Of a stretch of 47,003 nucleotides of DNA, positions 1-47,003 are shown piece by piece. The stretch covers positions 1-47,003 of the IMG/VR virus record IMGVR_UViG_3300025000_000166, one strand, 5' to 3'. The position numbers and the translations under genes were made by a program. Within the stretch, counting starts at the first letter, position 1. Each line of letters starts with the position of its first letter. This DNA is from a virus. The notes below the pieces were generated by a model, which saw only the letters and a list, made by a program, of their open reading frames with translations, had not been told where the DNA came from and searched no databases.

Positions 1-33
1 GTTTACGTTTGAATAATCGGAAACTTTTTTCAT
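1..33 (-). CDS. 5' end of a gene cut by the window edge
   Basis: Only the first 11 codons (MKKVSDYSNVN) are inside the window. The ATG overlaps the stop of the HNH gene in an ATGA junction and is preceded by a strong GGGAGGGG ribosome site, so the start looks real and translationally coupled. Function cannot be read from 11 residues. If the window is a closed circle, this start would run into the partial DUF551-like gene at the other edge after a one-base frame change in the run of six A residues. Confidence 0.5.
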   Translation of the reverse strand, partial: MKKVSDYSNVN

Positions 34-410
34 ACCCCTCCCTTTGATGATTGGACTTGATTCCCAAATCCACCATCTGATATCGCGGTCTTGCGACTAT
101 GACAGCTTGTGCACAGCGGATTGAGGTTGCCCTCGTCGTGCGTCCCACCCTGTGACAGCGGCACCCGGTGATCCACATGCTGAGCCATCACTCTCATCCC
201 TGTATGCACACCGAACGGATCGCTGCACCACATGTGTTTCCGCAGAAACGCTTCACGTATCCTGCGCCATGCATAGTCGTACCCGCGGACGTTGGCGCTC
301 CCGCGCTCCTGCTCCCGCAGTCGACGGTGCTCAGCGCACAGCGAACCAGACCGCACCAACTCGATGCAGCCTGGATGTACACAGGGTTTCAATGCAGCAC
401 TCGGCATCAC
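30..410 (-). CDS. HNH endonuclease
   Basis: 126 aa. The C-terminal half carries the HNH signature: D80-H81, then N95/N97 and H104, framed by a CxxC at 100-103. This is the McrA-like zinc-binding HNH nuclease common in tailed phages. The N-terminus adds further Cys/His residues (C10, C15, C25). In phages such enzymes often assist the terminase or act as nicking or homing nucleases. Here the gene is about 6 kb from terminase if the map is circular. It follows the membrane/coiled-coil gene with an ATGA overlap. An alternative start one codon downstream is equally possible. Confidence 0.85.
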   Translation of the reverse strand: MMPSAALKPCVHPGCIELVRSGSLCAEHRRLREQERGSANVRGYDYAWRRIREAFLRKHMWCSDPFGVHTGMRVMAQHVDHRVPLSQGGTHDEGNLNPLCTSCHSRKTAISDGGFGNQVQSSKGGV

Positions 411-706
411 TCTCGCTTCGTAGGCTTGAACGGCACAGGCTCATGACCAAGACACTTGAGCTGATTAACCAAAGCATGAGCCCAGTTCTTCCAGTCTCTG
501 AGTTCCTTCTCCAGTTCATCAACTCGATTCGTTAGGGGTGTCAACAACAACATCACCGTCTTCCTGATCTGCTCATTTGTTTGAGCAGTGTCGTTGTCAA
601 TACCTGAATTCACTTTCTTGCGCTGAAATAACCCAGTGATCAGCGCACCAATGATGCCGCCGACCACTCCGACCACAGCTATCCAGAACCCTGAGGACGC
701 ATCCAT
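407..706 (-). CDS. small membrane-anchored coiled-coil protein
   Basis: 99 aa. One N-terminal transmembrane segment (about residues 8-27, Gly/Val/Ile rich) is followed by a positive RKK stop-transfer motif and a heptad-like helix (about 45-85). Topology resembles phage spanin i-type or haemolysin XhlA-like accessory lysis proteins, but no family was recognised. It sits directly after a three-helix holin-like gene, which makes a lysis or membrane role plausible. It overlaps the HNH gene by 4 bases. Confidence 0.65.
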   Translation of the reverse strand: MDASSGFWIAVVGVVGGIIGALITGLFQRKKVNSGIDNDTAQTNEQIRKTVMLLLTPLTNRVDELEKELRDWKNWAHALVNQLKCLGHEPVPFKPTKRE

Positions 707-718
707 CGTGATGCGCCT

Positions 719-1057
719 TTATTCAGCGTCAGGCTTAATGAATAATTTATCCACCAGGTCATGCAGGTAATTCGCGCCTCTGCCTATGGCTGCCCCCGTG
801 AGAATAATGCCAAAGGTTGTCGTCACTATTCCTGCATTCACATACTGACCGATTAAGTAAATGAGATCGAACCGATAAACAAAAGCGCCGACGACGCCGA
901 CCGCCATGGCTACATACATCAGTACCCACTTGTAAGGCGTCATCCCCGGCACATGATCAAACGGCGCACCAAAGAGGTACTCCACTAATGATTCAACCAG
1001 GAACGCTACCAGGAAAATAACAGCCAGGATTGCCCACACGCTCAGTTCACTGTTCAT
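719..1057 (-). CDS. putative holin-like membrane protein
   Basis: 112 aa with three hydrophobic segments (about residues 8-30, 42-62 and 74-93) and a short charged C-terminus. The size and topology fit phage holins or small integral membrane proteins. It starts a short operon with the coiled-coil membrane gene and HNH. A GGAGG-type ribosome site lies just upstream. A clearer LLH-type holin is encoded at 43384-43764, so this protein could instead be a pinholin, an antiholin or a superinfection-exclusion protein. Confidence 0.55.
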   Translation of the reverse strand: MNSELSVWAILAVIFLVAFLVESLVEYLFGAPFDHVPGMTPYKWVLMYVAMAVGVVGAFVYRFDLIYLIGQYVNAGIVTTTFGIILTGAAIGRGANYLHDLVDKLFIKPDAE

Positions 1058-1133
1058 TTCAAACCTCCGTAGATTGTGAATGTAAGGTACATTTATTTAT
1101 AATAAACAATATACTCACATCGTCTGGACCTTA

Positions 1134-1149
1134 CAACGTAGGGAAAACC
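1134..1149. repeat. 16-bp direct repeat, copy 1
   Basis: CAACGTAGGGAAAACC occurs here and again at 1318-1333, both between the LuxR-HTH gene and the holin-like operon. Exact 16/16 identity and placement upstream of the next minus-strand gene suggest a paired regulator-binding site, possibly for the neighbouring LuxR-type protein. Confidence 0.6.
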
Positions 1150-1171
1150 TTATAGCACGTGTTCTCCGTGC

Positions 1172-1209
1172 GTACCCCGGGAGTGGCTGCAAGCCACGAG
1201 TGGGGCTAC
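1172..1209. repeat. GTACCCC hairpin element, copy A
   Basis: GTACCCC at 1172 pairs with GGGGcTAC ending at 1209 (one bulged C). Inside is a second perfect stem, GTGGCT/AGCCAC around a GCA loop. Related elements start at 6991, 18901 and 26751, all beginning GTACCCCG. It may act as a transcript-end or processing hairpin, but the shared outer sequence points to a dispersed repeat family. Confidence 0.7.
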
Positions 1210-1271
1210 TACGCATTAACAGAAAACGCCCGGGCACCATCCGGACGTCTTCCGACCACCATCTTCAAGGA

Positions 1272-1287
1272 GGAAAGAATGAAGTAA
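1272..1287 (+). other. possible two-codon minigene (ATG-AAG-TAA)
   Basis: A good Shine-Dalgarno (AAGGAGG at 1266-1272) precedes ATG AAG TAA on the plus strand, opposite to all neighbouring genes. Two-codon minigenes with strong ribosome sites exist in phage lambda (bar), where they trap peptidyl-tRNA. The dnaN leader here has a similar AGGAGG-ATG-AAG-TGA only because its ribosome site precedes a GTG start, so chance is a serious alternative. Confidence 0.2.
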
Positions 1288-1317
1288 CTATATCCTAATC
1301 ATTCTCCTCAGATATTT

Positions 1318-1333
1318 CAACGTAGGGAAAACC
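1318..1333. repeat. 16-bp direct repeat, copy 2
   Basis: Second exact copy of CAACGTAGGGAAAACC, starting 12 bases after the stop of the LuxR-HTH gene. The centre-to-centre distance to copy 1 is 184 bp. Confidence 0.6.
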
Positions 1334-1344
1334 ATTGCACTCCA

Positions 1345-1611
1345 TCACTCTACATCAAACGGATCCACGAGCCCCAGCTTCACCGCCTTCGCCACCGCCG
1401 ATACACACGTGGAAGACTCGAACTTCCTTTTGATCTCCGATACCAGCACCTCGACCCGGCTCTCTGATATCCCCAGCCGATCAGCGATCTTCACCTGCAG
1501 GTCACCGCGCACGATCCCCGCGAAAACCTCAAGCTGCCTGGGAGTGAAGCACAGATCCGCCAGAGTCAAAGCGTCGATTGGTTCCGTCCCTTTTCGAATT
1601 GTTTGTGCCAT
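1345..1611 (-). CDS. orphan LuxR/GerE-type HTH regulator
   Basis: 88 aa, almost only the C-terminal DNA-binding domain of LuxR/NarL proteins. The sequence has the usual LTxRQxEV-like opening (FTPRQLEVFAGIVRG), the recognition helix region IADRLGISESRVE and the tail containing AVAKAVKLGLV. No receiver or ligand domain is present. The ATG at 1609-1611 has a GAGGTG ribosome site at 6-base spacing, preferred over an upstream GTG at 1620. It overlaps the end of the previous gene by 46 bases. A second, similar orphan HTH protein is encoded at 44635-44901. Confidence 0.85.
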   Translation of the reverse strand: MAQTIRKGTEPIDALTLADLCFTPRQLEVFAGIVRGDLQVKIADRLGISESRVEVLVSEIKRKFESSTCVSAVAKAVKLGLVDPFDVE

Positions 1612-1901
1612 AACCAACACCTCGCTAACGCTGCCGGATAATCGTCCCCAGAGAACTGATGTACCGCATGCACTTGCACCACACGCTTCTTCATCCGCAG
1701 AAAGTTGCGCCAGAAAGATACCTCAGTCCGCTCGCACATCGTGATCACCATCTGGCTGAACACCTCATGCTGGTCGCCAATGAAGTCCGCCGATGCTTCT
1801 TGCCAGGCAGCCTCATCACTCAACCTGATGATGCGTTCCTTCTCAGTATCATCCGCCAGGATTTTCTGCAGCCGTGCCGCTTTTGCTTCTTGATCACTCA
1901 T
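1566..1901 (-). CDS. hypothetical protein
   Basis: 111 aa, charged N-terminus, one Trp-rich region and no recognised motif. It sits between the VRR-NUC gene (ATGAGTGA overlap) and the LuxR-HTH gene (overlap), so it is part of the early co-directional operon. Coding is supported by the tight junctions rather than by homology. Confidence 0.6.
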   Translation of the reverse strand: MSDQEAKAARLQKILADDTEKERIIRLSDEAAWQEASADFIGDQHEVFSQMVITMCERTEVSFWRNFLRMKKRVVQVHAVHQFSGDDYPAALARCWLWHKQFEKGRNQSTL

Positions 1902-2367
1902 CTAGTACCTTATCCTTTTCCGCGCTCTCCTCCCAGTTGATCGCCTTTCTCGGACTTACTTCCTCCAAATTCAGGTAATCGATGATCGTATCCCGCGCGG
2001 ATTCCCATCCAAAGCGCACCACAGCTTTGTGCCCCAGCGCTCGCAGCGCCCAGATCCATTTCGCCTGATCCGGAGAAACCTTAGCCCTGCTGGAATTTCT
2101 TTTCAGTTCAATATACAAACCGTGATACTGACCCCTCGCCACTGGCAGACAAAGATCAGGCACGCCGGCTTTCAACCCTTCCGTCTTGAGGATCCCCGCC
2201 TGTTTGCACCGCCTGGATTTGCCTGTTCCGGTGTAAGGCAGCTTCGCCCCATTCGGCACCGCGAACAACCACTCCACTTCCGGGTACTTTGCCAGCACCG
2301 CGGATTCACGACTCCAGCGCAGGAGTTCAACTTGCTCCGAGTGCTCTGAGTGGACTATTTTAGGCAT
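1894..2367 (-). CDS. VRR-NUC domain nuclease
   Basis: 157 aa. It contains the VRR-NUC (PD-(D/E)XK-like) core: GVPDLCLP, then a YIELKR strand and a later GH.AVVRFGWESA segment. The E/K of YIELK and the D of GVPD are the expected metal ligands. Stand-alone VRR-NUC proteins are frequent in phage replication regions and in type III restriction-related contexts. They resolve or trim branched DNA. It begins a gene set after a short gap and overlaps the next gene by 8 bases. Confidence 0.88.
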   Translation of the reverse strand: MPKIVHSEHSEQVELLRWSRESAVLAKYPEVEWLFAVPNGAKLPYTGTGKSRRCKQAGILKTEGLKAGVPDLCLPVARGQYHGLYIELKRNSSRAKVSPDQAKWIWALRALGHKAVVRFGWESARDTIIDYLNLEEVSPRKAINWEESAEKDKVLDE

Positions 2368-2436
2368 AGCACAGCTCCACCGTGCGTACTCCGACAGTTC
2401 GCGGTCAGAGTTTCCAATTTCCCGTATAATAAAGTC

Positions 2437-2568
2437 ATGAGAACATTCCTTTCGTTCCTCCAGGAGATCTTCGAGTGTGAGCCCCTGGGAGCGTTCGTGC
2501 TCGGCGGATTATTCATCCTTGTGCTGTGGGTGATCCTGATCATCAACACCATCACCGGCGCTTTCTAA
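2437..2568 (+). CDS. small plus-strand membrane peptide (uncertain)
   Basis: 43 aa: an amphipathic start and one clear transmembrane segment (about residues 17-39, Val/Leu/Ile rich). It is the only plus-strand candidate in the early minus-strand block. A TATAAT box ends 6 bases before the ATG, so it would be nearly leaderless, and no ribosome site is visible. It fills most of the 180-base gap between two minus-strand genes. It could be a spurious ORF. Confidence 0.3.
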   Translation: MRTFLSFLQEIFECEPLGAFVLGGLFILVLWVILIINTITGAF

Positions 2569-2767
2569 ATATTGCAGCCAATACAGCCCACAAACCCGCG
2601 AGAACACCAGAAGTCTTGCCAATCCCCTCACCATAAACCTGTGATCCATGAGGGAGAATAATTGCATTTGGATATTTCCGACTTACCATGTTGCTGATTT
2701 CAACAATCGTCTGTTGAGAAACGCCAGGAGGCATCACAATAAACACCGGTTTCATCTGAACACTCAT
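2552..2767 (-). CDS. small hypothetical protein with hydrophobic C-terminus
   Basis: 71 aa. The start at 2767 is chosen because a GGAGGAG ribosome site precedes it and the ATG overlaps the upstream stop (ATGA). The C-terminal 20 residues form a hydrophobic helix ending in FRKRR, suggesting a membrane anchor. No family recognised. Confidence 0.55.
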   Translation of the reverse strand: MSVQMKPVFIVMPPGVSQQTIVEISNMVSRKYPNAIILPHGSQVYGEGIGKTSGVLAGLWAVLAAIFRKRR

Positions 2768-3429
2768 TTCTCCTCCACTTTCTTGAACTCGATAACCCAC
2801 ACCCACGGATTAGATTCCCATGAGTAACCGCGCTTGGCATTGATGGAATCCCATAGAGCGCTGAACTTACCGCAAATTTGTGTTTTTGCCATGCTCCTTA
2901 ATTCTTGTTCACTGGCTGACTTGTAACCAAGAAAATCTCCGCTCAGTCCCTCTTCAAGTGCATCAAGGGTTGAAATATCCTGCACCCGCTCCACCCGGAT
3001 GTTGACGATTTCCAGCGTGAGCCGGCTTGCCCAGCGTGGCATGTGAATGGATGGGACATATATTCCTCTGCTATTGTGATAACCGTACAGTTTCGACCAA
3101 ACTTCAAAGTCAACATTTCTTTTATCTTGGTAAATTTGATCTACAAAATACCTGACCCCATTTCCCTCAGCACGGCAAGTTTCCCTTACCCACAACCTGT
3201 CACCTGGTTGACCGTAAGGACATTTGATATATCGCAAGAACTGCCCCGTGCCGTCAAGGTAGTCATATCCAATTTCCCACTGTCCATCTTTGGTTTCGTG
3301 GAAGCAGTAATCAGTGCCAGGAGCTGTGGGCATCAGTAAGGTTTTTACAACTCGCCTGGTCTGCGTTTTCTTTCCTTCCAGGATTGCCTTCACCATCTCA
3401 CCACTGAATAAGATCGGTCTCTCAATCAT
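2764..3429 (-). CDS. ASCH/PUA-like phage protein
   Basis: 221 aa. Opens with ERPILFSGEMVKAILEGKKTQTRR, the typical beginning of phage proteins with an ASCH (PUA-like) fold, followed by CPYGQPGDRLWVRE. ASCH domains bind RNA or modified nucleotides; the phage versions are of unproven function. It lies in a run of genes joined by ATGA overlaps. Length is normal for the family. Confidence 0.75.
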   Translation of the reverse strand: MIERPILFSGEMVKAILEGKKTQTRRVVKTLLMPTAPGTDYCFHETKDGQWEIGYDYLDGTGQFLRYIKCPYGQPGDRLWVRETCRAEGNGVRYFVDQIYQDKRNVDFEVWSKLYGYHNSRGIYVPSIHMPRWASRLTLEIVNIRVERVQDISTLDALEEGLSGDFLGYKSASEQELRSMAKTQICGKFSALWDSINAKRGYSWESNPWVWVIEFKKVEEK

Positions 3430-3761
3430 TCTTCCCTCTTTCCTGCCGGCTTCTCACTTATCAACAACCCGCAAAATGGACAATATTTGAAGCCATTTTC
3501 CTTGGATGATCCAACCTCAAAAATGAAAGTTTGTTTACAGGTAGTCTCGTAAAATCCATCCGCGTTATCTTCCCAAACACATCTGCCAGTTGGATGCTCA
3601 TGCTCCTCAACCAGGCACTCCAGCACAACCACGCGAGCACGCAAACAATCCAACTCCTCGCGCCCGGGATACTTGCGGCATTTCTCTCCCAGGTGCTTGC
3701 GCATCTTCCTGCGATCGCTCGTATCCACTACCACACCGCACCACACACACCGGGTAGCCAT
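3426..3761 (-). CDS. putative zinc-ribbon protein
   Basis: 111 aa from the ATG at 3761, which is preceded by GAGGA and overlaps the TAA of the previous gene by one base (TAATG). An N-terminal CVWCG pair and a C-terminal CPFCG motif, with further cysteines between, indicate one or two zinc ribbons. The C-terminal part resembles the Lar-like phage zinc finger layout. Function unknown, probably nucleic-acid binding. Confidence 0.6.
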   Translation of the reverse strand: MATRCVWCGVVVDTSDRRKMRKHLGEKCRKYPGREELDCLRARVVVLECLVEEHEHPTGRCVWEDNADGFYETTCKQTFIFEVGSSKENGFKYCPFCGLLISEKPAGKREE

Positions 3762-4111
3762 TAGTTGTTCCTCGATTGCAGCAACCTGGCACAACCCTTG
3801 CAGGCCAACATCATCGCCTCTTTGGGAGGCTCGTCTTTTTTGACCCTCGCACCTTTCCTGGTTAGTTGCGCCGTTGGCGGTTTTATCTTCGTGATCCGCC
3901 AGCCCTTCTCAGCGATACGTTTGCCAGCATCTTCCTTGTCATACGCCATCACATCCGTGGACCGCATGCAGAACTGGCACGTGAACAGGTACCTGGTCAA
4001 CTTTTTGAATAACCCGTGGTATTCCTTGTTGTGGTGCTCTTCGGGCACTGCGATAAGGTTTTCCTGCTCATCATTATTGTGGATGTGTTCAATCTCTTGA
4101 TCTGTCATCAT
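3761..4111 (-). CDS. hypothetical protein with CxxC motifs
   Basis: 116 aa. A CQFC motif in the middle and CKGC near the end could form a zinc site. The N-terminus is rich in D, E, N and H. No family recognised. It lies in a tightly packed operon between the PolX-like gene and the zinc-ribbon gene. Confidence 0.6.
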   Translation of the reverse strand: MMTDQEIEHIHNNDEQENLIAVPEEHHNKEYHGLFKKLTRYLFTCQFCMRSTDVMAYDKEDAGKRIAEKGWRITKIKPPTAQLTRKGARVKKDEPPKEAMMLACKGCARLLQSRNN

Positions 4112-4118
4112 TCAGCTC

Positions 4119-4649
4119 CTACATACGTTTATTAGGTTCCACCCACTCCAGCCCCAACTCCCGGAACACATCCTCTTCCTCCGGGGTATCCAGCAGCATG
4201 CCGGCCCGCCACAAGCGCCCATCAACGAAATCCATATTGCTCGGGCACATCCCGTCGTCTTTGCGCTTGGTCACCAGCTTGTGCGAGAAATACGCGTTCC
4301 CCGTCCTGATCGTGAAGACACATCCCCACTTCTCAGGCGTCGTCAGGAACAGCTCCACCACCACACCCTGGAGCCGTGCCTGTTTCATCAGCGGACCATT
4401 CTTGAGGATCTCGAACCCGTTCTCCCGCAGCACCTGCTCGATGCGCTGAGAACCGAATTCCTCAGTCCCGAACAAGTCCGCACTGACCTTCTTGGGGATC
4501 AGCACCAGCTCGATATCCCCGGCCGTGGGGGCATGCCGGCGAATACTGCCCGCGATCTCAATCCGGTCGCAGTCAGCTCTCAGCATCTCAACCACCCGGT
4601 CAGCCATGATCTTCGCAAAAGCATAAGGTAATCGTTCACCGTTACTCAT
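4119..4649 (-). CDS. DNA polymerase X-like nucleotidyltransferase
   Basis: 176 aa. The Pol beta/PolX palm signature is visible: IEIAGSIRR (GS at 34-35) followed by GDIELVLIPK (D45, E47 as metal ligands), and a C-terminal segment like the PolX end (LGLEWVEP). It is a minimal nucleotidyltransferase without the HhH and PHP domains of bacterial PolX. Such short PolX-like proteins occur in phage replication modules, where gap filling or DNA repair is assumed. The D-x-E in place of D-x-D at the metal site is worth noting. Overlaps the upstream gene by 8 bases. Confidence 0.75.
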   Translation of the reverse strand: MSNGERLPYAFAKIMADRVVEMLRADCDRIEIAGSIRRHAPTAGDIELVLIPKKVSADLFGTEEFGSQRIEQVLRENGFEILKNGPLMKQARLQGVVVELFLTTPEKWGCVFTIRTGNAYFSHKLVTKRKDDGMCPSNMDFVDGRLWRAGMLLDTPEEEDVFRELGLEWVEPNKRM

Positions 4650-4854
4650 TTGAAGTCCTCTCTATTTGATCCAGTTCTGCCTGCAGCTGGACCCTGTTTT
4701 CTTCCCACCACTTCGCCGACATACGGCCACACATCCGGGAGTAGGCAAGTTTGCGCGCCTCCTCCACCTTCTTCCTGTTCACCCCGGCTTTCATCACCAG
4801 CCTGGCGAATTCCTCCCGTACACTCTCGTGCAATAACCATTTCTTTTCTCGCAT
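4642..4854 (-). CDS. hypothetical helical protein, probably the true 3' part of a frameshifted gene
   Basis: 70 aa, strongly helical and charged (EEFARLV, KKVEEARKLAY, AKWWEENRVQLQAELDQIE). It reads like real coding sequence, unlike the overlapping frame over the same bases. It starts inside the gene that begins at 5041, in the +1 frame relative to it. It may be a separate gene (GAGGGA lies just before its ATG) or the continuation of that gene after a frame change near 4850. Confidence 0.5.
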   Translation of the reverse strand: MREKKWLLHESVREEFARLVMKAGVNRKKVEEARKLAYSRMCGRMSAKWWEENRVQLQAELDQIERTSNE

Positions 4855-5041
4855 ATTCCCTCACTTCATCCAATGTCTTGAAAGTTTGACCCTCGCACAC
4901 CCACACAAAACTGCCAGCGATCCATTCCTTGTGCGTCGGAAATCCAGCCCTGCGCAACTGCTTCCGGATGGCATTGGTATCCGTCGCATCTTTCAGCGCT
5001 GCGAGACCCCGTTTACCTTTACCGAAAGACTGGCGTTTCAT
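4646..5041 (-). CDS. hypothetical protein, C-terminal part doubtful
   Basis: 131 aa as an open frame. The first 63 residues (to about EVREYARKE) look like a normal protein; the remainder is Gly/Glu/Arg-rich frame-shadow sequence. The stop would be at 4646 but the better coding frame for the last 210 bases is that of 4642-4854. Either the two genes overlap greatly or a single gene has a +1 shift near position 4850. It overlaps the upstream gene by 4 bases. Confidence 0.5.
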   Translation of the reverse strand: MKRQSFGKGKRGLAALKDATDTNAIRKQLRRAGFPTHKEWIAGSFVWVCEGQTFKTLDEVREYARKEMVIARECTGGIRQAGDESRGEQEEGGGGAQTCLLPDVWPYVGEVVGRKQGPAAGRTGSNREDFK

Positions 5042-5994
5042 TTTTTAGCCATGGCTTTCTGCTGTGCTTTTCGGCGCTCCGAGAGATCGCTTGCTTGCAG
5101 CGACGATTGGAGCTTCAACTTCCTTATCCTGGCACATACCTGCTTCGGATTTCTTTTCATCATCCTGCCGATCTCCGGGGATTCGAGCCCCTCAGCGCTC
5201 ATCCGCAGCATAAAAGCGTCCGCCCGGGGTGTGATCCATTTCACCCTTATATCTCCGCGCCGGGGATGGCGGAACTTTTCAGCATCACTGCGCTTCACAA
5301 ACCAGTAAGCCCAGTTTCCATCATCCCGTCCGCCGATAAAATAACACTGCATTGCCGGCAGACTATGGTTCACCCGGATGTCAGTCAGCACGGTCCTGCC
5401 ATTCTTCAATCCGTGCATCTTCGCCACCTGAGGAGTCGTCAGCCATTCATCACCCCAGCGAGCCTGTGCCTTTTCCACCAGGCGTCTCAGGTAACCGGGT
5501 TTCATCTTTTCCACTTTGAAATAAGGCCAGTGCTCCGGACGCGTCGCCCAGTATTTCAGATGCTCAAAGTTGATCAAGGTAATGTCACGGCATTCAGTGA
5601 CTGCCGGCTTGCCTTCCATGATCCCCAGGCGCACCCAGGCAGGAACCGTGTGGCTGTCCAGCCCCATGAGCTGGCACACCCGGTGAGCTGTCATCCAGCC
5701 ATTGACCCGGATCGGAGCCGTAAGCCCCTGGCGCGTCCATCGGATCTTGATCGCATTGGTCGACCTTCCAAGGACTTCCGCCATTTCAGCCATTGTCAGG
5801 ATGCCCAGGTTTGCCTGCAGGAACTCATCCTCTGATTTTGACCATGCCGGCATCCGCACCCGCGGCGCTTTTTCACCACGCACTACACCTCCGCGGGATT
5901 GGAGGATTACAGCAGGAAAGCCAAAGGAAAGCATCGAATCTGAAACGATGGTATTGACCGTCAGCTCAAGATCGAATGCCTGATCTACACTCAT
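5038..5994 (-). CDS. DNA-binding protein with two Myb/HTH-like segments
   Basis: 318 aa from the ATG at 5994, which overlaps the ParB-like stop in ATGA. A SANT/Myb-like motif lies at about residues 50-90 (WSKSEDEFL, EMAEVLGRSTNAIKIRWTR), and a similar helical motif near the C-terminus (ADAFMLRMSAEGLESPEIGRMM). The middle has a further HTH-like VCQLMGLDSHTVPAWVRLG. Together they suggest a multi-HTH DNA-binding protein, perhaps binding repeated sites. It is coupled to two ParB-like genes, so a role in partition or replication is possible. Confidence 0.65.
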   Translation of the reverse strand: MSVDQAFDLELTVNTIVSDSMLSFGFPAVILQSRGGVVRGEKAPRVRMPAWSKSEDEFLQANLGILTMAEMAEVLGRSTNAIKIRWTRQGLTAPIRVNGWMTAHRVCQLMGLDSHTVPAWVRLGIMEGKPAVTECRDITLINFEHLKYWATRPEHWPYFKVEKMKPGYLRRLVEKAQARWGDEWLTTPQVAKMHGLKNGRTVLTDIRVNHSLPAMQCYFIGGRDDGNWAYWFVKRSDAEKFRHPRRGDIRVKWITPRADAFMLRMSAEGLESPEIGRMMKRNPKQVCARIRKLKLQSSLQASDLSERRKAQQKAMAKK

Positions 5995-6902
5995 TGAGAC
6001 CGCTCCACCAGGTCGGTAATGAATTCCACCAGCGCGCATCCGCTGCAGGTCGCAGAAGATGCCTGGGGACGCAGCACACATTCGTCACATACCTTTTTCG
6101 CGCTGGCTTCCACCAGTTGCCACGGCGGGACCGTACCGGCAGCCATAAAAATGTCATACCTGGGATGGTTGATCTCGCCGGCGTTCACCGTTGCCAGCCT
6201 CACAGCCGGACACTCGGTTTTTGGAATGCGTACCTCACGCGCGTGCCTGGTCATTCGCGTACAAGCCTCAACCCCAGCCTTCACACTTGCCCCGCGTGCC
6301 GAAAGAGTCTTTGCCAACTCGACCCTGTGCTCTGAATTTTCGATACCCAGCAGCGCATTCACCAGCCTGGAATCTTTTGGAAGTCTCCCGTCCATGATCA
6401 ACGCCTGCACCGGTTCTTCCAGTTCCAGCAGCTTTAAGCGTGAATTGATCAACGTACTGTTGGATCCTATCTTTTGGCTGATCTCGTTGACCGAAAGCCC
6501 CAGCTGCTCTTTCATGCGTTTGAACGCCCTGGCTTCTTCGATGGGGTTGAGGTCCGCCCGCTGCATGTTGGCGATCACTGCCAGAACCAACCTGCGCTCC
6601 GGTCCGATCTCGGTCGGAGGGCTTACCAGGCAGCGGATGTTTGTAAATCCAAGTTGTTTTACAGCTCTCAAGCGCCGCTCGCCATCGATCAGGATGAATG
6701 CCTGGGTTTTGTTGTCTCCATCGCTGGAGTTCATCGCCACGAAATGCGGACCTTCGACCGTGATCGGGTGCAGCAAGCCTTCGCTCTTGATGGACGCTGC
6801 CAGCTCACCAATTCCCTCCACCCCGAAGATCTCCCGCGGTTGGTCCGGGTTGACCAGGATCTGGTCTACAGCAATTTGCTGAATTCTCTGTTGAGCAGTC
6901 AT
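5991..6902 (-). CDS. ParB-like protein with C-terminal Cys motif
   Basis: 303 aa. N-terminal ParB/Srx-like nuclease-fold domain: IQQIAVDQILVNPDQPRE, DGERRLRAVKQLG (74-85) and the HTH part LNPIEEARAFKRM. The C-terminus carries CDEC and CSGC pairs, which could bind zinc. ParB proteins bind DNA sites and use CTP to clamp; phage copies serve plasmid partition, anti-restriction or gene regulation. No ParA is seen nearby. It is the second of two adjacent ParB-like genes (ATGA overlap), so a paired function is likely. Confidence 0.85.
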   Translation of the reverse strand: MTAQQRIQQIAVDQILVNPDQPREIFGVEGIGELAASIKSEGLLHPITVEGPHFVAMNSSDGDNKTQAFILIDGERRLRAVKQLGFTNIRCLVSPPTEIGPERRLVLAVIANMQRADLNPIEEARAFKRMKEQLGLSVNEISQKIGSNSTLINSRLKLLELEEPVQALIMDGRLPKDSRLVNALLGIENSEHRVELAKTLSARGASVKAGVEACTRMTRHAREVRIPKTECPAVRLATVNAGEINHPRYDIFMAAGTVPPWQLVEASAKKVCDECVLRPQASSATCSGCALVEFITDLVERSQ

Positions 6903-8491
6903 GACACCTCTACCGTTTCATCCTCGATCGTGTCCCAACTGCCTGAGGAGAGATCTGTTGCCAGTTCATCCTCTAGCGCGTCCTCTGCGCGTACCCCGGG
7001 AACAGACGAAGTCTGAGACTGGGGTTCGACTGCATCATGCTCAATCTGGATATCCAGCTTCGGCAGCTCGCACTCCACCAGGAATCTATTCAGGTTCGCC
7101 AGGGTAGTTTTGTTATCCCCATATATCAGGTTTTGAACGGATCTGTGAGCCACCATATCAAACAACTCTTCGACGGTGCCGGCGGAAGCCCACTTCTCGC
7201 CGTAAGCCATGCCGCTGATGATCTTACGCCACGCTGCCAGCTGAGCCCCGCCCAAAGCCTTGCTCAAAGAGATCTGTGCCTGTTCCAGTAGGTGAGCTTT
7301 GAGCTCGTTGTCAATTTTCTGCTGTTCCTTCATCTGCCGGCGCGCTTCTTTCAGATCCGCTTCCGTCACCCCATTCTCGCCAGCGGTCAACTCAACTCCC
7401 CGTTCTTTTGCTTTCAAGCATGTGCAGTGTCCGGTGGTTTTACAGCATACGATTGACACCTTAGGAAAACCTTCGACCATCGCTGTATTCCTGGCATACT
7501 CGTTGTATTGCAGTCTCAGGTTCTCACAGCGTTTTTTTATGATGTTTTTCAGCGCCACTTCATTGCCGTAACCAAATTCCGTGTGATCGCCATAATTTAC
7601 TTTATCGTCCTCCAGAACTTCAATACCGGAGATCAAACTTGCCTGTTTTAATTCGATGTATTTCCATGCACTTGTTTTATTGCGGAAACACTCACTGTCC
7701 AGGCACAGGTCTTTACCATCGCGTGTGATCAATAATTCACATCCCTTGCACACACGCAGTTTATTGCCTTCCCGGTCAAGTAATTGCTCATTGTGCTTCC
7801 ATGGCTTTTTATCCAGTGAGGTACCAACACTCTCAATGGCATCGCTGATAAATTCCTGCAGCCGTTCCTGGGTTGTGCCGTTTTCGAGTTCCTTGGCGAC
7901 CAGTTTACTCAATATCCCGTATTCACCATTCCGCCAGGCTTCATGTTTTTTCACCACTTCCGGCAGGCTCTCGTAGGTCAGCACTTCACGCGCTGCGCCC
8001 TCGGTCAAAGTCTTGCCCACCATCCTCTGGATCTCCACCGGCAGGTCCAAAAGCCGTAACTTCCCGCGCACTGCCGAATCACTCAGCCCAAACAGGTGAC
8101 CCACTTCCTCGCTCGTCTTGTGGAATTGATCGCGGTACACCAGCATTGCCCTGGCTTCCTCGATCGGCGTCAGATCCTTGCGCTCGCGGTTCTCCGCCAC
8201 GGCCGCCTCGAACATCTGCTGATCATCCATCTCCACCAGGTTGAGCGGCATCGTCTCAAAGCCCAAATTGCCGGTATCCCGGTTGAGTTTGAACGCTGCC
8301 AGGCGTGTGTGGCCGAATGCAATCTGGATCATCCCGGAACCGTCAGGGTTCAGCCTGGCACTGGGCACCTGCAGCAGCCCGCGTTCAGCGATGCTGATCG
8401 CCACACTCTTCACGTGCTCCGCGTCTTCACCATCCCGCGTTTGGAAAGGATTTGGTTGGATCCTTTCAAGTTCATAATTCTGTACGCTCAT
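6899..8491 (-). CDS. large ParB-like protein
   Basis: 530 aa from the ATG at 8491, preceded by GGAGG at 6-base spacing (an ATG at 8530 would be poorer). N-terminal ParB domain: YELERIQPNPFQTR, FGHTRLAAF (59-67) in place of GERR, then LTPIEEARAML and an HTH (EEVGHLFGLSDSAVRGKLRLL). A cysteine cluster follows (CKGCELL, CLDSECF, CC...CTC). The C-terminal tail near residues 495-505 is encoded by a dispersed GTACCCC hairpin element inserted in frame. It starts downstream of the clamp gene. Confidence 0.85.
   Translation of the reverse strand: MSVQNYELERIQPNPFQTRDGEDAEHVKSVAISIAERGLLQVPSARLNPDGSGMIQIAFGHTRLAAFKLNRDTGNLGFETMPLNLVEMDDQQMFEAAVAENRERKDLTPIEEARAMLVYRDQFHKTSEEVGHLFGLSDSAVRGKLRLLDLPVEIQRMVGKTLTEGAAREVLTYESLPEVVKKHEAWRNGEYGILSKLVAKELENGTTQERLQEFISDAIESVGTSLDKKPWKHNEQLLDREGNKLRVCKGCELLITRDGKDLCLDSECFRNKTSAWKYIELKQASLISGIEVLEDDKVNYGDHTEFGYGNEVALKNIIKKRCENLRLQYNEYARNTAMVEGFPKVSIVCCKTTGHCTCLKAKERGVELTAGENGVTEADLKEARRQMKEQQKIDNELKAHLLEQAQISLSKALGGAQLAAWRKIISGMAYGEKWASAGTVEELFDMVAHRSVQNLIYGDNKTTLANLNRFLVECELPKLDIQIEHDAVEPQSQTSSVPGVRAEDALEDELATDLSSGSWDTIEDETVEVS
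6991..7030. repeat. GTACCCC hairpin element, copy B, inside a ParB-like gene
   Basis: GTACCCCGGGAA, then CAGAC-gaa-GTCTG, then a GGGGTTC arm. Same outer arms as copies A, C and D. It lies in frame in the tail of the large ParB-like gene and encodes part of PQSQTSSVPGVRAE. Confidence 0.65.
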
Positions 8492-8522
8492 CTCAATCCT
8501 CCAATTTGAATTTTCGGTATTT

Positions 8523-9656
8523 CTACCCAAGGTGCATGGGCATCAACAACATCACCAGGCTTTCCGGGTTCTCATCCGGTCGAATCACGATCGGTGTATT
8601 ATTCTTGTTGAATCCGATGCGGATATTCTCACCAGGTATGTGAGAAACACACTCGATGAGCATGCGCTCGTTGACAGCTACCAGGAAAGGCAGTGTGAAT
8701 CCGTCCACTCTGACACATGCCGAGGGGCGAACTTGTGTTACTGCCCTCCCCACAGACTCGGCGGTCGCCGTAACCTCCAGCGAGTGCTCATCCTTGAATT
8801 CCATTCGGGTAGCACCTGAATAATCGCTGATTTTCCTGATCACGCCTGCCGGCTTCAAACTCTCCACAAGTGCTTTTTTATTGATCATGAACCAGCAGTC
8901 AACAGTCTTTGGAATGATCGCGTTCACCTGAGGGAAATTACCTTCAAGCGAATCGAACATCAACTTTTCGTGCCCGCATGTCACCAGGACGCCATAGTTG
9001 GTTTGTGTGATACTGATTTCCGCATCCCCAAACAAACTGGATATCGCTCTGAGCGCCTGGATCGACATCAAACCGCTCAGGTTTTCAATACCCTGGCTGA
9101 TTTTTGAAACCATGAATCCATCGGTGGTGGCGATAAAACCGTCAAAATAAACGCTGTTGAGTACCGGTCTCGCTGGGTCCTTGCTCGCCGCAAACATCAC
9201 CGGCCTGAGAGTAGACGCCAATCCCTTGACCACCACTGGACCGGAAACAACGCTGAAATCCTCAAGCTGGTGGTAAAACAGGAAATTGTCAGCGTCGTAG
9301 ATGGTGATGGAAAAAACTACAGATCCACTCACTGCCATAATTTCCAGTGTGCGCCTCTCAAGGTCAGAGATCAAAATAACTTGCTCTTCACCCTGCATCG
9401 ATTCCAGTATTTTTCTCAAGAGAATTATCGGCACAACGTAAGGTTCATCGATCATTACAACCGGTGCTTTTACCACCTGTGTAACCACGAATTCGCCATC
9501 AGCACACGCCAGCTCTAACCCGTCAGGGTATTTGGTCATATCAAAATCAATTCGTACCAGGTGTTTTTCCGGGTAATCACTGGTAAGTTGATCTGAATAC
9601 TTGGATAACTTTTTCAAACTCTTGATCAATTCGGTGCGGTTCAAAATTGCTTTCAC
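8523..9656 (-). CDS. dnaN: DNA polymerase III beta subunit (sliding clamp) homolog
   Basis: 377 aa, the usual clamp length. Three-domain DnaN layout: residues 1-120 with an N-terminal MKAILNRTELIKSLKKLSKY, a middle domain with VLNSVYFDGFIATTDGFMVSK (the DnaN 'P-hL-hG-..-hh-TD-h' core) and a C-terminus ending NPESLVMLLMPMHLG, matching the ...LVMPM-L end of bacterial clamps. It would encircle DNA and tether host polymerases. The start is GTG at 9656 with AGGAGG five bases upstream. It lies between the replisome organizer and ParB genes. A phage-encoded clamp without a phage polymerase implies that host polymerase loads onto it. Confidence 0.9.
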   Translation of the reverse strand: MKAILNRTELIKSLKKLSKYSDQLTSDYPEKHLVRIDFDMTKYPDGLELACADGEFVVTQVVKAPVVMIDEPYVVPIILLRKILESMQGEEQVILISDLERRTLEIMAVSGSVVFSITIYDADNFLFYHQLEDFSVVSGPVVVKGLASTLRPVMFAASKDPARPVLNSVYFDGFIATTDGFMVSKISQGIENLSGLMSIQALRAISSLFGDAEISITQTNYGVLVTCGHEKLMFDSLEGNFPQVNAIIPKTVDCWFMINKKALVESLKPAGVIRKISDYSGATRMEFKDEHSLEVTATAESVGRAVTQVRPSACVRVDGFTLPFLVAVNERMLIECVSHIPGENIRIGFNKNNTPIVIRPDENPESLVMLLMPMHLG

Positions 9657-9686
9657 TTCATCCTCCTAGCTCGTTTATTATTTTGT

Positions 9687-9700
9687 GTTTCTGTAGAAAC
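9687..9700. repeat. GTTTC-N4-GAAAC palindrome
   Basis: GTTTCTGTAGAAAC in the short gap before the clamp gene. The same palindrome with other 4-base centres occurs at 236-249 and 17249-17262, each followed by G or preceded by GT. A regulator operator is possible. Confidence 0.4.
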
Positions 9701-9717
9701 GATTGGTGTAAATCAAT

Positions 9718-10617
9718 TCACGCCGGTATTTCTTCCAGCTCCATCGCGGACACCACCGAGAGTTCCACCTCGAACCCCGCCAGTCCGCTCAGGATCCGCG
9801 TCAACATAGGACCTGCCCTTGCGAGCGCAGTATCCCTGCCATAACTGCTCACCGCCACCAGCTTGAACACACTCCCCTCGACCCCCACCATCTTCAACGG
9901 CCGTATCCAGGTATCAAAATCCGCCTTAGACATCTCAGCCTGCAATTGACCGATCGCCTCGTTCCAGATCTTCAACTGGTTCGGGCGTGATATCTTAGCC
10001 ACAGGGGATGCAGACGAGCGCTGAGCCTTCGCATTGTTGACCGGCACGGGCAACGCATCACAATCACCATCACCCTTAACATCACCATCAACATCTTCAT
10101 TACCATTACCCTTAACATCACCATTAACATCATGATTAGGTAGAGGACTTGAAAACGCTTTCAATTCATTAGGTAGAGGACTTGAAAACACTTTCAATTC
10201 ATTAGGTAGCCGATTTGAATTCCAATTGTCAGATTGGATGATCTGCCGGCCTTTTCCGTGATAGCGGAACCTGTCACACCACCCATCAGGTGCCGGATAT
10301 TTCGAATAACCCAGCCACTCAGCATCCCGCTGGTAAACCTGCCAGTTCTGGATCTGTAAATACTTCTTACCTTCCACCTCGTAGCCCAGGATGAAACCGT
10401 GCGCTTCCAGCTCCTGCAGGTCCAGCTTCACATCTTCCAGGCTGATATCTTCCAGCGGCCACACAACTGACCGGATCAGCGCAGGGTTCGCCTGGCATCT
10501 GCCCTGGTCATCCACTGTCAGGATCAGGCCGTACCACATGTCCCGCTGCCTGAAAGTGAGCTGAGAAACAGACTCGGACCGCCGAATCTTTGGATCAATA
10601 AATCGATGTGTCGCCAT
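9718..10617 (-). CDS. phage replisome organizer with DnaA domain I-like C-terminus
   Basis: 299 aa. The N-terminus (to about 125) resembles phage replication initiators with winged-helix folds (MWYGLILTVDDQGR, ELEAHGFILGYEVEGKKYLQIQNW). Residues 136-190 are a repetitive linker (LPNELKVFSSP repeated, then Gly/Asp/Asn repeats). Residues 215-292 match the DnaA N-terminal domain: IWNEAIGQLQAEMSKADFDTWIRPL. That domain binds DnaB helicase in bacteria, so this protein probably recruits host helicase to the phage origin. The DNA repeats in the linker are candidate iterons. The gene abuts the previous stop (TAGATG). Confidence 0.8.
   Translation of the reverse strand: MATHRFIDPKIRRSESVSQLTFRQRDMWYGLILTVDDQGRCQANPALIRSVVWPLEDISLEDVKLDLQELEAHGFILGYEVEGKKYLQIQNWQVYQRDAEWLGYSKYPAPDGWCDRFRYHGKGRQIIQSDNWNSNRLPNELKVFSSPLPNELKAFSSPLPNHDVNGDVKGNGNEDVDGDVKGDGDCDALPVPVNNAKAQRSSASPVAKISRPNQLKIWNEAIGQLQAEMSKADFDTWIRPLKMVGVEGSVFKLVAVSSYGRDTALARAGPMLTRILSGLAGFEVELSVVSAMELEEIPA
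10056..10225. other. putative replication origin inside the initiator gene
   Basis: Two perfect-register 33-bp direct repeats (10135-10167 and 10168-10200, one base different) plus a decayed third begin ATTAGGTAG. Each full unit holds the inverted repeat TTGAAA-N4-TTTCAA. Next to them lies an A/T-rich stretch of ACAT/CAC/CATTA-like short repeats (10056-10134). Iterons plus an easily melted run within the initiator gene is the layout of lambdoid origins. Confidence 0.6.
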
Positions 10618-10893
10618 CTACGAAACCCTTCCAAACTGCCGCAGTGACCGAAGAGGGAGCGCCCCGCCGCCCGCGCTCATTGCCGGCTGCTGAATTTCAA
10701 TGTCATACGTGCCTTCGCGCCAGTTGATCGCTGTCACAGTCCCCCGCTTCTCAATTCCAGATTCCTCATTGACTACGCGCACCAATTCCCCAACCTGCGG
10801 CATTGGCAGGTCCAAACTTCTATAAATCCCTTTTACTTCCTGGAGGATCCCGCTTGTGCGCTTCTCGATAACTGTTAAAGGTTTTTTTGCCAT
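10618..10893 (-). CDS. hypothetical protein
   Basis: 91 aa. Mid-part GELVRVVNEESG..KRGTVTAINWREGTYDIEIQ resembles a small SH3-like or beta-barrel segment. No family recognised. Immediately upstream of the replisome organizer and probably co-transcribed. Confidence 0.6.
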   Translation of the reverse strand: MAKKPLTVIEKRTSGILQEVKGIYRSLDLPMPQVGELVRVVNEESGIEKRGTVTAINWREGTYDIEIQQPAMSAGGGALPLRSLRQFGRVS

Positions 10894-10939
10894 AGGATCT
10901 AACCTTTCCGTGCAGATTTTTAGATTAAAGTAAAGAACT

Positions 10940-11362
10940 TCAACTTACAAAAGACATTTGTGGACCCCACATGCGCGCAGCTTCATTGCGCATTGCTTTT
11001 TCTTGCGCCAGCAGGTCCATCGCGAAATCATGGATCTGTACCTTCACAAATGCTTCAAACTCCGCCCAGTTCTCGCACAGCCAGTACCCGCCCTTTTTTC
11101 CGCCGGTGGAGCCTATCGGCCAGCCCTGCTTGCGTAAACCGTTGATCACTTCGCGGAAATACCTGGTATCGGTGATGGTGATTCCCTGGTTGTTCAACTC
11201 GAACAGCATCCGCTGCCCGCTGATCGCCTTCTTCCTGCCTGTGTGGAACGAGAGGATCAACAGCACGGCCTTCTCCAGGCGCTGCACATCGTCTGCCGGC
11301 ATGCTTGCCAGCCTGTATGCTTCCTGCCCGATGTTTAATGCTGTTGTGTGTTGGTGTGTCAT
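10940..11362 (-). CDS. putative winged-helix DNA-binding protein
   Basis: 140 aa. ITDTRYFREVINGLRKQGWPI, then GGKKGGYWLCENWAEFEAF, is the helix-turn-helix plus wing pattern seen in small phage regulators that read short DNA. A GGGAGG ribosome site precedes the ATG. It is the first protein gene downstream of the RNA island in the minus-strand early operon, and diverges from the tRNA promoter on the plus strand. Confidence 0.6.
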   Translation of the reverse strand: MTHQHTTALNIGQEAYRLASMPADDVQRLEKAVLLILSFHTGRKKAISGQRMLFELNNQGITITDTRYFREVINGLRKQGWPIGSTGGKKGGYWLCENWAEFEAFVKVQIHDFAMDLLAQEKAMRNEAARMWGPQMSFVS

Positions 11363-11376
11363 TCTTTCCTCCCGAG

Positions 11377-11405
11377 TTGCATTTCTTTTTCTCTCGTTGT
11401 ATAGT
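11377..11405 (+). promoter_or_regulatory. promoter for the tRNA
   Basis: TTGCAT (11377-11382), a 17-base spacer and TATAGT (11400-11405) end 9 bases before the tRNA. Good sigma-70-type spacing. Confidence 0.6.
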
Positions 11406-11414
11406 TACCTATGT

Positions 11415-11487
11415 GCCCCTGTAGCCTAATGGATAAGGTGTCGCTTTACCGAAGCGGAAGATCTCAGTTCGACCCTGAGCAGGGGCA
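11415..11487 (+). tRNA. tRNA, anticodon ACC (Gly GGU by the code) with an Arg-like body
   Basis: Complete cloverleaf: acceptor GCCCCTG/CAGGGGC, D-arm GCCT-AATGGATA-AGGT, anticodon stem TCGCT/AGCGG with loop TTACCGA, variable AAGAT, T-arm CTCAG-TTCGACC-CTGAG and discriminator A. CCA is not encoded. The anticodon at 11448-11450 is ACC, which is rare (Gly normally uses GCC). The D-loop AATGGATA and A20 are typical of tRNA-Arg. So the charging identity is unclear. It lies on the strand opposite to the surrounding genes. Confidence 0.85.
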
Positions 11488-11496
11488 CAGACCGTA

Positions 11497-11525
11497 TTGA
11501 CATCAGCAGTACAAATCGCTATAAT
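11497..11525 (+). promoter_or_regulatory. perfect consensus sigma-70 promoter
   Basis: TTGACA (11497-11502), exactly 17 bases, TATAAT (11520-11525). No protein ORF on this strand follows, so it most likely drives a short RNA. Confidence 0.8.
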
Positions 11526-11528
11526 AGG

Positions 11529-11612
11529 GTTGCTTCGGTAAAGCAACGAACTGAGGAACCTGATCTTTCTCCGTTGAGGAGGACGGCAACCGCCCCTTTG
11601 TGGGCGGTTGAA
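11529..11612 (+). ncRNA. small structured RNA complementary to the phage tRNA
   Basis: Starts about 4 bases after a perfect promoter. Folds visible: GTTGCTT-cggta-AAGCAAC (11529-11547), CTCC-gttga-GGAG, and AACCGCCC-ctttgt-GGGCGGTT (about 11588-11609), the last terminator-like but without a U-run. Three blocks are complementary to the tRNA just upstream: 13 bases of the anticodon arm, 9 of the T-arm 5' side, and about 8 (one wobble) of the variable region. The blocks are in permuted order, so it is not a simple antisense copy. Confidence 0.5.
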
Positions 11613-11648
11613 CGTTAATTGGTACTGGCTTCTAATCATCTTTCCTCC

Positions 11649-11687
11649 TGCCAGGTGGACCTTTTCGATGGTGTGATCCACCTGGCA
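11649..11687. terminator. 11-bp inverted repeat in the RNA island
   Basis: TGCCAGGTGGA (11649-11659) and TCCACCTGGCA (11677-11687) are perfectly complementary around a 17-base loop. It lies just downstream of the small RNA and may end plus-strand transcription. On the minus strand it is followed by AGGAGGAAAGATG, so it could also sit in a leader. Confidence 0.45.
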
Positions 11688-11764
11688 AATAACTACTTGA
11701 GAATGGATTTGGTTCTACTGCTTAGCGTTTGTCCGGATACGATTAATTACATCCATTCTCCAAA

Positions 11765-11906
11765 CTGGCGGCCAGGATTCGAACCTGGTAGACTTTTGCG
11801 ACTTTGCGCTGGTTAGGTTTCCAGCTGCCTCGTTCTTAAGTAGGTGCATCGTCAAGGGAGTCGTCCTTCCCACGTTAGTGATGTGTTCCCACCACATCGC
11901 CGCCAG
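11765..11906 (-). ncRNA. non-canonical tRNA-like RNA, 142 nt
   Basis: Minus strand: acceptor-like CTGGCGG (11900-11906) pairs with CCGCCAG (11765-11771), immediately next to a perfect T-arm (CCAGG-TTCGAAT-CCTGG). A D-arm-like hairpin (GATGTG/CACATC, 7-base loop) follows the 5' acceptor strand. The middle is about 90 bases instead of about 25 and has no clear anticodon arm; it contains GCTGG/CCAGC and GGGA/TCCC stems. Could be an intron-bearing or decayed tRNA, or a tRNA mimic. Confidence 0.4.
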
Positions 11907-11913
11907 TCATTGC

Positions 11914-11933
11914 AAAAAACCTCACAAGGTTTT
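11914..11933 (-). terminator. intrinsic terminator after the second tRNA-like element
   Basis: AAAACCT-TGTG-AGGTTTTTT on the minus strand, directly after the CCA of the tRNA-like element. Confidence 0.65.
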
Positions 11934-12005
11934 GGCGAGCGGCCCTGATTCGAACAGGTCTTCCGGGTAGCCTGGTTAGGGGGGATAACCAGGTACTTCC
12001 GCTCA
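11933..12005 (-). ncRNA. tRNA-like RNA lacking a D-arm, with encoded CCA
   Basis: Minus strand: TGAGCGG pairs with CCGCTCG (7 bp, one T-G), and a T-arm with loop TTCGAAT sits next to the 3' acceptor strand; CCA and a terminator follow. Between are only two linkers and one long hairpin, GTACCTGGTTA / TAACCAGGcTAC, with the loop TCCCCCC. There is no D-arm and no proper anticodon arm. The outer GTA/cTAC with a bulged C recalls the GTACCCC hairpin repeats. It looks like a tRNA mimic rather than a decoding tRNA. Confidence 0.4.
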
Positions 12006-12042
12006 TAGCGCTTTCCATCCCAAAAGTACTGTTGTCTTCGGA

Positions 12043-12104
12043 CCCGGACGGAGCCAGGGAGGATCAACTCCGTCCGGGGGCTAAACCGGCATACTCGCCG
12101 GGTT
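12043..12104. repeat. two adjacent hairpins upstream of the tRNA-like RNAs
   Basis: CCCGGACGGAG (12043-12053) / CTCCGTCCGGG (12068-12078) is a perfect 11-bp stem. AACCGGC / GCCGGgTT at 12084-12104 forms a second. Both lie between the end of the 89-aa gene and the tRNA-like folds, so they belong to the same minus-strand transcript. Confidence 0.5.
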
Positions 12105-12124
12105 CGCTCATTCGATGATCACGC

Positions 12125-12394
12125 TCATGCGAACGTGAGGATTCCCTTGATCTGGTTCACCCTGTTATCCAGCTCCACCACAGGGTTCGTGTTTGCGCCA
12201 ACTGCCTCAAGCGCCCGCAGTAGAAGGGTTAGATCTGAATTTGCTTTTGCCACAATTGCCTCAATCCCTTCTTCATCGTTTACCTCGTTCGTGCTGATCC
12301 GCTCAAGTTCTTTTTTGGTGCTGCGGATGATCTCTGCCACTCCGTCCCGTACATTCATTGCGTTATTCGGCCATTCCCGTGGTGTCGTTGCCAT
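12125..12394 (-). CDS. hypothetical helical protein
   Basis: 89 aa, almost entirely helical by composition (KKELERISTNEV, LTLLLRALEAVG, LDNRVNQIKG). No family recognised. It is the first protein gene upstream of the RNA island; 42-bp-spaced repeats lie in its leader. Confidence 0.6.
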   Translation of the reverse strand: MATTPREWPNNAMNVRDGVAEIIRSTKKELERISTNEVNDEEGIEAIVAKANSDLTLLLRALEAVGANTNPVVELDNRVNQIKGILTFA

Positions 12395-12425
12395 TTCGTT
12401 TGCTCCTCTCGAACGTCCGGATCCG

Positions 12426-12481
12426 ACCCGGATTCATCCAAAAACAAACTTTTTACAGCCTAATACCACCCGGATTCGTCC
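12426..12481. promoter_or_regulatory. paired operator-like repeats
   Basis: ACCCGGATTCATCC (12426-12439) and ACCCGGATTCGTCC (12468-12481) differ at one base and are 42 bp apart, four helical turns. GTCCGGAT(C) half-sites surround them. They lie in the leader of the 89-aa minus-strand gene, fitting a dimeric regulator such as the adjacent ribbon-helix-helix or XRE protein. Confidence 0.5.
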
Positions 12482-12550
12482 GGATGTTCATACCCTCTCA
12501 AATTACCGTACTCTGTTGTCATGAAAACCGATCGCTTCCACAACCATGAC

Positions 12551-12595
12551 CCTTGAAAAAGAAAGATCAACCATCCCAATTACCCTGGTTGATCT
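12551..12595 (-). terminator. intrinsic terminator after the ribbon-helix-helix gene
   Basis: AGATCAACC / GGTTGATCT stem on the minus strand, followed by TTTCTTTTTC. It overlaps the last codons of the gene. Confidence 0.6.
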
Positions 12596-12819
12596 GACAA
12601 CTGAATACTCGCATCCACCTTCATAACCCCATCCAGCCCCTGCACAGCCAGCATCCTCTTCCCGCCATTCCCCACAACAGCCCCATTCACTGCCGGCACC
12701 GAATCCAGAAGCCAGCGAATAACGCCAACCTTGGTGCGGTTCGTGTGGGTGGCGATCTGCATAATTCGGTCGTTTGTTTCTTTGTCAAGCCTAATTACAG
12801 GAGATTGCTTTTCATTCAT
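12580..12819 (-). CDS. putative ribbon-helix-helix regulator (Cro-like position)
   Basis: 79 aa from the ATG at 12819 (GGTGG ribosome site; a GTG at 12831 is the alternative). The N-terminal part SPVIRLDKETNDRIMQIATHTNRTKVGVIRWLLDS has the beta-helix-helix pattern of Arc/MetJ-type DNA-binding proteins. It is divergent from the XRE-like gene across a shared operator, which is the cro/cI arrangement of a lysis-lysogeny switch. Confidence 0.65.
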   Translation of the reverse strand: MNEKQSPVIRLDKETNDRIMQIATHTNRTKVGVIRWLLDSVPAVNGAVVGNGGKRMLAVQGLDGVMKVDASIQLSDQPG

Positions 12820-12839
12820 TAGTTTATCCACCGTTTTCT

Positions 12840-12892
12840 GTGCTAATTTTGTTTGCTATGTATACATTAGCACCTTTGATAACAAATGTCAA
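12840..12892 (-). promoter_or_regulatory. early promoter with overlapping operator
   Basis: On the minus strand, TTGACA (12892-12887), a 17-base spacer and TAATGT (12869-12864) form a strong promoter. A perfect 8-bp inverted repeat, GTGCTAAT (12840-12847) / ATTAGCAC (12866-12873), covers the -10 box. A dimer bound there would block the early operon. Confidence 0.75.
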
Positions 12893-12904
12893 TAGGGTAT
12901 TTCA

Positions 12905-13357
12905 ATGAATTCGAAAATTGGTTATATTTACTTTATGGATAAAGGGAGATTGGCTAATTACTTTGAAAAGAAGTATCTGCAATGGCAAATGGATCACGGC
13001 AGAATTTCCCAGGCAACTTTCGCTGAGATGTTGCGCGTTTCTCGCGGCTACCTAAATCAGCTGCTGGAAGGTAAGCGCGATTCAATGACCTACCATACCG
13101 CCCGGTATGTGGCCGATGTGCTCCACGATTACGAGATATTACAGATCCTGGGCTACGAACTTCCGACGCCGGAAGAGCGCGATCCCTTTTTCGGGTATCC
13201 CCCCGATTTTGTCAAAGCGCTCAAATCCGCGCGTGATAAAGTAGCCACCCTGGGGATTGCCGACAGTTCCCCCGAAGGTGCAGCAATATACAATTCCGAG
13301 ATCACCAAGGTCTTGAACAATCGGACCACCAGCACAGACGAGTCAGGCAACACGTAA
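12905..13357 (+). CDS. XRE-like HTH protein, probable lysogeny repressor
   Basis: 150 aa. Residues about 30-60 carry an HTH of the XRE type (ISQATFAEMLRVSRGYLNQLLEGKR). The C-terminus has no peptidase motif of LexA/CI, so control would not be by self-cleavage. It is divergent from the ribbon-helix-helix gene and starts a plus-strand lysogeny island with integrase. The start is uncertain: ATG at 12905 or at 12935 (MDKGRLANYF). Confidence 0.75.
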   Translation: MNSKIGYIYFMDKGRLANYFEKKYLQWQMDHGRISQATFAEMLRVSRGYLNQLLEGKRDSMTYHTARYVADVLHDYEILQILGYELPTPEERDPFFGYPPDFVKALKSARDKVATLGIADSSPEGAAIYNSEITKVLNNRTTSTDESGNT

Positions 13358-13457
13358 CGCAAACTTTTCATCAAAGCCCCTTTGGGTAACGGCAAATACA
13401 GTGTCATCATTATAGAACACTATTTCTACATTTGCAACTTAAAAAGAGGAGGAAATA

Positions 13458-13823
13458 ATGGTCTACCAAAGGAAAATAGAAGCAGAGATTGTCGGAGAAT
13501 CCTTTGACAACCAGGACGGAACATCCAGACAGTTCGGCATTCAAAAATTTTGCACTCCCGGAAAACCAGTGAAACTTATCCGCGAGCCGAACAATAAATT
13601 CGATAAGAGCGCCATAAGCGTATGGGTTCGAGGTAAAGCGTTTTTAATCAAGGAACATGATCACCAGGTGGGTTATTTAAGCAAGGAACTAGCCGCCGAG
13701 TTTGCCCCGCTCATGGATGCCGGTGCTCAACCTGAAGCTTTTGTAAAAAAGGTGTTTGGCGGAACCGATAAAAAACCGAATTATGGTCTTCTGATTGAAA
13801 TATTGAAAACTGAAAGCAAGTAA
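13458..13823 (+). CDS. HIRAN-domain protein
   Basis: 121 aa. Matches the HIRAN pattern: VGESFDN..., KPVKLIREPNNKFDKSAISVWV, then VGYLSKELAAEFAPLMDAG. HIRAN domains bind 3' ends of single-stranded DNA in HLTF/Rad5 and occur alone in bacteria and phages. It has an AGAGGAGG ribosome site. Located in the lysogeny island between repressor and integrase, so it may be expressed in the lysogen and act in DNA-damage sensing or anti-phage functions (inference). Confidence 0.8.
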   Translation: MVYQRKIEAEIVGESFDNQDGTSRQFGIQKFCTPGKPVKLIREPNNKFDKSAISVWVRGKAFLIKEHDHQVGYLSKELAAEFAPLMDAGAQPEAFVKKVFGGTDKKPNYGLLIEILKTESK

Positions 13824-13855
13824 TTAGTCAATTGTAGAAATAATGGAGGGAAACA

Positions 13856-14185
13856 ATGGCAAAAGAACCTAAGATCTGTCCGTACTGCCACCTGGAAATA
13901 ACCAGTGACCAGGATTCACTCACCACCCAAAGCGGTGTGCCCTACCACAAGGTGTGCTACGAAAATATAAACATCGACAGCATGGTCGCCACCATTGAAA
14001 AGAAGTACCCCAGTTCAGACGCCAAACTCGCCCGCATCATCAGCCAAAACAACATCATTATCGCCTCAGCAGAGAAAACGCAAGGGCACCTGAGCACCAT
14101 CAAAACCATCATCGTAATCTTTATGATCCTCACCATCGTCGCAGCCATTCTCCAGGGCTGCTCAGCGCTCATGTCAGGCTATTAA
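13856..14185 (+). CDS. zinc-ribbon membrane protein
   Basis: 109 aa. An N-terminal CPYC and a later HKVC give a LIM-like zinc site; the C-terminus has one transmembrane helix (about 81-103). A GGAGGG ribosome site is present. Probably membrane-tethered with a cytosolic zinc domain. Position next to integrase makes it a candidate superinfection-exclusion or lysogenic conversion protein, without direct evidence. Confidence 0.6.
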   Translation: MAKEPKICPYCHLEITSDQDSLTTQSGVPYHKVCYENINIDSMVATIEKKYPSSDAKLARIISQNNIIIASAEKTQGHLSTIKTIIVIFMILTIVAAILQGCSALMSGY

Positions 14186-14294
14186 ACCGTTGAACCCCCG
14201 ACCGCTATTATCGTCCTGCACCCTTGCAATCACAGGTACATTACTCCCGTTTTCAAGGGATGTATGCGACCTGCGGTTACCCCTGTTTCCCGTA

Positions 14295-14341
<47 letters not shown>

Positions 14342-14344
14342 ATA

Positions 14345-14381
14345 GACCGCTTTTATCCTCCACCAAGGTATAAAAGCGGTC
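14345..14381. terminator. 12-bp inverted repeat between attP and integrase
   Basis: GACCGCTTTTAT (14345-14356) and ATAAAAGCGGTC (14370-14381) are perfect arms around a 13-base loop. It can serve as terminator or as an arm-binding region for recombination proteins. Confidence 0.5.
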
Positions 14382-14447
14382 GCTCGTTACCCCTCATCGC
14401 CGCTTCCACCGAACCATAGTTCGCTATTATCAAAATCAAGGTGAGCC

Positions 14448-15410
14448 ATGAAACTAATTGACGCGATCGACGGATTTACCTACCACCTCACCAGCAACGG
14501 CAAAAGCCCCGCCACCATCCGGCTTTACACCACCTATCTTAAAAAAATGGATGACTTCCTGATCCACCCCGAACTGGAGAAGATCACCCGCGCCGATATC
14601 ATGCGTTACTACGGTCACATGCGCTCAGACTACATCCCCTTCCGCCTCTCCGGAGACTCCAAACCCCTGGCCGCCGGCACCATCCAGAACATATGGATCT
14701 CCATCCGTTCCTTTTACAACTGGGCCGAGCAGGAACTGCATATTCCCCGCGTGGATGGATCCATTGAGAAGCCCGAATTTGATTACCCCGAGATAGCCCC
14801 CTTCTCCCAGGCAGATATTCGCGCACTTTTAAAAGCTAGTGAATATAACCGCGCCACCACTCCTGGAAATCGCATGGCCTTTCGAGCAAAACGTCACACG
14901 CGCGTCCGCGACCAGGCTATTATCATACTCCTCCTGGATACAGGTATTCGCGTCTCAGAAGCTGCCCGCCTGCACATCAAAGACGTGAACTTCAAAAACG
15001 CAGAGATCTTCCTTGAACCCTTCGGCAGTGGACGTAAAACAAAATCCCGCCACATCCCCATTGGTAACACCTGCAGAAAGTTTCTCTGGTCTTATATTTC
15101 CAACCGCGGAGACACCGGCCCAAATGACTCGCTCTTGATCACCCGGGATGGCTCACCGATGGACCGCGATTCCATCCGCCATGTCCTCAGTGAAATCGCC
15201 TCCAAAGCCGGCGTGACCCACTGTCACCCGCACCGCTTCCGCCACACCTTCGCCATTGAATTCCTGCGCAACGGCGGTGATGTCTTCTCCCTGCAGAAGA
15301 TCCTCGGGCACTCCACCCTGGAGATGGTCAACACCTACCTGCAGCTCGCCTCCTCAGATGTTGCCGCAGCTCACCGCCGTGCATCACCCGCGGATAACCT
15401 GAAACTATAA
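14448..15410 (+). CDS. int: tyrosine recombinase / phage integrase
   Basis: 320 aa. N-terminal SAM-like core-binding domain (1-100), then the catalytic domain with R168 (TGIRVSEAARL), K197 or K199, H262-x-x-R265 (HRFRH), H288 (LGHST) and nucleophile Y297 (NTYLQL). Closer to XerC/D-like integrases in length and lack of an extra arm-binding domain. It catalyses site-specific insertion at tRNA-Pro(GGG). It is next to attP in the plus-strand lysogeny island. Confidence 0.95.
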   Translation: MKLIDAIDGFTYHLTSNGKSPATIRLYTTYLKKMDDFLIHPELEKITRADIMRYYGHMRSDYIPFRLSGDSKPLAAGTIQNIWISIRSFYNWAEQELHIPRVDGSIEKPEFDYPEIAPFSQADIRALLKASEYNRATTPGNRMAFRAKRHTRVRDQAIIILLLDTGIRVSEAARLHIKDVNFKNAEIFLEPFGSGRKTKSRHIPIGNTCRKFLWSYISNRGDTGPNDSLLITRDGSPMDRDSIRHVLSEIASKAGVTHCHPHRFRHTFAIEFLRNGGDVFSLQKILGHSTLEMVNTYLQLASSDVAAAHRRASPADNLKL

Positions 15411-15411
15411 A

Positions 15412-15660
15412 ATGCGCGAAGACCTGCCGGCACCGCCTGTTGCCACCTTTACAGTGTACGAGATTGCCTACACGAAGAACCTGATTAATTATGTCATCGC
15501 TGAGGTGACCTACCCGTACATTTCCATAACGCACACCATGAAGATATCCCGGAAAGATATCCTCACATTTTTACGCTCCGGAGACCGTTTTCTCTACCAG
15601 GATACTTTCTGGAGCCTGGAGGATTCCGGTCTCATTACTCCCGTCGAGAAAAGTGCGTAA
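15412..15660 (+). CDS. hypothetical protein downstream of integrase
   Basis: 82 aa, starts one base after the integrase stop. Sequence has an alternating aromatic/Thr/Val pattern with SRKDILTFLRSGDRFLYQD; no family recognised. Position fits an excision or accessory factor, but no HTH is evident. No ribosome site, so it would depend on coupling to integrase. Confidence 0.5.
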   Translation: MREDLPAPPVATFTVYEIAYTKNLINYVIAEVTYPYISITHTMKISRKDILTFLRSGDRFLYQDTFWSLEDSGLITPVEKSA

Positions 15661-15672
15661 AGTATCAAAAGG

Positions 15673-15699
15673 ATTGAAATTTGTTGGCTAAATTTCAAT
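15673..15699 (+). terminator. AT-rich inverted repeat
   Basis: ATTGAAATTT / AAATTTCAAT, perfect 10 bp around GTTGGCT, followed by TTATTTT on the plus strand. Confidence 0.45.
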
Positions 15700-15747
15700 T
15701 TATTTTCATAATAGGTCTATTTACACATACAAAGCGCTAAATAAACA

Positions 15748-15767
15748 AACTCCCCTTGCGGGGAGTT
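15748..15767. terminator. terminator between converging operons
   Basis: AACTCCCC-TTGC-GGGGAGTT, a strong 8-bp stem with tetraloop at the meeting point of the integrase operon and the late minus-strand operon. Confidence 0.7.
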
Positions 15768-15827
15768 AAACACGGATGACATTTGAGCATTGTCAAGAGG
15801 CTTCACCCGTTTACTGCTTAGCGGAGG

Positions 15828-16100
15828 TCAAACTGTGATTAGTTTTCCATCAGTCAAATAACCGTGCCATCCAATCGACCAGTCCGGATTATCTTTCACA
15901 AGAATTGAGGGGGTTAGCGTCGGGAGTTCTTTACTCCCATTCCATTGCCAGGCACCTGGTCCAGCGATTGGAATGACAACCGTCCCCAAAAACGAATTGT
16001 CGTCATACCGAATAGCCATTGTCTGGTCTTTGTTCAAAAAGCACCAATCACCTTTGTGGCCTAGTCGATCAAGTTCATCAAGATTTTTGAATTGTGCCAT
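15828..16100 (-). CDS. DUF6527-like protein
   Basis: 90 aa. The pattern WQWNGS-K-LPTLTPSILV and the later WHGYLTDGKLI is characteristic of the DUF6527 family found in phages. Function unknown. Last gene of the late operon; overlaps the upstream gene by 23 bases. Confidence 0.65.
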   Translation of the reverse strand: MAQFKNLDELDRLGHKGDWCFLNKDQTMAIRYDDNSFLGTVVIPIAGPGAWQWNGSKELPTLTPSILVKDNPDWSIGWHGYLTDGKLITV

Positions 16101-16338
16101 CCTGCACCTTCCTGAAAACCGTCTTCCTGCGTCCGTCAGTCCCCCGCACGTAGACCCGTTCCAAAACTCCCGCCTTTACCTTGTCCCGCAGGATCTCTTC
16201 GCAGTATTTCAAAGAATAGCCGGTTGTCGCTTCCATCATTTCAGCGTCCACATCCCCGGGCCTTCTTTCCTGCAGCACATGCACACCCGCCAGCTCCTGC
16301 AGCAGTTCATTGATCTCATCACCTATTAAAGAGGTCAT
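16078..16338 (-). CDS. small winged-helix-like protein
   Basis: 86 aa. An HTH-like DAEMMEATTGYSLKYCEEILRDKVKAGVL followed by a basic wing (GTDGRRKTVFRKV). Probably a DNA-binding protein. Overlaps the metallophosphoesterase stop by 4 bases. Confidence 0.5.
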   Translation of the reverse strand: MTSLIGDEINELLQELAGVHVLQERRPGDVDAEMMEATTGYSLKYCEEILRDKVKAGVLERVYVRGTDGRRKTVFRKVQDGTIQKS

Positions 16339-17195
16339 ATCACCTCCACAGTCCTTGTATCGATCGTGGAATACAGCCGGTGTGTTTCAGTCTTCACCCC
16401 GTTTTCGAACACAAATACCACCAGCCCGTGCGTGATATCATTCTGGCTCTGGGTCGCCTGCGTCGCATGGTCATTGAACATCGAGAAGGACGGCAGCACA
16501 TGCAGCTCTGCCTTGAAATCCTTCATCTCCAGGTACTCGTAGACCGGCGTGTGATAATGCCCCCTCAGCACCAGGTCAGCCGGCTTCCTCCGGTTCATGA
16601 TCTCCCGCTGCATCAGGTCTCGCAGGTAGAAGCGCGCCACGTTGCCCGCCAGCCAGTTACGGGATCCCGGATGCGGACCGTGATGCGCATAATCTGTCAC
16701 AATTCCCCCGTACTCCAACAGACCGTGATAGAGCGGTTTCACATCCACACCCGGGAATCGCGCCGAAAGTAATTGCGCCAGGATCAGCTCCAGTGAGCCT
16801 TCCCCGGCGTTATGCGCCTGCGTGCCGATCACCTGCCGGTACGCCTTCAGTTTCTTGTACCCGAACCACGGACGCGCATTGTAATCCGCGATAACCGCCT
16901 GGTCAGAAAGCCGTGTGCTCACCAATCCCTGCGGATACTTCACCCCGTGGCACGCATCACCCAGGTGCATCACCAGCATCTCGCAGCCGTCCGCGATCGC
17001 AAACGCATCTTCCATGCACTTGGAGCGCGTCTTCCACAGGTAGCGCTGAGACTGACTCATTGCCGGCTGCCATGGCTTGAAATTCCCCAGCTCGTCTTCC
17101 TGGAACAAAACGGTTTCCGGATTCATCAACGCCAGCTTGAACCCGCCGTGCGTGTCAGTTTCTACCACCTGGATCTTTCGGTTGGTTTTTCGCAA
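16335..17195 (-). CDS. calcineurin-like metallophosphoesterase
   Basis: 286 aa. Metal motifs in order: DTHGG (14-18, D-x-H), HLGDACHG (G79-D80 and H83), GTQAHN, YAHHGPH and LRGHYHTP, the D-x-H / GD / GNH-like / H / GHxH set of the family. It would cleave phosphodiester or phosphomonoester bonds with two metal ions. Located after the endolysin in the late operon, an unusual place; phage relatives occur near DNA-processing genes. Confidence 0.8.
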   Translation of the reverse strand: MRKTNRKIQVVETDTHGGFKLALMNPETVLFQEDELGNFKPWQPAMSQSQRYLWKTRSKCMEDAFAIADGCEMLVMHLGDACHGVKYPQGLVSTRLSDQAVIADYNARPWFGYKKLKAYRQVIGTQAHNAGEGSLELILAQLLSARFPGVDVKPLYHGLLEYGGIVTDYAHHGPHPGSRNWLAGNVARFYLRDLMQREIMNRRKPADLVLRGHYHTPVYEYLEMKDFKAELHVLPSFSMFNDHATQATQSQNDITHGLVVFVFENGVKTETHRLYSTIDTRTVEVI

Positions 17196-17214
17196 TAGAT
17201 TCTCCTAGCGTTTT

Positions 17215-17238
17215 CCCCTGGCAGTTCTTGGCCAGGGG
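17215..17238. terminator. hairpin between endolysin and phosphoesterase genes
   Basis: CCCCTGGC (17215-17222) / GCCAGGGG (17231-17238), 8-base loop, without a U-run on either strand. Confidence 0.45.
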
Positions 17239-17248
17239 TTGCGGTCGT

Positions 17249-17262
17249 GTTTCTATGGAAAC
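17249..17262. repeat. GTTTC-N4-GAAAC palindrome
   Basis: GTTTCTATGGAAAC over the 3' end of the endolysin gene; sister sites at 236 and 9687. Confidence 0.35.
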
Positions 17263-18860
17263 GCCTTGTGCAACTCCGGATGCGCAGTCCACAACTTCGC
17301 CAGCTTCTCCTCATCCGATATCACCACCGGTGGAACCACAGCCGCGTGACTGTACACCACCATCCTCAGCAACTTCTTGTACCTCGAGCTGAGATCTACG
17401 ATCGCTCCATCCCAGGTATCCATGATCACATATCCATTTGAATTCTTGCCATTAATGACTACCCAGTGCGGCTCCAGGGCGGTTGTGGATGGATTATGGT
17501 CCACCTGTGCAAGTACCGGTCTCCCACTCAATAAAACTGCGTCGATCCTGGCTTCTGTCACCTGCGCCGCGTCTCTGATAAAGTTGCCCTCATCCAGGAC
17601 GATATTCGGGTTGATTTTGGTTACTGCACCCCAAACGATAAGGGCGCCCTCAAACCCGCCTTTGTTTTTCAAGTCCTGGTTAAGCTTCCCGGGATTAGGA
17701 ACGCGCCCGGTCAGGAATGCGATCACTGCATCGACACCAGTAACTGCGCAGCCGTCACTGCCAATTGTGAGTGCTGAATTACCCAGTTGATCATTATTCC
17801 ACCTGTCGTCATTCTGACTGGATGATGGAACCGCCAGCACCTGGATTATCACTGTCGGTGGAGTTTCAACAATCGGAGGGTCAATTCTCTGCATGTAAGT
17901 TGCATACACCCACTGCCCGTCACCAATCCGGTACCAGCCATTACTGACCTCATAGACCAATCTTTTTTCACCGTTCATCAGGTATCCGAGAACAGTTGCA
18001 CTGCCATTTGGCATATTCCTGATTGTCAGGCTTTTCGCCGCGGTACACTGAGCCCAGAATCCATCAGCCACCGGAGGAGCTGGCGGTTCCGGGATAGTGG
18101 CACCACCTTTGAGTAACTCAAATTCCTCTTTAGATTCCATCCAAATGTTCAGGTCCAACGCTTTTGACTCCATACCATACAGGATGCCGTCCCCGGATCC
18201 GTTGTCATCAACGTCACCATCACTGGTGTACTGCCACATTAGGATTTTTCCTGTCCACCCCTTTGCCCTCACTGCATCTTCAACGGATTCAAGAGAGCGT
18301 TCTACCCACTGCCAGTCTACAACCATCATTTCGTTGTACCAGGCAACCCATAGTGGTCTGTTTTTGAACCATGTGCCAAACCAGGTGAGTAATCCAAGGG
18401 AGCAGTAAATACCATTCGTTTTGCCATTGAGCGCGTCCATCCGTTCAAGGAACGCTCTGGCTATCTTTTGCGCCCTGGTTGCATAATTCGTAATCGGTGC
18501 GGCTGTAGCGGATGTCGCATTCTCAATATCCAGGAATACATAATTGTCGCTGTCTCCCTTGATTTTGTTCCAGCAGTTATCCGCTTGGGCCTTGCCCCAC
18601 GCCTCGTCGGTCATGCCATAAGCAGAAGATCCAGCGTTATAGTTTGAGTAGTAATCCATATACCAGTAAGCAATTCTGAAAACGTGTGGCTTGGCATTAA
18701 TCCAATTCGCTGAAAACTTTGGATCAATCGTCATCCCCGCCCCGACTTTAATTACTGCAAAGTCAGGGTGCATATTCACTGCCTCACCCCACTGAATAGG
18801 GCCTTGATGTTGAGAAACATCAAGGCCTTTTATTGGGTAATTACCAAATTTTATGCCCAT
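17253..18860 (-). CDS. three-domain endolysin: GH25 lysozyme, SH3, C39-like peptidase
   Basis: 535 aa from the ATG at 18860 (GGAAGGA ribosome site). Residues about 10-240: GH25 lysozyme with GLDVSQHQG and the FLDIE catalytic pair. About 270-330: bacterial SH3 cell-wall binding domain (LTIRNMPNGSATVLGYL, GWYRIGDGQWVYATYM). About 350-510: C39-like papain-fold peptidase with IGSDGCAVT (catalytic Cys) and LEPHWVVI / YVIMDTWDG (His, Asp). A C-terminal helix (EEKLAKLWTAHPELHKAFP) follows. It would hydrolyse both glycan and peptide bonds of peptidoglycan. The holin is far away in the gene order. Confidence 0.93.
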   Translation of the reverse strand: MGIKFGNYPIKGLDVSQHQGPIQWGEAVNMHPDFAVIKVGAGMTIDPKFSANWINAKPHVFRIAYWYMDYYSNYNAGSSAYGMTDEAWGKAQADNCWNKIKGDSDNYVFLDIENATSATAAPITNYATRAQKIARAFLERMDALNGKTNGIYCSLGLLTWFGTWFKNRPLWVAWYNEMMVVDWQWVERSLESVEDAVRAKGWTGKILMWQYTSDGDVDDNGSGDGILYGMESKALDLNIWMESKEEFELLKGGATIPEPPAPPVADGFWAQCTAAKSLTIRNMPNGSATVLGYLMNGEKRLVYEVSNGWYRIGDGQWVYATYMQRIDPPIVETPPTVIIQVLAVPSSSQNDDRWNNDQLGNSALTIGSDGCAVTGVDAVIAFLTGRVPNPGKLNQDLKNKGGFEGALIVWGAVTKINPNIVLDEGNFIRDAAQVTEARIDAVLLSGRPVLAQVDHNPSTTALEPHWVVINGKNSNGYVIMDTWDGAIVDLSSRYKKLLRMVVYSHAAVVPPVVISDEEKLAKLWTAHPELHKAFP

Positions 18861-18898
18861 AGCGAATCCTTCCATAAATCTTTTTTGATCAAGGATGA

Positions 18899-18932
18899 GC
18901 GTACCCCGCGAACGAAGTGAGCTGGGGTAGCA
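18899..18932. repeat. GTACCCC hairpin element, copy C
   Basis: GC-GTACCCC-gcgaacgaagtgagct-GGGGTA-GC. Intergenic, between the last tail gene and the endolysin. Its CGAACGAAGTGAGC core is the kind of sequence seen in chromosomal palindromic repeats. Confidence 0.65.
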
Positions 18933-18939
18933 GTCTCAC

Positions 18940-19680
18940 CTACGCCGGCTGCAGCGCAATCGCGCTCATCGAATTCCTGGATAAAGCATTCGTGAGTGTA
19001 TGCGTCATCACCGCCGATGCCCCGGTGGTAGCCTTATAGCTGCCGTAAGGAGTTGTCGTGTCCGGCTGTGCAGTTTGTCCTGCACCCACCGCCCCAAAGT
19101 AAGGCGATCCGGAGAGAATACCGCACTCAATAGCCATTCCATTTGCCACAGATGCTGCCATCGTGATCGAATGCGGCTCACTCGCCGACCCCGGTGCAGT
19201 CCCCGTGGCGATTACTGGCGTGGCTTGGTGAACTCCGGAGCATAAATAAGCCGTCACATAGGCCGTATCAAAAGACCCTCCAACTGTCGCCAGGTTCGAA
19301 GCCACCCCAAGGGATCCCGCCGGGATTACCGCAGCGTAGATTGCAGTACCAGCGTAAAGAATTGCATCTTCTTTCACTTGGCGCGCGAGCGTGATCGAAT
19401 TCCAGGTCATGGATGTTGGCGCTGCCATATTACCAAGACCGTCTACACACGCCACCAGGCAGGCATTTTGCACCACGGCCGGCGTGATCGATAGCGAAAA
19501 CGCGTTCGAAGCCCCAGTGCCGTTCCAGGTCTGCTCGATCGTCACCCCGCTGGGTTCAATGATGAAATCCAGTATCCTGGCAAAATGCCGCGCCGTCGCC
19601 ACAATGCCGGAGTACACAGCACCCACCAGCAGCACAATCGGATTAAACTTTAATTTATAACTATAAGATGCTCTGATCAT
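18940..19680 (-). CDS. putative tail-tip or fibre protein
   Basis: 246 aa from the ATG at 19680, with AAGGAC upstream. Composition is Ala/Gly/Ser/Thr-rich with beta-strand patterns, typical of virion adhesins. N-terminal hydrophobic residues 13-28 may be a buried helix or weak membrane segment. It follows other tail proteins and precedes the endolysin. No family recognised. Confidence 0.6.
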   Translation of the reverse strand: MIRASYSYKLKFNPIVLLVGAVYSGIVATARHFARILDFIIEPSGVTIEQTWNGTGASNAFSLSITPAVVQNACLVACVDGLGNMAAPTSMTWNSITLARQVKEDAILYAGTAIYAAVIPAGSLGVASNLATVGGSFDTAYVTAYLCSGVHQATPVIATGTAPGSASEPHSITMAASVANGMAIECGILSGSPYFGAVGAGQTAQPDTTTPYGSYKATTGASAVMTHTLTNALSRNSMSAIALQPA

Positions 19681-19694
19681 GATATTTGTCCTTA

Positions 19695-20375
19695 TTATGC
19701 TGGTACGAGTAAATAACTCACCACAGCACTGCCGGTATAACTCGCTGCCCCGTGCTTCACCTGGATCTTCCACCCGGCAGCCATCACCAGGTTCAGATCG
19801 AACACCCACACCGCCCCCGGGGAGAGCGTCTTGCTGTCCGTGAACATCACCGCAGCAGCGTCATCGATCACCTGCACCGACACGGTTTGTGTCGTCGTGT
19901 AGGAATTCTGCAGGATCATCCCCAGCGTTGCGTAAGCCGAGGCAGCCGCCACGGTCAGCAGGTCCTCCCAGGCTGTTCCGCTGAAATTCGCAGCACCCAT
20001 CCCGCCCACAAATACGATCGTTCCCGCCTCGATCAAACCGTCACACGTCGCGCCCACCTTTGCCTGGATGGAGGAATTGGCATCCAGAATCCACGGGAAA
20101 TTCAGCATGAACTTTTCGCCCGGCGCCAGTTGGATGGAAACCACAATGTAATCCGATGCCGAGATCACCAGTTTCAGGTAGAAAACCGTCGTTACACTGG
20201 CATCCGTGTTTTTCATCACGATCTGGTTCACCTGCTTCACGCCGCTTGCAGGCGCAGCTACCAGTTCCGCATAGCTGGTCGTTGGCGTCAGGTAAACCGA
20301 ATTATTAGGCACCCCCGCCAGTCCCTTGATCTCGGAACTCTTAACAGTTTGATTTGGAGAAATAGGAACGGTCAT
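19695..20375 (-). CDS. putative virion structural protein (tail region)
   Basis: 226 aa, beta-rich, with Thr/Val/Ala repeats and no catalytic motif. The two halves look alike (VFYLKLVISASDYIVVSIQLAPGEKFMLNFPWIL and VSVQVIDDAAAVMFTDSKTLSPGAVWVFDLNLVM), suggesting two similar jelly-roll-like domains. TAATG overlap with the upstream gene. Probably receptor-binding or baseplate. Confidence 0.6.
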   Translation of the reverse strand: MTVPISPNQTVKSSEIKGLAGVPNNSVYLTPTTSYAELVAAPASGVKQVNQIVMKNTDASVTTVFYLKLVISASDYIVVSIQLAPGEKFMLNFPWILDANSSIQAKVGATCDGLIEAGTIVFVGGMGAANFSGTAWEDLLTVAAASAYATLGMILQNSYTTTQTVSVQVIDDAAAVMFTDSKTLSPGAVWVFDLNLVMAAGWKIQVKHGAASYTGSAVVSYLLVPA

Positions 20376-20911
20376 TAGCTCACCTCGCCGGTATGTTGAA
20401 TGGTTAGATCCTGCTGCAGGGTCGTGTTGTCAAAATCCAGCAGGAAACGGCACAACAGGGATCCGCTGTCAGCCGCCGCACCTGCTGCAGCCCCTCCGAA
20501 TAATCCGCCTTCCTTGAGGTAGAACGAACACTCGCTCGCCAGAAGGTAAACGGTGGAATAAAAATTAGCATCGCCTTGCTCGCATTCGGTCAGAAGTTTT
20601 CGCAGGGTTTCAGTCTCCAGCGCGATGTCACTCACCGCCGGATCCGTGGTACCCGTACCCACCGCCATGTAGGTCAGCCCTGTCATTTCCTCGCCCGTGA
20701 TCCTCCTGGAAATGAACTGTTTTCCGACCGTGGTCACCAGGTTGGTGGATTCCACCCGCCGTCTCTCCAATCCAAGTTTTCGCGCCTCCCGGATTGCGTC
20801 GTTCAGCGTAAATCCATATCCCAACAGCCTGGCAATCGCATTCGGTTGGAACGCGCTTAAGGTCACTTTCCCGGCTAACACGATCTCATCCTTTGTTTCT
20901 ATTTTTTTCAT
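20375..20911 (-). CDS. tail protein (hub-adjacent)
   Basis: 178 aa from the ATG at 20911 (GGAGTGAG upstream; two bases after the hub stop). The stretch LTYMAVGTGTTDPAVSDIALETE is a recurrent pattern in phage tail/baseplate proteins. Positive helix in the first 60 residues, beta-rich afterwards. Placed between the hub and receptor-binding candidates. Confidence 0.65.
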   Translation of the reverse strand: MKKIETKDEIVLAGKVTLSAFQPNAIARLLGYGFTLNDAIREARKLGLERRRVESTNLVTTVGKQFISRRITGEEMTGLTYMAVGTGTTDPAVSDIALETETLRKLLTECEQGDANFYSTVYLLASECSFYLKEGGLFGGAAAGAAADSGSLLCRFLLDFDNTTLQQDLTIQHTGEVS

Positions 20912-20913
20912 GC

Positions 20914-22920
20914 TCACTCCGCACCATATTTCGAATAATCCCACTTGTCCACGTCGTACTGGTAAGGACCATCATCCCCCGTCACCGTAGCACCGCTTTC
21001 AGTGACAGTAACCGTATCTGTGAAGTCGAGGATGTTGTCCAGGATCTCATCTTCCGAATAATCAAAGGTTTCCCCGCTTGCCCGCTTCATCTGCAGCAGC
21101 AAACCCACCAGCGATTGATCAGCCGCCCCCAGTTCCACCTGGTTCATCACGAATCCGCCTGCGCTGATGGTAGTCGTCACCCGCTGGATCATGAAGTTCC
21201 CGTCCAGCCCCCTGTGCGGCAAATGAATGTTCTGGGTCTGTCCGGCTTTTAAGCCAGTCTTTCTCACAAAATAGGTGATCGCCTCCGATTCAAATGCGTT
21301 TTTCGCCAGCTCTGTAGCTCCGCGCATCCTTGCCACTTTCGAATCCACGATAGACCGGTCTTCGATCACTCCCTTGAGCCATTTGCCGTAGAACGCATAA
21401 CTGGCATAATTCCGCACGATCGCCCGCACCGGCTTCTCTTCCTGCCCGTCGATCTCGATTGCATTGAGCAAAGTTGGCCAGTACGTTTCCTGTTCCAGCC
21501 TGCCATCGCTGTCAAAATAAAGCACCTCATCGCGCCCTGCCAGTTCGGAACTGTTCCCGATTTTCACCGTCAATGTCACCCACACCGGCATGTCTACCCT
21601 GGCGCTGGTGGAATTGTGCGCCGTGCCGCTCCAGGAGTATCCCGTCCCCAGCGTGCCGTCGCAATAAGCGCTCGGGTACGCCAGCTTTTCAGCCTGCACC
21701 GCGTCGAAATACACGATCTTGGCGGAATCCGTACCGTTGTTCCGCAGCTCAACCCGCACGGTCATCGCCGCCCCGGATGTGTTCGTGTACAGCACGGTCA
21801 ATCGTTCCCATGCACTCGTTTTCCGGTTCGTGGTTTCAGCCAGGACCACCGACCCGCTCACATCGTAGATCGCCACGCTCGCCATGGCTGCCGTATCACA
21901 CCAGCTCATCGCCTGTCCGGTCAGCGGTTCACCCGGGTTCAATGTGATATTTGCCCCGCGTACCATCGACAGCAGGTTGCCTGCCGTGATCTTCAGGCTT
22001 TTTACTCCCTGGTGATATTTTGTGTCATCCTGCGCCCACACCGCACCGGCTCCCGCCTGGTATTGCGTCCATCCGTCTGTGATATTCGTCTCGAAGGATG
22101 GATTCACCAGCAGGTTGGTGGTCGCCCCGCCCTCATTCCTGCGCACAACGATCTTGCTCTCCCCGTCCCACGGAGAGAAGCGCTTGTTCAGGTAAAGCGT
22201 TCCTGACCGCACCGGCTGGGTATATTTGAAAGTTTCATCCCCTCCCAGCGCCATACCGCCCACCACCTCGATCACGTTCACCACCCCCGCCGCGTCCACA
22301 TTCACCTTCACGTTTTCAACCGTCTCTTTGGTCGCATCTTCCGGGTCATGCGTGATATCGAACGGCGCCAGGTACTCCACCTCGCCCCAGTAATGCAAGG
22401 CTTTGTTCTCATCCACGTACCAGTGCCCGCCGCTCTGCTCGCACAGCCAATTGAGAATTTCCCTCACTGATTTCCGGTTGAATAAAACACGGGGGATGGT
22501 CCGCACAGCCACAACATGCGTCGCGCCGTCAAACCCGCTCAGTTCCACAGTTCCTGAGAATATAGCAGCCAGGATCTCCGCGTCCGTTTTATCGATGAAT
22601 AATGCCTGGATGAACACCTTCTCCAGGTAAGCGCCGTAGTCCGAAGCGCCGATGGCGTAACTGTTCGCCGCCAGGTTGGCGCCCGCTGCCCGGCTTGGGG
22701 TCAGCACATACCCGCCGAAGATCACTTCCGCGCCGTCCTTCACCACTATCTCCTGCCACCCCTTAATTCCCAGGGCGTCGCCGTTCTGGATAGTCAGGTT
22801 CAGCGTGTCCAGCTCCTCGTTGATCGCGCTCAATTTGGTTACAGGGAACTTACCAAGGTCAACCTTGTCAGTGATATTCACAGTGTTGAGCAGTACCTGC
22901 AGGTCAATGGTATCGGTCAT
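20914..22920 (-). CDS. tail tip / baseplate hub protein with inserted carbohydrate-binding domain
   Basis: 668 aa. N-terminal 230 residues and the last 170 fit gp27/gpJ-like hub proteins (IGASDYGAYLEKVF, VREILNWLCEQSGGHWYVDE). About residues 265-445 interrupt the hub with a CBM-like jelly-roll: NLLVNPSFE, then W-rich and TVRVELRNNGTDSAKIVYFDAVQ. Such domains bind cell-surface sugars. Directly downstream of the tape measure, as expected. Confidence 0.8.
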   Translation of the reverse strand: MTDTIDLQVLLNTVNITDKVDLGKFPVTKLSAINEELDTLNLTIQNGDALGIKGWQEIVVKDGAEVIFGGYVLTPSRAAGANLAANSYAIGASDYGAYLEKVFIQALFIDKTDAEILAAIFSGTVELSGFDGATHVVAVRTIPRVLFNRKSVREILNWLCEQSGGHWYVDENKALHYWGEVEYLAPFDITHDPEDATKETVENVKVNVDAAGVVNVIEVVGGMALGGDETFKYTQPVRSGTLYLNKRFSPWDGESKIVVRRNEGGATTNLLVNPSFETNITDGWTQYQAGAGAVWAQDDTKYHQGVKSLKITAGNLLSMVRGANITLNPGEPLTGQAMSWCDTAAMASVAIYDVSGSVVLAETTNRKTSAWERLTVLYTNTSGAAMTVRVELRNNGTDSAKIVYFDAVQAEKLAYPSAYCDGTLGTGYSWSGTAHNSTSARVDMPVWVTLTVKIGNSSELAGRDEVLYFDSDGRLEQETYWPTLLNAIEIDGQEEKPVRAIVRNYASYAFYGKWLKGVIEDRSIVDSKVARMRGATELAKNAFESEAITYFVRKTGLKAGQTQNIHLPHRGLDGNFMIQRVTTTISAGGFVMNQVELGAADQSLVGLLLQMKRASGETFDYSEDEILDNILDFTDTVTVTESGATVTGDDGPYQYDVDKWDYSKYGAE

Positions 22921-23008
22921 AATGAAATTTCCTTAGTGTAGGTTTTCATAGATAGGTTTCATTATGAAATTCCCATAATGTGGGTTTCTCTTAAATAGGA
23001 TTTCATCT
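22919..23008. repeat. imperfect tandem repeat of about 45 bp
   Basis: Two units, each starting with ATGAAATT(T/C)CC and ending with AGG(A)TTTCAT, fill the gap between tape measure and hub. One unit also contains the hub start region. Likely an old duplication of the gene leader. Confidence 0.5.
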
Positions 23009-24436
23009 TCCCACTCCCTGCAATTGCAGCTGCCGCATTACTTCATCCACACTGATCCCATAGAAATAATTGGTGACATTGGTAGCGCCGCCCATCATTT
23101 GCTGTGTCTGCCCTGCAGGAGTAACCTGCACATGTTCGCCGGATTCCACACGAATTGGGAATGAATCGTTTGGATATCCCGGTGGAACTATGAAGTTCAA
23201 GCCGTTCGCTCCACCTGGTCCCTCGCCCGGTTTTGGCGGCAACGGTAATATATCCTGGTTATTGATTGAGCCGTTTTGGATCATCGCAACCGTGTAGGTG
23301 ACCGTTCTGTCGCGCAATGCTTCTTGATAGCCAATAAGTGCCGCCAGTTCCAGGTTGTACTCTGCGGTTTTTTCTTTTGCAGTGATCACACCATCAGCAT
23401 TGGTGTCATATTTCTTGGTCAGATCATCCAGCGCGTTCATAGTGCTGTAGGTTGCAAAATCTATCAACCCCATCTGCATCGCGAGCTGCATCTGCGCTTC
23501 CTCATCCATATTCGCAGCCAGCTTATTGAAGATCATTTCCGCTGTAAGTTCCTTGAAATACTGCGTCACCAGCCCCACTTCACCAGCCATCGCTCCAATT
23601 TCGACCGTGGTTCCGGGAACCGTGTTTTTCAATAGATCAATTTCGGCTTGCAGTTCAGCCACTTTGTCTTTGGCAAAGCCATTTGAGCCGCCCAGTCGCC
23701 TTATTTCAAACTCCAATTGCTTTATGGCACGGTGCTGCGCCTCAACCGGATCCACTCCCTTGGTCAGCAGCCGCATCATGTAATCAAGCTCTGGAATGGC
23801 TTCGTTACCGATCGTGTACTTCACGCCCTGCCAGGAGTCATTCAAGTTGTCGATCGAGCGTTTGTAATTCTCAATATTCTGGCTCGAAGCCGCGGTAACC
23901 AGCAGTGATTTTGAAACGGAATCCATTGCCGCGTCAATGCCGTCAGCGCCCAGTTCCATCAACTTGCCCATGTCCGCGCCGGACCGCCCAAACGTTTGCA
24001 TCAAGAGGTACCCGCGCTCCATTTTTGGATCCAGTGACAGGTATTCTTCTGATAACTTTTTCAGTCCTTCTCGTGATACATCAATGCCCCTGCGAGTAGC
24101 CGCCAGCATGGATTTTTCAAGCTTCTCCTGCGAGATGAACACATCATCCGTCGCCTGGATCAGCCGGCTCATTTCCTCAACATCCATGCCAACCACGCGC
24201 GCCTGGTCAGTCACTGACTGCACGTATTGCTCAGTTTCAGATACTGATTCTTTCAGCAGCTTGACCAGTGACCCCGTCGCCATACCAGTCAGTCCAATGG
24301 CTGTGGTACTTGCCAGGCTGAATCCGGTCAGCTGCTTAAAGGCATTGGCCATATTCTTGACACCGGCAACAGACTGCTTATCGCCGTCGCCGCGCTTGAC
24401 CGTATTGATAATGATATTGAGGATTGAATCACTCAT
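23003..24436 (-). CDS. tail tape measure protein
   Basis: 477 aa, helical and Ala/Leu/Met-rich with a central hydrophobic segment (FSLASTTAIGLTGMATGSLV). C-terminal GLNFIVPPGYPNDSFPIRVESGEHVQVTP is common in phage tape measures. Short for the class; at about 1.5 angstrom per residue the tail would be near 70 nm. It follows the frameshifted chaperone pair with an ATGA overlap. Confidence 0.85.
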   Translation of the reverse strand: MSDSILNIIINTVKRGDGDKQSVAGVKNMANAFKQLTGFSLASTTAIGLTGMATGSLVKLLKESVSETEQYVQSVTDQARVVGMDVEEMSRLIQATDDVFISQEKLEKSMLAATRRGIDVSREGLKKLSEEYLSLDPKMERGYLLMQTFGRSGADMGKLMELGADGIDAAMDSVSKSLLVTAASSQNIENYKRSIDNLNDSWQGVKYTIGNEAIPELDYMMRLLTKGVDPVEAQHRAIKQLEFEIRRLGGSNGFAKDKVAELQAEIDLLKNTVPGTTVEIGAMAGEVGLVTQYFKELTAEMIFNKLAANMDEEAQMQLAMQMGLIDFATYSTMNALDDLTKKYDTNADGVITAKEKTAEYNLELAALIGYQEALRDRTVTYTVAMIQNGSINNQDILPLPPKPGEGPGGANGLNFIVPPGYPNDSFPIRVESGEHVQVTPAGQTQQMMGGATNVTNYFYGISVDEVMRQLQLQGVGR

Positions 24437-24774
24437 TTTTTACCCTTCAAATATCCTCTGTACCCTTGCCTCTTCAACCAATTCGCCTGGCTCTGCTCCT
24501 GCGCCTTCACCATTGCCTGCGCATTTGGCAGCTCATCCACCAGCGCGGAAAACGCGTCCAGCCAGTCATCGTTCAGCAAACCCACATCCCACGGCATCAC
24601 TGCCATCCCCCCCAGCACACGATTCACTTTTTGCGCCCGGAAGATGCTCACCAGCCGTGGATCGGTCGTCCGCCCTGTCCGGGCAATTTCAAGCAGCGCG
24701 GACTCTAGGCTTTTTTTACGCCGACCCTGTGCTCCCGGATCATCTTCGCCACCTGGCCCTTGAACCACACCCAC
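24433..24774 (-). CDS. tail assembly chaperone, -1 frameshift extension (T part)
   Basis: The real product is the continuation of the upstream frame after slippage at A AAA AAA (24717-24711), reading KK then SLESALLEIARTG to the stop at 24433. The separate start at 24774 has no independent support. The fusion would be about 225 aa. It matches the lambda G-GT arrangement before the tape measure gene. Confidence 0.85.
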   Translation of the reverse strand: MGVVQGPGGEDDPGAQGRRKKSLESALLEIARTGRTTDPRLVSIFRAQKVNRVLGGMAVMPWDVGLLNDDWLDAFSALVDELPNAQAMVKAQEQSQANWLKRQGYRGYLKGKK

Positions 24775-25109
24775 AAGACCGGGTCTGTATCATAGGTTTC
24801 CATTGCGAACTTTTGCACATCGCCCGCGCTCCACCTGGTTTCTTCCGCACCCTGGCTGAGCAGTTCCGAGTACACTTCCGCCTGCTCAGAGAGGATTTCG
24901 CGGGAGCGCATGTTCAATTCGGTAAGCTGTTCCGGAGTCACCTGCTCAGTAGGCACTTCCAGCTCTTCCGACCGCTTCAAGGCCTTGTTGAGTTTATCCA
25001 GCACATCATGCGGCGGGTTCACCCACACCTCAAGCGCCGTCTCACCAAACGCCTCCGAGTATTCCTTGAACTCCAGCTTCTTCACTATCTTTGGTATTTT
25101 GATTTCCAT
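24705..25109 (-). CDS. tail assembly chaperone (G part)
   Basis: 134 aa, acidic, helical, ending GVKKA then TAG. In tailed siphophages the gene just before the tape measure codes for a chaperone that ends near a slippery site. The frame stops six bases after the heptamer A AAA AAA. Confidence 0.85.
   Translation of the reverse strand: MEIKIPKIVKKLEFKEYSEAFGETALEVWVNPPHDVLDKLNKALKRSEELEVPTEQVTPEQLTELNMRSREILSEQAEVYSELLSQGAEETRWSAGDVQKFAMETYDTDPVLWVWFKGQVAKMIREHRVGVKKA
24711..24717 (-). promoter_or_regulatory. programmed -1 frameshift heptamer
   Basis: GT[A AAA AAA]G CC TAG in the zero frame; slipping back one base gives AAA AAA AGC CTA. Seven consecutive A residues in the correct phase, with the zero-frame stop just after. 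Confidence 0.85.
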
Positions 25110-25179
25110 AGTTCCTCATTGATTCCTTGACATTGATAAGTCGGTTTTCTAATTAGTGGTATTAGTGGACAACGCTCTT

Positions 25180-26175
25180 TTAGATCGTCGCCGAATTAGT
25201 CGTCACATCCACTGTGAACATCTTCCCGCCAGTCGGATCATAGATGCCCTCGAACTGGACCGTGGTCAGCGAAGTATCCTTCTCAGCCGATGCAAACAAT
25301 TTCGGGTCCATCACGATCCCGGAGAATGCGATTGCCAAACTGTGAGGATCTCCCGTACCGATTGCCGGACCGGAGAGCAGCAGTTTCACCACCTGCATCG
25401 TCCCCATTGCATCATGCAGTGCCACAGCCGCAGCCCCGCTGTCTAGCGTTAGAGTGCACAGGATGCCCGGTTTGCCCTGTCCAATGGCGTCAAAGGTCAA
25501 AGTCGTGCCGCCGTGGAACTCAGGGTAGAATCCGCCGATGATCTCGATATCGAAAGCGCGCAATAGGTTGGTTTTCTCAGTGCCGCCCACACCCGCCCAG
25601 GAAGTATCGATGTACAACTGTGCCAGGAACCCGCTCATTTCGGTCACTGCAGGTGCAGCGATCGCAGCCGTGAAGGTCGTCTTGGTGTTCTGCCGTCCAA
25701 AGAAATCAATGGAGATCTTGATTGCAGCATCCCCGCCGTCCTGGGGGACTGTGCCGGAGATCTTCACCTTCTCGAATACCACGTACTCCACCTCGAACCC
25801 CTGCACGCCCAAATCGCCGTATTCCAGCGTCATTGTGTCCGGAGTATTCCCGGTCGCGGTCAGATCCTGCGCGAACGCCCACAGGTAATCGTCCTGGTCC
25901 GTGGTTTGCTCCACTGCAGTGATCCCGCCCTCGAGCAGCAGCGAGAAGATCAAAGGAAGCAGCTGGAAGTACCCGCGCTCCACCTCTATCGTGTTGGTCA
26001 CCAGCTTCCCGCCGGTCACTGCCCGGTAACCCGGCACATTTTTGCCGATATCGTCCTGCGGGATGGTCACTTGCTGGTCCTGCGCGAACTTTGCCTTCCC
26101 CAGGATCCGTTTGTTTGCCGCCACAGCCGTACCGGCGGTTGATTCAGCACCATATTGCAATTGTTCAAGTAACAT
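25180..26175 (-). CDS. major tail tube protein
   Basis: 331 aa. Position (tail terminator upstream, chaperone downstream), size and beta-rich composition fit a tail tube subunit. Long for the type, and the second half (about 205-331) may be an extra domain. AGGTGAAAAATG at the start. Confidence 0.75.
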   Translation of the reverse strand: MLLEQLQYGAESTAGTAVAANKRILGKAKFAQDQQVTIPQDDIGKNVPGYRAVTGGKLVTNTIEVERGYFQLLPLIFSLLLEGGITAVEQTTDQDDYLWAFAQDLTATGNTPDTMTLEYGDLGVQGFEVEYVVFEKVKISGTVPQDGGDAAIKISIDFFGRQNTKTTFTAAIAAPAVTEMSGFLAQLYIDTSWAGVGGTEKTNLLRAFDIEIIGGFYPEFHGGTTLTFDAIGQGKPGILCTLTLDSGAAAVALHDAMGTMQVVKLLLSGPAIGTGDPHSLAIAFSGIVMDPKLFASAEKDTSLTTVQFEGIYDPTGGKMFTVDVTTNSATI

Positions 26176-26204
26176 TTTTCACCTGCCTTTTAGAAAAATT
26201 TGAA

Positions 26205-26239
26205 TGTCATTGCGAGGACGCCCTTCCGAAGCAATCCCC
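26205..26239. repeat. chromosomal-type palindromic repeat (ATTGCGAGG family)
   Basis: TGTCATTGCGAGG then CGCCCTTCCGAAGCAATCCC. ATTGC pairs with GCAAT. This is the widespread bacterial intergenic repeat of the ATTGCGAGG...GAAGCAAT type, sitting between tail terminator and tail tube genes. Confidence 0.7.
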
Positions 26240-26255
26240 AAAAATAGACTTCCTA

Positions 26256-26723
26256 TCACGGACTGACCGTGTACTTTCCGCTCTGATTCTCGATCACCAC
26301 CCAGGGCACCTGCAAGCCATAATGCTCATCCTCGTTGCCCCAGGCTAATCGCACCGGCCTCAATGACCCCGGCAGGTCCAGCCTCCAGCTCACCACCTTC
26401 CCGCCCAGCGTAATGTTCCCCGCCTGCTTCTGGATGATCTTGTCCGGGAAGCTCATCACATACGGCATCTGGCTTCTCACCAGGCTCAAGGTCAAATGGA
26501 ACTCCGTGACCCCGTGGTAAGTCACCATCGTCGGCCCGCCCGTGCTGGGAGACACATCGATATTGCCGTTGATGAACGAGATCGCGCACGGCACAGTTGT
26601 CACACTCTCCGGCATCTTCTCCAACATATAACTCTTCACCGCCACGTTTTTATCGTCTCGTATCTCACCCCATAGCCGACAAATATCGTTGAACCAATAT
26701 TTCAAACCAAATAGGCTGGCCAT
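26256..26723 (-). CDS. tail terminator / tail completion protein
   Basis: 155 aa. Located just before the tail tube gene and after the HK97 gp10-like gene, as the tail terminator is in siphophages. Sequence is beta-rich with ADHESION-type pattern absent; no clear family match. The assignment rests mostly on gene order. Confidence 0.55.
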   Translation of the reverse strand: MASLFGLKYWFNDICRLWGEIRDDKNVAVKSYMLEKMPESVTTVPCAISFINGNIDVSPSTGGPTMVTYHGVTEFHLTLSLVRSQMPYVMSFPDKIIQKQAGNITLGGKVVSWRLDLPGSLRPVRLAWGNEDEHYGLQVPWVVIENQSGKYTVSP

Positions 26724-26750
26724 AAGCGACGTCCTTTCTTTGACGGAGCT

Positions 26751-26788
26751 GTACCCCGGGAGATCGCGCAGCGAACGAGTGGGGCTTC
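26751..26788. repeat. GTACCCC hairpin element, copy D
   Basis: GTACCCCGGG then GATCGCGCAGCGAACGAGT then GGGGcTtC; intergenic between tail terminator and gp10-like genes. Confidence 0.65.
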
Positions 26789-26793
26789 GATAA

Positions 26794-27351
26794 TCATTTA
26801 ACTCTCATCTTTTCCACGATCTTATCCAGCGTGTCCGAGATCAACAGCAGCACATACCCCAGTCTGGACTCCATCACCGGTCTCACGATTGGCGTCCCCT
26901 TCACACCCTTTTGCTTGATGCTTTTCGCCAGCGCATACGCCGTTCTCAACACATCTTTCTCCGGAGGATTGAACTTCGCCTTCACCCAGTCCGTCAGATC
27001 ATGCACCCAGGGCTGCCGTCTATCCTCGTTTTGCCAGTAGGAGCCATCCTGCAGGAACCGCAGAATGTGTGCTCTCGCATTCTTCCCGTGATCCGATGGA
27101 CCAGTGATACCAGTCACGCTCCCCGGCCCGTTTGCAATGACCTTGCTGCCGATGCTCCGCACCGTCCGACCGGTGAACGTAGAAATTCGCGATTGCACAT
27201 TCTTCTTCATGTCCGCATTGCCCTTGCGCACGGACTTCAACAACTCTTTCGTCAGCTCCGCGGGCATTTGCCTCAGCAGAGCCTCCTGCTCCTCAAACCC
27301 CATCAGGTTGATCTGTGCTCCAAAATCAGCATCAGAGAGTTTGCCGGGCAT
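26794..27351 (-). CDS. HK97 gp10-like head-tail joining protein
   Basis: 185 aa. N-terminal helix, then KNVQSRISTFTGRTVRSIGSKV and an AHILRFLQDGS/WV pattern, typical of gp10-like completion proteins (TxxG...xSI / FLE-GT). It joins head connectors and tail. Next to the connector gene, whose stop abuts its start. Confidence 0.7.
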   Translation of the reverse strand: MPGKLSDADFGAQINLMGFEEQEALLRQMPAELTKELLKSVRKGNADMKKNVQSRISTFTGRTVRSIGSKVIANGPGSVTGITGPSDHGKNARAHILRFLQDGSYWQNEDRRQPWVHDLTDWVKAKFNPPEKDVLRTAYALAKSIKQKGVKGTPIVRPVMESRLGYVLLLISDTLDKIVEKMRVK

Positions 27352-28365
27352 CTATTCCCCCACCCTGAATGGCGCCAGGATATCTTCGATCGTCCTCGGC
27401 GGGAATTCGCTCAAATACCTGCCCTGCCCCTGCTCAGCATTGCCCGTGATCCCTGTGAACCCGGAAGCTGCCTTCATTCGCATCAAAACCGCGATCTGCC
27501 TGCAGAGGTAATTCACCGTCTCCGGAACCACGTACTGGCTCACAGCCTTGTTCGTGTGGATCGCTGCAGTCGTGCCGTTCACAGCCCGCTCCACCTTGAA
27601 CGTCCGGTACACATTGATCGCTGAATCCGTCAAATGGTCCGCAGGCGCCGTGCCGTTCCACCCGCGCTCAACTGCCAGCACGTGCGTGTTGATCTTGAGG
27701 ATCTTCATATCCTCCACGTCGATCTGGAGGATCTCACCCACGTTGAACTCCGCCCCGTTGTCCACCGTGATGCTCGCATCGTTCTCGTCAATCGCACCGT
27801 TCACCAGGGAAGTAGCCGCCGTGCCAGCAGGAGAATCCGGCCCGCCCCCGCCAGCCGTGATCAGTTCTTGCTCGCTCTCGATCAACAGCAACATTCCGGG
27901 AGAGAGCACACTGCCGTTCGTTACAGCCAGGGTCGTTTCAGTGGAAGTAGCCTGGGTTGTGTTCACCCCCAGGCTCACGCTCTCCTCGTACAAGCCCCAA
28001 TTGCCCGCGATCACCACTTCGTTCTGGTTGGACCATCCCGCGCTTTGCTCAATAAAGATATATGGACCATTCACCCACATCCGGTTGAGGGGTTTCAGCG
28101 TGTAATCTGCCACAGCAACCGTCTCGCCATCGTTCGTGATCGAAGTAATGGAGAGCAGCGGCTTGATGCTCAAAGGATCATATTCATGCCGCACCCTGGC
28201 GCCGAATGTGAACGTATCCTCCACAGGGATGAAATACCACGCTTTACGCTGGATTACCTCGCTCGCTGCCCGGATCCTGTCCATCAGGTCAACCCGGTCC
28301 TCGAACCCTTTGAGACTGAGGTCGTCCATCACTTCTTTTGCCGTGCAGTAGATTTGTCTGATCAT
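27352..28365 (-). CDS. head-tail connector (gp6/gp15-like) with an inserted beta domain
   Basis: 337 aa. The first ~125 residues (RQIYCTAKEVMDDLSL, RIRAASEVIQRKAWYFIPVEDT, DPLSIKPLLSITSITNDGETVA) and the last ~70 (YLCRQIAVLMRMKAASG, PPRTIEDILAPFRVG) look like a phage head-tail adaptor. About 130-260 is an insertion with two GxVLSPGMLLLIE / GEILQIDVE repeats, as seen in other connectors with exposed beta domains. Confidence 0.7.
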   Translation of the reverse strand: MIRQIYCTAKEVMDDLSLKGFEDRVDLMDRIRAASEVIQRKAWYFIPVEDTFTFGARVRHEYDPLSIKPLLSITSITNDGETVAVADYTLKPLNRMWVNGPYIFIEQSAGWSNQNEVVIAGNWGLYEESVSLGVNTTQATSTETTLAVTNGSVLSPGMLLLIESEQELITAGGGGPDSPAGTAATSLVNGAIDENDASITVDNGAEFNVGEILQIDVEDMKILKINTHVLAVERGWNGTAPADHLTDSAINVYRTFKVERAVNGTTAAIHTNKAVSQYVVPETVNYLCRQIAVLMRMKAASGFTGITGNAEQGQGRYLSEFPPRTIEDILAPFRVGE

Positions 28366-28394
28366 CTAAACCTCATTTGAAGAAAATGACTATT

Positions 28395-29522
28395 TTATGC
28401 AGGATGATTTGTAAAAAATCCATCCAGTAACATTGAATACAAAGTTTCTGCACCATGTGCTCCAAATGATTTCCATGTTGTTGGGTTGGAAACGAGACTG
28501 CTGGCTGCTTCTACAGTCACAGACAATAACGCCCCATAAGTAGCAATACAAAGGCGAGTCAATGATTCTGTTATTGGACCAGTATCTATAAGAGTAAAAT
28601 TAGCCCCGTCCAGCGCCTTCATTTCTGTTTCAAACTCCGCGTAATAAGCTGCGGACTTATCCTCTACATAACCATAACTGTAAGCCCCGTTGCCTGGGCT
28701 GCCAGAACCGTGAAAATCAATCGCTGCGTCAACTGCGGAACTTGTATCCGCTGCAAATGCTACCTTAAAGGCATCAACACATTCCACTGTCCCTGTCGTG
28801 TTCCATTGTCTATTGTGGTTTACTGCGGGTGTTTGGGCGCACGCTCGATGATGACCTCCCCACACGCCTTGTGGGGATACGCATGGGTAAACATAGAAAT
28901 CAAACCAGTCAAGCAATGCCTCTGCATTTGCAGAACCACCAAGTAACCAGTCGATTGCGCCTTCTAATGCGAACCTTCCCATAGGTTCGTTGGCATGATT
29001 CCCACTTGTGAATATCGCCTTGTTTTTTGTGTTGGCGCTGGCTTTCGATATTTTGAACCCGTGAAATGGAAGGGCAGGAGCGGTTCTACTGTTCTGTCCG
29101 TTGGCACGCTCTGTTGATGTTCCTATTACTCCATCTGTGCTGGATGTCGTATCAGATACATAATCATGTGCCATCCATTCGCTAACCTTACGTGTGGTTC
29201 TAGACATTGGATATAACGGATACATTGCAAAATAAAGAACGCCTGACGGCAATGCAGATGCTGGTGCAAAAGATATGTCCGTTGCTCCAATAACAGGAGC
29301 ACCAAAGTCATTCCATACATCTGAATCTATGGCAGTACCCCAGCAACCGTAGCGCATATAATCTGCTACCGTTGCGGCGTCCCCATAATTACTCTTATTA
29401 ATTAGGAATGTTGGTGTTTTACCCGCCAATGCTGAATCTTTGAACGCCCACCACGTCCATACCTGTCCCACTCCCGCTACAGTTAATAATGGGTTCGGGG
29501 TTATTCTAATTGTGATTGTCAT
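28395..29522 (-). CDS. M14-type zinc carboxypeptidase-like protein
   Basis: 375 aa. The M14 set is complete: H176-x-x-E179 (GNHANEP), an N-x-NR-like NHNR (235-238), H271 (DFHGSG) and E338 (SVTVEA). M14 enzymes cleave C-terminal residues; some cut peptidoglycan stem peptides. About 150 residues precede the core (beta-rich, perhaps virion-anchoring). It lies in a cargo block between connectors and capsid genes. A virion-borne wall-penetrating enzyme is plausible. Overlaps the upstream gene by 4 bases. Confidence 0.75.
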   Translation of the reverse strand: MTITIRITPNPLLTVAGVGQVWTWWAFKDSALAGKTPTFLINKSNYGDAATVADYMRYGCWGTAIDSDVWNDFGAPVIGATDISFAPASALPSGVLYFAMYPLYPMSRTTRKVSEWMAHDYVSDTTSSTDGVIGTSTERANGQNSRTAPALPFHGFKISKASANTKNKAIFTSGNHANEPMGRFALEGAIDWLLGGSANAEALLDWFDFYVYPCVSPQGVWGGHHRACAQTPAVNHNRQWNTTGTVECVDAFKVAFAADTSSAVDAAIDFHGSGSPGNGAYSYGYVEDKSAAYYAEFETEMKALDGANFTLIDTGPITESLTRLCIATYGALLSVTVEAASSLVSNPTTWKSFGAHGAETLYSMLLDGFFTNHPA

Positions 29523-30244
29523 ATCGCCGCCACTGTACTAAATCCAGCACCATCAAAATCGGCTGACGCTGCCATTACAACACCATCCGGTATCGCATTC
29601 ATTGCATCCGTAATTGCCACGACTTGCTCTGGAGTAAGAACAATGTCATATAGAGCTGCCGCCTGAATATACACATAAATTGGTGCGTAACAGCCAAACA
29701 GTATTTCGCCAGATGTGTCCCCAAGAGTAACCGTTCCGTCAGCGACCCCATCCAGGTAACAATTTCCACCGCAAAGCGCCATTACCCCGGACGCTACCAC
29801 TGCCTCGCTCGACAAAAGACTGTTACCGTTTTTATAGCGCCTTGTGGTTGATCTGTTAGGAGCAACAGCAAATGTGGCATCGTTTAGTCCAAATATGAAT
29901 CCTCCGGGGGCAGCATTTGAAAACTTGATAATCATTGAGTGCGTCTTGTTTTCACCAGACACAACAGAATATCCAGTGGGGAGAACTTGGGTGTTTGGAT
30001 TATTGTCAAACTTCCAACCGTTAACAGCGTCCCACTTTGGGTTATAAGCGAGTGTTGCTTGTACTATGTCATATGTGCCGGGGTTAGCAAGGTTGATTTT
30101 GCTGTCAGCATAACTCTCTGCGCCTTGACCCGCATACGCCTCGATACAGTTAGCCGCAGGTACTTCGCTAGTCAAATACCAGGGAATAACTGGCGCTGCC
30201 CTCTTCCCCGCAATCACCACTATGTCGTCAATTAAATCCCACAT
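29519..30244 (-). CDS. LamG/concanavalin-like virion protein
   Basis: 241 aa. IEAYAGQGAESYADSKINLANPGTYDIV and the following beta pattern with LPTGYSVVSGENKTHSMIIKFSN are typical of phage proteins with a concanavalin-like lectin fold. Likely a displayed sugar-binding or decoration protein. Coupled to the M14 gene by an ATGA overlap, so the two may act together. Confidence 0.6.
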   Translation of the reverse strand: MWDLIDDIVVIAGKRAAPVIPWYLTSEVPAANCIEAYAGQGAESYADSKINLANPGTYDIVQATLAYNPKWDAVNGWKFDNNPNTQVLPTGYSVVSGENKTHSMIIKFSNAAPGGFIFGLNDATFAVAPNRSTTRRYKNGNSLLSSEAVVASGVMALCGGNCYLDGVADGTVTLGDTSGEILFGCYAPIYVYIQAAALYDIVLTPEQVVAITDAMNAIPDGVVMAASADFDGAGFSTVAAI

Positions 30245-30274
30245 ATCACCCTCGCATCAAATTCTAATTTCGTG

Positions 30275-30589
30275 CTAATCCTGAAATTCGTCATAGAATT
30301 CAACGTGGAATACGGCATCAGCCGCAACGCCAATTACAGATAGCGCCCCAAGATTGTCAATCGGAGGAATACGCGTGATACTATCCTCGGGAATATACCC
30401 GTATGAGGATGTAGACGCGGTGCCGCCAATTTGGTAATAACAAGCAGCGCCAGCAGCCCTCATCAGCGCGGAAGTTGCCCCGGCGTTCGGGGTAATGGTG
30501 GTCGCCACAGTTCCACAAGCGCACGCCGTCCCACCTAAATGAGTTGCTAATAGTATTGCTTCACCATCAGATAATATGTGTTTGGTCAT
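30275..30589 (-). CDS. small beta-rich protein, decoration-like
   Basis: 104 aa, with early CAC (residues 24, 26) and another C at about 49. Similar in size and composition to the 120-aa decoration candidate next to the capsid gene. Directly downstream of radical SAM, so a substrate of that enzyme is possible, without proof. Confidence 0.5.
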   Translation of the reverse strand: MTKHILSDGEAILLATHLGGTACACGTVATTITPNAGATSALMRAAGAACYYQIGGTASTSSYGYIPEDSITRIPPIDNLGALSVIGVAADAVFHVEFYDEFQD

Positions 30590-30601
30590 TTGATACTCCT
30601 T

Positions 30602-31345
30602 TTATTTGACACTCTCATTTAGCCAGTTGTCACGGTTCTCGCGCCATTCGATACGATTACCCATGTTTGACGCGCACACAAAACAAGACGCGGGGACTTC
30701 TCTTGTGCATAAGTAGTCTGCTAATGCCTGTTCGGTCAATCCCTCAATCGCAATCCCGTCATGCTCTTTTGGCAATCCTAATAATACAGAAGGGATGAAC
30801 GGCGCTGTGCAGCAACGGTAAAAATAACCGCCGTCGATCACGTGACGGTTGATGTTGTACCAACACGCATTGAAGCGCCCCTGTGCTATGTCCTGCGGTG
30901 ACTTCTCTTTGAACGCACACTCCGTAAATATCACCGGATGCACCTGGAATAATGTGTCATGCTGCCTGCATTTGTCAGCGATAATATCCAGATCCATTTG
31001 TGTCAGTTTGTAAGGCGTGACAATGAGCTCGTCAATCTTTTGGTACAACTCGTCTGACCAATTCCGGTACGCCTGCCCGTTGGTGGTTATCTCGAGCGTG
31101 TCCGCAATCCCTGACTGCCTGGCTATATTCAACAGCGTCAATATTTCGGGGTGCAATGTGGGCTCACCACCCACAAGGTTATAGCGGTCGAAGTGGACTA
31201 TCTTTGCCATTGCCGTGAGGTCGCGGTACAGCATCAGCGGGTCGATAAACCAGGGCTTCTGCATGGGAATGAAGTGGTTGCATCCTACACATGAGTTTTG
31301 GCAGGCAAGCGTGACGTTCGTTTCACCGTGTGGTCTAGTTATCAT
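30602..31345 (-). CDS. radical SAM protein
   Basis: 247 aa. C15-x3-C19-x2-C22 binds the 4Fe-4S cluster; NLVGGEPTLHPEI is the GGEP SAM-binding motif. C-terminal extra cysteines (FYRCCTAPF, CFVCASN) recall SPASM/Twitch-type auxiliary clusters. Such enzymes modify peptides or sugars by radical chemistry. It is embedded between virion genes and glycosyltransferases. Confidence 0.85.
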   Translation of the reverse strand: MITRPHGETNVTLACQNSCVGCNHFIPMQKPWFIDPLMLYRDLTAMAKIVHFDRYNLVGGEPTLHPEILTLLNIARQSGIADTLEITTNGQAYRNWSDELYQKIDELIVTPYKLTQMDLDIIADKCRQHDTLFQVHPVIFTECAFKEKSPQDIAQGRFNACWYNINRHVIDGGYFYRCCTAPFIPSVLLGLPKEHDGIAIEGLTEQALADYLCTREVPASCFVCASNMGNRIEWRENRDNWLNESVK

Positions 31346-31682
31346 ACTTATGCCTTTTCAGCCCCCAAATTTCAAAAGTGAGAATAAGCCTACAACTAAA
31401 CCCAGCCCAAAATGTTTTTACCTTGTAACTCATAATGACTAAAAACCCAAATGGTAACAGCGCGTCTCTGCGAATACATAAGGTTGCGCGTCTTTCGGGG
31501 TGACGCTCTATTTTGATAAATTTCCACGGAATACTTGACCCGCGTTCTTCTTGCATCCTGTCTGAAATATAAACAGGCATATCGCGTTTACCAATCCACT
31601 TGTAAGTTAAGTAATCAGATAATCCACAAACGTCATGGCGCTCTACTTCTATTCTTGCCTCATCCACTGTAGTCTCCATCAA
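31335..31682 (-). CDS. hypothetical protein
   Basis: 115 aa. Overlaps the glycosyltransferase (23 bases) and radical SAM (11 bases) genes on either side. Contains a hydrophobic stretch around FGFLVIMSYKVKTFWAGFSC. No family recognised. The start could be 31682, 31679 or the GTG at 31667. Confidence 0.5.
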   Translation of the reverse strand: MMETTVDEARIEVERHDVCGLSDYLTYKWIGKRDMPVYISDRMQEERGSSIPWKFIKIERHPERRATLCIRRDALLPFGFLVIMSYKVKTFWAGFSCRLILTFEIWGLKRHKYDN

Positions 31683-32331
31683 AATAATCCTGCGTTTCCA
31701 AATGTGAGTAGATCAACTCCGGCATGTTGTACCTCGCATAATGTGGCAGCGTCCCAGCGCCTTCCCTGATTGCCTCATACCTGTCCGCAATCTCTTTGCG
31801 TTGCTCGTATGACTTCACTAGCAACTTGTGATGCTCAATAGCGTATGGGACAACTTGACCGCAACCGTTGGGATTTCCGGCATGAATGAATGTCACTCCG
31901 AGCATGTTATTTCGCAACCCTAACCGCGTCTGTAAATCAGGGTATATCCCTTCGTTGCAAAGTGTGTGATACTTGTCCGGGTACATATACACGCGCGGGA
32001 AGGCGAACAATGTACCGCCCTCATACTTCTTTTGTCTTAGCCATGTTTCCAATGCCGGACTGACAACTTCATCATCATCCAATCGCAGGAGGTAATCACC
32101 TGAGCATAAGTTCACGGCTATATCAGATACCATTTCCTGCAAAGGTACGTCATGCTCCGGCAGGTCGATTGCCACGTCTGCAAACTTTCGCAGGCATCCG
32201 CTTTGCGCATTCTCGCCGTCTAATCCAATGACGAATTCACAGTTAAGGATGGTCGCCAGCCTGTGCATCCGCATGATAAACAATCCGGCGTGCGGTTCGG
32301 CGTTGGTGACACAGAGGATTGAGAGGGTCAT
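31660..32331 (-). CDS. GT2-like glycosyltransferase
   Basis: 223 aa. GT-A type: SILCVTNAEPHAGLFIMRM at the start and LLRLDDDEVVSPALE with the DxD-like DDD. Lacks a C-terminal acceptor domain of large GT2s. Would transfer a sugar from a nucleotide sugar. Neighbour of radical SAM and a GT4-FkbM fusion, so glycan building on virion proteins or surface sugars is plausible. Confidence 0.75.
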   Translation of the reverse strand: MTLSILCVTNAEPHAGLFIMRMHRLATILNCEFVIGLDGENAQSGCLRKFADVAIDLPEHDVPLQEMVSDIAVNLCSGDYLLRLDDDEVVSPALETWLRQKKYEGGTLFAFPRVYMYPDKYHTLCNEGIYPDLQTRLGLRNNMLGVTFIHAGNPNGCGQVVPYAIEHHKLLVKSYEQRKEIADRYEAIREGAGTLPHYARYNMPELIYSHLETQDYFDGDYSG

Positions 32332-32576
32332 TTAAATGCCTTTTGTAGCATCTGTGAGAGAACACTCCCGATAGTGTTTGGATTGTATGTGGTTTCCGAC
32401 ACTGCCTTTTTGACAACATCTTTCATGGCGTCTTTCATAATGTCAGATAAAACCATTCCCTGAATAGATGCGTAGCATTGAGGGCATAAACCTATCGCCT
32501 GTTCATCACCAAAACTAATCACGTGTGACATGTAACCATCTTTACCATTGTGCTGACACTTGATAACTGTTTTCAT
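32328..32576 (-). CDS. hypothetical protein
   Basis: 82 aa. CQHNG and CPQC may form a zinc site; the rest is helical (SDIMKDAMKDVVKKAV). Overlaps neighbours by 4 bases on both sides. Confidence 0.55.
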   Translation of the reverse strand: MKTVIKCQHNGKDGYMSHVISFGDEQAIGLCPQCYASIQGMVLSDIMKDAMKDVVKKAVSETTYNPNTIGSVLSQMLQKAFK

Positions 32577-32870
32577 TTCGCTCCCCTTACTAACATGAAT
32601 GCTTTTTGCAAAGTTGACGCGACCCGCTCTTCATGGTTTACATCGACACTGTCAGATTGCATTTCATTGAGGAAAATGTGCATTAGTTCGTGTACCACCG
32701 TTGCTTCTATTTCATCTTCGGACAACGCTACCATTTTCGTGAGATTGAATGTAATCACGTGTTCAAGGTATTGCCAGTGAGCCTCACATAAAGCATCGGC
32801 ATCCAGTCCACTTCACCCACCACTTCAAATACTTGTTGATGAGTTTCTTTGTCTCTGCAGACGTTCTCAT
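32573..32870 (-). pseudogene. HExxH metallopeptidase-like gene, frame disrupted
   Basis: The ATG at 32870 (ATGA overlap with the upstream gene) opens MRTSAETKKLINKYLKWWVK and stops at 32784. The C-terminal part in another frame contains DADALCEAHWQYLEHVITFNL and VVHELMHIFLNEM, a zinc HExxH like those of small phage metallopeptidases. The downstream frame has no ATG, only a GTG at 32758. The normal gene needs at least one frame change near 32800. A real but split or decayed gene, or a sequencing error. Confidence 0.6.
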
Positions 32871-34777
32871 TTCGTCACCAACTCTGTAACCTTTGTATCA
32901 GGCACATGCAAGCGAGTAAACTTTAGCAATTCGTCAATCTCATGCCGTGACCCGTGAAACTCACCGCGAATGTGATCAACTTTATCCAACAGGTCGGGCG
33001 CGGATGGTAGTATCTCGTATTCTGCATACTCACAGTCAATCTTCAGCAATGCAACGCGGTCAATCCCATAACTCTTGAACACGTTTTCAAGTGTGGTTGA
33101 GGGGACATCCCCCCCGTCGAATATCATCCCGCCCCCGCTGTTATTCTTGTCTGTGCTGACAGTCACGTTCCTGCCATTCTTGGTCACGGCGCATAATTCA
33201 GCAGTGATACCCTCAACCTTGTTGCGCTCGATATTCTCAATCATGGCGTTGTAGTTTTCTTCATTCGGTTCAAATGCGATCACCTTGATACCAGGATACT
33301 TTTTAGCCAGGTAACACGAGACAATTCCTTTATGCGCTCCGATGTCGATTATCACGTCGCCAGGCTTCAAGTTCAAATCATCCAGTTTGTAATCTTTCTC
33401 AATTTCACGGCTTATAATCTTTGTCAAGCCGTCTGAATCAGGTACAAGGTCAAGCCCGATGCTGTTTGCGAAGCCGTCCTTGATAATCTCGTTATCTTTC
33501 AATTCGTCATTGCACCCTAAACATGGAACGGACATTGAACCATCGGGATTGTACAGTCCAGTCTTACCCCATTTGTGCATGTGTCCTTTTACGGTGTCGT
33601 GTACTTCATCTGCTAACCTGTCGAGGTAAGGAATCCAGTAATCTTGCACAATCTTGTCGGCGTCGTAAGCCATTGCACCAGCGCGGGCGCGTTCACGGTA
33701 AATCTTGTTACCCTTTTTCTGATAGGCATTCTCTAACTTCTGGTAGATAGCGCCGATGTGAGGGACAAACCAATAAGCGCCGTATTGTGTGTATTCCGGC
33801 TCCGCTTCTGTGTCGCGGTCAAGTTTCCATCCCGAGAAGCACAATTCGCCCATTGAGGACCAATCGCCAACGATCACCGGGCAGCCAGCCGCTTGTGCTT
33901 CGATAATGGGGATCCCGAACCCTTCACCTTTTGAGCAAAGTAAATGTACGTCGAATGCGTTGTAAAGCATATTCATTACAGGGTCAGGGTAACTCAATGC
34001 GTAGTTGTAAGGCTCCGCTAGAATCACGTCCTTATCCATCTCGAGACCAATGAATTGGCAAAAGGCGGGGATGTCAAACCCTTCACCTCTCGTACCGCTT
34101 GACGTGTGTAAATACAGGACTGAATCAGGGTGTTTGTCGTGCAGCATCTTGAACGCGCTGATATTCTCTGCGAATGCCTTGCGCGGTGGGAATCCTTTAT
34201 TCGCTGCAACCATGCCAACGATAAACTTGTCATTCGGCAGGTTGGTCAACTTTCGCGCTTCGTCTCTATCCATCGGCTTGAATACGTCGGTGTCTATTCC
34301 GTGAGGGATGTAGTCGTAATCCATCCCGGCGTCATCCATCATTTTGGCACCGTGCTTTGAGATAACAATTCGCTTGTACGCCTGCTTTACCTTGCTGGCG
34401 TTTATCTCTGTAATGGGGTGTGAATCAATGGGGAAGTATGGTATCCACTTTGTATTGGGGAATTGTTTGGGATCACACACCCAGGCATCCATGAGCGAAA
34501 TAACCACATCAGCCTTAGCAGTTACGGCGTGCGCTTCTAGTACATCCTGCCCGTAAGCGTGAAAGGCACGCGGGTAAACCGTGATACCGTCAACCCATTG
34601 CAGTGTGTGCCCTTCCAGTCCATAGAACGCGGTGATACTCATGTCGTATCCGGCTTGTTGCAAACGCGGTACAAATAATCTAGTCTGACAACCGTATCCA
34701 GTAGCGCTCCAGGGTGCATTTGAGAACCAGTTGATATTCAACTTTTCAGTTGTTAATGTGCTGTCTGTTTTAGTCAT
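32867..34777 (-). CDS. GT4 glycosyltransferase fused to FkbM-type methyltransferase
   Basis: 636 aa. Residues about 12-395: GT-B fold with GEGFGIPIIEAQAAGCPV (284-300), the retaining-GT4 nucleotide-sugar signature. About 455-630: FkbM methyltransferase with DIGAHKGI (478-485), FEPNEENY (502-509) and KIDCEYAEYEIL. A CxxC linker (VPCLGC) lies between. It would add a sugar and O-methylate it, as in surface-glycan caps. It starts the cargo block nearest to the capsid genes. Confidence 0.88.
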   Translation of the reverse strand: MTKTDSTLTTEKLNINWFSNAPWSATGYGCQTRLFVPRLQQAGYDMSITAFYGLEGHTLQWVDGITVYPRAFHAYGQDVLEAHAVTAKADVVISLMDAWVCDPKQFPNTKWIPYFPIDSHPITEINASKVKQAYKRIVISKHGAKMMDDAGMDYDYIPHGIDTDVFKPMDRDEARKLTNLPNDKFIVGMVAANKGFPPRKAFAENISAFKMLHDKHPDSVLYLHTSSGTRGEGFDIPAFCQFIGLEMDKDVILAEPYNYALSYPDPVMNMLYNAFDVHLLCSKGEGFGIPIIEAQAAGCPVIVGDWSSMGELCFSGWKLDRDTEAEPEYTQYGAYWFVPHIGAIYQKLENAYQKKGNKIYRERARAGAMAYDADKIVQDYWIPYLDRLADEVHDTVKGHMHKWGKTGLYNPDGSMSVPCLGCNDELKDNEIIKDGFANSIGLDLVPDSDGLTKIISREIEKDYKLDDLNLKPGDVIIDIGAHKGIVSCYLAKKYPGIKVIAFEPNEENYNAMIENIERNKVEGITAELCAVTKNGRNVTVSTDKNNSGGGMIFDGGDVPSTTLENVFKSYGIDRVALLKIDCEYAEYEILPSAPDLLDKVDHIRGEFHGSRHEIDELLKFTRLHVPDTKVTELVTK

Positions 34778-34805
34778 GTCCTAATCCTCTGTTAGGCTCC
34801 CAAAT

Positions 34806-34862
34806 AGGGACTGGCAGGCTGGGGAGGGGGCAACTTTTCGGGAATTACCCTATCCAGTCCCT
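34806..34862. terminator. long-loop inverted repeat upstream of the GT4-FkbM gene
   Basis: AGGGACTGG (34806-34814) / CCAGTCCCT (34854-34862), a 9-bp perfect stem; the interior is G-rich on one arm. Lies between capsid genes and cargo block and may separate their expression. Confidence 0.5.
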
Positions 34863-34869
34863 TGTTTAC

Positions 34870-35232
34870 TTATTTACCGGGCAGGAATGCCACGTCCACA
34901 ATGGAAATGGCGTTGGTTGTCCCGATATTGTTTTCAACAACTCCGATCCAGTGACCCTCGTCAACAAAAGCGTTGGCGGCGGTAACGGTGATTGCGGCAG
35001 GTACACTGGCAACAGACACTGCGGTTCCGCCGGAAGCGATTACTTTACTTGAGGCAGTTCCGGCAGTTCCGAGGTCAACCAGTGTGACCCATGAAGTACC
35101 AGCACCAGGATTGGTGTAGTTGCATCCGACCACCCGAAGTCCACCGTAACCAGTGGGGATCTTGAATATCGGGCGGATGGCGTTGGATAACGCCCCTACG
35201 TTTACGCTTACGAACTGAACATGATTAGCCAT
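34870..35232 (-). CDS. putative capsid decoration protein
   Basis: 120 aa, beta-rich, Ala/Gly/Thr/Val. Directly downstream of the major capsid gene, the usual place for decoration or head-fibre proteins. No catalytic motif. Confidence 0.6.
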   Translation of the reverse strand: MANHVQFVSVNVGALSNAIRPIFKIPTGYGGLRVVGCNYTNPGAGTSWVTLVDLGTAGTASSKVIASGGTAVSVASVPAAITVTAANAFVDEGHWIGVVENNIGTTNAISIVDVAFLPGK

Positions 35233-35256
35233 TGTTTATCTCCTATTTCTTGGCGG

Positions 35257-36129
35257 TTAGCTGGAAGGTGCGGTGGCGTCAAAGATCATCTTGATGCCAA
35301 GTGTCGGGCGATAAACGCCGTGAGCATAAACGCCAACAAAGTTCAGTTCCAAGCCGCGCCGGGATTCGTCACGTTGCGGATGAACAGCGAACGCTTTGCG
35401 ATAATCGATCATCAAGGCATCGCGGCGGAACACCCCGCCAGTAAAGTCGTCGTTTGCATCAGGATCAACAAACGACTGGAAGATAGGCACATCCAGGTAA
35501 GTAAAAGCACGAGTGATTCCATTGCGGGTAACTTCGTCCTGTACACCAGGGGCTACGCCAACTGTTGCACCAGCGATGGAGGCGGACTTTGCGAGTACCG
35601 CAGCCTGGTAGCCATGAATCACAGCCACTAACGGGAAAGCAAGTGATTTACTGGCATTGCGGGCTCGTGCGATTGCAGCACCGAGGTAACTCCAGGTAAT
35701 CGCGGTTCCGGCGGCTCCGATGGTTCCACCAGTGAGACTTGCCATGTCGCCAACCAGATCAGTTTCAATCTTGGAAATAGCGTCATACCCTAACTGTGCG
35801 GAGGCGTCCCGGATAATGTCTTCCGGTGCCTCTGAATCAACGCGGGTATCCTTGATGAAATACTGCTTACCGTATTCATACGGGGTCAGTGTTCCAAGTA
35901 AAGCGGGGGTAATGGCTTCGCTTGCCAAGTCGTCAGTTTCGGCGAGTTGTTTCACTCCGCCACTTGCTCCGTATTCGTAAAGTTTACGGAGGTTCATGCC
36001 AGTCAAGTCACCGCGAACGGTAACGAGTTGCGGCATGAGTGAAGAATCTTGAATTGCGAAGAGTGCGTTTTCCTGCACCGTCATTGCGATGGCAGAAACA
36101 TCACTCCATAAGTTCATTCCAGCAGTCAT
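35257..36129 (-). CDS. major capsid protein
   Basis: 290 aa, HK97-fold size. N-terminal MPQLVTVRGDLTGMNLRKLYEYG, a helix around ISKIETDLVGDM, and beta pattern EVTRNGITRAFTYLDVPIFQS near the C-terminus fit HK97-like coat proteins. Follows the scaffold, as expected. Several relatives of this type are found in phages with SPP1-like portals. Confidence 0.85.
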   Translation of the reverse strand: MTAGMNLWSDVSAIAMTVQENALFAIQDSSLMPQLVTVRGDLTGMNLRKLYEYGASGGVKQLAETDDLASEAITPALLGTLTPYEYGKQYFIKDTRVDSEAPEDIIRDASAQLGYDAISKIETDLVGDMASLTGGTIGAAGTAITWSYLGAAIARARNASKSLAFPLVAVIHGYQAAVLAKSASIAGATVGVAPGVQDEVTRNGITRAFTYLDVPIFQSFVDPDANDDFTGGVFRRDALMIDYRKAFAVHPQRDESRRGLELNFVGVYAHGVYRPTLGIKMIFDATAPSS

Positions 36130-36138
36130 AATTGCTCC

Positions 36139-36675
36139 TTAGTTGGGTAGCGGACCACCGTTGAGGAATACCCGGCGCTGTGCTTCTGTTGGTACTGCGG
36201 TGTTAGCGCCCGGATTCGTTGCGGATAGTCCTGGTTGTGGTTTGGGTAAAGCCTTTGCGATTGCTTCTGCCTTCGCCTTCATCTCATCCTCTGTTCCCTC
36301 TGGGAGCAGGTCGTAAATGTCAGCAGGTAGTTTCGCAGCCTCACCAACTTTGCGGCGCAGTTCACGCAGTTCAGCGGCTTTGGTCTTGGCGGTCAATTCA
36401 TCGATTTTGGCTTGAGCTTTTTGCAATTCAGTCATCTCGGCTGCCTTGCGGTCTTGCTCCGCCTTCTCAAATTCATCCGCCTTTTTCGCTTTCGGCTTCA
36501 AATCCCTATTCTCTTTTCGTAGGGCTTCGATGGTTGCCATTGCGCGGGCAGCGTCAAACGGTTGCCCGTCCTTACCAATTTCTGTTTCCTCTTTCGCTTC
36601 GGTCTTGGCTGTCTCAGTCACGACTTCGGTTTCAATCTTTGCCACTGTCTCAGTAGCCTTTGTTTCTTCGGTCAT
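36139..36675 (-). CDS. scaffolding protein
   Basis: 178 aa, highly charged (E/K/A), coiled-coil in the middle (RKAAEMTELQKAQAKIDELTAK), Pro/Gly-rich end. Resembles phage minor structural GP20/DUF4355 scaffolds. Just upstream of the capsid gene. Confidence 0.85.
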   Translation of the reverse strand: MTEETKATETVAKIETEVVTETAKTEAKEETEIGKDGQPFDAARAMATIEALRKENRDLKPKAKKADEFEKAEQDRKAAEMTELQKAQAKIDELTAKTKAAELRELRRKVGEAAKLPADIYDLLPEGTEDEMKAKAEAIAKALPKPQPGLSATNPGANTAVPTEAQRRVFLNGGPLPN

Positions 36676-36694
36676 TGCGTATTCTCCTTAGATA

Positions 36695-36739
36695 AAATAA
36701 AAAGCGCCTCTCACTCCCATCTTGGGAATCGAGAAGCGC
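36695..36739 (-). terminator. intrinsic terminator upstream of the scaffold gene
   Basis: Minus strand: GCGCTTCTC / GAGAGGCGC stem with an inner CCC/GGG pairing, then TTTTTATTTT. It separates the portal group from the scaffold-capsid group, implying that capsid genes have their own promoter. Confidence 0.75.
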
Positions 36740-36782
36740 GGCTGGATAGCGGGGCTTTGGTGCTATTCGATTGTGGTAACTG

Positions 36783-36887
36783 TTATTCGCTAAACGTCTT
36801 GATATTCAGCGCATACTTCTTGATTAACGCCTTGACAATCATTATCATGGCGCGACATACGATTTCGGCTAACTGTGAATCACTCAC
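36783..36887 (-). CDS. small helical protein (34 aa)
   Basis: GTG start overlapping the morphogenesis stop (GTGAGTGA); peptide begins SDSQLAEIVCRAMIMIVK and ends with KTFSE. Coding is suggested by the tight overlap and amphipathic pattern. No family recognised. Confidence 0.5.
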   Translation of the reverse strand: MSDSQLAEIVCRAMIMIVKALIKKYALNIKTFSE

Positions 36888-37899
36888 CAATCAAATCCTT
36901 TAGCGGTGTACTGCCTCTCATTGTCCCAAATACGTCATTCTCGTACTCGTGAGACAACGCGCTAAACTCAAACTTGCCGTCATTCCATGCTTCAAACTTC
37001 GCGTCGCCCATGACGTTCCTTTGCGTTTCTTCGTCTTGTGACTTGAACCAATCCTCACCAGTTTGACCTATCGGATTCTCTGCGCCGTTCACCCAGGGCA
37101 GCATCGCACAGCGTCCGTTGTGATGATCATTTGCCTCCGAGCCAACGGGGAACACTTGCCCGTGCATCGAGATACAACTGTCACACGTCCTATCATCCAA
37201 TTCAGCGCACCACACGACCCCTTGCAGTACATCGGCGTTCTCACGTTGCATTGCAGCGTTGGCTTCCCGGTATGAATAAAGTTGACTTGTACGCATCTGT
37301 CTCATGGCGTCTGTGAGCGGATAACCGTATTCGTCACTAATCCAATTCGCAATGACACGCGGGTTCAGCCCTTGCCCGACACGCTCTAATATTCCGGCAG
37401 CTATCTCATCAGCGTAGAATCCCGAAAGGTTATAAATCTTGCCAAACAACGCGCCGTCAGGGTCAAGATACTTTGCGAGAAAATCAAGCGTCTTGTCATT
37501 CGGGCGGAGGATGGTATCTTTCGGTATATCATTGACTTCAACTCCCAGCGCTAGAGCCACGCCTGCCAGTAGCAACTCACTTCCGGCAATCATCCCGCGC
37601 TTTGCGGATTCAGTCACCGCCGCGCTCAATTCCGTGCGCATGTATGCGGAGTAATCATCCAGTTCGCGTGTCACCGATGCAATCAGATTCTTGTACGCCG
37701 CGCTTTGTTTCACCTGTGCTGCGGTCAACGTGCCTGACTTCTGCAACGCCTCTAATTGTTCTGTGAGCGCCTGTACCTGCGGGTCAACCCTCACGTAGCC
37801 AGTTGCGTATGCGTTCGCCATGCGCTCCAATACCAGCGAGTCAGCATCGTCAGCTTCTGCTTTGAGTTTCTTCCAGACGTCGGTCAGTTTAGCGGGCAT
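36880..37899 (-). CDS. head morphogenesis protein (SPP1 gp7 / Mu F-like)
   Basis: 339 aa. The C-terminal CAELDDRTCDSCISMHGQ then DHHNGRCAMLPWV is the zinc-bearing signature of the family. N-terminus is helical. Minor head protein bound to the portal; gene lies next to portal with a small membrane gene between. Confidence 0.88.
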   Translation of the reverse strand: MPAKLTDVWKKLKAEADDADSLVLERMANAYATGYVRVDPQVQALTEQLEALQKSGTLTAAQVKQSAAYKNLIASVTRELDDYSAYMRTELSAAVTESAKRGMIAGSELLLAGVALALGVEVNDIPKDTILRPNDKTLDFLAKYLDPDGALFGKIYNLSGFYADEIAAGILERVGQGLNPRVIANWISDEYGYPLTDAMRQMRTSQLYSYREANAAMQRENADVLQGVVWCAELDDRTCDSCISMHGQVFPVGSEANDHHNGRCAMLPWVNGAENPIGQTGEDWFKSQDEETQRNVMGDAKFEAWNDGKFEFSALSHEYENDVFGTMRGSTPLKDLIGE

Positions 37900-37902
37900 T
37901 AG

Positions 37903-38013
37903 TTATCCAATGGCACGAGCGACAAGCCAAACCAAGAAAAACAGCACCAACGTAAGCAAACCTATTTCTCCAATAATGTATAACCACAAAAAGAGCCAGT
38001 CATATTTTTTCAT
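37903..38013 (-). CDS. small membrane protein (36 aa)
   Basis: MKKYDWLFLW then one transmembrane segment and VARAIG. GGGAGGG ribosome site upstream. Nearly fills the gap between portal and morphogenesis genes. Not a recognised family. Confidence 0.55.
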   Translation of the reverse strand: MKKYDWLFLWLYIIGEIGLLTLVLFFLVWLVARAIG

Positions 38014-38035
38014 CTATTCCCGCCCTCCCAGACGG

Positions 38036-39454
38036 TTATTCCTTACCTGCTAAAAAGTTGCGAATGAGCGAGGAGCCCACATTACCAGCTGCCTGCTTCT
38101 CTTTCGCTAATCGCTTCTGTTCCTCTTCCCAATCAATGCCGCGTGATTTTGCTGCGGTCTCTTTCGAGCGGATGCCTAATCCCATTTCACTCTGTAAAGT
38201 TGTTACCGCTTCAACGTCATTCTCGGGCAGCGGGTCACCAAACTTCACCTCGCCGGGGTCAGCTTCAGCACCGCTAAATCCTGCCAGTTGTAACAGTCGA
38301 TTATTCACGGTCAATAACAGATCCCCGTAAAGTAGTTGCTTCGTGGCATTCTTGGCAATCTCATTCTTGAACAGCACGCGTAACCCGAAGTTGGTCAGCG
38401 CACCGACCTTATCCTTGACGCTCTCACTATCCACAGTCGCGGCTATCTCGAAGAAGTCGCGGCGGATATCGTTGGCGTGGTCTCGGGATGAGGTCAGGTC
38501 ACCGGATGGTTGTAATATGCCAAGTTTCGTGTGTTCGTTTCCACCCGTAATCTCTAACGCCTTATCAGGTCCAACGTCAAGGTACTCTTTACCGTCTGTG
38601 TCCTTGAAACGCGGGAACTTACCGCCAATAATCCACTTCTGCGCCCAGGCTTGCAAGGCGAGAATCTTGTTGATGTTACTCCGCGCTTCGTTGTACTTAT
38701 CCTGCAGGTCAATAACACCTTCAATGTCGGAATATCCGTACACGTTGCCAGCGTTGGGTAGATTCTTGCCATGAATGATCGGGGGGAATGGATAATCCCA
38801 AATTAGCGGCTTACCTTCAACCACCCATTTACTACCAGTCTCTTTATTCAGTTTCCAGATCGTTACCGTCCAGAATTCGTCGCCATTGTCCGGCTTCTGC
38901 TTCTCGGTCAATTCACGCCATGCCGTATCACCGTCATTCCAACGGTACACGTATGCCAGCACATTCTCAATATCATCGTGCGCTGTGTGGATGGTCAGGT
39001 TAAAAGGATTCAGCGCGACAAGTCGATTAGTCACCGTGCCGTCCATTGCCGCTTTACCATTCGGGATTATCTTTAGCGCTAGTGTGCCGTAAATGCTGCC
39101 AAATTGAACAAGGTCGTGCAGCAACACATCTTTCTTATTCGCGTCCCACGTGGTAGAGATAACCTTATCTTGCTCGGATTCACCCTCACCCGGAAGGTCA
39201 AACTCCACCCCGGCACCCACGAGCATTGATACGCTGCGGTCGACAATCGTTTTCGTGTGGTTGGTGATGACGTTGTAATCTTTACCGAGTCCGCTTATCC
39301 TGAGTGGTTTACGCTGATTCCCATAGTAGTAACTCATCAACCCGGATAATTCTTGCTGTCGCGCGATATGCGTTTCTTCCAACGCGTCTTTACCACTCAA
39401 CCCGAACATCTGATTGACTGTGTCTACGATATATTGTTTGATCGGATTCGCCAT
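38036..39454 (-). CDS. portal protein (SPP1 Gp6-like)
   Basis: 472 aa. YYYGNQRKPLRISGLGKDYNVITNHTKTIVDRSVSML is the beginning seen in SPP1-type portals; PFPPIIHGKNLPNAGNVYGYSDIEGVIDLQDKYNEARSN continues the family pattern. Forms the dodecameric vertex for DNA packaging. Follows large terminase. Confidence 0.9.
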   Translation of the reverse strand: MANPIKQYIVDTVNQMFGLSGKDALEETHIARQQELSGLMSYYYGNQRKPLRISGLGKDYNVITNHTKTIVDRSVSMLVGAGVEFDLPGEGESEQDKVISTTWDANKKDVLLHDLVQFGSIYGTLALKIIPNGKAAMDGTVTNRLVALNPFNLTIHTAHDDIENVLAYVYRWNDGDTAWRELTEKQKPDNGDEFWTVTIWKLNKETGSKWVVEGKPLIWDYPFPPIIHGKNLPNAGNVYGYSDIEGVIDLQDKYNEARSNINKILALQAWAQKWIIGGKFPRFKDTDGKEYLDVGPDKALEITGGNEHTKLGILQPSGDLTSSRDHANDIRRDFFEIAATVDSESVKDKVGALTNFGLRVLFKNEIAKNATKQLLYGDLLLTVNNRLLQLAGFSGAEADPGEVKFGDPLPENDVEAVTTLQSEMGLGIRSKETAAKSRGIDWEEEQKRLAKEKQAAGNVGSSLIRNFLAGKE

Positions 39455-39463
39455 ACACGCTCC

Positions 39464-40750
39464 TTAGTTACTAGGATCATCAAGCGCGATTGAAACACCC
39501 GTCTCAGATAGTTCAGTCATCGCCCACACTTTCGCATCTAACCTGTTCGGGGACGTATCCCCAGGTAACCACATACACAATTCATCTTCAAGACTCGCAA
39601 ACGTACCAACATGATGGTCTCTGCCCTGCTCTGCAATCGCTGCAATCGGCTCCGCGCGTGTTGCCTTGCCCCTGCTCGCCCAAACTAATCTCACATTGAC
39701 GTTTGCGTCTACCTGGTGAATAACGGACGTAACCATTTCGCCCCCGTTATTCTTTTCAGCGACTATGCAATCCGCTCTGTGGCGGTAATAGGCGGTTACC
39801 GCTGCGCGTGCCCAGGTATCCGGGGAGCCTTGAATACTATCATCTGCTAACGTGTAGTAATCATCCCCTTCAATGCCGCAAGTCACAATTCCAGCTTCAT
39901 CACCGCCTGATGTTGCGGACGGGTCAACCCCTACAATTACCCTCGATAATGATTCCGGCGCTTTGAGTACCCTTGACTTGTCAATGTCCTCACGCTTCCA
40001 TAATGCGCCGGGTGTGTCGGTGAGGAGTTCAGCGTTGAGTTCCTGTCTGCCTAACCGCGTCCCCTCATACTTGGTGATAACATAATCGAAAAATCCTTTT
40101 GCCAGGTTAGCGCGGTTCTCGTATGTGGTGCCGGTGGTTACGATATTGCGCGGATCCTTTATCAGATCAAGCATTAACTTTGTCGGCTTCGGTGTGGTGG
40201 TGACAATCCCCTGTGGGTTACTTCCTAATCGCAAGCCTAACATTGCCTGTTCCCACGCTTCGGGGTAACGCCATGACCCTACTTCATCCGCCCAAACTTT
40301 GTAATGCTGCTTACCTCGTAACCGCTCTGGTTCATCCGCTGTAAATATCAGACTGATTGCGCCGTTCTGCCACTGTAACTGACGCTTACTTGCTACATAA
40401 TCCGGGCGTTCTGATTTCGGGCATATCGCTAGTATTCCGCTTTCACCCTCGATCATAATGTCGCGTGCATCATCCGCCGTTGCACCAATAAGATTTACAT
40501 ACGCGTTAGTCTTTACCCATTCCCTTACGGTTTCAGCGCCCGTCCTTGTCTTGCCAAATCCACGACCTGCGAGAATAAGCCAAATAAAGAAGTCTGTATC
40601 GGGTAGACGCTGTTTGTCACGTTGCCAAAATCGCCAGTCCTGCGAGAGTGCGGCAAGTTCATCCGGCGTTAGGCTCTGTAGGAATCGCGTCTGCAATTCC
40701 CGAGGCTGTAATGCCAGCCAACTTGCGGAGTATTTCGTCTCGCTTGTCAT
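39464..40750 (-). CDS. terL: terminase large subunit
   Basis: 428 aa from the ATG at 40750 (a TTG at 40753 is one codon earlier). In the 429-aa numbering, Walker A is GRGFGKT (63-69), Walker B VWADE (153-157), and nuclease-domain VGVDPSA with D277 and a GGDEAGI loop. Packages DNA into procapsids using ATP and cuts with its RNase H-fold nuclease. Overlaps the small subunit by about 90 bases, larger than elsewhere in this genome. Confidence 0.93.
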   Translation of the reverse strand: MTSETKYSASWLALQPRELQTRFLQSLTPDELAALSQDWRFWQRDKQRLPDTDFFIWLILAGRGFGKTRTGAETVREWVKTNAYVNLIGATADDARDIMIEGESGILAICPKSERPDYVASKRQLQWQNGAISLIFTADEPERLRGKQHYKVWADEVGSWRYPEAWEQAMLGLRLGSNPQGIVTTTPKPTKLMLDLIKDPRNIVTTGTTYENRANLAKGFFDYVITKYEGTRLGRQELNAELLTDTPGALWKREDIDKSRVLKAPESLSRVIVGVDPSATSGGDEAGIVTCGIEGDDYYTLADDSIQGSPDTWARAAVTAYYRHRADCIVAEKNNGGEMVTSVIHQVDANVNVRLVWASRGKATRAEPIAAIAEQGRDHHVGTFASLEDELCMWLPGDTSPNRLDAKVWAMTELSETGVSIALDDPSN

Positions 40751-41048
40751 CAACTATGATTGCTTCTCCATCCTTGCCCGTTAATTCAACCGGATTCGGT
40801 ACCTTGCCATAACCGTATTCGATGAAGTTGACCTGATGCTTATTGTCCTTCGCCCATGACCTGACTATCATCTCCGCAACCGTTGCCACATGCCCGTCAA
40901 TGACGATGGGGTTTCCATCCTTGTCCTTCGCTATTTCATTGCCAACGGATTGCACAAGTTTACGCAACGCGTCAAAGGATTTAGGACGCCCGTTACGGTT
41001 TATGCGCGGGTCACCTTTTACAAATGGGATTAAGTCTTTTGTTGTCAT
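40659..41048 (-). CDS. terS: terminase small subunit-like (DUF5681)
   Basis: 129 aa. GDPRINRNGRPKSFDALRKLV is the DUF5681 opening common in genes before large terminase. No clear HTH. The C-terminus overlaps the large subunit reading frame. Confidence 0.65.
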   Translation of the reverse strand: MTTKDLIPFVKGDPRINRNGRPKSFDALRKLVQSVGNEIAKDKDGNPIVIDGHVATVAEMIVRSWAKDNKHQVNFIEYGYGKVPNPVELTGKDGEAIIVDDKRDEILRKLAGITASGIADAIPTEPNAG

Positions 41049-41057
41049 AATGTTCTG

Positions 41058-41912
41058 TTAGTGTTCTGTATCCTGCTTTTTAGTCAATACCATTCCATAA
41101 TTATTGATACCTTCTGGAATGACAACGCCTTCTTTTTTGATTAACTTATTCCCTTTAAATGGTCTGTAATCCACCTGATGCTGCCAGCGCCCCCATTTGC
41201 GAGTTATCTTTACAACATCGGGATGCTGCTTCTGTAATGATTGCGCCATAAACAAACGACCATCGGCATTATTGAGTAAATAAAGGGATTCGGTATTACC
41301 GCCCTTCATTTTCATTGATGGTTGCTTATGAATTAAGAATGAATAGAATAAGACAGTACACCAACCATCCTTTAATGCTCTCAATGACAAATCTGTATCT
41401 TCGTTATAACGTCCTCTCCAGCGATAAGGAATGTCATTCTTAATTAGGATGCACGAATAAATACGAGTATTTGCTAAAAATGGTCCAGGAGAAAATTGTT
41501 TTTTAGGAGCAAACATGTGATACTGCATACCTGATAAAGCAATGTTTTTATATCTATTGGTAAAATCTTCTGCGGCTTTAAATATTGCACCAGAGGTTAC
41601 TCTGTGATAATTATTCCCGTCCTTCCAATAAAAACAACTAATGTTGTCATCAAGTATCCAATGTCGTTCTGCCCCAATGCTGATTGAATGCTCCCAAACC
41701 CAATTTCGGGCAGGAATTCCGCCCAAACCTAAATTACTAAATGGCAATACATAAATCTTTTCGGGGTCAATCACCGCCGCATAATTATCATATTCCTGCG
41801 GTTCTACTACAATGTGATATGGAATATTAGCTTTTTCAAGTGCTTTCGCCGTAAGCCTTGAATCCCAGCGACCTTTTGAAATGACATAAACTGGATATGC
41901 GGGATTAGTCAT
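41058..41912 (-). CDS. TET-associated-type glycosyltransferase (TAGT-like)
   Basis: 284 aa. Sequence order fits the TAGT family: YVISKGRWDSRLTAKALEKANIPYHIVVEP, LGGIPARNWVWEHS, HWILDDNI (DD at 88-89) and WRGRYNEDTDLSLR. These GT-A proteins are predicted to glycosylate modified bases in phage DNA. The gene overlaps a ParB-like gene and is close to a DNA methyltransferase. No TET/JBP is in the window. Confidence 0.75.
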   Translation of the reverse strand: MTNPAYPVYVISKGRWDSRLTAKALEKANIPYHIVVEPQEYDNYAAVIDPEKIYVLPFSNLGLGGIPARNWVWEHSISIGAERHWILDDNISCFYWKDGNNYHRVTSGAIFKAAEDFTNRYKNIALSGMQYHMFAPKKQFSPGPFLANTRIYSCILIKNDIPYRWRGRYNEDTDLSLRALKDGWCTVLFYSFLIHKQPSMKMKGGNTESLYLLNNADGRLFMAQSLQKQHPDVVKITRKWGRWQHQVDYRPFKGNKLIKKEGVVIPEGINNYGMVLTKKQDTEH

Positions 41913-42543
41913 TTTCCACTGCCTGCCCCTGTACCATTATTTCTGCCTTTGGATACCATATACCGCGCATTCCATCCGTTATCTTTTGTCCTATTGCCTC
42001 TGCGAAATTACTAACATCCTCGGCATTTTTAAAATGGACGTGAATTACCCTAAATGCAGATAAATCTTGTTCTTCAAATTTAGGCATTCCGTCCCACTCT
42101 TTATCATAGTCAATGCCCTCACTGCCGAGCAGGTTTTTGACTGCCGAAATATCACACATCCAATCACGTAATGTTGATTCATCCATGCCCCACGCGATCA
42201 ACTCCGGCGCGTCCCAGCCTGATAATTGCTCCCAGTCGAATTGTCCCACCGTGCCAACATGAGCAGCGACAACTAACTCTTCGCGTTCCTTCTCGGATAG
42301 CGCACGGGAGGATTGCAGCGCCATAACCTCATAGTCCCTGCCATAAGCGGACATGAGGACATTCAACCTCTGGTGACCGTCATAGACTTCACAATCGGGA
42401 CCAATAGCGATTGTCTGGAATTGTCCTAACCGCTCCCATAATGACAAAAGACGTTTAGCGTGTTCCTTGCTAATCGTTTTCGGGTTGCGCTGCCAGGGTT
42501 TCAGATCCCCTAGCTTTACGGTTATGCTATTCCACGTTACCAG
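41905..42543 (-). CDS. ParB-like protein near DNA-modification genes
   Basis: 212 aa if started at the CTG at 42543. The region upstream of the usual TTG (42447) is open and codes for KLGDLKPWQRNPKTIS, the first strand-helix of a ParB domain, so a later start would remove the core. EVYDGHQRLNVL is the GHxR-type motif. Start codon is non-ATG (CTG or ATT) with AAGGAG just upstream. Such ParB-like proteins accompany DNA base-modification enzymes in phages. Confidence 0.75.
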   Translation of the reverse strand: MVTWNSITVKLGDLKPWQRNPKTISKEHAKRLLSLWERLGQFQTIAIGPDCEVYDGHQRLNVLMSAYGRDYEVMALQSSRALSEKEREELVVAAHVGTVGQFDWEQLSGWDAPELIAWGMDESTLRDWMCDISAVKNLLGSEGIDYDKEWDGMPKFEEQDLSAFRVIHVHFKNAEDVSNFAEAIGQKITDGMRGIWYPKAEIMVQGQAVEND

Positions 42544-42797
42544 AATCGCTCCTTGATTATCAAATTCAGCGCGCTATACCACTCCTGCATCTCTGCTTCA
42601 CCAAATTTTGTACACTGTATCTTCCACCATGACTCTTTGACCAGCCGTCCGCCTGTGCCTATCCATTGACTGTGACACTCCCGGCAAACCATGCCAATGT
42701 TGCGCGGGTCGTCTAGCTCATGGTTATTCTTGTCATGGTTTATCAGGCAATGGTGCGGGTCGACTGCATCCCGAGCGTGGCACCACTCACACTTCAA
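42537..42797 (-). CDS. HNH endonuclease, small
   Basis: 86 aa. CEWC...DPHHCLI...GMVCRECH: zinc pairs (C3, C6 and C38, C41) and a DPHH in place of the first HNH residues. Could act in homing or in packaging. Distinct from the HNH at the left edge. Confidence 0.8.
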   Translation of the reverse strand: MKCEWCHARDAVDPHHCLINHDKNNHELDDPRNIGMVCRECHSQWIGTGGRLVKESWWKIQCTKFGEAEMQEWYSALNLIIKERFW

Positions 42798-43006
42798 AAC
42801 GGTATGTCCTCGTCAGTTACATTCACGGGTTGACCCCACATGACCGTTGCTTCCTGGTCAGCCCATAAATGGCCGTAGTGCCTGCCGTCGTGCCCGTGTG
42901 TCAATTCGCAAAGAATGACCATTCCGGGGATGGTGAGTACCTTGTCACAGCGGACAGTTACCCGCATCAAGTCTAATACTTTGTAGTCAGGGGTAGTTTC
43001 GGTCAT
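42794..43006 (-). CDS. hypothetical protein
   Basis: 70 aa, mixed charge with CDK...CELTHGHDGRHYGH, which may bind metal. Overlaps the HNH gene by 4 bases. Confidence 0.55.
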   Translation of the reverse strand: MTETTPDYKVLDLMRVTVRCDKVLTIPGMVILCELTHGHDGRHYGHLWADQEATVMWGQPVNVTDEDIPF

Positions 43007-43248
43007 AGTTTAGCCAACTTTACAAACAAGTCGTGATACTTGACGAAAGTTTCCTCTTTCAATTTCTCCCAGTCGACCTCTTTTTCTTGCCGTTTGTCTT
43101 TGTCCGTTTTTGTCACAGAAGAAATAGAAGTTGAACAAGTACACCCTGGATAGTTTCTGTCAAGTGGGTTCCTCTTATGGTATTCGCACGTAATCTGTGT
43201 GATTTCCGTTTTATAGTTGTTTGCGTTGCGCTCAATCAACATATTCAC
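43003..43248 (-). CDS. hypothetical protein
   Basis: 81 aa. CEYHKRNPLDRNYPGCTC may form a zinc site; Lys/Glu-rich C-terminus. No family recognised. Overlaps the next gene by 4 bases. Confidence 0.55.
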   Translation of the reverse strand: MNMLIERNANNYKTEITQITCEYHKRNPLDRNYPGCTCSTSISSVTKTDKDKRQEKEVDWEKLKEETFVKYHDLFVKLAKL

Positions 43249-43254
43249 TCCATC

Positions 43255-43377
43255 CCTCTAATCCGGCAGCCACGTACAGGTGGGAGATAAGTTTGGTGGC
43301 AAGGAGGCGGGAGGAGACCGCCTGCGCTATGCGGATACCGATAATGTGTGTTTGCCTGGTAGCCGCCGGACTGGAGG
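43255..43377. repeat. inverted repeat flanking the gap before the holin gene
   Basis: CCTCTAATCCGGCAGCCAC (43255-43273) pairs with GTAGCCGCCGGACTGGAGG (43359-43377) at 15 of 19 positions, with 85 bases between. Either a regulatory hairpin or the ends of a small inserted element. Confidence 0.45.
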
Positions 43378-43383
43378 GGAGGA

Positions 43384-43764
43384 TTACTGAGCGCGCAACT
43401 CTTCCGCGCGTCCCCGGTTGAATTCGTCCATTACTGCCGCTTCGATCAAGCCGGATAATTCTTCCAGGTCAAATTTGATATTCTTGGATGCAAGCCAATT
43501 AGCCGCCTGTTCCATCGCAAATTTATATTTGTCTATTGAGAAGTCTTGTAGGTGTACCTGTTCGGCAGCCAAAACAGCGGCAGTAACCGCTTGTTGTACG
43601 GCGGTTTGCACGTCAAGGTTGGCGCTCGCAGTCCATTTGTCCATCAACTTCTTGGCAAGCGCGAGAATGTACCCGGTTGCAAGAACGATCAATGGCGGTA
43701 CAATGGCATTCAAAAACGCCTGTAAAAACTTCCACAAAAAATCGATCAAAACTTCCATGTCCAC
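43384..43764 (-). CDS. holin, LLH-type
   Basis: 126 aa. N-terminal transmembrane helix (about 16-38, FLNAIVPPLIVLATGYILALA), then a helical, Ala/Glu-rich tail with AVQQAVTAAVLAAEQ and LIEAAV, the pattern of the Lactobacillus LL-H holin family. It would permeabilise the membrane for the endolysin, although the endolysin gene is some 25 kb away. Confidence 0.75.
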   Translation of the reverse strand: MDMEVLIDFLWKFLQAFLNAIVPPLIVLATGYILALAKKLMDKWTASANLDVQTAVQQAVTAAVLAAEQVHLQDFSIDKYKFAMEQAANWLASKNIKFDLEELSGLIEAAVMDEFNRGRAEELRAQ

Positions 43765-43777
43765 TCCTGTTAATCTA

Positions 43778-43811
43778 AAAAGGCTTTACTGGTATTAGAG
43801 TAAAGCCTTTT
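43778..43811. terminator. bidirectional terminator-like hairpin
   Basis: AAAAGGCTTTACT (43778-43790) / AGTAAAGCCTTTT (43799-43811), 13 bp with an 8-base loop, between the methyltransferase and holin genes. Confidence 0.75.
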
Positions 43812-43846
43812 AGTTGATTCACCTAGTACGCAAAAGTAGCAAGTTT

Positions 43847-44638
43847 TTAGATTGGCAACCTCATTTGTTGCTGTGCGTCATGGATACGCTTCTCAGATAT
43901 CTTCATGTATTCGGATGATATTTCAATGCCTATGAAGTTGCGGTTAGTATTTACTGCCATTTTTCCGGTTGTTCCGCTACCCATAAAACAATCTAAAACA
44001 GTGTCACCTTCGTTGCTCCATGAAATAATATGGTCTTGTGCTAACGATTCTGGAAATATCGCGGGGTGTTGGTATGCTATTTCGTCTTTGGTTGAGAATC
44101 CAGCACCGCTGTTTATTTCCCAAATATTGAAGCGCGTCCCATATTCCTTACAAACAATTTCACTTGCTTGGTGCAATCCGCCGTCTTTGTCGCGTGTGCT
44201 TCTTTTTCCCCAACTACCTAGCCATTTGTTTTTTCTGTCTTGTATTAGGTTTACTGTTTTTGGAGTTCCCTTTGAAAACACAAACATATATTCAAAGTTT
44301 TGGAAATACCTGGTCTTTTCAGGATATGGACTTCCGTTCTTCTTGTAAATCATTGTGTCGTGAATATTAAAACCAATCTCTTTAAAATATAGTGCTTGTT
44401 TGAGCGACGTTCCCGTTTCACTGCCATCAATTATTGCATCCCCCACTACCCAAACCACAACCCCGCCGTCTTTTGTAACCCTAAATAATTGTTCTGCAAT
44501 CCCTTCAAAATCAAACGCGTACCCGTTATAGGTTCGCAGGTTGTCATAAGGCGGACTGGTAACCGTCAAGTCTATACTCTTGTCGGGGATGGATTTCATT
44601 ACTTCAAGGCAATCCCCCAACCGCAGGTCAACCGTCAT
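43847..44638 (-). CDS. DNA N4-cytosine/N6-adenine methyltransferase (beta class)
   Basis: 263 aa. TSPPY (27-31) near the N-terminus and DCFMGSGTT (216-224) near the end: catalytic motif before SAM-binding motif, the beta-class order. Target site cannot be read. Likely protects phage DNA from restriction or takes part in regulation. Coupled to the LuxR-HTH gene (ATGA). Confidence 0.9.
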   Translation of the reverse strand: MTVDLRLGDCLEVMKSIPDKSIDLTVTSPPYDNLRTYNGYAFDFEGIAEQLFRVTKDGGVVVWVVGDAIIDGSETGTSLKQALYFKEIGFNIHDTMIYKKNGSPYPEKTRYFQNFEYMFVFSKGTPKTVNLIQDRKNKWLGSWGKRSTRDKDGGLHQASEIVCKEYGTRFNIWEINSGAGFSTKDEIAYQHPAIFPESLAQDHIISWSNEGDTVLDCFMGSGTTGKMAVNTNRNFIGIEISSEYMKISEKRIHDAQQQMRLPI

Positions 44639-44901
44639 TCCTTCTCCTCTTCCAACAATCCTAATGACGTTACAAGGTACATCGCCGCCTCAATCGACGG
44701 GCAGCCGCATTTCCGCCGTACCTTCTCGCGGTACGTGGTCACCGTCCTCGGGGATATGTGCAGCATTAACGCTATCTGCTCATTGTTCATCCCCTTCGCC
44801 AGCCCACGCATCACCCTTTTTTCCTGTGGTGACAACTTTATTTCATCCGGGCAGTCAATGTCGGTCAACTCGAATATGCAGTTATTGGTGGTATCAATCA
44901 T
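44635..44901 (-). CDS. orphan LuxR/GerE-type HTH regulator
   Basis: 88 aa. KLSPQEKRVMRGLAKGMNNEQIALMLHISPRTVTTYREKVRRK is a full LuxR HTH. No receiver domain. A second copy of this type is at 1345-1611; both sit in the same transcription direction if the map is circular. Possibly controls late genes. Confidence 0.88.
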   Translation of the reverse strand: MIDTTNNCIFELTDIDCPDEIKLSPQEKRVMRGLAKGMNNEQIALMLHISPRTVTTYREKVRRKCGCPSIEAAMYLVTSLGLLEEEKE

Positions 44902-45053
44902 CCTCGCCCCTTCTTTCCGTGCCTTGCGTACCGTCGATAATACATTCTTGTCGGACGGTCTGAGAATGATGAAACAAGTATCTTTCCAATTCTCTTTTTA
45001 AACTTGTCGAACGCTCGGCTAAGCGTATTTATAGCGGACTCATATTCAGTCAT
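44898..45053 (-). CDS. small basic protein (51 aa)
   Basis: MTEYESAINTLSRAFDKFKK, ending GKKGRG; strongly basic. Its TGA overlaps the LuxR-HTH ATG and its start follows a GGGGTG site. Perhaps nucleic-acid binding. Confidence 0.6.
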   Translation of the reverse strand: MTEYESAINTLSRAFDKFKKRIGKILVSSFSDRPTRMYYRRYARHGKKGRG

Positions 45054-45056
45054 ACA

Positions 45057-45497
45057 TCACCCCTTCTCGTTGTACAATCGCCAATTATCCTGATTTTTCA
45101 CGTTGCGCCTCTTCCCAATCCAGAACAGCCTATCGCGCATTTCAGCGTCAACATCCACCCCTGCTAACTTCAGGTACAACTCCGCGCCGTCATCCGCTCG
45201 TAGGAATTGACGCGCCTCGATGTCACCATTCCTGCCGTCGATGATTGCCTGCCGGATTACAGCGGTCACGAGGTCCACGCCGGGGATGCCGATTATTGGT
45301 ATCTCCTCGCGGTCAACCTTGACATACGGCTCACCTTTTCGCTTGTGCTCAGCCGTACAAGTAGGGCATCTACGCGTCCGCCAGGCTGTGAGTTTCGGCG
45401 CCTCGAATTGATCACTGCAATCTATGCATTCCTTTTCGACCATATCCGGCTCCGCTTCAAACCAGCGCATCATTACAGATAGCGGAGCGTCCATCAT
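45057..45497 (-). CDS. hypothetical protein with zinc-finger-like N-terminus
   Basis: 146 aa. CIDC...RRCPTC pattern in the first 55 residues; the rest contains DLVTAVIRQAIIDGRNGDIEARQFLRADDGAELYLKLAGVD. No clear family. Overlaps the following gene. Confidence 0.6.
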   Translation of the reverse strand: MMDAPLSVMMRWFEAEPDMVEKECIDCSDQFEAPKLTAWRTRRCPTCTAEHKRKGEPYVKVDREEIPIIGIPGVDLVTAVIRQAIIDGRNGDIEARQFLRADDGAELYLKLAGVDVDAEMRDRLFWIGKRRNVKNQDNWRLYNEKG

Positions 45498-45733
45498 TTG
45501 GAAGCCTCTGGTTTATTGAATATGCAATCGGGTTCGGAGCAAGGTGTTAGCACCTTTGTAACTCGCGGAAAGCCGCAACCGATGTAAGTCAAAACGTGGA
45601 ATCTCGCACCATCACAATGAACGTGTTTTATCCACTTCTCGTCAGGATTCACCAACACTCTCGGAATGTCAGGGTAGAGACCACCTGGAATCTTATCAAG
45701 GAATATCGTATTTTCGCTACTGTATAACATCAT
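45494..45733 (-). CDS. hypothetical protein
   Basis: 79 aa from the ATG at 45733, chosen because it overlaps the upstream TGA (ATGA) and follows AGAGGGGG. Pattern with CSEPDCIFN at the end. Family unknown. Confidence 0.55.
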   Translation of the reverse strand: MMLYSSENTIFLDKIPGGLYPDIPRVLVNPDEKWIKHVHCDGARFHVLTYIGCGFPRVTKVLTPCSEPDCIFNKPEASK

Positions 45734-46068
45734 TCCCCCTCTGGTGGTGTGGGTAACTCGGGATACTTCCAACATTCATAATGCTCTGGGTGCGCAGCAA
45801 GATAAACTGTGTTGCTGGTTGAATAAATCGAGCCACAATCAGGCTGATATTCCTTTTTGTATTTCACGAATACGGTATTAACTTCCCCGTCTTTCTCAAC
45901 GACATCTGGAAGTTTCTCTTAGACAGGTATCCACCGCTCCGCTTCATGCAGACGGTCTATTTCATCTAGTAAGGCGGATAATGTCGATGTACTCATTGCA
46001 CAACTGCCACCAATGGCGGTTGCTTCGCGAGCCATTTTGTACAACTCTTTTGTGTATGTGTATTTCAT
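45730..46068 (-). pseudogene. DUF551-like gene with an in-frame TAA
   Basis: 112 codons starting MKYTYTKELYKMAREATAIG. At 45919-45921 a TAA sits where the family has Ser: RWIPV-stop-EKLPD, then the frame stays open for 62 codons (VFVKYKKEYQPDCGSIYST) and ends in TGA overlapping the next ATG. TCA to TAA needs one base change. The family (Trp-I-P/S-V-S-x-x-LP) is of unknown function and common in phages. Confidence 0.7.
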
Positions 46069-46409
46069 CTCTCACTCCATTCTAAAAACGCCAAGCAGAT
46101 AGCCATTTGTGGGGTGTCGGCATGATACATAATCAATTTTGCGGTATCCGTTGGATATTTACGCACATACACAGCATAACCGGTGTGGTCTGCCTGAACA
46201 TTTATTACAGACGATTTGTGACCAATCTCTTCCAATAGTTCTCCTGCCAGTCGCCAGTCGGTTGTGTATTGGGGCAACTCCTCTGGATACGCACGATATT
46301 GACCATAAGGACTAATCGCTTCAAGAAGTGGTGTACTTCCTATTCCCATATCTTGTATCTTCCACCCCTTCTTGATTGCGATTCTCTCGTTTATTTCATT
46401 GTGTGTCAT
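46065..46409 (-). CDS. phage ABA-sandwich-like protein
   Basis: 114 aa. MTHNEINERIAIKKGWKIQDM and a C-terminal TPQMAICLAFLEW are the start and end pattern of phage ABA sandwich proteins. Function unknown. Overlaps neighbours by 4 bases. Confidence 0.6.
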   Translation of the reverse strand: MTHNEINERIAIKKGWKIQDMGIGSTPLLEAISPYGQYRAYPEELPQYTTDWRLAGELLEEIGHKSSVINVQADHTGYAVYVRKYPTDTAKLIMYHADTPQMAICLAFLEWSER

Positions 46410-46729
46410 CCCTCGCTCCTCTCCAAATACTGCTCAATCTCGGATAGTGCGCTGCCGTCCTCGATTTCCTTACGGGTGTATTGCAGGTAGGTGAATCCTA
46501 GAAGTTGCGCGGCATTCCCCTTCTCATAATCTCGGCTTATGCCCCTTCCAGAATTGTGACCTGATTTAATCATCCAGGTCCCGCCATTAACTTCGATAAT
46601 CAACTTTTTTTCAGGTATGGCAAAGTCTGCCATCCAACGGCGTGTCGGGTGAAACTTATACTCGCGGATAGCCTCGATCCCCACGGCGCGGAGTTGCCAC
46701 TCTAATGTGTCGGCAAGGTCAGGGGTCAT
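46406..46729 (-). CDS. PD-(D/E)XK-like nuclease (Vsr/DUF559-type)
   Basis: 107 aa from the ATG at 46729 overlapping the upstream TGA. EYKFHPTRRWMADFAIPEKKLIIEVNG has D-x(n)-ExN of the Vsr/DUF559 fold, and GRGISRDYEKGNAAQLLGFTYLQYT follows. Would nick or cut DNA. Short phage nucleases of this type occur in many genomes with varied roles. Confidence 0.75.
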   Translation of the reverse strand: MTPDLADTLEWQLRAVGIEAIREYKFHPTRRWMADFAIPEKKLIIEVNGGTWMIKSGHNSGRGISRDYEKGNAAQLLGFTYLQYTRKEIEDGSALSEIEQYLERSEG

Positions 46730-47003
46730 GCGTCGCCGTCCGGTGAAGCCAAGTTTTTCCAGTGAGTAATTGTTTCCATATATAAATACCACCGTCCATC
46801 TTGAATGGAATTTATCATCCACTCTCCGTTACCATAAACAAGAACCTTTTTCTGTTCTTCGGGTAAAGCGTCTTTTACTGATGTCCACTGACTTACTGTT
46901 TTTAGGCGCTCAATTTCTTCTAATAACGCACCAATCTCTCCGGCGTTTTCTGGGTATTCTCCATAATTAGTCCACTTGCTTATAAGGTGTTTCCATTCTG
47001 CGT
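46726..47003 (-). CDS. DUF551-like protein, 5' end cut by the window edge
   Basis: The last about 91 codons are visible, ending ITHWKNLASPDGDA. WTSVKDALPEEQKKVLVYG and ITHW are the DUF551 hallmarks. Paralog of the broken gene at 45730-46068: both have (G/S)ALL-EI-RL before the WTSV/WIPV motif. If ends are joined, it would extend to the start at 33. Confidence 0.7.
   Translation of the reverse strand, partial: AEWKHLISKWTNYGEYPENAGEIGALLEEIERLKTVSQWTSVKDALPEEQKKVLVYGNGEWMINSIQDGRWYLYMETITHWKNLASPDGDA

Follow-up and report, generated by a model that had tools for sequence, protein, structure and literature searches.

ColE1 RNAI is a full-length cis-antisense RNA to RNAII with matched kissing loops, and the lambda OOP and P22 sar RNAs are short cis-antisense transcripts that act on the mRNAs they overlap; we know of no match to a tRNA in either of the two phage RNAs. 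The nearest precedent that we found for the RNA described here is sRNA2 of Pseudomonas phage PAK_P3, a small RNA of ~100 nt encoded between two phage tRNA genes, in which an 11-nt stretch was linked by the authors to the T-psi-C loops of host tRNAs and for which an effect on translation was proposed (PMC4933390). A search of the open-access literature yielded no report of a tRNA-directed antisense sRNA in a phage.

Here, we describe a candidate small RNA (sRNA) encoded in a 47-kb virus record (IMGVR_UViG_3300025000_000166, positions 1-47,003, referred to as a whole as the window), which represents a tailed temperate phage. A sequence-only reading had proposed that this locus encodes a small RNA with a perfect promoter and with permuted complementarity to the tRNA beside it. 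The tests of the promoter and of the complementary blocks support such an RNA as a candidate, and show that the complementarity is non-random. Like PAK_P3 sRNA2, the candidate is a small phage RNA located directly beside a phage tRNA gene. However, whereas sRNA2 (L105:46345-46478) carries sense tRNA-like sequence (GGAGGTTCGATTCCTC) and no antisense block of at least 7 nt to its flanking tRNAs, the present RNA carries antisense blocks, and whereas expression of sRNA2 was measured by RNA-seq, the present RNA is a prediction from sequence. We rejected sRNA2 as a homologue, the longest shared word being 6 nt. Within the sRNA2 interval, a T-arm-like hairpin (GGAGG-TTCGATT-CCTC) can be read inside an acceptor-like stem (GGGCU/AGCCC), and sRNA2 may thus itself be a reduced tRNA-like RNA.

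A tRNA gene and a candidate sRNA opposite the early operon

The phage encodes a terminase, a portal protein, a tyrosine integrase and a repressor-like protein, and its leftward operon includes genes for a replication initiation protein, a DnaN-like clamp and ParB-like proteins. A scan of genome contigs returned only a 27% integrase match on a Gracilibacteria contig. The locus is a 762-base gap (11363-12124) flanked by two minus-strand genes, the plus strand of which carries a tRNA-Gly(ACC) gene and the candidate sRNA. The arrangement recalls lambda OOP and P22 sar in that a short RNA lies opposite the early operon of a temperate phage, but differs from them in that the sRNA matches a tRNA. The features of the locus are as follows.

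10940-11362, 12125-12394 and 12580-12831, all minus strand: neighbouring genes
11377-11405, plus strand: possible weak tRNA promoter, TTGCAT-17-TATAGT (8/12), read by eye and under the threshold of the promoter scan
11409-11639, minus strand: opposing 76-codon open reading frame (ORF) with a good ribosome site (AGGAGGAAAG)
11415-11488, plus strand: tRNA-Gly (anticodon ACC), called by ARAGORN and matched by Rfam RF00005 (57.3 bits), with no encoded CCA
11497-11525, plus strand: sigma-70 consensus promoter, TTGACA-17-TATAAT, from the promoter scan
11532-11612, plus strand: candidate sRNA, start predicted at ~11532, with predicted hairpins at 11533-11556, ~11561-11586 and 11587-11610
11587-11610, plus strand: 9-bp GC-rich hairpin that would close the sRNA, with no T-run after it
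12905-15410, plus strand: repressor-like gene and integrase, downstream of the sRNA promoter

The tRNA-Gly(ACC) gene, for which the site at 11377-11405 is a possible promoter judging from its sequence, is the sole tRNA that ARAGORN finds in the whole phage. Its body presumably resembles that of a bacterial tRNA-Arg, with an Arg-like D-arm (CCTAATGGATAAGG, A20) and A73; with a Gly anticodon on an Arg-like body, the amino-acid identity of this tRNA is ambiguous.

The ideal promoter claimed by the sequence-only reading is present, with all 12 consensus positions occupied, and no other sigma-70 site on either strand of the window scores 12/12, the runners-up reaching 10/12. The relative L002, introduced below, also has a 12/12 promoter, in its case ahead of the leftward genes, which makes it probable that the host uses promoters of this type. 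Judged from its promoter, the sRNA segment is probably transcribed. Transcription is predicted to begin at 11532, 7 nt beyond the -10 box and exactly where the first complementary block opens, which speaks for an antisense function, as does the fold of 11528-11615 (-37.4 kcal/mol, z-score of -3.6 relative to shuffled sequences). No terminator-like site was found on the plus strand from 11612 to 13191, and this counts against such a function and against a discrete sRNA. That the RNA contains no ORF holds for the plus strand, but not for the minus strand, where the 76-codon ORF runs across the sRNA. The codon usage of this ORF is non-coding (-0.19 bits per codon, against means of +0.29 for real genes and -0.14 for open non-coding frames), which led us to reject a minus-strand protein-coding gene at 11409-11639 and again favours the antisense interpretation. 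Rfam searches, even with E-values of up to 10, matched only the tRNA, and the candidate sRNA fits no described family. A T-box or riboswitch leader was also considered and dropped, there being no Rfam match and no supported plus-strand ORF directly after the segment.

Permuted complementarity to the tRNA

Sequence comparison places three blocks within the sRNA that are all complementary to tRNA-Gly(ACC), in agreement with the sequence-only reading.

11532-11544, plus strand: block A', 13 nt, exact reverse complement of the anticodon arm (11443-11455)
11547-11555, plus strand: block T', 9 nt, exact reverse complement of the T-arm 5' side and loop (11463-11471)
11562-11569, plus strand: block V', 8 nt, reverse complement of the variable region (11456-11463) with one G-U pair
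11440-11471, plus strand: 32-nt tRNA segment (gene bases 26-57), the reverse complement of which, halved and swapped, corresponds to the sRNA 5' domain

Blocks A' and T' are only 2 nt apart, and A' extends to 15 nt (11530-11544 against 11443-11457) when G-U pairs are allowed. None of 5000 dinucleotide shuffles reached either a 13-nt match (the maximum was 11) or a total of 22 nt, and on both strands of the 47-kb phage no other 87-nt segment contains the 13-nt match except the opposite strand of the tRNA itself. For 104 control tRNAs, drawn from four other phage loci of which two are near-identical phages, the 200 nt to each side contain no complementary stretch that exceeds 11 nt. Together, these three results make a chance origin unlikely. 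The match is also selective for tRNA-Gly(ACC), since none of the control phage tRNAs has more than 9 nt complementary to the sRNA. In its complementarity to a target beyond chance (13 + 9 + 8 nt), the candidate resembles trans-acting base-pairing bacterial sRNAs.

The blocks are indeed not in simple antisense order: the reverse complement of 11440-11471 is split 16+16 and the halves are swapped. The swapped halves read GCTTCGGTAAAGCGAC-CGAACTGAGATCTTCC and their counterpart in the sRNA GCTTCGGTAAAGCAA-CGAACTGAGgaacctGATCTTTC or, in extended form, GCTTCGGTAAAGCAA-CGAACTGAG-GAACCT-GATCTTTC. The first 40 bases of the sRNA are thus a scrambled mirror of the middle of the tRNA, and the three blocks reduce to one event. 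By this resemblance, the sRNA segment is very probably derived from the tRNA, and its order points to an inverted, circularly permuted copy, such as could arise from two nearby template switches. As a consequence of the swapped block order, one continuous antisense duplex is impossible, which counts against an antisense function.

Predicted pairing during and after synthesis

The sequence-only reading saw in block A' a hairpin with a loop fully antisense to the anticodon loop, which would permit a kissing interaction. This hairpin can form locally, but its predicted probability is 0.05 at most when the full-length RNA is folded, and on these grounds we rejected the kissing-loop model as the dominant state. 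In the predicted fold of 11532-11612, the two anti-tRNA blocks pair together (CUUCGGU in the first, ACUGAGG in the second) and leave no accessible pairing region in the folded sRNA, which counts against an antisense function. What the candidate shares with ColE1 RNAI/RNAII is its small size, a strong promoter and a structure with hairpin loops that can complement a partner RNA, but here the order of the blocks is permuted and the loop in question is predicted to be closed.

Co-folding, which leaves out the tertiary structure and modification of the tRNA, yielded a gain of only -2.6 kcal/mol for the full-length sRNA with the tRNA, equalled or beaten by 12 of 79 unrelated tRNAs and 21 of 200 shuffles; with the sRNA start set at 11528 instead, the gain drops to -0.5 kcal/mol. 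The nascent RNA behaves differently: for 11532-11556 the gain is -3.7 kcal/mol, matched by one of the 79 other phage tRNAs and one of 200 shuffles, and for 11532-11572 it is -5.8 kcal/mol, matched by six of 79 tRNAs and three of 200 shuffles. Because the nascent gain is unusual whereas the full-length gain lies within the range of the controls, the models suggest that pairing between sRNA and tRNA is plausible during synthesis and doubtful afterwards. The structure and modification of the mature tRNA would be a further hindrance to pairing.

Distribution among relatives and other RNAs of the gap

A single syntenic relative was found, L002 (IMGVR_UViG_3300025009_000292), which is colinear with positions 1-17,000 of the window and ~70-80% identical where aligned. 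Between the same flanking genes, L002 has neither the tRNA nor the sRNA, and contains two short minus-strand frames, read by eye. Scans of viral contigs, queried with the 140-aa neighbour, the DnaN-like protein, the integrase, the terminase, the replication protein, an sRNA 23-mer, the RNA2 motif (see below) and a tRNA pattern, gave L002 as the only syntenic relative, and DNA searches of phage and plasmid records returned nothing. These searches revealed no second copy of the sRNA or of tRNA-Gly(ACC); this result and the absence from L002 both count against an antisense function. No antisense RNA adjoins a relative's tRNA-Glu (G040/L086). We infer that the cassette is a recent, self-promoted, moron-like insertion opposite the early operon.

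A copy of a tRNA 3' part lies at ~14300-14342, directly upstream of the integrase gene (14448-15410), and reads as tRNA-Pro with a GGG anticodon; the frames upstream of the L002 integrase read likewise. From its sequence and position, the tRNA-Pro 3'-end copy is a probable attachment site. Within the gap, perfect inverted repeats with stems of 10-11 bp occur at 11649-11687, 11699-11760 and 12043-12078, the first of which adjoins, on the upstream side, the minus-strand ribosome site at ~11640.

The gap also encodes two conserved tRNA-like RNAs on the minus strand, which are better backed by conservation than the sRNA that mirrors the tRNA. RNA3 (11934-12008; 5805-5879, also minus strand, in L002) is a tRNA-like RNA without a D-arm, composed of an acceptor stem, a T-arm looped by UUCGAAU and a hairpin with a C-run as its loop. 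All 18 chosen pairs of RNA3 form in both the window and L002, a count that is partly built in, as the pairs were picked to fit both sequences; stronger evidence comes from the seven pairs changed on both sides, compared with none in slid controls. RNA3 has no Rfam family, no ARAGORN call and no copy in the other loci searched. RNA2 (11764-11907; ~5323-5508, minus strand, in L002) combines an acceptor stem (CUGGCGG/CCGCCAG) and a T-arm around an insert of ~100 nt, which is longer in L002 and includes the conserved words GUGGGAACACA, CGAGGCAG and GGAAACCUAAC; it has no Rfam match.

Possible roles and origin of the sRNA

The sequence-only reading had offered silencing, protection or baiting of tRNA as possible roles. 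The reading that we tentatively place first is antisense action of the sRNA on the tRNA beside it, or on the precursor of that tRNA, while the sRNA is being made. The tRNA-Gly(ACC) gene and the separately promoted sRNA would then form a small plus-strand cassette opposite the leftward early operon, with the 5' domain of the sRNA presumably derived from 32 inverted and internally permuted tRNA bases. The sRNA would be strongly transcribed, and its initial 25-40 bases would provide most of the contact, annealing to the anticodon arm and/or the T-arm side of the tRNA or precursor while the hairpins of the sRNA are still open; the amount of usable tRNA-Gly(ACC) may thereby be lowered or timed. Very unlikely, in our estimate, is the more elaborate idea of an RNA-only pair, in which a tRNA of unusual identity would be checked by its own permuted antisense RNA, itself born from the tRNA gene by inverted, circularly permuted duplication, the two forming a toxin-antitoxin-like control unit on a tRNA.

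Nearly as likely as the antisense role, and like it short of an even chance, is that a real sRNA carries its complementarity as a tinkered relic, the footprint of a recent inverted template-switch duplication, and either acts via its hairpins or on different targets, or has no action. A swap of precisely 16+16 bases about a single breakpoint (11455/11456) resembles rearrangement rather than designed antisense, full-length pairing with the tRNA is no better than that of the controls, and the module, missing from L002, may be a recent gain. Yet a perfect promoter sited exactly where the copy starts is difficult to regard as a by-product, and the 13- and 9-nt blocks are intact while the flanking sequence has diverged. 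Ranked behind both, and rather unlikely, is a plus-strand antisense or interfering transcript that would run from the promoter at 11497 against the leftward early operon, possibly into the repressor and integrase genes at 12905-15410, and help lysogeny much as the lambda OOP or P22 sar antisense RNAs do, the likeness to the tRNA being incidental. The three neighbouring genes are all on the minus strand, the plus strand has no terminator-like site from 11612 to 12905, and a repressor-like gene and the integrase lie downstream on that strand, but this scenario leaves the tRNA complementarity unexplained, requires a long leader of 1.4 kb and would have to pass the GC-rich hairpin at 11587-11610 and others downstream, which may stop transcription.

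Weaker still, and improbable, is that the minus strand is the one at work, the early mRNA bearing an anticodon-arm mimic (GUUGCUUUACCGAAGCAAC, with the 7-nt loop of the tRNA) in or beside the ORF at 11409-11639, for example as a decoy for tRNA-binding or tRNA-cutting proteins. The minus-strand hairpin reproduces the tRNA loop and three stem pairs exactly, with the next pair changed from C-G to U-A, it is predicted to be more stable than the arm of the tRNA itself (-8.1 versus -6.0 kcal/mol), and a strong ribosome site precedes the ORF; against this, the codon usage of the ORF is non-coding, the perfect promoter is on the plus strand, and the copy of the T-arm lacks the 3' half, so that no T-arm could form. 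Chance similarity in an unrelated sRNA would gain some credit from multiple testing, since the feature was picked by scanning a 47-kb window, and from hairpin stems resembling their own reverse complement; given the shuffles, the uniqueness in the genome, the control tRNAs and the two long blocks only 2 nt apart, we regard it as extremely unlikely.

If the sRNA does not bind the tRNA, the locus would be a neat relic of template switching making new structured RNAs. If it does bind, the phage would encode an antisense RNA that regulates a tRNA, a type of target that we did not find for phage sRNAs in the open-access literature, and the locus would be a visible case of an sRNA gene born from a tRNA gene through inversion. 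It would also offer a concrete case for the role of the small RNAs encoded beside phage tRNA genes, a question that has stood since T4 band C and D and PAK_P3 sRNA2.
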